Below are positions 1 to 34,050 of a stretch of 34,050 bases of DNA, piece after piece; the first letter of the stretch is position 1, and every line of letters starts with the position of its first letter. The translations under genes and the position numbers were made by a program. The stretch comes from Nitrospirota bacterium (GTDB lineage: Bacteria; Nitrospirota; Thermodesulfovibrionia; Thermodesulfovibrionales; UBA1546), in the NCBI GenBank assembly GCA_016212165.1, contig JACRGY010000127.1, positions 1 to 34,050 on the forward strand, written 5' to 3'. A model generated the notes under the pieces. That model was not told the DNA's origin. It was given only the letters and a program-made list of their open reading frames with translations, and did not search any database.

Positions 1-207
1 TCTCGATACCCTCTATATCTCTCCTGATACGCCCCATCAGTTGAAAAATCCCTTTAAAGAGCCTTTCGGATTTTTCTGCATAGTTAATGCAAAGAGGGAT
101 AAGCCCAACCTGCTTACCTGATAGCCCAAAAAGCTCTTGCTTGTTTCAGCTAAAAACTTTATGATAAAAGACAGTAATTTATCCGGCTCATAGAGGAGAA
201 TAGTATA
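1..207. other. Upstream region of resB, no supported gene
   Basis: No gene can be supported here. On the minus strand one frame is open from about position 145 to the left edge, but its first usable start is ATG at 37-35, with no Shine-Dalgarno in front of it. That leaves only 12 codons in the window. It could be the beginning of a divergent gene or an old coding relic. The stretch next to resB holds a promoter candidate and the resB ribosome binding site (GAGGAG, 193-198). Confidence 0.3.
137..165 (+). promoter_or_regulatory. Candidate sigma-70 promoter for resB-ccsA
   Basis: TTGCTT at 137-142 and TATGAT at 160-165 are separated by 17 bases, about 40 bases before the GTG start of resB. The -10 box matches five of six consensus bases; the -35 box matches only its TTG. 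Pattern match only. Confidence 0.4.
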
Positions 208-1773
208 GTGGAAGAGAATAAAAATCAAACAATCATAGATAAAGTATGGAATTTCTTTGCATCCATAACGCTTGCCGTTGTACTTTTTGCGTTCATCGGA
301 CTCACCTCAATCGTAGGTACAATCGTAGAGCAGAATGTCGCGCCTGAAAAAAATCTTAAGCTGCTGGCTAAATTCTTCGGCGACTCCAATGCTCCGGCAT
401 TTTATAAAATCCTTGACAGCCTCGGTTTCATGGATATGTACCATTCATGGTGGTTCATCGGGCTACTGCTCCTTTTTGCTGCAAATCTGATAATCTGCTC
501 ACTTGACAGGCTGCCGAGGATATGGAAACTCGCAAAAGAGGCTATTAAGCCTCTGACGGATGAACAGTTTAAAAATCTCGGGAAAAAAGAGCTCGTTCTT
601 AAAGGGAAACCTGATAAAGTAAAAGAGGCAGTTGGAACTGCCATAAAACATGCAGGCTTTAAATTCCTCGAGGCAAAAGAAGCAACCGGTTATCAGTTTT
701 ATTCGGAAAAGGGCAATTACACGCGCCTTGGCGTTTATATAACACACCTGAGCATTCTTCTGATACTGGGAGGCGCAATCATCGGCATAATTTTTGGTTT
801 CAAGGGATATCTCAATCTGCCCGAGGGAAAAACTTACTCTGTGGCATTCGCGCCGGGCGGTTTTTTAAGCAGGGAAGAAGAATCAGAGATGGAAGCCATA
901 ATAGAGAGATTACAGGCAACAGAGGGAAATGCTACGGAGGCAGCCAGGCAGTTTGGAGTGGATGAGAAAACATTAAGAACAAAGATGAAGAAATACGGAA
1001 TCTGGCCTCTCGGCTTCAGCATAAGGTGCGATAACTTTCTGGTAGACTTCTACAAAGGCTCCAATATGCCGAAAGAATACAGGAGCTGGCTGACAATAAT
1101 AAAAGGCAACAAAGAGGTGTTTAAAAAAAGCATCGTGGTCAACGACCCTCTTACCTACAATGATGTTACTTTCTATCAGTCGAGTTTTGGCATGGTCCCA
1201 AACGCACACGGTGAATTCATTATGAAAATAACGCCGAAATCCGGCGCCCCGGAAACCAGGCAGATGCACCGTGATGATAAATTTATTATCCCCGGCACTG
1301 ACTTACAGGGGACATTGAAAGATTTCAGTCCTGCCCTTTCATTTGACGCTAATAACAGGCCGTTTACCTTCGCAGAACAGATGAATAATCCTGCCGTATT
1401 CCTGGAGTTTTCAGAAAAAGGAAAAGCAAAATATTCAGGCTGGATAATGAAAAGATATCCCCAGACATGGGGCCTTCCCGATGGGCACACAGTAGAGTTC
1501 GTAGACTACTGGGGCGTTGAATATACAGGCCTGCAGGTAAGAAAAGACCCGGGAGTATGGATTGTTTATCTCGGCTGTATGGTCATGGCGATCGGCCTTT
1601 ATATTACCTTTTTTATGAGTCATAAAAAAATATGGGTCAGGCTTCTCGAAGAAAAAAACAGCACACGTATTATTGTTGCCCTTACAGCAAATAAAAACAG
1701 GACGGCGCTCGAAGCAAAGACTGATAAAATGATGGCCCTTCTGAGCAAATCAGATGGAGGAGGAAAGCAATGA
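208..1773 (+). CDS. resB: ResB-family cytochrome c biogenesis protein with an internal Fis-like HTH segment
   Basis: This is a system II (Ccs) cytochrome c maturation protein. It works with CcsA at the inner membrane to bring haem and reduced apocytochrome together on the outer face. The 521 residues show the ResB layout: a transmembrane segment near 17-40, a second near 81-98 after the conserved HSWWF, a third near 174-198, a long extracytoplasmic domain containing NDPLTYNDVTFYQSSFG, and a last segment near 448-469. The start is GTG at 208 with GAGGAG at 193-198. The stop overlaps the ccsA start (ATGA). The oddity is residues 222-265, which read like a Fis/NtrC C-terminal helix-turn-helix (GNATEAARQFGVDEKTLRTK) inserted just before the conserved LGFSIRCDNF of the extracytoplasmic domain. 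The ResB call is firm; the role of the insert is unknown. Confidence 0.93.
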   Translation: MEENKNQTIIDKVWNFFASITLAVVLFAFIGLTSIVGTIVEQNVAPEKNLKLLAKFFGDSNAPAFYKILDSLGFMDMYHSWWFIGLLLLFAANLIICSLDRLPRIWKLAKEAIKPLTDEQFKNLGKKELVLKGKPDKVKEAVGTAIKHAGFKFLEAKEATGYQFYSEKGNYTRLGVYITHLSILLILGGAIIGIIFGFKGYLNLPEGKTYSVAFAPGGFLSREEESEMEAIIERLQATEGNATEAARQFGVDEKTLRTKMKKYGIWPLGFSIRCDNFLVDFYKGSNMPKEYRSWLTIIKGNKEVFKKSIVVNDPLTYNDVTFYQSSFGMVPNAHGEFIMKITPKSGAPETRQMHRDDKFIIPGTDLQGTLKDFSPALSFDANNRPFTFAEQMNNPAVFLEFSEKGKAKYSGWIMKRYPQTWGLPDGHTVEFVDYWGVEYTGLQVRKDPGVWIVYLGCMVMAIGLYITFFMSHKKIWVRLLEEKNSTRIIVALTANKNRTALEAKTDKMMALLSKSDGGGKQ

Positions 1774-2885
1774 ACAGTTCCACATTATTCGGCATATCTA
1801 CAATGGCTTATATCCTGGCAATGATAATCTATATAACATATCTTGCCTTCAGGAATTCACAGGTAGGCATAGCGGCAACAACAGTCACAATAGCTGGATT
1901 TGTTTCCCAGACCATAGCAATCGTAATAAGATGGACCGAACATTATGCGCAGTGGACAATGATGTCGCCTGAAAGCACTTTTATAGTGTCTGTTCTGAGA
2001 AGCGCTCCCTTGAGAAATCTCTTCGAGTCGCTTATATTCTTTGTTTGGTGTCTGATCTTGGGGTATCTTATAATAGAGCTTAAATATAAGACCCGTTCTT
2101 TCGGCGCTTTTGTGACCCCCATAGCGGGCCTTGCACTGGCATTTATAGATATCTCCGGCATGTCAAAGGAGATAGAACCTCTGGTGCCTGCGCTGCAGAG
2201 CAACTGGTTACTGGCGCATGTCATGATGAGCTTCATATCATATTCGACATTTGCACTCTCATTCAGCACCGGACTGATGTACCTGATACTGAAAACAGAC
2301 AAGCGCACCGAATCCTCATATATCTTCTGGACAGTCACGTCAGGCATCTTCATTGTAGTTCTTTTTGCAATGGGACTTGATTATCTCAGTTTCGGGCTCG
2401 CTATTAAAACCCCGGAGACTTTGATAAAAAGCTACCTCTTTAAGGCATCATTCCTGAATGAATCCGTGGCGGTTTCAATCTTCAGCCTGCTCATAGCGCT
2501 GACTTTCATATTCATGGTCTGGAAATACGGGCACATACTCAAAAAAATTGTAGGCTCATTCTCGATATCTGCAGAGATGCTGGATGAAATTACTTATAAA
2601 AGCATTGCAATAGGTTTTCCCATTTTCACCCTCGGCGGGCTTATCTTTGGCGCAATATGGGCAGACCAGGCATGGGGTGTTTACTGGAGCTGGGACCCGA
2701 AAGAGACATGGTCGCTCATTACATGGTTTGTATATGCCTTTTTTCTGCACAGCCGCCTGCTCAGGGGATGGAGAGGCAAAAAAGTCGCAATCGTTGCAGT
2801 AATGGGCTTTATAGCCGTGATATTTACCTACCTTGGAGTTAATTTGCTTCTCTCAGGGCTTCATGCTTACGGGAGTCTTGAATAA
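1770..2885 (+). CDS. ccsA: CcsA/ResC haem-handling membrane protein
   Basis: This is the partner of ResB in system II cytochrome c biogenesis. It moves haem across the inner membrane and presents it for attachment to CxxCH motifs. The 371-residue protein is almost entirely hydrophobic, with about eight transmembrane segments. The tryptophan-rich signature WGVYWSWDPKETWSLITW lies near residues 299-316, followed by a conserved histidine (FLHSRL). The ATG at 1770 overlaps the resB stop and is preceded by GGAGGAGG at 1755-1762, so the two genes are translationally coupled. The length is normal for a stand-alone CcsA rather than a fused CcsBA. Confidence 0.95.
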   Translation: MNSSTLFGISTMAYILAMIIYITYLAFRNSQVGIAATTVTIAGFVSQTIAIVIRWTEHYAQWTMMSPESTFIVSVLRSAPLRNLFESLIFFVWCLILGYLIIELKYKTRSFGAFVTPIAGLALAFIDISGMSKEIEPLVPALQSNWLLAHVMMSFISYSTFALSFSTGLMYLILKTDKRTESSYIFWTVTSGIFIVVLFAMGLDYLSFGLAIKTPETLIKSYLFKASFLNESVAVSIFSLLIALTFIFMVWKYGHILKKIVGSFSISAEMLDEITYKSIAIGFPIFTLGGLIFGAIWADQAWGVYWSWDPKETWSLITWFVYAFFLHSRLLRGWRGKKVAIVAVMGFIAVIFTYLGVNLLLSGLHAYGSLE

Positions 2886-2907
2886 TAAAGAAAGAGGTCC
2901 GGGCCAG

Positions 2908-2939
2908 GGTTAAGGTTAAAAATTTTCTCAACCTTAGCC
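2908..2939. repeat. Imperfect inverted repeat between ccsA and the kinase gene
   Basis: GGTTAAGGTT at 2908-2917 pairs with AACCTTAGCC at 2930-2939 (9 of 10 positions) across a 12-base loop. It is followed by six-base-periodic CCTNAR units up to about 2955. There is no T-run, so it is not a classic terminator. It may be a transcript-stabilising hairpin or a decayed short repeat. Confidence 0.45.
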
Positions 2940-2964
2940 TCAGCCTCAACCTGAATTTTTTGGA

Positions 2965-4461
2965 ATGAATCTTAAAAGTAAATACATCCTTTTTACAACA
3001 TGCATACTGTTCGTGATAATAGGGGCTTTTTCCTATAAAAACCTGCGCCTGCAGGAAAAAGAGATTCAGGAAGACGAAAAAGAAAGAATCTCTCTTATCA
3101 CTGAAATAATAAGAAACACCCTCATAACAATCATGCTTGAAGGAAGAGGACGGGAATTCCAGAAATTCATCGAGACTGTTATCACCGAGGATGTTGAGAA
3201 GGCATGGATATTCACACCTGACGGAACAATAATAAGTTCTTCCCTCCCCTCTCAAATAAACACCCCTGTCCCTCCTGAACACCTGGCAAGATTCAAAACC
3301 CAAAAGCTGCCAGAGGTCTTTTCCCATGAAAAAGAAGGGAAGGCAGTCTATTCAATGATAGCTCCTATATATAACGAGCGCCCCTGCCAGAGATGTCACG
3401 GAACAAAGGGAGAAATAATAGGCGTTCTTGATATCGAGGTATCAATGACTAAAACCATCCAGAGGATTAACGATTCCAGAAAAAGGATGGCGCTGTTCTC
3501 GATAATAACCCTTATTGTTATCTCAATATTTTTGAGCATACTTACCACTTACCTCGTCAACAGGCCTATCATCTCGATCATAGATACAATGAAAAAGGCA
3601 GAAGCAGGAGATCTGGCAGTAAAATTTCTTACGCGGAGAAAAGATGAGATAGGGAAACTTGCGTCCTCCCTGAATTCCATGCTTTTTGAACTTGATAAGG
3701 CAAGGCGGGAGATAGAAAAGTGCCACTTTGAAGATATCCAGAACATTGAGAAACTGGCAACAATCGGAGAACTGGCATCCGCCATAGCTCATGAAATCAA
3801 AAATCCTTTAGCGGGGATAAGCGGGGCCATACAGGTCCTTGCAGAAGACTTCTCTGCAACTGACCCGCGTAAAGAGGTCATAACGGAAGTCCTGAATGAA
3901 ATAGACCGGCTTGACAGGTCAGTAAAAGAACTTCTTGTCTTTGCAAGGCCGCCTGACCTTAATCCGGTACTGACATCCCTTCAGCCGGTTATTGAACGGG
4001 CCATAAGATTGGTAGACTTGCAGGCACAAAGGCAGGGAGTTATCATTAGATTGATTCCCGGAGACGATATAGGTGAAATAAATGTTGACCCGGAACAGAT
4101 GCAACAGGTATTTTTAAACTTAATGCTGAATGCCCTTCAATCAATGCCTGCCGGAGGAACACTCACAATAGCCACTTATTTTACGTCCAACAGGGATGAG
4201 GCCGAGGTGGCCTTTTCCGATACCGGACAGGGGATAGAAGAGTACGCCCTTAAAAATATATTTAAGCCGTTTTTCACCACAAGGCACGCAGGCACAGGGC
4301 TCGGCCTTGCAATAAGCAGAAACATAGCCGAAAAACACAACGGGAAGATAGTTGTAGAAAGCCAGATTGGTATTGGCAGCACATTTCATGTTATCCTTAA
4401 AACTGATAAAGGGGAAACAGGTTCAATAGGGGAAACAGGGAAAAAAGTTTCAGAAGGGTAA
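2965..4461 (+). CDS. Membrane sensor histidine kinase with an extracytoplasmic haem c motif
   Basis: This is a two-component sensor kinase of 498 residues. Transmembrane segments lie near 7-24 and 177-197, enclosing an extracytoplasmic sensor domain with a CxxCH haem c site (CQRCH, residues 141-145, bases 3385-3399). A HAMP linker follows near 198-250, then the dimerisation/phosphoacceptor helix with AHEIKNPL (His276). The ATPase domain shows NLMLNA (Asn389), DTGQG (419-423) and GTGLGL (443-448). It lies directly behind resB-ccsA, whose products attach haem to such motifs, and directly before an NtrC-type regulator, its likely partner. Haem binding suggests redox or gas sensing; this is inferred. 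The last 20 residues are a low-complexity GETG-rich tail that runs into GAAAC-rich degenerate repeats up to about 4512. Confidence 0.92.
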   Translation: MNLKSKYILFTTCILFVIIGAFSYKNLRLQEKEIQEDEKERISLITEIIRNTLITIMLEGRGREFQKFIETVITEDVEKAWIFTPDGTIISSSLPSQINTPVPPEHLARFKTQKLPEVFSHEKEGKAVYSMIAPIYNERPCQRCHGTKGEIIGVLDIEVSMTKTIQRINDSRKRMALFSIITLIVISIFLSILTTYLVNRPIISIIDTMKKAEAGDLAVKFLTRRKDEIGKLASSLNSMLFELDKARREIEKCHFEDIQNIEKLATIGELASAIAHEIKNPLAGISGAIQVLAEDFSATDPRKEVITEVLNEIDRLDRSVKELLVFARPPDLNPVLTSLQPVIERAIRLVDLQAQRQGVIIRLIPGDDIGEINVDPEQMQQVFLNLMLNALQSMPAGGTLTIATYFTSNRDEAEVAFSDTGQGIEEYALKNIFKPFFTTRHAGTGLGLAISRNIAEKHNGKIVVESQIGIGSTFHVILKTDKGETGSIGETGKKVSEG

Positions 4462-4530
4462 GAAGTTGCAATAGTTGCACCTTTTGAAACTGTTGTAACT
4501 TTTGAAACTATCTTTGACGGAGGATAAAAG

Positions 4531-5919
4531 TTGCCGGAAGCAAAGATACTTGTCATTGATGATGAGAAACTCCTGAGGTGGTCTTTACAGCAAAACCTTT
4601 CAAAAGAGGGCTACACAGTAATAACTGCTGAAAAGGGGATGGAAGGGCTTAATCTCTTTAAAGAAGAGACCCCTGATGTCACCCTTCTGGATATCCATCT
4701 TCCTGATGTCTCGGGCATAACAGTCCTTCAGGGCATTAAAGAAATAAATAAAGATGCCCTCGCTATAATGATTACTGCCTTTGGCGATATACAGACTGCG
4801 GTAAAGACCATAAAACTCGGGGCCTATGATTTTGTTGAAAAGCCGTTTAACGTAGACAAGCTCAAGATACTGGTCGCAAAGGCGCTGGAGACAGTCTCCC
4901 TCAGAAAAGAGGTTTCACAGTTCAGGTCGCAGCTTTCTTTAAAATACGGGTTTGACAGCATAATCGGCCAGTCAGAAGCAATGCAGAAGATTTTTGAGCT
5001 AATAAAGAAAATTGCAAAAAGCGATGCCACAACCATCATGCTTCAGGGCGAGAGCGGCACAGGAAAAGACCTTGTCGCAAAGGTGATACATTACCAGAGC
5101 AGGAGGAGCGACAAACCGTTCATGGAGATTAACTGCACAGCGCTGCCGGAGACCCTTATAGAAAGTGAACTGTTCGGCCACGAAAAAGGGGCCTTTACGG
5201 ATGCAAAGGCCATGAAAAAGGGGCTGTTCGAGCTTGCAGACGGCGGGTCCATCTATCTCGATGAAATAGGGGATATGAAACCCAGCACTCAGGCAAAACT
5301 CCTGAAGATCATAGAGGGCAAGATGTTCAAGCGAATCGGCGGCGTGAAAGACATAACAGTTGACGTCAGGATAATTGCTGCAACAAATAAAAACCTTGCT
5401 GAAGAAGTAAAAAGCGGCAATTTCAGGGAAGACCTCTATTACAGGCTTAAGGTCATCCCTGTCCTTATCCCGCCTCTCAGGGACAGGCCGAGCGACATAG
5501 CTACCCTTGCAAAATACTTCATAAACGAATTTAACAGGGAATTCAAGAAGAACCTCAAGGGCATTTCAAAAGAAGCAGAAAAATATTTTAAAGAATACCA
5601 ATGGCCCGGAAATGTGAGAGAACTCAAAAATATTATAGAAAGAGCGATGATACTCGAGAGCGAAGAGGACTTTATACTGCCTGAACATCTCCCTATAGAA
5701 TTCACTTCAAAAGAGGTTGCCCTGGCAAATGTCAGGAGCATTGATATAAAAATTCCCCCTGGCGGCCTTGATATAGAAGAAGTCGAGAAAGAGCTGATAA
5801 GGCAGGCATTGGACATAACAAGAGGTAACCAGACAAAGTCCTCAAGATTGCTGAATATAACACGGGACGCATTAAGATACAGGATGCAGAAATTCGGATT
5901 CTTGCCTGAAAAACCTTAA
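4531..5919 (+). CDS. NtrC-family sigma-54 dependent response regulator
   Basis: This is a transcriptional activator acting with sigma-54 RNA polymerase, presumably phosphorylated by the kinase just upstream. Of 462 residues, the receiver occupies 1-120 (acid pocket Asp10-Asp11, phosphoacceptor Asp54, Lys104). The AAA+ domain runs about 140-375, with Walker A GESGTGKD (173-180), the sigma-54 contact loop GAFTDA (220-225, a common variant of GAFTGA) and Walker B IYLDEIG (241-247). A Fis-type helix-turn-helix (GNQTKSSRLLNITRDALRYR) begins near 432. The start is TTG at 4531, supported by GGAGG near 4519. No target promoter was identified in the window. Confidence 0.95.
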   Translation: MPEAKILVIDDEKLLRWSLQQNLSKEGYTVITAEKGMEGLNLFKEETPDVTLLDIHLPDVSGITVLQGIKEINKDALAIMITAFGDIQTAVKTIKLGAYDFVEKPFNVDKLKILVAKALETVSLRKEVSQFRSQLSLKYGFDSIIGQSEAMQKIFELIKKIAKSDATTIMLQGESGTGKDLVAKVIHYQSRRSDKPFMEINCTALPETLIESELFGHEKGAFTDAKAMKKGLFELADGGSIYLDEIGDMKPSTQAKLLKIIEGKMFKRIGGVKDITVDVRIIAATNKNLAEEVKSGNFREDLYYRLKVIPVLIPPLRDRPSDIATLAKYFINEFNREFKKNLKGISKEAEKYFKEYQWPGNVRELKNIIERAMILESEEDFILPEHLPIEFTSKEVALANVRSIDIKIPPGGLDIEEVEKELIRQALDITRGNQTKSSRLLNITRDALRYRMQKFGFLPEKP

Positions 5920-5948
5920 TTAGCACACTTTTTGCTTATATTAATAAC

Positions 5949-6302
5949 ATGAAGGTCCTTATAGTAGATGACGAACAGCTTGTAAGGTGGTTTCTTGAGC
6001 GGGCGCTCAGAAGGTGGGGTTATGACGTTATTACAGCCGCCAATGTAAAAGAAGCCATAAAAAATCTTAAGGATAATAATGTTGATATCCTTTTTACAGA
6101 CCTTAAAATGCCTGAGGAAAATGGCACAGTGTTGCTGGAAAAGGTGAGTGATTTGACAGATTCCCTTAAGGTTGTTGTATGTTCAGCCTTTATTACGCCT
6201 GAGATGGATAAAGAGTTCAGGCAGAGAGGCATATACAGCCTCAAAAAACCCTTTAAACTGGAAGAACTTGAAAATACCCTGAAGCTCTGCCTTGACCAGT
6301 AA
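5949..6302 (+). CDS. Single-domain response regulator (CheY-like receiver)
   Basis: This 117-residue protein is only a receiver domain: acid pocket Asp7-Asp8, phosphoacceptor Asp51 in the FTDLKMP motif, and Lys100 before Pro101. It has no output domain. It follows the NtrC-type gene by 29 bases in the same direction. It could act as a phosphate sink, a phosphorelay intermediate or a protein-protein switch. Its N-terminus (VDDEQLVRWFLERAL) resembles that of the upstream regulator, so a duplicated receiver is possible. The Shine-Dalgarno is weak. Confidence 0.88.
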   Translation: MKVLIVDDEQLVRWFLERALRRWGYDVITAANVKEAIKNLKDNNVDILFTDLKMPEENGTVLLEKVSDLTDSLKVVVCSAFITPEMDKEFRQRGIYSLKKPFKLEELENTLKLCLDQ

Positions 6303-6316
6303 GTCTTGCCCTGCTC

Positions 6317-6346
6317 TTGCTACTGCCTCATTTTCTGTTTTATAAT
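6317..6346 (+). promoter_or_regulatory. Candidate sigma-70 promoter for htpX
   Basis: TTGCTA at 6317-6322 and a perfect TATAAT at 6341-6346 are 18 bases apart, about 52 bases before the htpX start. It suggests htpX is transcribed separately from the two-component genes. Confidence 0.5.
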
Positions 6347-6398
6347 ATTGCAGTTGTTAAAACTTATGCGCTTCACATGTCAACGGAGGGACTAATAA

Positions 6399-7238
6399 AT
6401 GAACAGCTTAAAAACAATGATTTTGCTTGTTACCCTGAGCCTTATTCTCGTCTGGGCAGGAGGCGCCTTTGGAGGGAAACAGGGAATGACCATGGCATTT
6501 ATCTTTGCAGGCGGGATGAACCTGTTCGCCTACTGGTTCAGCGACAAGATTGTCCTTAAGATGTATGGCGCAAGAGAAGTCACAGAATCGGAAGCGCCTG
6601 AACTTTACGGGATTGTGAGAAGGCTTGCACAAAAAGCAGAGATACCAATGCCAAAGGTTTACATGATAGATGCCGACCAGCCAAATGCCTTTGCAACAGG
6701 GAGAAATCCAAAACATGCTGCTGTTGCCGTAACAACAGGCATTATGCGCATACTGAGCGCTGATGAACTCACAGGGGTAATAGCGCACGAGCTTGCGCAC
6801 ATCAGGCACAGAGATATATTGATAAGCACCATAGCGGCTACCCTTGCCGCTGCCATAAGCTACCTGGCACAGATGGCGCAATGGGCAGCCATTTTCGGCG
6901 GCAGGAGAGATGATGACGAAGGCGGAAGCCCTGTTGCAGCATTGGTCATGATGATAGTGGGCCCTATAGCAGCGTTACTGGTTCAGATGGCAATATCCCG
7001 CTCAAGGGAATACGCTGCTGATGAAGGCGGCGCGCGTCTTGCAGGCAATCCGAGATTCCTTTCAAGCGCGCTCAGAAAGCTTGATATGTCATCAAAGCAG
7101 ATACCCATGCAGGCAAACCCTGCAACATCCCATATGTTTATCGTCAACCCGCTCAGCGGCGGAGGGCTGTTAAAACTCTTCAGCACCCACCCGCCCATGG
7201 AGGAAAGAGTGGCAAGGCTTGAATCAATGAGTCTTTAA
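6399..7238 (+). CDS. htpX: HtpX-type M48 membrane zinc protease
   Basis: This is an inner-membrane metalloprotease of the M48B family that degrades misfolded membrane proteins during envelope stress. The 279 residues hold two N-terminal hydrophobic segments (about 5-23 and 29-47), the zinc motif HELAH (residues 130-134), further membrane segments near 142-166 and 178-198, and the third zinc ligand Glu204 in [15 protein letters not shown]. The length is typical of HtpX. The ATG at 6399 has a clear ribosome site (GGAGG). Regulation by a CpxR- or sigma-32-like factor is not visible here. Confidence 0.95.
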
Positions 7239-7261
7239 AATTAAAATGAAAGCGGCAACAA

Positions 7262-8926
7262 TTGCAGTCTGAAGCTATATTAAATGGCAAGTCTTTAATA
7301 TCAAGCGGCATATCTTCTAAATGGAGTTTATTTAATAAGCCGCTTGTTCATTTTTTTCTTATAGCCGTTGTTGGCTTTCTTGTTTATTCCAACACCTTCC
7401 ATGTGCCGTTTCATTTTGATGATGCGCCAAATATCGTTGAAAACTATAAACTTAGGGATTTAAGTAACTCCTGGCCGCCGTCAGGTTCAAGGTGGTTTGG
7501 TTTTTTAACATTTGCTCTGAATTATTATTTCGGAGGGCTGAATGTCACCGGTTATCACATAGTCAATCTCATAATACATATCATTAATGCAATCCTCATT
7601 TACCTGCTTGTGACACTTACACTCAGGACACCGTATTTTTCACCCCCCTTTAATTCCCCCCTTGCTAAGGGGGGATATAGGGGGGTTGCCCTTTTTTCTG
7701 CCCTTCTCTTTGTAGCCCATCCCATCCAGACTCAGGCGGTAACATACATCGTCCAGAGATTCACATCCCTTGCAACTATGTTTTATCTGTTGTCGCTTAT
7801 CATGTATATAAAATGGAGAGAGAGCAGAGGGCAGAGAGCAGAGGGCAAAGAGCAGAAAATAGAAAATAGAAAACTACACGCTACACGCTATACGCTATAC
7901 GCTGTCTCGCTTGTCTCCGCCATCCTCGCCATGAAGACAAAGGAGATTGCATTTACACTTCCGGTTATTATCACACTTTATGAGTTCATGTTTTTTGAAG
8001 GAAATATTAAAAAGAGGATTCTGTACCTGATTCCTATACTTCTTACAATGCTCATAATTCCTTTAAGCTTTATAGGTATAGATAAACCCATTGGGGATGC
8101 AATTGGAGAGCTAAGAGAGGCAGCACAGGAGACTGAGGAAATTCCAAGATGGAGCTATCTACTCACACAGTTCAGAGTAATAGTTACATACATAAGACTA
8201 CTGGTTCTTCCGATAAATCAGAACCTTGATTATAACTATCCGATATACCATCCATTTTTTAATCCAGAGGTGTTTTTATCCCTTCTTTTTCTTTTATTGA
8301 TTTTTGCTTTCAGTATTTATCTTCTTTACGCTAAACGCTATACGCTATCCGCTTCACGCTTTTTATCTTTCGGCATCTTCTGGTTTTTTATCACACTTTC
8401 TGTTGAATCATCCATAATTCCAATCAGGGATGTGATAAATGAACACAGGCTCTATCTGCCGAGCTTGGGGATTATTATTATTTTTGTGCTTACTACTTTT
8501 TATGTTTTACGACTTGTAATCCGCGCTCCGCTCCGTTCCCTAACTATTACCTGCTTGCTGCTGACTACTATCATTATTGCTCTTTCAATGGCTGCTTATC
8601 AAAGAAATGCCGTCTGGCAAGACGAGATGAGTTTGTGGGAGGATGTGGTGAGAAAGAGTCCTCAGAAGGCAAAAGGGCATTATAACCTTGGTATAGCCTA
8701 CTATAATAAAGGCTTGACAGATATGGCCATAGAACATTATCAAATTGCATTGAGACTAAAACCGGATTACGCAGAGGCACATTATAATCTTGGAGTCACT
8801 TATGGGAGAATAGGACTGTTGGATAAGGCAATAAAAGAATATCAGACAGCCTTAAGACTCAACCCCGGACACAAGCTATCAGAAAACAGTCTAAATAGAA
8901 TTCTTCAGACTCAAAAAAGTAAGTAG
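7262..8926 (+). CDS. Multi-pass membrane TPR protein (TMTC-like) with in-frame short repeats
   Basis: This is a polytopic membrane protein of 554 residues: about ten hydrophobic segments, then two to three C-terminal tetratricopeptide repeats (GHYNLGIAYYNKGLTDMAIE and the following unit). The architecture resembles bacterial TMTC/O-mannosyltransferase-like proteins of the GT-C fold, with an early acidic loop HFDDAPNIVENY after the first membrane segment. The only in-frame start in the N-terminal region is TTG at 7262, with a poor Shine-Dalgarno, so the 5' end is uncertain. The gene carries a palindromic G/C repeat (7641-7687) and two heptanucleotide repeat tracts (7819-7902, 8325-8359), all read through in frame. 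They add charged and aromatic residues to loops between membrane segments. Glycosyl transfer is inferred; no substrate is evident. Confidence 0.75.
   Translation: MQSEAILNGKSLISSGISSKWSLFNKPLVHFFLIAVVGFLVYSNTFHVPFHFDDAPNIVENYKLRDLSNSWPPSGSRWFGFLTFALNYYFGGLNVTGYHIVNLIIHIINAILIYLLVTLTLRTPYFSPPFNSPLAKGGYRGVALFSALLFVAHPIQTQAVTYIVQRFTSLATMFYLLSLIMYIKWRESRGQRAEGKEQKIENRKLHATRYTLYAVSLVSAILAMKTKEIAFTLPVIITLYEFMFFEGNIKKRILYLIPILLTMLIIPLSFIGIDKPIGDAIGELREAAQETEEIPRWSYLLTQFRVIVTYIRLLVLPINQNLDYNYPIYHPFFNPEVFLSLLFLLLIFAFSIYLLYAKRYTLSASRFLSFGIFWFFITLSVESSIIPIRDVINEHRLYLPSLGIIIIFVLTTFYVLRLVIRAPLRSLTITCLLLTTIIIALSMAAYQRNAVWQDEMSLWEDVVRKSPQKAKGHYNLGIAYYNKGLTDMAIEHYQIALRLKPDYAEAHYNLGVTYGRIGLLDKAIKEYQTALRLNPGHKLSENSLNRILQTQKSK
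7641..7687. repeat. Nested G/C palindromic repeat inside the TMTC-like gene
   Basis: An inner palindrome CCCCCC-TTGCTAA-GGGGGG sits between further CCCCCC and GGGGGG runs. It translates in frame as SPPFNSPLAKGGYRG. Its style is that of short interspersed palindromic elements rather than protein-coding sequence, and it is close in type to the repeats inside the Mu-like element. Confidence 0.7.
7819..7902. repeat. Heptanucleotide tandem repeat tract, 12 units, coding
   Basis: Twelve consecutive 7-base units run without a break. Five are AGAGAGC/AGAGGGC-like, three are AGAAAAT/AGAAAAC and four are TACACGC/TATACGC. The total of 84 bases is divisible by both 7 and 3, so the host reading frame is preserved as 28 codons. 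The unit sequence changes along the tract while the period does not. Confidence 0.85.
8325..8359. repeat. Second heptanucleotide repeat tract, 5 units, coding
   Basis: The units TTTACGC, TAAACGC, TATACGC, TATCCGC and TTCACGC occur in succession. They share the NNNNCGC pattern of the last four units of the tract at 7875-7902, in the same gene. The reading frame stays open. Confidence 0.75.
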
Positions 8927-8927
8927 G

Positions 8928-9617
8928 GCGGGTGGCAATATAACAACCCACGCCATGGTCATAAACCCGGCACTTTTCAAAAAAGCCGGGGGTTTTCCGG
9001 AAGATTTCCTTCCGATCCTTGAAGATGTAGAATTCAGCCACAGGCTTCGCAGTCTGGGGATAAAACTAATAATGAATCCTGAGATACTCGTTCAGCATAT
9101 ATTCAATTTCACATTAATAAAATCGCTCAGGAATGCATTCAGAAAATCATTATGGTGGACAATTTATTCCCTGAAAAACAAGGAAACAAGGATGTATTTA
9201 AGGATTCAGGGACAGCGTCCGTTGAACTGAAGATTAATGTAACAGCGTGTTCTTTGAATATACTTCTTGCCTTAATCTCTGTTCTTACCAAAAATGCCTT
9301 AATCCTGACCGCTATTCCATTTATTTTTGGTTTTAATCTTTACTCGAACAGAAAACTCATGTCTGCTTTTTATAATGCAAAAGGCTTTTTATTCAGCATA
9401 CTTGCAGCGCTTTATTACACACTGGTCTATCCCTGTGCAGTAGGGGCCGGCCGTAAGCGGGGTAATAAAGGCAATAGAGAGAAGGTTGAATAAAGAAAAG
9501 AAGTTAGTGAGGGAAATAGAAAGCCTGAAGGAGAGGCTGATAAATAAAGGTTTGACCCCAAGGCTTTCTCCGAAGACTACTTGCTTTACTCCCTATTCTA
9601 CTATTTTTTTATTATAG
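8928..9617 (+). pseudogene. Family 2 glycosyltransferase remnant, 5'-truncated with two frameshifts
   Basis: This is the C-terminal half of a GT2 glycosyltransferase. The first segment reads GGNITTHAMVINPALFKKAG, then GGFPEDFLPILEDVEFSHRL, the familiar GGF-ED-RL region, continuing to about 9180. A different frame then encodes two membrane segments (about 9240-9440), and the original frame resumes to the TAG at 9615-9617. Both shifts coincide with perfect tandem duplications: AACAAGGA twice at 9177-9192 (+8) and GGCC twice at 9445-9452 (+4). Removing one copy of each restores one frame. The N-terminal catalytic half is missing, because upstream sequence is the end of the TMTC-like gene. It is almost certainly non-functional. 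Confidence 0.8.
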
Positions 9618-9650
9618 ACCCCGCCACCCCGCCAAGAATTGTGCAAAACA

Positions 9651-9692
9651 AGCACTACCTGCCTTGCTGGCCAGGTAGGGCCAGGTAGTGCT
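9651..9692. terminator. Hairpin between convergent genes, possible bidirectional terminator
   Basis: AGCACTACCTG at 9651-9661 pairs perfectly with CAGGTAGTGCT at 9682-9692. The loop carries a partial internal copy (CCAGGTAGGG). It lies between the plus-strand pseudogene and the minus-strand beta-helix gene. There is no strong T-run on either side, so termination efficiency is unclear. Confidence 0.5.
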
Positions 9693-9703
9693 CTTGACAT
9701 TAT

Positions 9704-10840
9704 TTAACGATTTGGTATCGAATTATAATTACCATCATAACAGTTGACTAGCTTTACATTACTTACGTCACCATTATACGTAACTGTGTTAATACCTGCA
9801 GTTAACAATGAGTTTACCATAATTACATTGTTTACAGCATAAGACTGAACAAGAACTACATTATTCCAGTTGATATTATCTGGGGCAGTGCTCGATGTTA
9901 CAATAGAACTATTCAGTACCTTCAGTGTTGAAGTGCCAGTCATATGCATCCCAGCCACAGAAAGGCCACTAACAGAACAATTTACATTGTTTAGTATAAC
10001 TGTACTATCATCAACACTCACACAAGGAGGTGGTTTTAAACCTTGCATAACAGGGGATATAGAATTGATATCTGCATTAAATATACTGAGCTTTCCACTA
10101 CTAACTTGTATCAAACGTCCATATCCATCTGCAGGGCCGTGTTGCCCTGTTATCGTTATGTTTCTTAACTCTGCATTTCTTGTTGTAGATGGTGGATAGT
10201 AATGCAACATTATACCATTACCATTTATTATTGTTGTTCCTTTTCCGCTTCCTTCAATATCCACATATGGTGGGATTCTCATAAAAGCATTATCGCTTAA
10301 GGTATAAACTCCCGGCATTATCTTAACCAGATATAGATTTGATGCTGAGGCATCTGTTATGGCATTTATTGCATTTACCGGGCTGGTGAAATCTCCACCG
10401 CTCGGCGCAACTATTATTGCATTGCTGTAGAACCCAATTTTATCCGGTGTTATAGCGCCAGCAGCAATCTTTGACGTTGCCACTGACCCATCTGCAATAT
10501 CAGAACCGGAATGTGTATGAGTTCCAAGCTTGGAGCCTGAAATCGGGCCAGTTATCTTTGCATCTGTTACTGCACCATCAGTGATTTTTGAAGTTGACAC
10601 CGCACCATCAACAATTTTGGGAGTTGTTACCGCCCCATCCTGTATATGACCTGTCTTAATACCGCTTCCAGTGTTGGTATCCTGCCCCGTCGTCTCGTCC
10701 GCTTCTTTGATATGCTGCGATAAGATAGAATCATCAGCTATAGGTAAAGGTGGGTTGGGGGCCCCTGCAAGGGTATTTGTGCCAAATAGCGAAAAACAAA
10801 AAACCATAACTACTAACAAACTGATTTTGTACTTTTTCAT
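9704..10840 (-). CDS. Secreted beta-helix protein with tail-fibre-like repeats
   Basis: This 378-residue exported protein has a signal peptide at about 1-25 (hydrophobic core ISLLVVMVFCFSLFG, cleavage near TLAGA). Next come four to five short repeats of the type DGAVTTPKIVDGAVSTSKI at about 65-145, known from phage tail fibres and surface proteins. The C-terminal part, about 150-378, is rich in Asn, Ser, Thr and beta-branched residues and looks like a right-handed parallel beta-helix (pectate-lyase-like) fold. No catalytic residues are recognisable, so adhesion or surface display is as likely as enzymatic action. The ATG at 10840 has a strong AGGAGG. The gene ends near the 9651-9692 hairpin and lies just outside the left end of the Mu-like element. 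Confidence 0.75.
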   Translation of the reverse strand: MKKYKISLLVVMVFCFSLFGTNTLAGAPNPPLPIADDSILSQHIKEADETTGQDTNTGSGIKTGHIQDGAVTTPKIVDGAVSTSKITDGAVTDAKITGPISGSKLGTHTHSGSDIADGSVATSKIAAGAITPDKIGFYSNAIIVAPSGGDFTSPVNAINAITDASASNLYLVKIMPGVYTLSDNAFMRIPPYVDIEGSGKGTTIINGNGIMLHYYPPSTTRNAELRNITITGQHGPADGYGRLIQVSSGKLSIFNADINSISPVMQGLKPPPCVSVDDSTVILNNVNCSVSGLSVAGMHMTGTSTLKVLNSSIVTSSTAPDNINWNNVVLVQSYAVNNVIMVNSLLTAGINTVTYNGDVSNVKLVNCYDGNYNSIPNR

Positions 10841-10946
10841 TGTTATTTCCTCCTGTTTATTTTATTTGCTAAAAATATAGAACGCTAAAAACACAGGCGC
10901 CTCAGGGTGAAACGCCGGACAAAATACACGGGTCTTTATTGCTCGG

Positions 10947-10951
10947 AGAAC
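10947..10951 (+). repeat. Left target-site duplication AGAAC
   Basis: AGAAC immediately precedes the first base of the element (TATAATC) and is repeated immediately after its last base at 24095-24099. Five base pairs is the usual duplication size for Mu-type transposition. Confidence 0.75.
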
Positions 10952-10966
10952 TATAATCTTTCAGGT

Positions 10967-11103
10967 AATTTGAGAAAGGGAAAGCGAGCGTCAGCGAAGC
11001 TATAACTCTTTATTTTTATTATCTTTTCCTCTACTTTATCCCTTTAAAGCCAGTTTGAGAAAAAATACACAAAATACACGGTTTTTACACTCAATTTGAG
11101 AAA
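10967..11103 (+). promoter_or_regulatory. Left-end transposase binding sites L1, L2, L3 (predicted)
   Basis: Three copies of a shared core in the same orientation: AATTTGAGAAA at 10967-10977, AGTTTGAGAAA at 11052-11062 and AATTTGAGAAA at 11093-11103. The L1-L2 step of 85 and L2-L3 step of 41 bases resemble the spread-out left end of phage Mu. Binding by the encoded MuA is inferred from position and from the same core at the right end. The 340 bases between 10841 and 11180 otherwise hold no gene. Confidence 0.65.
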
Positions 11104-11180
11104 ATTTAAAAGAGGCTAAACTTCCCAACGTTGGGACAAATAAAAGGTCTTTAAAGGGCTTCTTAAAACGGCCGCGGCGC

Positions 11181-12008
11181 TCAATTGTCAGCGCGTAAAG
11201 TAAGGATAGTAGTTTTTTCATTTATATAATCAAGACATCCATAAGCCTTATCTATTTTTGCAAATTCATCCTTGATAAGCCATATCTTAAACCGGAAATA
11301 ATTTGGATAAAGCCTTTTAGCCGCGGTAAGTGCATTCTGTAATGTAGGCTCGACATTCTCTTTTTTTATTGTTGTTTTCACAATAGAATATCCATAAACA
11401 ATACCTATTTTATCATCTATTTTTTTAGCAACATATTCTCCTGGAAGAGCCTTAGTGATTTCTCCCATTATCTCCCCAGGTTTAAGGCCAAGTTCAGATC
11501 CGGCTCCTATTATTTTAAATATTCCCATCATCGCTTGAGACTGACTACTTTCTCCGCTGTTTTTTATCTCGGCGGCGCGGTATATAAGAGACGATGGTTC
11601 TTTAGTAAATTCCAAATATTGAGAAATAATATTCACTTTATGCGCGTATGCAGATACTATAAGATTCTTTGCTTCGTTTAATTCTTTTTCAACTGTGTCA
11701 TTTTGAAAGGCTGGAACCTTAATATATAATATTTCCCGTCCTTGAGTATCAATTATCGGCAGCGCCTTTTGGGCTGCTATGGTTGCCTCCATCCATTTTG
11801 ATTTTCCCATTGCCTCGCCAAAGGGTTTATATGCTTTGTCTGCAACATCAGCTTTTTGAAGTATCTCACGATAGAAATTCACAAGAAGTTCTTTGTCTGA
11901 GAGCTTCGGGTTTGATGGGGCAGAGCAAGCAAATATCATTATCCCTATAATTACAATAGAAAGGAATAAAAAAACTTCTTTTTTTATTAAGTTCTTACCT
12001 TCACCCAT
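11181..12008 (-). CDS. Element-encoded lipoprotein, unknown function
   Basis: No family is recognised. The 275-residue product starts at ATG 12008 (AGGAG six bases upstream). A longer frame to 12215 exists, but it overlaps the upstream gene and has no signal. Residues 11-27 form a hydrophobic signal ending in the lipobox IFAC (Cys28), so it should be a membrane-anchored lipoprotein. The rest is soluble, mostly helical in the first half, with a possible alpha/beta C-terminal part. It begins one base after the stop of the preceding small gene (TAAATG arrangement), so the two are probably coupled. It is the last gene of a minus-strand run headed by the element's repressor, which suggests expression in the quiescent state. 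A surface-exclusion or host-fitness role is speculation. Confidence 0.75.
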   Translation of the reverse strand: MGEGKNLIKKEVFLFLSIVIIGIMIFACSAPSNPKLSDKELLVNFYREILQKADVADKAYKPFGEAMGKSKWMEATIAAQKALPIIDTQGREILYIKVPAFQNDTVEKELNEAKNLIVSAYAHKVNIISQYLEFTKEPSSLIYRAAEIKNSGESSQSQAMMGIFKIIGAGSELGLKPGEIMGEITKALPGEYVAKKIDDKIGIVYGYSIVKTTIKKENVEPTLQNALTAAKRLYPNYFRFKIWLIKDEFAKIDKAYGCLDYINEKTTILTLRADN

Positions 12009-12009
12009 T

Positions 12010-12234
12010 TTATTTCTCCTTGCCTGCACTCTTTTTCTTGGTTGAGGGCTTAACGTCTTTCTTACATTCCGGAGCATCAGGGTTACAGGCGCAATATTTT
12101 GAATAATTATGAATATGGTATCCTCCGCGCTTACGATCATTGTGTCCACCGCAAGAGTCCGTTCTGCCGCCATGCGCCCAGATGGATGATGCCATAAACA
12201 AACTGATAACGACAAAGAAAAACAATCTTTTCAT
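12010..12234 (-). CDS. Small secreted YHYH-type protein
   Basis: This 74-residue exported protein has a signal peptide MKRLFFFVVISLFMASSIWA and a short mature part beginning HGGRTDSCGGHNDRKRGGYH. That motif is typical of small periplasmic YHYH-type domains, whose clustered His and Cys could bind a metal. Further cysteines follow (CACNPDAPEC), then a Lys-rich tail. The start at 12234 was chosen over the longer frame to 12285 because it has a perfect AGGAGG upstream and begins exactly at the signal peptide. It is coupled to the downstream lipoprotein gene. No biochemical role can be assigned. Confidence 0.75.
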   Translation of the reverse strand: MKRLFFFVVISLFMASSIWAHGGRTDSCGGHNDRKRGGYHIHNYSKYCACNPDAPECKKDVKPSTKKKSAGKEK

Positions 12235-12274
12235 AAACCCTCCTTTATTTAATAAAAGTGGGCATTTTTTCGTT

Positions 12275-13231
12275 TTATTCCCCAATATGTTTTCCGCCCG
12301 ATTGAAAATATTTCGTTTTTAATAAAGCTTTTACAGTGTCGTCATTAGTCTCAATCTCTACAAGCTCCTTCATTAATTTAAACCGCAATTCTTCTACAGA
12401 ATCTTCACAGGGATATTGTATTTTTTTACAATCAGAGGTGTTAAAATTCTTTTTTGTTATCTCCTTGTACTCAACCTTATTATCCTTAATTATGCCGTTA
12501 CAGTGTATTATCCCTTGTTTGTATCCATCAATTTTTGAGAGATTTATAGTGCCATATTTTTTTGCATATATCTTTTCCTCTGTTATTTTATATTCAGCTT
12601 GTTTAATTCCGGTCATACACGAACAGATGTTACAAGTAATCTCGGCGGTTTTATATTCAATACTTTCAAATGCTTTTTCCTGAACATTGGAAAATATTTT
12701 TTGTGCTATTTCTTCCTTTATTGGTCTATCTTTTTGTCGTTGCTTTTCTTGTTCCTCTGCTTCCTTCTTCTTTTGTTTTTCTGCTAACTTTGCATTCCTT
12801 TCTTCTTTTTCTTTTTGCAACTCTTTAGGTATTTCCTCTATTCTCAGCATTACATATTCGGTCTTTTTATTTAACTCTTTTATAAAATCAGGAGAGAAAA
12901 ATTTTTGAGGCAATGCTTTTTTTGTGCTGTCACCCATAGATATGTAGCACCTCAACGCTTCCTTGCGCCCTTGTCCGTTATCATATGGCCTACAGCGATA
13001 CCATTCCTCTAAAAAATTAATAATATTTTGGGAGCTTTCGGACAATTCCTTTTTATCTTCACTTTGTTCCTCGGTCTTACTTGGTAAGTTATTAATAACT
13101 ACATAAGCACCTCTCCAATCTCCCTCTTTTATTAACTTTTCCAAATCACCGATTATTTGAGATGTCTCAGCAAAGGCAATACCCAAGAATATTATAAAGT
13201 TAAGGGCTAACAATATGATAATTCGCTTCAT
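12275..13231 (-). CDS. Exported coiled-coil, cysteine-containing protein, unknown
   Basis: This 318-residue protein matches no family I recognise. It has a signal peptide (about 1-21, cleavage after AFA). A helical region follows with two cysteines (80, 95) in a segment WYRCRPYDNGQGRKEALRCY. A strongly charged coiled coil spans about 130-185 (KEKEERNAKLAEKQKKKEAE). The C-terminal domain holds six more cysteines (200, 203, 205, 244, 268, 275), including CNICSC. The even number and extracytoplasmic location suggest disulfides. The ATG at 13231 follows GAGGGGG. It is the first cargo gene behind the repressor, 27 bases downstream of it. Confidence 0.75.
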   Translation of the reverse strand: MKRIIILLALNFIIFLGIAFAETSQIIGDLEKLIKEGDWRGAYVVINNLPSKTEEQSEDKKELSESSQNIINFLEEWYRCRPYDNGQGRKEALRCYISMGDSTKKALPQKFFSPDFIKELNKKTEYVMLRIEEIPKELQKEKEERNAKLAEKQKKKEAEEQEKQRQKDRPIKEEIAQKIFSNVQEKAFESIEYKTAEITCNICSCMTGIKQAEYKITEEKIYAKKYGTINLSKIDGYKQGIIHCNGIIKDNKVEYKEITKKNFNTSDCKKIQYPCEDSVEELRFKLMKELVEIETNDDTVKALLKTKYFQSGGKHIGE

Positions 13232-13258
13232 AATCCCCCTCGTCTGCTAATATATTTT

Positions 13259-13753
13259 TTACCCTGTATTACTCTTAGGTTCAGTTCCCTCATCCTCTGA
13301 AGAACCCACGTCTTGTTTTTTTTCTTTAACCTCATCATAGGCTTCCCCTATTACGCCCCTCACCCATGCCCTCGTTTGACGATCCCCTTCATTATATATA
13401 TGTATGAACTTCTTAACAAGCCTCATTAATTTACGGTCACCCGCCCCAGATGCTATTAAATCATCTATTATGATCATCAATTCCGGGTCATCAACGTGAT
13501 ATTCTCCCGCTGCCCTAAAAACCCCTTCTGCGTCTGAATAGATTTTATATTGACCTTCCCCTGTAAGAAGCCAGTTTAATAATAAACCCTCTTTATCGCA
13601 AAAGTGATAAAAGACATCATATGGGATAGTCTTGCGAATACGCCAAGTTGAAAGAGTATTTTGTTTCACTCCTAATAACTCCGCTAATTCAGAGTCTTTT
13701 TTTAGTTTCTTCATCTCCTTTATTTTGTCGAGTATTTCATTAATAGTTCGCAT
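13259..13753 (-). CDS. Phage repressor, CI-type N-terminal HTH
   Basis: This is the element's likely lysogeny repressor, 164 residues. The N-terminal region reads ELAELLGVKQNTLSTWRIRK followed by IPYDVFYHFCDKEGLLLNWL and LTGEGQ, the recognisable N-terminal domain of CI-like repressors. The remainder is an acidic helical tail without a visible peptidase Ser-Lys pair, so induction by RecA-driven self-cleavage is not supported. The start at 13753 is chosen over a TTG at 13774 because it keeps an AAGGA site. It is divergent from the Ner-like gene, and the 62 bases between them should contain the operators. It probably heads a transcript that includes the three cargo genes. Confidence 0.82.
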   Translation of the reverse strand: MRTINEILDKIKEMKKLKKDSELAELLGVKQNTLSTWRIRKTIPYDVFYHFCDKEGLLLNWLLTGEGQYKIYSDAEGVFRAAGEYHVDDPELMIIIDDLIASGAGDRKLMRLVKKFIHIYNEGDRQTRAWVRGVIGEAYDEVKEKKQDVGSSEDEGTEPKSNTG

Positions 13754-13767
13754 AATTGATTTTATCC

Positions 13768-13797
13768 TTGACAACTATATCGCATTTGTGATTTAAT
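13768..13797 (+). promoter_or_regulatory. Early promoter of the Mu-like element (predicted)
   Basis: A perfect -35 TTGACA at 13768-13773 is followed 18 bases later by TTTAAT at 13792-13797 (five of six). It lies in the divergent repressor/Ner region, directed at the early genes. Repressor and Ner binding here is expected from phage Mu but no operator repeat is obvious. Confidence 0.6.
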
Positions 13798-13815
13798 GTT
13801 CTACAGGTAAACGAA

Positions 13816-14019
13816 ATGTTAAGGAATAGCACAAAAAAAGACCTATACAGAATCAATATCACTGCCCTTGCAAAACGCATTGGCCGCACCCGCACATGGG
13901 TATCTCTTGTTGTAAATGGGCACGAGGAAAGTCCGGTTACAAGGGAGCTTATAGCCTCTGCCCTGGGCGTAACGGTCAATGAACTCTGGCCGGAGCATAA
14001 CCGCAGGAAAGCCGCATGA
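13816..14019 (+). CDS. ner: Ner-like HTH regulator
   Basis: This small DNA-binding protein of 67 residues reads through as one helix-turn-helix: ITALAKRIGRTRTWVSLVVN, then SPVTRELIASALGVTVNELW. In Mu-like phages the first early gene, Ner, is a Cro-like repressor of both the early promoter and the lysogeny repressor gene. Position (first gene, divergent from the repressor) and size fit. Its ribosome site is weak. A terminator-like hairpin follows 30 bases downstream, which could limit early read-through. Confidence 0.75.
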   Translation: MLRNSTKKDLYRINITALAKRIGRTRTWVSLVVNGHEESPVTRELIASALGVTVNELWPEHNRRKAA

Positions 14020-14048
14020 GCGCACATATATATAATGGAGTCCCCCTT

Positions 14049-14089
14049 AGGGCGTCATGGTGCCAGCCAGCGGCGCCCTTCTTTTTTTA
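14049..14089 (+). terminator. Rho-independent terminator after the Ner-like gene
   Basis: AGGGCG at 14049-14054 pairs with CGCCCT at 14074-14079, with partial pairing extending inward, and is followed by TCTTTTTTTAT. It sits inside what should be a single early operon, so attenuation or antitermination may control transposase expression. Confidence 0.7.
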
Positions 14090-14125
14090 TAGCTTCAATT
14101 TTATATTTTTTTGCCTATTCGGTCA

Positions 14126-14770
14126 ATGTCAAAAATCTTCCTTTTTTCCGGTGTGCATGTGAATAAATTCGAAAACTATAAAAATGCTTATGAGATTTTG
14201 GATGCGGTCATTGATGAATGGTGCGACAGGGAGCGCGAACGCCGCAGGCAAGAAGGGCTTCCGCCTATCAGCAAACTCGAACTCAAAAACGAACTCGGCA
14301 GGGCTGCAGGGCTCGGAAACGGAGACGCTGATAACTCGGCAGGAAAAGGCATCTATCGTTATTGCAGCGGGGAGACACCCATAACAGTAGATAAGGCCAT
14401 GCAGATATGCCACTACATTAAAAGCTATGAATTCATACAGTGGATGGGCTATCAGACCGGCATGCTCATGACCCACAGAAGTATTATCGAAAACCTTGAC
14501 GGCATTAATGAAGAAGACATACTCAGCGAAATAGTTAAATGCCTTAAAGACACTACAAAGTTTGTGGAAACACTGTCCAGCACTTATCAGTCAAAAGCCA
14601 GCTTCGATGCAATCAGGATTATAGAGGATGTCTTTATGAGAGCGATTCTCCAGATGGAAAAGACTCGCCTAATGCTCAAAAAACTTGTAGAGATGATGCT
14701 TGAGCCGGGTACTCAAGTATCATTCTGGTTGATGCCGGAAAAGAAAAAGAAAAATAAAAAAAGAGAATAA
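14126..14770 (+). CDS. Early-region protein, unknown, phage-associated
   Basis: I do not recognise the family. The product (about 214 residues from ATG 14126; TTG 14111 and a GTG at 14159 are alternatives, none with a clear Shine-Dalgarno) is soluble. It has an Arg/Glu-rich N-terminal helix (RERERRRQEGLPP), a middle part resembling a helix-turn-helix region (GIYRYCSGETPITVDKAMQI) and a highly basic C-terminal tail (EKKKKNKKRE). It lies between Ner and the transposase, where Mu-like phages keep small regulators. A DNA-binding accessory role is possible but not shown. Confidence 0.65.
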   Translation: MSKIFLFSGVHVNKFENYKNAYEILDAVIDEWCDRERERRRQEGLPPISKLELKNELGRAAGLGNGDADNSAGKGIYRYCSGETPITVDKAMQICHYIKSYEFIQWMGYQTGMLMTHRSIIENLDGINEEDILSEIVKCLKDTTKFVETLSSTYQSKASFDAIRIIEDVFMRAILQMEKTRLMLKKLVEMMLEPGTQVSFWLMPEKKKKNKKRE

Positions 14771-14773
14771 GAA

Positions 14774-15004
14774 ATGCCTATAAAGGAAGCATTATCAGCG
14801 ATCACAAATCATATCGGGCAGCAGTTTATTTTCGGCGATGCAGAGTTAAAGGTCATAGAAAAAGCCACGGGGTTTTTCAGTGGGAGATGGGCGAAAGAAG
14901 ACGGTTACTGGGTTCGGGTCACACGCGGAAACTACAAAGGATTTATGAAAGGCGAGGAGTTATTAATGTCGCAGAGAGAAATTAATAAAAATACAAGGGG
15001 GTAA
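14774..15004 (+). CDS. Small early-region protein, unknown
   Basis: This is a 76-residue soluble protein starting four bases after the previous stop. It contains SGRWAKEDGYWVRVTRGNYK, reminiscent of a small beta-barrel or SH3-like fold, but no family can be named. Its stop abuts the next start, and the GGGGG of its last codons serves as the next gene's ribosome site. Translational coupling supports it being a real gene. Confidence 0.6.
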   Translation: MPIKEALSAITNHIGQQFIFGDAELKVIEKATGFFSGRWAKEDGYWVRVTRGNYKGFMKGEELLMSQREINKNTRG

Positions 15005-15820
15005 ATGGAACTCATGCCGAAGAAGAAGGAAAAACCGAAATCAAAAAAAGTTGCTGAAAAAATTGACCCGGAAATCGCTGAACGACAGGCACTTACAAAA
15101 CAAATTGAGGGCGATCTACCATACGAACGCACAATCTATATTAATGAGGCGCGTCGCTTCCTCAAAAGATCCATAGAGGATATCCTCACTGTCGGCAAGC
15201 TCTTACTCATAATCCAAGAAAAAGAAGGACATGGCGATTTTGGACGCATAGTAGAAGATGAGATTGGTCTCCCCCGGCGTACAGCTTATAGATTTATGAA
15301 TGCCGCAATGAAGGCAGAAAAATATCCTGCCATCAATTTGTGCCAATTGGCACAAGTGAGCAAGGTTTATGCCCTTCTCGAAGCCCCGGAAGAGGAGCTA
15401 AAAAAGTTTGAACAGCTTGGTCTTTTTGCCGGAAAGGATAGGGATGAATTGATGTCTATGTCCCACACGGATTTGCGGAAATTGGTCGAAGACCTCAGGG
15501 ACAACACCGATGAGATAGTCAAGGGAAAGACTGATGAAATACGCCGACTAAATAAACAACTTCAAAAAGAACGTGATGAGTTATACAGCATGGTTCCTAC
15601 CGCTCCGGACGGTTCATGGGCAGAGAAACCACTCTCAATGATACAGGAAGCATTCATACGCCTCGACAATCTCCTGTCGAGCTTTGCCTTTGACCCTTCA
15701 ATTATCGGCAACGACAAACTCCAGGCCAAAGTCGAGGGCTTCCGGGTCGAGATGGAAAAACGCTCTGTCCTTTTTATTGAGCGATGGGAAGAGCATACCG
15801 GAAAGAAGGTCGGCAAATGA
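15005..15820 (+). CDS. DUF3102-like phage protein
   Basis: This 271-residue protein lies directly upstream of the transposase. It has a Lys-rich N-terminus, then a region resembling the DUF3102 family common in phages and plasmids: a helix with INEARRFLKRSIEDILTVGK, EKEGHGDFGRIVEDEIGLPR and TAYRFMNAAMKAEKY. That region looks like a DNA-binding helical module. A coiled coil follows near 170-200. Function is unknown in the family. The ATG at 15005 follows AGGGGG; a second ATG three codons later is an alternative. The stop overlaps the MuA start (ATGA). Confidence 0.7.
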   Translation: MELMPKKKEKPKSKKVAEKIDPEIAERQALTKQIEGDLPYERTIYINEARRFLKRSIEDILTVGKLLLIIQEKEGHGDFGRIVEDEIGLPRRTAYRFMNAAMKAEKYPAINLCQLAQVSKVYALLEAPEEELKKFEQLGLFAGKDRDELMSMSHTDLRKLVEDLRDNTDEIVKGKTDEIRRLNKQLQKERDELYSMVPTAPDGSWAEKPLSMIQEAFIRLDNLLSSFAFDPSIIGNDKLQAKVEGFRVEMEKRSVLFIERWEEHTGKKVGK

Positions 15821-17823
15821 GAACACTGTCTGTCGTCTCTCCCATAAAGATGTCAGGGGACAGTCCCGAATCGGAGCCTGCCCCGGTGAATACGGGGGCT
15901 TCGCAGTCCCCTCAGGAAAGCCTTCCGCTCTTCACCGATGACGGCATGTCCGCAAAGTCCCGGCAGGTCGCACTGGCCCGCATGGACATTCTTAAAGCGT
16001 GGGAAGAATACAGGCGCACGCATGAGGGCAATAAAACCGATCTTGATCAAGAGTTCGAGAAGGCATATAACACGGGTATAGTTCTGCGGAACATACGCGC
16101 CGTGCTCGGCGATACCACAGTCAAGACATTATACCGATGGAAGAAATCCCTGAATTGCACCGGCGACTGGAAACTCCTTGCGCCTCAATACAACGGGTCG
16201 CAGTCGCAGCGGCTCTTCGGGGCAGAGGAAAAAATATTTCTCGGCTGCCTACTCAGTGCAAATAAAGTCTCTATCGGCGAGGCAACCAGGCTTACTAAAT
16301 TCATACTCAAAAGCAGAGGTATCCCCACAGCAAAATCAGACATGACCTTCCGGCGCTATGCTGAAGACTTCATGGCAAAAAAATATGACGTGTGGGTGCT
16401 CATGCGCGAAGGACAAAAGGCATTAAAGGATAAAGTCGAACCATACATCAAGAGAGACCCCTCGTTGCTGAACGTAGGAGATGCTCTTGTCGCAGACGGC
16501 CACCGCCTGAACTTCCAGATCATCAATCCATATACCGGCAAGCCCTGCCGCGCAACGTTGGTGGCATACATAGACTGGAAGTCCTTTGACCTCGCAGGCT
16601 ATGAAATCATGGTCGAAGAAAACACTCAGTGCATAGCCTCCGCCCTGCGGAATTCAATAATCGCCCTCGGCAAAAAACCGGTTGTCTCCTATCAGGATAA
16701 CGGCAAGGCATTCCGATCAAGATTCTTCACGGGCTCTGTGAATCTGGAAGAAGCCGGTTTCAACGGCCTCTTCGGCAGACTCGGGATAATCCCCCTCTTT
16801 GCGATGCCATATAACGCCCGCGCAAAGGTCATTGAAAGGTGGTTTAAAGAGTTTTCAAACACCTTTGAAAGGCTGCTGCCATCATATATAGGTTCATCCA
16901 TCTCAGACAAACCGGCTTATATGATGCGCAACGAGAAATTTCACAAGGCACTCCATAACGAATATATCCCCACGATAGAAGAGACAGTTCAGTTAATCCA
17001 GATGTGGCTTGAATTCCACCGCTCGCAGGAATGCCCGCATGTCAAAGGCAAGCCCATAGGAGAGGTCTTCAGCGAAGGCAAGGGGCCCGGAGTGGAGATC
17101 AATGAGCTTGACGATCTCATGATGGACGTCACCATAAAAAATATCAGAAGGAACGGCATCACATTTTTAAATGCGGATTACTATGACGACAACCTCTACG
17201 GACTCAGAGAACAGGTGATGATACGCTACAGCCTCTTTGATCTGTCATATATAAAGGTATATGCCCTGAACGGAGAATTCGTCTGCGTTGCAAAGCGCGT
17301 GATGAGCGTTCATCCATTGGCGCGAGTCATGGGCACACCCAAGGACGTAGAAGAACTCAGGCGCGGCATTACAATGCAGCGCAAAGCTGAGAAAAAAACA
17401 ATTCAGGGAGCGAAAGAACTTATCGGTCTTAAAAAAGCCGCTGAACTTGACTGGCAGAAAGTTGTGGAGATTTCCCCGCGCATTGCAGACAGGCTTGAGG
17501 CAGAGAACATACAGACACCTGCCATTGAGGAGAGGATACCGGAGGAATGTGTGACCACCCCTTTATCCCCTCCTAAAATAGGCGGGGAGCTAACGGACAC
17601 GGGCGAACAGCAGCGAACACAGGCGGATATCACCCGCCTCGAACCGCAGAGCCGCCCTCTCTTCAATGACAACATCGAACGCTATCAGTGGCATCTCGAA
17701 TACGGTGTTTTTACCGAGGAAGATCAGGCATGGGTGAATTGGTTCATGACAACAGATGACTTCAATATGCTCTTTACATTTTTTGAAAAACAGAAAAGAA
17801 AGGAGGCTTTAGTAACGCAGTAA
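15817..17823 (+). CDS. muA: MuA-type DDE transposase
   Basis: This is the catalytic transposase of the element. It binds the ends and performs nicking and strand transfer for replicative transposition. In the 668 residues an N-terminal DNA-binding part precedes the RNase H-fold core with the DDE triad: Asp227 (VADGHRLN), Asp294 (SYQDNGKAF) and Glu340 (KVIERWFKEF). A Mu-type beta-barrel segment follows (NADYYDDNLYGLREQVMIRY), then a C-terminal region expected to contact MuB. The start at 15817 uses the ATGA overlap with the upstream gene; a longer frame to 15784 exists but has no reason to be used. Near residues 580-592 the protein is encoded by a palindromic repeat (TTPLSPPKIGGE), probably an insertion in a linker. 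All catalytic residues are present. Confidence 0.95.
   Translation: MRTLSVVSPIKMSGDSPESEPAPVNTGASQSPQESLPLFTDDGMSAKSRQVALARMDILKAWEEYRRTHEGNKTDLDQEFEKAYNTGIVLRNIRAVLGDTTVKTLYRWKKSLNCTGDWKLLAPQYNGSQSQRLFGAEEKIFLGCLLSANKVSIGEATRLTKFILKSRGIPTAKSDMTFRRYAEDFMAKKYDVWVLMREGQKALKDKVEPYIKRDPSLLNVGDALVADGHRLNFQIINPYTGKPCRATLVAYIDWKSFDLAGYEIMVEENTQCIASALRNSIIALGKKPVVSYQDNGKAFRSRFFTGSVNLEEAGFNGLFGRLGIIPLFAMPYNARAKVIERWFKEFSNTFERLLPSYIGSSISDKPAYMMRNEKFHKALHNEYIPTIEETVQLIQMWLEFHRSQECPHVKGKPIGEVFSEGKGPGVEINELDDLMMDVTIKNIRRNGITFLNADYYDDNLYGLREQVMIRYSLFDLSYIKVYALNGEFVCVAKRVMSVHPLARVMGTPKDVEELRRGITMQRKAEKKTIQGAKELIGLKKAAELDWQKVVEISPRIADRLEAENIQTPAIEERIPEECVTTPLSPPKIGGELTDTGEQQRTQADITRLEPQSRPLFNDNIERYQWHLEYGVFTEEDQAWVNWFMTTDDFNMLFTFFEKQKRKEALVTQ
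17556..17591. repeat. GC-rich palindromic repeat, copy in muA
   Basis: CCCCTCCTA (17567-17575) faces TAGGCGGGG (17579-17587), preceded by ACCACCCC and followed by AGC. It matches the copies at 18941-18993 and 19357-19388 in order and sequence, and is translated in frame near the end of MuA. Confidence 0.75.
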
Positions 17824-17847
17824 AAAAAGAAGGCCGCATAAGCGGCC
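17822..17847 (-). terminator. Terminator-like hairpin on the minus strand between muA and muB
   Basis: GGCCGC (17832-17837) and GCGGCC (17842-17847) form a perfect six-pair stem with a four-base loop. Read on the minus strand it is followed by TTCTTTTTTTA. It would stop antisense transcription entering muA; on the plus strand it has no T-run. Confidence 0.5.
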
Positions 17848-17880
17848 CAGTTCAGAAATACTCAGGAGGATTATAACAGA

Positions 17881-18564
17881 ATGAAAAAAGTTTTTGCAAA
17901 GACCTCTAACGTGAACAATTTTGTTTCCGCTATGACAAGGCTCCATAAACGTGAAGACGGAATTCCGGGTATGTCCCTCCTGTTTGGAGAGCCGGGGCTC
18001 GGCAAGACCCGCACGTGCCTATGGTGGTGCGCCCAAAATGACGGGGCATTTATCAGGACAAAAAAACTAATGAACGGTCGGTGGCTGCTCGAAGAGATAG
18101 TTGCGGAGCTGGGAGAAGCGCCGCAGAGAAGGATATCCGATATCTTCCGGCAGGCGGTTGATCGTCTGCTTGAAAGGCCGACGACATTATTTATCGACGA
18201 GGCTGATTACTTAGCTCATGACGCACGTGTCATAGAAACATTGAGGGACATACACGATACCACCGGGACTCCACTTGTACTTATCGGCATGGATCAGGCA
18301 GATAAAAAGCTCATGAGGTTCAAGCATCTCTATGACAGATTTTCTGAGATAATCAGATTTCACCCTCTTTCAGAGGCGGATGTTAAATCAGTAGCAGAGC
18401 AAATGTGTGAGTGCAAGCTCTCCGATGACGCTGTGCAGCACATCCACAGCCAGGCCAACCGTTTCAGGCGCGTTGTGGTGCATCTCTATAGGGCAGAGGC
18501 CATAGCAAGGACCAACAGCCTCAAGGAAGTGACGGCAGCGCATCTCACAGGGGTGAAGAAATGA
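17881..18564 (+). CDS. muB: MuB-type AAA+ target-capture ATPase
   Basis: This ATPase binds target DNA, stimulates MuA and confers target immunity in Mu-like elements. The 227 residues show Walker A GEPGLGKT (36-43) and Walker B LFIDEAD (103-109), then LVLIGMD with a sensor-type position, and a C-terminal helical domain (FRRVVVHLYRAEAIART). It is shorter than phage Mu MuB (312 residues) and lacks the long N-terminal HTH part, as in many compact relatives. It has a strong AGGAGGA at 17864-17870, and the stop overlaps the next gene (ATGA). Confidence 0.92.
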   Translation: MKKVFAKTSNVNNFVSAMTRLHKREDGIPGMSLLFGEPGLGKTRTCLWWCAQNDGAFIRTKKLMNGRWLLEEIVAELGEAPQRRISDIFRQAVDRLLERPTTLFIDEADYLAHDARVIETLRDIHDTTGTPLVLIGMDQADKKLMRFKHLYDRFSEIIRFHPLSEADVKSVAEQMCECKLSDDAVQHIHSQANRFRRVVVHLYRAEAIARTNSLKEVTAAHLTGVKK

Positions 18565-18995
18565 CATCCCAGGAAAAGATATGGAAAATTTTCAGGGGTC
18601 TTAATGAGTTTACGGTTGAAGAGGTGCAGGTTCTTACAGGAGCAAATGCCAACACAGTTATCTGCTTTATTCATTTGCTTTCGAAGGCGGGTTACCTGAG
18701 GAAAGTTGGCAAAAGGAAATCCATAAAGGGCTGGCCTCAGAAGGTATGGAAGCTAATAAAAAACACAGGGCCCAAATGTCCTGTACAGAAGAGATGTCTA
18801 TATGATCCAAATATTGAGAGTCTTATGGAAGTAAAAGATAATGAGACCTTAAATGGAGACTCGCTTCCAGGAGATACAGAAAAGAAAGCCGTTTTTCACG
18901 TGAAGCCCGGAAGTTTTCTGGACAGGGTAGAAAAAGCAACCACCCCGGCCTGCGGCCACCCCTCCTTAAAAAGGCGGGGAGCCAAGGGAGGGTGA
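18561..18995 (+). CDS. Winged-helix-like element protein with a repeat-derived C-terminus
   Basis: This is a 144-residue protein whose N-terminal 70 residues look like a winged helix (FTVEEVQVLTGANANTVICF, then HLLSKAGYLRKVGK and WKLIKN). It suggests DNA binding or regulation; no named family is recognised. It is translationally coupled to muB. The last 18 residues (TTPACGHPSLKRRGAKGG) come entirely from a GC-rich palindromic repeat. The native C-terminus was therefore probably replaced or extended when that repeat entered. Confidence 0.72.
   Translation: MTSQEKIWKIFRGLNEFTVEEVQVLTGANANTVICFIHLLSKAGYLRKVGKRKSIKGWPQKVWKLIKNTGPKCPVQKRCLYDPNIESLMEVKDNETLNGDSLPGDTEKKAVFHVKPGSFLDRVEKATTPACGHPSLKRRGAKGG
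18941..18993. repeat. GC-rich palindromic repeat, copy at the end of the winged-helix gene
   Basis: CCCCTCCTT (18959-18967) faces AAGGCGGGG (18971-18979), with flanking ACCACCCCGG before and AGCCAAGGGAGGG after. It forms the end of one coding sequence, and its GGGAGGG (18986-18992) is the ribosome binding site of the next gene, six bases before ATG 18999. Confidence 0.75.
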
Positions 18996-18998
18996 ACC

Positions 18999-19337
18999 AT
19001 GTGGCTTGATATTCTACGGAAAGAAGTCGCGGCTATCGGGCCGGATGGAAAACCCAAAGGGCCTAAGCAGGTAGCAAAAGAACTCGGCATCTCGCGCGCT
19101 GCCGTTGATCTCGTCTGCCAGGGGAAATACAATGCATCCACAGCCAAGATAGAACAGCGCGTTAAAAAAATCTTCGGCAATGACAACGGCGGCATCACCT
19201 GCCCTATACTCGGCTCTATCTCCCCGAATACATGCTCAGAAAAATGGAACCTTGCAAAGAAGATTGGCATGAAGGCAGGCAATCCGGAAACATTAAAGCT
19301 CTATAAAACCTGTACAAACTGCTCGGTGAGGAAATGA
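18999..19337 (+). CDS. HTH protein with C-terminal cysteine cluster
   Basis: This 112-residue protein has an N-terminal helix-turn-helix (PKQVAKELGISRAAVDLVCQ followed by GKYNASTAKIEQRVKKIFG). Its C-terminal part holds four spaced cysteines (CPILGSISPNTC and CTNC) that could bind zinc. It resembles small regulators carried between MuB and Gp16 in Mu-like phages; the exact role is unknown. Its ribosome site lies in the upstream palindromic repeat. Its stop overlaps the next start. Confidence 0.72.
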   Translation: MWLDILRKEVAAIGPDGKPKGPKQVAKELGISRAAVDLVCQGKYNASTAKIEQRVKKIFGNDNGGITCPILGSISPNTCSEKWNLAKKIGMKAGNPETLKLYKTCTNCSVRK

Positions 19338-20707
19338 CGAACAGCGCGGCATCAACCACCCCTGCCCCTCCTTATCAAGGAGGGGAGCAGATAGACAAAA
19401 GGCAGATTAAGCTCATCCATACACTGGAGCACGCACTGGCGCTGACAAAGGAAGCATACGGCGACCGCATTATGGAAAAACACGGCTTCAGTAATAGTTG
19501 CAAAGACCTCTCCCATCACGAGGCAGAGCAGCTCATTAAGGCTTGGGAAAAAGAGGCATTAGAAAAAGGCGTCTGGAAGACCGGCAAGGAAAAATACGAA
19601 GACCTTGGCAATCGCCAAGGCATGGCCAGCGCCCTGTGGGGAATTTATAAGGGTATAGAATGGACAGGTGATCAGATATTCCCGGACACAGCAGATTCAG
19701 GAAATCTCGATCATCACGGCTGGGTGCGGGGGATTGAGCGCACCTATGAAGAGACGGATGAAGCATATCTTGCCCGGCTGCTGGATTGGATCAGGAGGCC
19801 GCCTGCCGGTGGTAATAAATACGACTATATCAAGTGGGAGATGGAGATTGATAATATAGCGGCTGCATACTGCTTCCCTTTGGCGCAGGGACTCGGCACC
19901 GTGGACGTGGTAATCGTTGCGAATGAGGCAAACACCGGCTCGGAGATACCGAGCTCCTCTGCACGTATCGGTAAAGTCACTACGGTCTCGGCAAACAAGC
20001 TCATTGACGGCGCGGCAGATTTTGCGGAAGCGTCTCACCCTGTCTCAGTAGGGGATATTGTGAGGAATCCGGTCTCCGGCATAGAGACAACGGTCGTCTC
20101 TGTTGACAGCGCGTCTCAGCTTACCCTCACAGATGATATTTTCAAGGCCGTAAGCGAGAGTTATATTCTCCATAACCATACAGGGGAGAATACTGCCTTT
20201 TCCGCGGGAAAACTTGTGGACGCAAACGCAAAATTTAACGATGCTACATGGACGATTAAAAAAGGCGATAAGGTTGAAAATATCACAGATGGGACAGAGA
20301 CAACAGTTGTCTCAGTGGACAGCGCAACACAATTGGCTCTGGCTGATGACATTTTTGAGGCCACAGCTAAAAAATATAAGGTGATATCACTCATCGCAGA
20401 GGTGAAATCCAGCACAGAGAACCTAAGGCCCGTAACGGCATCTGTAGTGCGTATCCTGCCGCCAACAATTCTCACTCAAAATATTGATATCGAAGTCACG
20501 GGGCAGAATGCAAATAAATCACAGGCGGCGGCCGACATTGAAGCATATCTTAAGACCCTGATACCGGGGCAGACGCTCTATAAAACACAGCTCGTTAATA
20601 TAGCAATAGATAATGGAGCTGATGATGTAACCATAACAACGCCTGCAAACAATGTTGTGCCTGGCGCATACGAGATGATACGGCCGGGGGTAATCAGTGT
20701 TACATAA
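19334..20707 (+). CDS. Chimeric gene: Gp16/GemA-like N-terminus joined to baseplate protein J
   Basis: Residues 20-99 match the start of the Mu Gp16/GemA regulator family (RQIKLIHTLEHALALTKEAY ... GNRQGMAS), which normally continues PKQLRKIEALW. From residue 100 the sequence switches to baseplate assembly protein J (ALWGIYKGIEWTGDQIFPDT, VRGIERTYEETDEAYLARLL, and the C-terminal AEVKSSTENLRPVTASVVRI). In Mu these genes lie on opposite sides of the whole lysis-head-tail module, so an in-frame deletion is the simplest explanation. Inside the J part, residues 218-278 and 288-349 are tandem copies of one extra domain (both contain ETTVVSVDSA, with SQLTL or TQLAL following). The first 19 residues come from a palindromic repeat (TTPAPPYQGGE). 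The fused protein is unlikely to serve either original function. Confidence 0.82.
   Translation: MTNSAASTTPAPPYQGGEQIDKRQIKLIHTLEHALALTKEAYGDRIMEKHGFSNSCKDLSHHEAEQLIKAWEKEALEKGVWKTGKEKYEDLGNRQGMASALWGIYKGIEWTGDQIFPDTADSGNLDHHGWVRGIERTYEETDEAYLARLLDWIRRPPAGGNKYDYIKWEMEIDNIAAAYCFPLAQGLGTVDVVIVANEANTGSEIPSSSARIGKVTTVSANKLIDGAADFAEASHPVSVGDIVRNPVSGIETTVVSVDSASQLTLTDDIFKAVSESYILHNHTGENTAFSAGKLVDANAKFNDATWTIKKGDKVENITDGTETTVVSVDSATQLALADDIFEATAKKYKVISLIAEVKSSTENLRPVTASVVRILPPTILTQNIDIEVTGQNANKSQAAADIEAYLKTLIPGQTLYKTQLVNIAIDNGADDVTITTPANNVVPGAYEMIRPGVISVT
19357..19388. repeat. GC-rich palindromic repeat, copy at the start of the chimeric gene
   Basis: CCCCTCCTT (19365-19373) and AAGGAGGGG (19377-19385) are perfect nine-base arms with the three-base loop ATC, preceded by ACCACCCCTG and followed by AGC. 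It is the cleanest copy of the family and is translated as the N-terminus of the fused protein. Confidence 0.8.
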
Positions 20708-21245
20708 AGACTCGCTTAAACTTTTATTTCCCTTTGATCTCGGCGGTGAATTTAACAAAGACATCGAGATTGAAGGCAAGTATCTCGATACCGCCCAGGC
20801 GAGAGTTGACAACCTGCTTAAAGAGATGTTCCCTGACGGGGCCTATGAGCTTTTATGCTGTTGGGAAAGGGTCTGCGGCATTACGCCCGGAGCCGATGAC
20901 ACATTACAGCTGAGGCGAAATTCTATTATCAGAAAGCTCAGGGAGATTGGCAGACTCGACAGAAAGTATTTTATGGATGTTGCTGCCGCAATGGGATACA
21001 CCATCACCATTGAGGAGCTTCATCCATTCATGGCAGGACTCAGTTACGCGGGTGATACTCTTTATGTCGAGGAGAGTATTTTTATATGGCGGGTGCATAT
21101 ATCGGGGCAGTCTCTTTATTATTTTAGATCCGGGGAATCAAGCGCAGCAGAGAGGCTTCTCTGGTGGCCTGTGCAGACCATAATTGAGGATTTGTTAAAT
21201 GACCTTAAACCGGCGCACACTTATATAATTTTTGTCTATAACTAA
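20697..21245 (+). CDS. Tail protein, Mu Gp48/DUF2313-like
   Basis: This 182-residue baseplate-associated tail protein has the expected order after baseplate J. It carries features of the Gp48 (DUF2313/YmfQ) family: an N-terminal helix leading to LLKEMFPDGAYELLCCWERV, then RRNSIIRKLREIGRLDRKYF and AAAMGYTITIEELHPF, and a C-terminal LLNDLKPAHTYIIFVYN. It starts at GTG 20697, overlapping the previous stop, with GGGGG upstream. It appears intact, although the partners it needs are missing from the element. Confidence 0.85.
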   Translation: MLHKDSLKLLFPFDLGGEFNKDIEIEGKYLDTAQARVDNLLKEMFPDGAYELLCCWERVCGITPGADDTLQLRRNSIIRKLREIGRLDRKYFMDVAAAMGYTITIEELHPFMAGLSYAGDTLYVEESIFIWRVHISGQSLYYFRSGESSAAERLLWWPVQTIIEDLLNDLKPAHTYIIFVYN

Positions 21246-21259
21246 GGAGGAATAAAAGC

Positions 21260-22648
21260 ATGGCCAAAACAAATTTTGTAGACGGAAACCCGCAGCAAGG
21301 GGTGCAGGGGACAATAGTTAACGCGGCATTTCTCAATAAGCTTTTTGGGTCTTCGGGCCATCGGCATGATGGCGCGGATGCAGACGGCAGCGCCGCCATA
21401 GATTACGCAGCCGACACCGGCGCGGCAAACGCATATGTTATAGCGCTTGTGCCTGCGCTCACAGAATATATTGTTGGTATGCCTATCCATTTCATGGCTG
21501 CCAACGCCAACACCGGGGCTTCCACACTTAATGTTAACGGCCTTGGCGCAAAGGATATAAGTAAGAGCTTTGATCAGCCCCTTGCGGCAGGGGATATTAA
21601 GGCCGGGCAGATAATAACAGTGGTATATGACGGGGTGGACTTTCAGATGATTAGTCTTCTTGGGGAGCAGCACATCCGCAATAAAAATACATTGCTCAAC
21701 GGGGATGGGATTATCACAGAGAGGGCTTTGGGAGCTGCTGTTAATGATGATGTATATACTTTTGATCGCTGGATAGTGCTCTCTGACGGCAATGGGGTGG
21801 TCACGCCGTCTCAGGAATCAGTTGATTTACCTTCGGGCGCGAGAGCAGCTATGAAACTGACTATTGCTGTTGCCAACAAGAAATTCGGCCTGCTGCAAAT
21901 AGTCGAAAATGCAAATTGCGCTCGCCTTATTAATTCCATCGCATCATTGGGCGCGAAGGCAAAAGCTTTAGGGTTGAACAACCTTCGTGTGGCTATTTTA
22001 TCATGGCAAGGCGCTAAGGATAGCGTAACTTCAGATGTGGTAGCTGCATGGGGTGCAGAGGGAGTGAACCCCACACTTGTCGCAAATTGGGTCTATGAAA
22101 ATGCGCCTGCCAACCTGGCACTCTCAGCAAACTGGCAGGATATCTTTAAGGCGGAAAATATCAACATTGATGCAGCGGGGGCCAAAAACGTTGCGGTTTT
22201 TCTCTGGCTTGACGATACGGACGCTGCTATTAATGATTATCTACTGTTGACCGACATCCAGTTTGAGCATGGGGTTCGCACAGATTTTGAGAGGCGTGAT
22301 ATAGGGCAGGAAAAAATATTATGCATGAGGTATTTTGAAAAGAGTTATGACAGTGAGACAGCGCCGGGCACCGTAACGGTCACAGGAAGTTATTATTTCG
22401 GCTACCTGGCAGGAAATGCTATAGCATATAGCTCGCATAATTTTAAGGTCTGTAAAAGAGTGATTCCTTCATTTACGCCTTATTCTCCTAATTCCGGCGC
22501 GAGTGGGTATATATATATGGCGGGAGGCCCTGGCGGTGATAGGGTTCCAACGGTTACCGTGGCAAAAAACAATTACACAATAAATCTCGCTATGGATAGC
22601 GGCAATACTTTTATCAATTGGCACTTCGCTGCCGATGCAGAACTTTAA
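21260..22648 (+). CDS. Phage tail fibre protein
   Basis: This is a 462-residue tail fibre or spike. The N-terminus (NFVDGNPQQGVQGTIVNAAF) and the following GHRHDGADADGSAAIDY are typical baseplate-proximal tail-fibre sequence. The middle holds a repetitive Ala/Gly/Asn-rich domain (ANANTGASTLNVNGLGAKDI). From about 140 onward there is a lectin/jelly-roll-like portion (ITERALGAAVNDDVYTFDRW) and a distal receptor-binding part. AAGGAGG lies at 21244-21250. It is followed by a fibre-assembly gene. No signs of decay are visible, which is surprising in a particle-defective element. Confidence 0.85.
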   Translation: MAKTNFVDGNPQQGVQGTIVNAAFLNKLFGSSGHRHDGADADGSAAIDYAADTGAANAYVIALVPALTEYIVGMPIHFMAANANTGASTLNVNGLGAKDISKSFDQPLAAGDIKAGQIITVVYDGVDFQMISLLGEQHIRNKNTLLNGDGIITERALGAAVNDDVYTFDRWIVLSDGNGVVTPSQESVDLPSGARAAMKLTIAVANKKFGLLQIVENANCARLINSIASLGAKAKALGLNNLRVAILSWQGAKDSVTSDVVAAWGAEGVNPTLVANWVYENAPANLALSANWQDIFKAENINIDAAGAKNVAVFLWLDDTDAAINDYLLLTDIQFEHGVRTDFERRDIGQEKILCMRYFEKSYDSETAPGTVTVTGSYYFGYLAGNAIAYSSHNFKVCKRVIPSFTPYSPNSGASGYIYMAGGPGGDRVPTVTVAKNNYTINLAMDSGNTFINWHFAADAEL

Positions 22649-22660
22649 CAAGGAGGAGAA

Positions 22661-23065
22661 ATGTATAAGATTTCAGGCAATGGGGTAAAGAGAATAAGTG
22701 ATGGGACAATTATTATGGATGAGACAGGGAATAAAGACTGGCAGGAATATCAAGTATGGTTGGCCGCAGGGAATGCGCCTGATCCCGAGTTTACAATTGA
22801 TGAATTAAGGGGGAGTCGTATCACCGAAACAAAACGCGTGGCAGCCCTGAAAATTGATATAGTATTGCCCGACTGGCAGGTGCGCCGGCACCACGATCAA
22901 TGCGAGCTTGGAGTGGCCACCACACTGACAGCAGCCGACTATACAGCGAGGCAGCAGGCATGTCAGGAGATCAGAGACGCATCCAATACCATCGAAGCCG
23001 AGGTGCAGGCATCGAGTGATCCTAATTCAATAGATGTAGTGAATCACACGGCTTGGCCGGTTTGA
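22661..23065 (+). CDS. Tail fibre assembly-like protein
   Basis: This is a 134-residue chaperone-like or fibre-tip protein. The N-terminal half reads KDWQEYQVWLAAGNAPDPEF, the W-EY--WLA-GN-P-P pattern common to tail fibre assembly and short tail proteins. The C-terminal half is helical, with TAADYTARQQACQEIRD. It is placed directly after the fibre gene, with AAGGAGG before the ATG. The assignment is by motif and position. Confidence 0.75.
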   Translation: MYKISGNGVKRISDGTIIMDETGNKDWQEYQVWLAAGNAPDPEFTIDELRGSRITETKRVAALKIDIVLPDWQVRRHHDQCELGVATTLTAADYTARQQACQEIRDASNTIEAEVQASSDPNSIDVVNHTAWPV

Positions 23066-23070
23066 TTTAA

Positions 23071-23150
23071 GGAGTAGGGAGCAGGCGTCCCGCGGCAAAC
23101 GGGACACCGATCTATGCACAAACATAGACCACAGGAACCCCTGCTACTCC
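23071..23150 (+). ncRNA. Candidate structured RNA: closed three-way junction
   Basis: The outer stem GGAGTA (23071-23076) pairs with TACTCC (23145-23150). After a GGGA bulge, GCAGG (23081-23085) pairs with CCTGC (23140-23144). Inside are two perfect six-pair hairpins: GTCCCG/CGGGAC (23087-23092 with 23100-23105, seven-base loop) and TCTATG/CATAGA (23111-23116 with 23123-23128, six-base loop). Unpaired joins are ACCGA and CCACAGGAAC. Another palindrome, GTCCGGAC, follows at 23156-23163. It lies between the fibre-assembly gene and the methyltransferase, about 60 bases before the latter's start, so it may be a 5' leader control element or a separate small RNA. It matches no family I know. Confidence 0.45.
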
Positions 23151-23211
23151 CCGTCGTCCGGACCGGACCGACATGGGATTATAGCAGGCAGAATTAAAAG
23201 GAGTCTATGTT

Positions 23212-23997
23212 ATGAACAGCTTTCTCGCATGGATTGGCGGCAAGCGTATCCTCGCAAAAACAATAATCTCAATGATGCCGGAGCATAAGACTTATGTTGA
23301 GGTGTTCGGCGGAGCCGGGTGGGTGTTATTTCGAAAACAGCCTTCAGAAGTAGAAACATGGAACGATCTAAATTCCGACCTCGTTAATCTCTTTAGAGTT
23401 GTGAGAAATAAGCTGCATGTTTTTAAGCGCAGACAGTATTTCCTCTTATCAAGCAGGGAAGAATATTTTATCTTTCAGAAGGCTATAAAAACAGGGAAAT
23501 TCAAAGACGATGTGGATAGGGCCATCGCCTTTTACTATTGCATTAGAAATTCATTCGGGAGCGGGATATTCACGGGGTATGCCTTTGGCCCCAATCGAGG
23601 GCCGAAATACTGTGAAGGGATAGAAAAGCTTTAAGCGGCCAGGGATAGGTTAAAGAACGTGTATATAGACAACCTGTCTTTTGACCGGCTTATTCCGAAT
23701 TACGACCGGAAAGAGACGTTATTCTACTGCGACCCGCCATACCGCATGCTGCTTGATAAGCCTTGCGGTAAACAATACTACCAGCACACCTTCACAGAGG
23801 ATGACCACACGAGATTAAGGAATACTCTCAAAGGGATATCGGGAAGGTTTATCCTATCTTATGATGACCACCCCACGATAAGAAAGCTTTACAGTCGTTT
23901 TAGGGTGGTAGAAACCGCTCCGGTGCTATACAGTATGAATAACCGGCAAAACTCAAAAGCCAGACGGGTCGGAGAGTTGATAATAACCAATTTTTGA
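23212..23997 (+). pseudogene. dam: Dam-type DNA adenine methyltransferase interrupted by one in-frame stop
   Basis: This is an N6-adenine methyltransferase of the Dam class. The first part (140 residues) holds the N-terminal AWIGGKR and the AdoMet motif VEVFGGAGWVLF. After TAA at 23632-23634 the same frame continues through AARDRLKNVYIDNLSFDRLI to the catalytic DPPY (YCDPPYR) and a normal end at 23997. Total length, 261 codons, is normal, and only one base change is needed to restore it. It starts at ATG 23212 with AAAGGAG. A GTG at 23659 could start a separate C-terminal half, giving a split enzyme, but it has no ribosome site. In phage Mu this position holds the DNA-modification gene mom, so an anti-restriction role fits. 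Confidence 0.82.
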
Positions 23998-24046
23998 GGG
24001 TTTAAATGGCCATTAAAGGCCGACTGAAAGGGGTCAAAAAGCCGTT

Positions 24047-24079
24047 TTTCTCATTTTGGGTGTTACAATTTCTCAAATT
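24047..24079 (-). promoter_or_regulatory. Right-end transposase binding sites R1 and R2 (predicted)
   Basis: On the complement, AATTTGAGAAA (24069-24079) and AAAATGAGAAA (24047-24057) are 22 bases apart, the same step as R1-R2 in phage Mu. R1 starts 15 bases in from the terminus at 24094, as does L1 at the other end. Binding by MuA is inferred. Confidence 0.68.
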
Positions 24080-24094
24080 GGCGGTTAGGTTATA

Positions 24095-24099
24095 AGAAC
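24095..24099 (+). repeat. Right target-site duplication AGAAC
   Basis: AGAAC directly follows the last element base (GGTTATA) and matches the copy before the left end at 10947-10951. Confidence 0.75.
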
Positions 24100-24310
24100 T
24101 CAAGACAAGCCTCATAAGGTTGCGTATCTTTCCAAGAATTTTATCCCCCTTCTTAGAAGAATGTGCTGTTTTATATCATTCAAGAAATCTTTGTGTCAAG
24201 GGGAATCCGAGTCTTTGTCAACAAAGTTTTTAGTATATGCCCATTCTATCTGGAAGTTTTATGAGCTAAAAAGCTTGACTCTTAGCGCTATAACTGCAAA
24301 AATATTCTCA
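24100..24310 (+). other. Leader region between the Mu-like element and the ceramide genes
   Basis: No gene is supported. A perfect palindrome CTTTGT-CA-ACAAAG lies at 24213-24226 and could be an operator for the downstream genes. A TTGACT at 24275 has no matching -10 at good distance. The open frame upstream of 24311 is not similar to the epimerase family and is treated as leader. Confidence 0.35.
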
Positions 24311-25276
24311 ATGAAAACCCTTGTAACAGGAGCTACAGGTTTCATAGGAAGCCATCTTGTTGAAGAACTTCTGAGAAAAGGGCATAGCGTTACCTGCCTT
24401 GTAAGAAAGACCTCTGACCTGCGGTGGATAGAGGGTCTCGATATCAGCCTTGCCTATGGCGACTGCACGGAAAAAGAATCCCTGCTTAACGCAGTCACCG
24501 GTATTGATTACATATTTCATCTGGCAGGGCTCACCAAGGCAAAAAATGAGAAAGACTTCTTCCTTGTTAATACAAACGGCACAGAAAACCTCATCCAGGC
24601 GGTAGCAGAGAAAAATCTCGATATCAAAAGATTTGTCTATCTGAGCAGCCTTGCCGCAACAGGGCCGTGCCATGACAGGACACCCGTCAGTGAAGCTGTT
24701 GAACCGAGGCCTGTATCTGCATACGGAAAAAGCAAGCTTGAAGCTGAGCGTATAGTCTTAAGACACAAAGGCATCATCCCGTTTACCATCATAAGGCCGC
24801 CTGCGGTATACGGGCCAAGGGATAAAGACATGTACACTTTTTTCAAGATGCTAAGAAAAGGTATTTTCCTGTGCTGGGGAAAGTGCTATTATTCTTTATT
24901 ATATGTTGATGACCTTGTAAGGGGGACCATTATATCTTCGGAAAATAATGCAGCTGAAGGGAAGACATATTATCTGTCTGACGGCAGGATATATTCAAAC
25001 GACGAAATCGCAGAAGTGATATCCTCTGCAGTCGGAACAAAGCCGGTACGTCTTAGAATACCCAGGGTTATAATGCCTCTGTTTGCAGGCATTGGACAAA
25101 GGCTTGGCGGGAAGAGTAACATTATAAACAAAGACAAGATAAAAGAGCTGCAGCACCCTTACTGGGTATGCGACTCATCGAAGGCAAGAGAAGAACTTGG
25201 GTTTGTTCCTAAGGTCGGGATAAAGGAAGGTGTAAAATGGACAGCGGACTGGTACAGGATTCATCAATGGCTGTAA
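24311..25276 (+). CDS. NAD-dependent epimerase/reductase, CerR-like
   Basis: This is an extended short-chain dehydrogenase of 321 residues. It has a Rossmann motif GATGFIG (7-13), a serine-containing LSSLAATG near 111-118, and the catalytic Tyr138-x3-Lys142 (AYGKSK). The start at 24311 was chosen because family similarity begins there ([20 protein letters not shown]); an upstream extension of 50 codons is not conserved-looking. Alone the fold only says NAD(P)-dependent sugar or lipid ketone chemistry. With a serine palmitoyltransferase and a YghO-like acyltransferase following in the same operon, it best fits CerR, the reductase of bacterial ceramide synthesis. That role is inferred from context. 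Confidence 0.82.
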
Positions 25277-26466
25277 AAGAATCGCCGGACATATTCGAAA
25301 AGTGCCTTAAGTTCACAAAGGCAAAGGAACTGATGTCTTACGGGCTTTATCCATATTTCAGGGTAATCGAAAGCGCACAGGACCCTGAGGTAATAATAAA
25401 CGGCAAAAGGATGATAATGGTCGGCTCCAACAACTATCTCGGGCTTACGAACCATCCAAAGGTAAAAGAGGCTGCCATAGAGGCTGTGAGAAAATATGGT
25501 TCCGGTTGCGCAGGCTCCCGGTTATTAAACGGCACTCTCGATATCCATGTTAATCTCGAAGACAAGCTGGCAAAGTTTATGAGACAGGAGGCTGCGCTTG
25601 TATTCTCTACAGGGTTTCAGGTTAATCTGGGCGTTATATCGGCACTAATCGGAAAAGACGATGCAGTAATTATAGACAAGATGGACCATGCAAGTATTAT
25701 TGACGGATGCAGGCTCTCATACGGCGATATAAAAAAATTCAAACATAATGATATGACAGACCTGAAGAGGGTCCTGGAGGAAAACAAAGACAGGGGCAAG
25801 CTCATTATTGTTGACGGCGTATTCAGCATGGAAGGAGATATTGCAAACCTGCCGGAGATCGTGGAGCTTGCAAAAAAATACAGGGCAAGGGTTATGGTGG
25901 ATGATGCGCACGGCATCGGGGTCCTCGGCAGGACAGGCAGAGGGACAGCAGAACATTTCGGGCTCGAGAAGGAAATTGACATCCTCATGGGAACATACAG
26001 CAAGTCCCTTGCATCAATCGGAGGCTTCATAGCAGGTTCGGAAAGCTTAATCCACTACATAAAACATTTTGCGCGGTCTCTGATATTCAGCGCAAGCCCT
26101 CCTCCTGCATCAATAGCTGCGGTAAGCGCTGCCGTTGATATTATCGAAAATGAGCCTGAGAGAAGAGAAAGGCTATGGGAAAACACAAAAAAGATGCTGA
26201 AAGGATTTAAAGGCCTGGGGTTTGAGACAGGCCCGAGCAAGACGCCTATAATACCGGTAATAGTCGAAGAAAATGAGATAGCATTCCGGTTTGCAATGAT
26301 GCTTCAGGAAGAAGGGGTCTTTGCCAATGTTGCCGTAAGCCCTGCAGTGCCTAATGGCAAGGCGCTGATAAGGACAAGCTATATGGCAACACATACAGAT
26401 GAACATCTTGACACAGTCCTTAATGCCTTTGCTAAAACAGGCAGGGCATTAGGGCTCATTAAGTAG
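25237..26466 (+). CDS. spt: Serine palmitoyltransferase-like alpha-oxoamine synthase
   Basis: This is a PLP enzyme that condenses an amino acid with an acyl thioester; in serine palmitoyltransferase these are L-serine and palmitoyl-CoA, the first step of sphingolipid synthesis. The 409 residues show VGSNNYLGL, the stacking histidine in DHAS (151), D-x-H in VDDAHG (223, 225) and the PLP lysine Lys256 in [13 protein letters not shown]. The SKS-SIGGF form around the lysine is closer to serine palmitoyltransferases than to BioF or Kbl. The start is ATG 25237 (GGAAGG upstream), overlapping the reductase gene by 40 bases; ATG 25267 is an alternative. BioF or Kbl activity cannot be excluded by motif alone, but the neighbours favour ceramide synthesis. 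Confidence 0.85.
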
Positions 26467-26478
26467 CCTGGATTTATC

Positions 26479-27591
26479 TTGTGCCCTGTAAAAATCATAG
26501 AGGTTAAGACAGCAAAAGGCCTCGATGAGTTCGTAAGATTTTCCTTCCCTTTATACTCAAACGATACTTGCTATGTCCCGCAGCTGATAAAAGAAACAAA
26601 AGAGCAGTTTTCTGATAAAAACCCTTTTTTCAATCACGCAACGGTAAAATACTTTATTGCAGAAAAACACGGGAAATGCGCCGGCAGGATAGCATCAATA
26701 GTCAATCAAAGGCACATCGAATTTCATAATGAAAAAACCGGGTTCTTCGGTTTTTTTGAGTGCATCAATGATCCGGAGGTTTCATCAGCATTACTCGATA
26801 AGGCCTGCATAGAACTGAAAAAAGAAGGCATGGAGATAATCAGAGGGCCCATGAATTTCTCGACAAACGAGGAATGCGGGTTTCTTATCGAGGGGTTTAA
26901 TGAAAGCCCTATGCTCATGACTCCGTATAACATGCCCTACTACAATGAACTGATGAGAGCCTGCGGAATGTATAAATCAAAAGACCTCTATGCATACATC
27001 TATGAAGTAAAGGAGCGGCTTCCTGAAAAAATCCTGAGGGTTGCTGCAATAGCAGAAAAAAGAGGGATTACATTCAGGCCGGTAAATAAAAAAACTTTTG
27101 ATTCTGAGATGAAGGTATTCAGGGAGGTCTATAATTCAGCGTGGGAACATAACTGGGGATTCATTCCCTTAACACATGAAGAAATTAATCATCTTGGCAA
27201 AAGGCTCAGGCAGGTTGTAGTGCCTGAGATGACGCTGATAGCAGAAGACAAAGGCCGGCCCGTTGGTTTTATGGGGCTCATTCCTGACTTCAATTATGTC
27301 CTGAAACACATGAACGGAAAAATTAATCCGCTGACGATACTAAAGGCCCTGTATTATTCAGGAAAAATAAAAGACCTCAGGATGCTGTTGCTCGGGATAA
27401 AAAAAGAATACAGGAACAAGGGAGTGGATGCCATTCTCTTCAGGGAAGGATTCAAGGGCGTAAAAAAAGGCGGCTACAGAAGAGTCGAATTCTCATGGAT
27501 ACTCGAAGACAACATCCCTATTCAGCGCCTGGTAGAAATGATCGGAGGAAGGCTTTACAAACAGTACAGGGTCTATGAGAAGAAATTGTAA
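26479..27591 (+). CDS. GNAT-fold acyltransferase, YghO/bCerS-like (bacterial ceramide synthase)
   Basis: This 370-residue protein matches the pattern of the YghO/bCerS group. The N-terminal part contains GFFGFFECINDPEVSSALLD and IIRGPMNFSTNEECGFLIEG, then YNMPYYNELMRACGM. The C-terminal GNAT-like part has LIAEDKGRPVGFMGLIPDFN and the acyl-CoA loop LGIKKEYRNKGVDAILF. In Caulobacter, bCerS N-acylates the sphingoid base and works with Spt and CerR, which are the two genes upstream here. The start is TTG 26479, 12 bases after the spt stop, with only a weak ribosome site. No acyl carrier protein gene is visible alongside. Confidence 0.8.
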   Translation: MCPVKIIEVKTAKGLDEFVRFSFPLYSNDTCYVPQLIKETKEQFSDKNPFFNHATVKYFIAEKHGKCAGRIASIVNQRHIEFHNEKTGFFGFFECINDPEVSSALLDKACIELKKEGMEIIRGPMNFSTNEECGFLIEGFNESPMLMTPYNMPYYNELMRACGMYKSKDLYAYIYEVKERLPEKILRVAAIAEKRGITFRPVNKKTFDSEMKVFREVYNSAWEHNWGFIPLTHEEINHLGKRLRQVVVPEMTLIAEDKGRPVGFMGLIPDFNYVLKHMNGKINPLTILKALYYSGKIKDLRMLLLGIKKEYRNKGVDAILFREGFKGVKKGGYRRVEFSWILEDNIPIQRLVEMIGGRLYKQYRVYEKKL

Positions 27592-27720
27592 AAGCCTGCC
27601 TGCGTAATACAATATTTTAAACCTCAAAGGTATATCCATTGTTTGAACAGTTTAGCGGCTGATTTAAGGTCAAAGGCATAAGAAAAATCCTGAACCAATT
27701 TAAAATATAAGTCGTAGCCA

Positions 27721-27729
27721 TGATATAAT
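27721..27729 (+). promoter_or_regulatory. Extended -10 promoter element for the pilus operon
   Basis: TGATATAAT is a perfect extended -10 (TGnTATAAT), 34 bases before the mshI-like start. No good -35 box is visible, which is common for extended -10 promoters. Confidence 0.5.
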
Positions 27730-27762
27730 GCAAGTAACTCACTTCTCCCTTTGGAGGTATAT

Positions 27763-29130
27763 TTGGCACGACAGGTTGCCGTCAGCTTCGAAAATAAAAT
27801 AATTAAGGTAGTATATGCTTCATCGGACAATGAAAAGTTATTGATTGAAAAAACTCTTATTCTTCGGGATGAAGAATTTGACGACTTCCTGAGGCGAGAA
27901 AATACCAGGCATTTTACTGTTGCCTGTGATTTTAAGGCATTCCATGAGGATATACTGCTTATTCCCCCTGTCAAGGAACAATACATCAAAAGCATTATTG
28001 CTTCGGAAATAAAGAAAAAATTTCCTGAACTCAGAAACCCTTCATTTCTTTACACCGTCCTCGGCGAAAAGCTTCATGAAGGCAGAATGATGAAGGAGAT
28101 ATTTATCTTTGCTGTCAGCAACGAAGATTTATTCGGCATAATCAACAGATTCGACAAGCACAATAAGAAAATAAAGTACTTATATCCCAGTACTTTTGCG
28201 CTGGCCCATCTGGTAAATTCATCCATTAGCCTGAAAAATGAACTTGCGCTCTGTATTGCCGGAACAGGAGGGAATACGGCATTATTCTTCGTTAAGGACA
28301 GATTTTTTCTTCCATTCAGGCTGACGCAATTCTCGGAAAAGGGCATTCATAATCCCGACATCCAGAATATAAATATGACCATAGCCTATTGCCGCCAGGA
28401 GCTGAAGCTTAATCCGACATTGATAGCTCTGGTAGGCGAGGCCTGTTACCGCTACCATTCGGACATAGATTTAACCTTGCCTATACTCTGTATTATGCAT
28501 CCGCCAAACATCATAGCCGCAGAAAAAAATATTATAGAAGAATTTATCACGCCGGTATCGGCGATATTTCGTGTCAAGAATATGGAAGAAGGCAATATCC
28601 TTCCCCAGGATTACAGGAAGTTTTATGCCCGGGAAACAGCAATCGGATATCTCACGGCGCTTTTTCTAATCTTTTCCCTCCTCGGGTCAGGCTATACAGG
28701 CATGAAAATACCGGAGATTTTATTACTAAAGGAAAAAATTAAATCCTTGCGGGCAGAGATAAAAAGCATGGAGCCGGCCTTCAGCAATTACAGGGCTAAA
28801 TACGAAAAATTGCAGGGTTTGTTCCCTGCGATAAATATCATAAAAAGCGCGGGTTCTGCCCATGATTTCCAGAGGCTGCTGATTATTATGGAACAGTTTC
28901 GCATAAAAAACGTAAATATTCAGTCCATCCAGATTAATAATGAAAAAGGCGTATCATTGCTTTTTAACATTAATGGGGTTATTATCTCGGAGGGGTTTGC
29001 CGATATGCACAATAACTATCGGGCCTTGCTGGATGCCATTAAAAGGAACAAAGAAATAGAATTGTTATCGGATAAAATAGACTTAAAGGATAAAAGTTTT
29101 CATATTGAAGCCAGGTTTAAAGGCAATTAA
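27763..29130 (+). CDS. MshI-like pilus assembly protein (PilM-type domain plus membrane segment and coiled coil)
   Basis: This is a cytoplasmic, actin-like PilM/GspL-type scaffold of a type IV pilus or type II secretion machine, 455 residues. The N-terminal 280 residues have PilM-like features (IIASEIKKKFPEL, LCIAGTGGNTALFFVKDRFF). One membrane segment lies near 290-312 and a coiled coil near 315-340, then a PilN-like periplasmic part. It thus combines PilM and PilN roles, as MshI does with its neighbours. The start is TTG 27763, because GGAGG at 27753-27757 fits it; the upstream TTG at 27751 is part of that ribosome site. It is the first gene of the operon. Confidence 0.78.
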   Translation: MARQVAVSFENKIIKVVYASSDNEKLLIEKTLILRDEEFDDFLRRENTRHFTVACDFKAFHEDILLIPPVKEQYIKSIIASEIKKKFPELRNPSFLYTVLGEKLHEGRMMKEIFIFAVSNEDLFGIINRFDKHNKKIKYLYPSTFALAHLVNSSISLKNELALCIAGTGGNTALFFVKDRFFLPFRLTQFSEKGIHNPDIQNINMTIAYCRQELKLNPTLIALVGEACYRYHSDIDLTLPILCIMHPPNIIAAEKNIIEEFITPVSAIFRVKNMEEGNILPQDYRKFYARETAIGYLTALFLIFSLLGSGYTGMKIPEILLLKEKIKSLRAEIKSMEPAFSNYRAKYEKLQGLFPAINIIKSAGSAHDFQRLLIIMEQFRIKNVNIQSIQINNEKGVSLLFNINGVIISEGFADMHNNYRALLDAIKRNKEIELLSDKIDLKDKSFHIEARFKGN

Positions 29131-29135
29131 ATATT

Positions 29136-29678
29136 ATGGACGAGCCAAGAGATATGGATAATAAACTGAAGCGGTTATTTTATTGTTATGCCTTATCAGG
29201 ATTATTTATTTTCATGGCCCTTTCGGGGGTTATTATTTCAACGAGGTATAAGAATTTCCTCTCCGGCGCCTTAAAGGACTTACAGGCCGCCAGACAAAAT
29301 CTTTTTACAATGCAGGGTGCGGTTGCGGATATGGATTCCATAATGGCAGGCATGGACAAGATTGTGCCCCCTGATATAATTTTACAGGTTCCCGAGATGC
29401 AGCTCTTAACCAGTCTTGACGAATTAAAGTCCGGAATGAAGGAAGCTGAGATTGCCGTTGCCCCCATGGAATACAAGGGGGATGAGGTCAGCCTGCCCGT
29501 CATTATAAAGGCGCCCTTGAAAGACTATGCGGATTTTGTTAATAAGACAGGTTATCTTCAATCGCGGAGGTTCCCGGTTTTTAATATCAGCAGGATATCT
29601 TTATCGCAAACGCCGGACAAAGCTGTTTCGTATGAAATCACAGGAGATATCAGGACCCTAAAAGGCAAGAAAAAATGA
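29136..29678 (+). CDS. MshJ/PilO/GspM-like inner-membrane protein
   Basis: This 180-residue bitopic protein has a cytoplasmic start, one transmembrane segment near 17-37 (SGLFIFMALSGVIIS), a coiled coil and a small periplasmic alpha/beta domain. That layout and its position after the PilM/PilN-like gene match MshJ, PilO or GspM, which link the inner-membrane platform to the secretin. ATG 29136 or ATG 29154 are both possible starts. Sequence identity in this family is low, so the call rests on architecture and order. Confidence 0.7.
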   Translation: MDEPRDMDNKLKRLFYCYALSGLFIFMALSGVIISTRYKNFLSGALKDLQAARQNLFTMQGAVADMDSIMAGMDKIVPPDIILQVPEMQLLTSLDELKSGMKEAEIAVAPMEYKGDEVSLPVIIKAPLKDYADFVNKTGYLQSRRFPVFNISRISLSQTPDKAVSYEITGDIRTLKGKKK

Positions 29679-29698
29679 ATTAGAACCTAAAACTCGAA

Positions 29699-30136
29699 AT
29701 GCTATTTAACAGGAAACAAACAACAATCATACTGCTGCCCTTTACTGCTATTATTCTTTCAATGATGGTCTTCTCCTATTTCGAATTTAAGCCTGTACTC
29801 TCATCAGCAGAACGGGATATTTCAGGATTTTCATATAAAAAAATTGCTGTCATACAAAAACAGCCGGTTACTGTAACGGACCTGAAAAGCCCCATGGATC
29901 TGCCCGTTATTGCGCAAAAGGATTTCCCAAATATTCCGCTTTCGGAAATATTCCCTCGAAAGGAAAGAAAAGTCCTTCTTATTCTTATAAGTGAAAACAG
30001 AAAAATGGCAATAATAAATGATATAGTAGTAAAAGAGGGCGATATCATTGACCACGGCAAAGTAAAAAAAATAGAGAGAAACAGGGTGCTGATAAAGAAT
30101 AAAGAGGGGGAGGAATGGATAAAGATAGAGCAATAA
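29699..30136 (+). CDS. MshK/PilP/GspC-like periplasmic linker protein
   Basis: This 145-residue protein has one N-terminal membrane segment (about 8-27), a linker, and a small beta-rich domain at the end (KMAIINDIVVKEGDIIDHGK, then VKKIERNRVLIKNKEGEEW). That is the HR/PilP-like fold which contacts the secretin. It overlaps the secretin gene start by 22 bases. The assignment is from the C-terminal motif and operon order. Confidence 0.72.
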   Translation: MLFNRKQTTIILLPFTAIILSMMVFSYFEFKPVLSSAERDISGFSYKKIAVIQKQPVTVTDLKSPMDLPVIAQKDFPNIPLSEIFPRKERKVLLILISENRKMAIINDIVVKEGDIIDHGKVKKIERNRVLIKNKEGEEWIKIEQ

Positions 30137-31719
30137 AAAAACCCTGCATCAGGCATGTTCTTTTTTCTTTGCTGTTTGCCACATTTGTCCTGTCGTGTGC
30201 GTCCCCGGACACGGGGAAAAAGGTACAGATACAGGAAGAGACAAAAGAGACGGAGACCGAGAAACCGCCTGCTCCGGAGTTAAAGACACCCCAGTTTATT
30301 CCGGCGGCCGAAGATATCTCTTCCTTAAAGACAAAGGTCGTAGATATATCCGCAAGAAATACCCCGATGAGAGACGTGCTTCATGTAATTTCCGAGTCAA
30401 CGGGAATTAATCTCGTCATGGAAAAAGGGGTAAACCCTGAAACTCCAATAACTATTACCTTAAAAAATATAACTGCGGAAGACGCCCTTAACACTATTAT
30501 CTCCTCTGTGGATTACTTTTATGATATCAGAAATAATACGCTTATCGTAAAGGCTACAGACACTAAATTCTTTGAACTCGGGCATCCTTCTATCATTCAG
30601 AATTATAATGTTGATGTGGGCGGCGATATCCTTGGAGGCGGTATAATCGGGATAGGCGGAACAACAACAGGAACGACCGGGACTGCTGGAACAACACTTT
30701 CGACGGCAGGCGCTACAAACATAAAAGGCGGTGTCACGCAAACGTCGAAAAGCGATCCTGCCGCATTCAATTTTTGGGATGCAATAGAAAAAACCGTCTC
30801 AAGCATACTTGGCACAACTGCAGCGCTTGCCGGGGCGCCTGCTCCTCCATCAGTCCAGCAAAGTTTTACAGTTAACAGGTTGACCGGAACAATAGCAGTG
30901 ACAGCATCAAAAAAGAGCATCGAAAGGGTAGAACAATATATTAACACCATCAAAAAAATAATCAACAGGCAGGTACTGATAGAGGCCAAGATAACTGAGG
31001 TACAGCTAAAAGAAGGGCTTAAATACGGCATTGACTGGAGTCTTCTTGACAGGGGGAAAGGAGGAGATCTGGTTACGCTCCAGACGCAGCGTTTTTCCGA
31101 TGTAGTCAGCTCAACACTTCCGGCTTTCAGCGTAGGAGTTACAAGCACAAACTTAACTTCTCTCCTGAAGGCATTAGAACAGCAGGGAGAAATCAGGACA
31201 TTATCAAACCCAAGAATAAATATAATGAACAGCCAGACAGCGCTTCTGAGTGTTGGAAGGAATGTGACTATCATCTCACAGGTGCAAACGTCAACCACGA
31301 CAACTGCCGGCGCAACTCCTATAACCACATTCACGGTAGGCACGAGTTCTATCCTATCAGGGATTATTATAGGGATCGTTCCGTATATAAACGAAAATGG
31401 GGATATATCCATGACAATAACGCCTATAATCTCCGATCTGGTAAGCGTTGAAGAAAGAACCGTCGGGCAATCCGGCAACCAGACCCAGATATCGCTTCCT
31501 ACCATAGATTTAAAAGAACTCAGCACTACGGTGAAAGTCAGGGACGGACAGATGATTATAATCGGCGGCCTGATATCGAAAAAGGAAAGCACTCAGGATA
31601 ATAAGGTGCCGATACTGGGTGATTTGCCTGTTTTGGGCGCTTTATTCAGGAGCAGGGATAAACTGGAAACAAGGACAGAACTGGTTATAATCTTACAGCC
31701 CATGCTGGTTTCAAGGTAA
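30115..31719 (+). CDS. mshL: Secretin, MshL/PilQ-like lipoprotein
   Basis: This outer-membrane secretin forms the pilus or secretion channel; 534 residues. The signal peptide ends in a lipobox (VLSC, Cys28), so it is lipid-anchored. A Glu/Lys/Pro-rich spacer leads to an STN/N0-like domain (about 75-150, VLHVISESTGINLVMEKGVN). A Gly/Thr-rich low-complexity linker (about 168-200) and an N1-like module follow. The C-terminal secretin domain ends in the signature VPILGDLPVLGALFR and ELVIILQPML. The single N-domain set and size fit MshL rather than GspD. The ribosome site is GAGGGGGAGG. Confidence 0.9.
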   Translation: MDKDRAIKKPCIRHVLFSLLFATFVLSCASPDTGKKVQIQEETKETETEKPPAPELKTPQFIPAAEDISSLKTKVVDISARNTPMRDVLHVISESTGINLVMEKGVNPETPITITLKNITAEDALNTIISSVDYFYDIRNNTLIVKATDTKFFELGHPSIIQNYNVDVGGDILGGGIIGIGGTTTGTTGTAGTTLSTAGATNIKGGVTQTSKSDPAAFNFWDAIEKTVSSILGTTAALAGAPAPPSVQQSFTVNRLTGTIAVTASKKSIERVEQYINTIKKIINRQVLIEAKITEVQLKEGLKYGIDWSLLDRGKGGDLVTLQTQRFSDVVSSTLPAFSVGVTSTNLTSLLKALEQQGEIRTLSNPRINIMNSQTALLSVGRNVTIISQVQTSTTTTAGATPITTFTVGTSSILSGIIIGIVPYINENGDISMTITPIISDLVSVEERTVGQSGNQTQISLPTIDLKELSTTVKVRDGQMIIIGGLISKKESTQDNKVPILGDLPVLGALFRSRDKLETRTELVIILQPMLVSR

Positions 31720-31728
31720 GGCATAATA

Positions 31729-33369
31729 ATGGAAAAAATAGGGAATCTCCTGAAAACAAAAGGCATTGTCAGCGAGAAACAGCTGCACGTAGCATTAATC
31801 CAGCAGGAAATAACAGGCGATCTGCTTGGCGATACTCTCATAAAACTGGGATTTGTAACATCAAGAGAACTGGGGCAGATACTTGCGGAACAGTCCGGCA
31901 TGGAGTTTGTGGATCTCGGTGAATACGCTATTGAGGAAGAAGCCCTGAAAATAATACCTAAGGAGACCGCAGAAAAAGCTGAATTCATCCCTCTTGAAAT
32001 GAAAAATGGGCGGCTAAGCATCGGCATTACTAATCCGAGCAACATATCGGCAGTTGATACTGTTACAAGACTTACTAAAAATCAGCCGCATGTCTGTGTA
32101 ATAGATAAAGACAGTTTCCGCGATGCGTTAGAGCGTACATATTTCTTCATGGAAAACCCAACTCATCAGGGCATAAGGAACGCCATCACTGAGATGAAGG
32201 CCGCCGGAATTGCAGCAGGCACAACCGTAACAAAACTGACAGACCTTATCATTATAGACGGCTTCAGAAGAAATGCTTCTGATATCCATATTAATCCAAC
32301 GCCGGATATCGTTCATGTGTTTTACAGAGTAGACGGCATTCTTCAGTACGGGCACGGAATTCCGAAGGCAGCCCATAACGGGATAGTATCCAGAATAAAG
32401 GTGCTTTCCGAGATGGATATAGCAGAGCAGCGGCTGCCTCAGGACGGTTCTTTCAACTTTACTTTTCTTAATAAACAATATGATATCCGTGTATCCACAG
32501 TTCCCACCATATATGGAGAAAATATAGTAATGAGAATACTTGCGGGCGTCGGCCCGTTCCTGAAAGTAGAAAAGCTGGGATTTGATGAGCCTGACGTTAA
32601 AAAAATAAAATCACTATTTCTTAAACCGCACGGGATAATACTGATTACGGGGCCTACGGGAAGCGGTAAAACAACAACTCTTTATGCAGCCTTAAGGGAA
32701 ATAAACCTTCTTGAAAAAAATGTTTTTACAGTTGAAGACCCTGTGGAATACAAATTAAGCCTGATCAAGCAGACACAGATAAATGAAAAGGCGGGATATG
32801 ACTTCGCTCTTGCAGGCAGAAACTTTATGAGGCAGGATCCCAATGTAATACTCCTTGGCGAAATAAGGGACGAGGAAACGGCAAGGATAGCCATACGCGC
32901 TGCGCTGACAGGGCAGCTTGTTCTTTCCACCCTTCATGCCAATGATGCCGTAACCGCAATACCCCGGCTTATAGATCTGAATGTTGACCGTTTTCTTATA
33001 TCTTCTTCCCTTCTCGCAATAGTTGCACAGAGGCTTGTCAGGAAAATATGCGCCAATTGCAAGGCAAAATATGATTTAAACGAGAATGAGATTTCCGTCT
33101 TTAACGGATATGACTTACATTTAACATCTGCGTTCAAAGGCAGGGGATGCGCGCGCTGCAGCGGCACAGGATATATGGGAAGAACAGTCATCGGTGAAAT
33201 ATTAATTCTGGATGATGAAATAAAAGAGATGATATATTCGGGGGCATCCGTGCCGGCAATTCAGGCAGCGGCAATAAGAAACGGGTTGAGGCCGTTAAAA
33301 AAGGATGCCGTTAAAAAGGCTGCATCGGGCATAACGACGCTGGATGAGGTATTAAGGGTAACAGGCTGA
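31729..33369 (+). CDS. mshE: GspE/PilB-type assembly ATPase, MshE-like
   Basis: This hexameric motor ATPase powers pilus extension or secretion; 546 residues. The N-terminal MshEN-type domain covers about 1-140 (LLGDTLIKLGFVTSRELGQI), where MshE-family proteins may bind cyclic-di-GMP. The ATPase core has Walker A GPTGSGKT (308-315), the Asp box VEDPVEY, Walker B ILLGEIRDEE (374-383) and the His box LSTLHAND. A zinc tetracysteine is present: CANC (441-444) and CARC (474-477). All motor motifs are intact. It starts 9 bases after the secretin stop. Confidence 0.94.
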   Translation: MEKIGNLLKTKGIVSEKQLHVALIQQEITGDLLGDTLIKLGFVTSRELGQILAEQSGMEFVDLGEYAIEEEALKIIPKETAEKAEFIPLEMKNGRLSIGITNPSNISAVDTVTRLTKNQPHVCVIDKDSFRDALERTYFFMENPTHQGIRNAITEMKAAGIAAGTTVTKLTDLIIIDGFRRNASDIHINPTPDIVHVFYRVDGILQYGHGIPKAAHNGIVSRIKVLSEMDIAEQRLPQDGSFNFTFLNKQYDIRVSTVPTIYGENIVMRILAGVGPFLKVEKLGFDEPDVKKIKSLFLKPHGIILITGPTGSGKTTTLYAALREINLLEKNVFTVEDPVEYKLSLIKQTQINEKAGYDFALAGRNFMRQDPNVILLGEIRDEETARIAIRAALTGQLVLSTLHANDAVTAIPRLIDLNVDRFLISSSLLAIVAQRLVRKICANCKAKYDLNENEISVFNGYDLHLTSAFKGRGCARCSGTGYMGRTVIGEILILDDEIKEMIYSGASVPAIQAAAIRNGLRPLKKDAVKKAASGITTLDEVLRVTG

Positions 33370-33379
33370 TTATAGAGCG

Positions 33380-34050
33380 ATGAGATACTACTCATATAAG
33401 GCAATAACTCCGGACGGCTCCCTGATAAGGGGCACTGTTGCGGGAGAAGATATTGAAGCTGTTTACGAAGTTCTCTACTCCAAAAGACTATATATACTGA
33501 ATGTTAAGGCTGCAAGCACGATAATAACAAACCTAAAAAGAACCCTCCTGAAGCGTCGCGTAAAAAACAGGGATATAATAGAGTTTGCCAATAATCTCTC
33601 GGTTATGCTGAAGGCCGGCATTCCATTGCTGACCGCACTCGCTGATATAATCAACGGCATAGGAAACAAGCATTTTAAAAACGCCCTAACCGACATAATA
33701 TCTCAGATAGAAACCGGAATGAGATTTTCAGATACTGTTGCCTCAAAGAAAGATATCTTTCCTGAGATCTTTGCCAGCCTGATACAGGTCGGCGAGGAAA
33801 CAGGAGAGATAGGGAAAAGCCTTTCTGACGCTGCAGAGCACATGCAGAGGATGGAGGATTTGACCCAGACGATCAAGAGAGCGCTTATATACCCTGTTTT
33901 TGCGCTTATTGCGACCTCGGGTGCTTTAATTTTCTGGCTTGTATATGTTTTGCCTAAGGTTATATCCGCCATGAAGGATATGGGCGTAGAATTGCCGCTC
34001 ATAACAAGGATGCTGCTGGATGTCAGCAATTTCATGCAGGCATACTGGCA
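33380..34050 (+). CDS. mshG: GspF/PilC-type platform protein, MshG-like (partial, runs off the window)
   Basis: This polytopic inner-membrane platform protein couples the ATPase to pilin assembly. 223 codons are visible from ATG 33380, ten bases after the mshE stop. The N-terminus MRYYSYKAITPDGSLIRGTV is typical, followed by DIIEFANNLSVMLKAGIPLL and the T2SSF signature LIQVGEETGEIGKSLSDAAE. The first membrane segment is near 175-195. The gene continues past the right edge, so its length cannot be judged. The ribosome site is weak. Confidence 0.92.
   Translation, partial: MRYYSYKAITPDGSLIRGTVAGEDIEAVYEVLYSKRLYILNVKAASTIITNLKRTLLKRRVKNRDIIEFANNLSVMLKAGIPLLTALADIINGIGNKHFKNALTDIISQIETGMRFSDTVASKKDIFPEIFASLIQVGEETGEIGKSLSDAAEHMQRMEDLTQTIKRALIYPVFALIATSGALIFWLVYVLPKVISAMKDMGVELPLITRMLLDVSNFMQAYW

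Follow-up and report, generated by a model that had tools for sequence, protein, structure and literature searches.

The window analysed here, 34,050 nucleotides of the Nitrospirota bacterium contig JACRGY010000127.1 (assembly GCA_016212165.1), carries a Mu-like element whose ends do not begin with TG, and this raises the question: Where exactly does the element start and stop, and what kind of element is it? The element is exactly bounded, occupying positions 10952-24094 (13,143 bp) with termini 5'-TATAA ... TTATA-3'. TATAA occupies 10952-10956, with TTATA, its reverse complement, at 24090-24094, and immediately outside lie the two plus-strand copies of a 5-bp target-site duplication, AGAAC, at 10947..10951 and 24095..24099. 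The left junction reads GCTCGG-AGAAC-TATAATCTTTCAGGT-AATTTGAGAAA, and the right end, in the inward direction, TATAACCTAACCGCC-AATTTGAGAAA-N11-AAAATGAGAAA. In a BLASTN comparison with the contig of the closest relative (G001:C42, prophage at 10815-51909), the match spans window 10952 to 24094 with nothing outside, homology beginning and stopping at these very bases. The boundaries and flanking AGAAC proposed in an earlier note on this DNA are thus borne out, both by the letters at the two junctions and by the limits of the alignment.

The insertion sits in a dispersed intergenic repeat (window 10800-10951 and 24095-24218), copies of which occur in each of the genus's four genomes. One paralogous copy within this genome (G000:C76, L061) is unoccupied, its flanks being joined with a single AGAAC in the sequence TTTATTACTCGGAGAACTCAAGACAAGCC (shorter quotations CTCGGAGAACTCAAGAC and CTCGGAGAACTCAAGACAAGCC). 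The empty site had been predicted to read GCTCGG-AGAAC-TCAAGAC in a related strain; the sequence was right, but it was found in a paralogous repeat copy of the same genome and not at the locus of a related strain. Genomes of the same genus yielded no orthologous empty site: G001 lacks the left flank, and G002 and G003 gave only short matches to pieces of the repeat. A T follows AGAAC in both the left end and the empty site, which would permit a 6-bp duplication at this insertion alone; I read 5 bp because the other copies of the element give 5 bp.

Inside the termini, an exact core, AATTTGAGAAA, lies 15 bp from each end: L1 at 10967-10977 (+) and R1 at 24069-24079 (-). TATAA is therefore equally distant from the core at both ends, as the earlier note had it. 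The left terminus with its core (10952..10977) has the same layout in G001, G088, G114, G115 and G181, and its right counterpart (24069..24094, minus strand) was read from the window letters and by comparison. The note's further cores were also recovered. Two presumed transposase sites, L2 (AGTTTGAGAAA, 11052..11062, +) and L3 (AATTTGAGAAA, 11093..11103, +), lie at +85 and +126 from L1, in positions conserved in G001 and G088, and a third, R2 (AAAATGAGAAA, 24047..24057, -), lies 22 bp from R1, a spacing repeated in the right ends found. Escherichia phage Mu has three transposase sites at its left end and several at its right, where R1 and R2 are about 22 bp apart, and makes a 5-bp duplication; judged by sequence layout, the window element likewise has several presumed sites per end at Mu-like spacing. 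Cores with up to two mismatches are no more frequent in the window than in shuffled sequence (21 matches against a shuffle mean of 26.7). It is the three exact copies, the way they are spaced and, most of all, comparison with other elements that make the cores significant, not their raw count. Other exact copies of AATTTGAGAAA in the genome were considered as solo ends, but in the five contexts read none has TATAA at the right distance, and they are put down to chance.

TG-CA termini are the usual mark of Mu-like elements, with exceptions in Leptospira, and the window element has TA-TA. Could the true ends be canonical TG-CA, with the TATAA boundary misplaced or mutated since insertion? According to the Leptospira survey of 2021, every Mu- or B3-like phage described earlier had kept TG-CA, which was until then considered universal for Mu-like phages (PMC8705779); the D3112 group ends in TGT...ACA (PMC5977238), and TG is also the start of the known phages Mu and BalMu-1. 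Against this stand six elements at unrelated sites that have TATAA at both ends, diverge in sequence immediately outside, and each carry their own 5-bp duplication, six different 5-mers in all. Five are separate Nitrospirota insertions, of which the window copy is the only one in its genome. The G001 prophage, from the same genus as the window (41,095 bp, duplication CCTGT), has MuA 85-86% identical to that of the window element, collinear genes and the same termini, as well as head and tail modules. G088, of the same order, has a 37,136-bp relative with the duplication GCAAA; in G114 and G115 the left and right ends are on separate contigs, with flanks matching as GCGCA and GCCTT, respectively. 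The sixth is IMG/VR contig 3300017705_001252 (1219-37734), with TATAA ends and the duplication GTAAT. When copies were sought in other genomes, as the earlier note had advised, the termini thus proved the same rather than different, and its observation of non-TG ends holds in independent copies.

Scans for ends in which the first bases were left free bear on the same question. A plain IMG/VR scan for TATAA-N10-AATTTGAGAAA turned up 101 stretches, most of them probably due to chance, and was replaced by a right-end pattern of two cores at 22-bp spacing. With the first two bases free, this pattern found 10 contigs, five with TG and five with TA; a second pattern, with base 1 set to T and base 2 free, found 17, of which 13 had TG and four TA. 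Every one of these right ends (10/10 and 17/17) is therefore TG or TA. One of the TG contigs, L286 (39,873 bp), has the right end and the record length of BalMu-1. Among the TA contigs checked, phage head or tail genes were present in L101 and in the records of L102 and L248, and a MuA match in the record of L251. Within the phylum, the right-end pattern occurred in 5 of 396 genomes, always with TA, and a reversed control pattern in none. Close relatives with the same layout but with TG also exist: G186 has TG at both ends and the duplication TTCAT, and G177 has TG at both ends. No mixed TA/TG element was seen among the elements read at both ends; the two ends always agree, which also tells against TG-CA as the true ends of the window element and leaves that reading scarcely worth entertaining. 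I infer instead that the TA ends of this family do transpose. Two records call for separate remarks. L101 (IMGVR_UViG_3300010400_000035) has a right end with TA and this layout, a distant transposase (32% over a short stretch) and this gene on the strand opposite its tail genes. The record of Fusobacterium phage phiRTG5 (OR492272.1) seems to stop inside the right end, as the near-identical viral contigs L287 and L290 run on to TGTACGATGAAAAACGGTTTGAGAAA.

What lies between these ends? Two minus-strand ORFs (within 11181-13231) separate the left end from the repressor and are possibly cargo expressed in the lysogen: one, at 11181..12215, is putatively lipoprotein-like and without Pfam or PHROG family, and the other, at 12275..13231, has a signal-peptide-like start and no family above its cut-off. 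A CI-type phage repressor follows on the same strand (13259..13774; Pfam Phage_CI_repr, E 5e-13, and PHROG repressor families). The remaining genes are on the plus strand, beginning with an early gene of PHROG_1748, a family with no assigned function (15005..15820; E 9e-33). A MuA-type DDE transposase of 679 aa with the Mu C-terminal domain (15784..17823; Mu-transpos_C, Pfam 4e-14, PHROG_310 1e-78) has profile matches to MuA 4fcy and TnsB, and in alignment its invariant D238, D305 and E351 form the presumed DDE triad. Adjoining it is a MuB-type AAA ATPase, a DNA transposition protein (17881..18564; PHROG_296 1e-48, Pfam AAA_22 and TniB). Then come a transcriptional regulator-like early gene (18561..18995; PHROG_2030), another early gene (18999..19337; PHROG_2119), and a fusion ORF (19334..20707) that joins the N-terminus of a gp16/GemA-region early gene (PHROG_286) in frame with the C-terminal part of baseplate J, its halves being separate genes in G001. 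The right part encodes a Mu Gp48-like baseplate wedge protein (20697..21245; Pfam 7e-32, PHROG_203), a tail fibre protein (21260..22648; PHROG_4492 1e-28), a small tail-fibre-associated protein (22661..23065; weak PHROG tail matches) and a D12-class adenine methyltransferase (23212..23997) broken into two ORFs (23212-23634 and 23659-23997), of which G001 has an intact 266-aa homologue.

Mu-like phages have genomes of about 36-41 kb with head and tail modules; G001 has both and G088 the length, and the window copy, at 13.1 kb, falls well short. The reason is seen in the alignment with G001. The two are collinear up to window 19626 (G001 19257), after which the window resumes at G001 47705, so that about 28.45 kb (G001 19258-47709) are missing at a junction, window 19622..19626 (+), whose five bases, ATGGC, are common to both parental sides. 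The G001 genes within the missing part include terminase, portal, minor head, protease, major head, tape measure and baseplate hub; those for the repressor, MuA, MuB and the tail tip are kept in the window copy, together with both ends. In G001 itself, terminase, portal and minor head genes (L068:7233-11594, that is G001:C42 27233-31594) lie on the strand opposite the other late genes.

The window element is thus almost certainly an internally deleted Mu-like transposable prophage, a natural mini-Mu, of a TA-ended lineage. An ancestor of about 37-41 kb would have inserted itself into the dispersed repeat by transposition of the MuA type, either replicative or linked to repair. MuA would have joined the two 3' ends to the target strands at points 5 bp from each other, which duplicated AGAAC. 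MuA would bind the TGAGAAA cores (L1, L2 and L3 on the left, R1 and R2 on the right) and would cut after the terminal 3'-TA, the counterpart of the 3'-CA found in most of the family. The packaging, head and most tail genes were lost later, in a deletion of 28.45 kb between two ATGGC repeats. Virions would no longer be possible; transposition, or mobilisation by a related helper phage, is conceivable in principle because the repressor, MuA, MuB and both ends are retained. The 13.1-kb Mu-like element of the earlier note accordingly stands in its boundaries but not as a natural size.

Retention of the transposition genes, the repressor and the ends could also mean that these 13.1 kb form a compact transposon or satellite in its own right, with tail genes kept on purpose. 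The in-frame fusion ORF at the junction and the Mu-like remnant of similar size, also headless, in G018 might be taken the same way. However, on either side of a single 5-bp junction the window copy runs collinear with G001 in sequence and in gene order, the retained tail genes are without partners, the methyltransferase is broken, and the G018 remnant retains different genes and lacks a matching duplication, so that a purpose-built compact element seems highly unlikely. The deletion rests on one assembly, G000 being a metagenome-type draft, and a draft of 202 contigs with 8% estimated contamination may invite suspicion of an assembly artefact. This I consider about as improbable, as the 5 bp in common at the junction are too short for overlap joining by a typical short-read assembler and no run of N is present there. 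As for the G018 remnant (L073/L074, G018:C39, ~18441-31687; ~13.2 kb), it holds MuA, MuB, tape measure and end cores, adjoins a tRNA-gene-like sequence, has flanking 5-mers that differ, and has probably been rearranged.

If the deletion derivative belongs to a TA-ended lineage, how is that lineage related to elements with TG? In a tree of 29 MuA proteins, which has long branches and an uncertain deep part, the window element, G001, G088 and G181, all TA, form one group (99/98), and G178 (TA) and G177 (TG) are sisters (100/99). Their right ends up to the first core read TATAACTTAACACGA in G178 and TGTAACTTAACAGGA in G177. The TG/TA labels need at least three changes on this tree. The number remains three without the two weakest TG labels, G018 (cores and TG at the right spacing, no matching 5-mer) and G193, and falls to two when G178 and G176, called TA from a single end, are removed as well. 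These end sequences, placed on the tree, provide evidence that TA ends have arisen more than once, by repeated TG/TA switching. A bolder proposal, to which I would give somewhat less than an even chance, treats the base pair at the tip of Mu-family ends as a recognition feature that can evolve and has switched repeatedly, perhaps keeping related elements out of reach of each other's transposases. At least three independent changes would have occurred within one end class, always at both ends together, which would imply that the transposase reads this base and co-evolves with it. A search for MuA residues separating TA from TG gave 18 columns against 22 in a sister-pair swap control, and thus no signal.

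Among known systems, the Leptospira WETA1 group (PMC8705779) is alike in carrying TA at the tips of both ends, in place of the TG-CA of its relatives, in its MuA/MuB-type transposition genes, and in the coexistence of both end types among related prophages. It is set apart by its description, in that the Leptospira TA-TA prophages are B3-related and have 6-bp duplications whereas the Nitrospirota elements have 5 bp. They also all belong to a single group, whereas here TG and TA appear to have changed places several times. Escherichia phage Mu shares the MuA and MuB genes but has TG-CA ends, another core sequence and a MuA whose similarity is detectable by profile only. Bacillus phage BalMu-1 (NC_030945) has an identical right-end layout (15 bp, AAAATGAGAAA, 11 bp, AAAATGAGAAA), but its ends start with TG and its MuA is 27% identical. 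The 'divergent end sequence class' suggested for the window element is thus divergent at base 2 only, its core and spacing being common to TG-ended elements including BalMu-1, and TA-TA ends as such had already been reported from Leptospira (PMC8705779). In the literature on TA-TA phage ends and transposable prophages, as far as the texts consulted extend, only that survey appears to concern TA-TA ends. The novelty lies in Nitrospirota elements that combine TA-TA ends with 5-bp duplications, and in the evidence for repeated TG/TA switching.

The Leptospira survey leaves open whether other bacteria carry TA-TA (PMC8705779), and the answer is that they do: TA-TA occurs in Nitrospirota and in several uncultivated phages, and wherever the two ends are both readable the duplication is 5 bp. 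For the question of how a transposase tolerates TA-TA, the sister elements of G177 (TG) and G178 (TA) supply the material.
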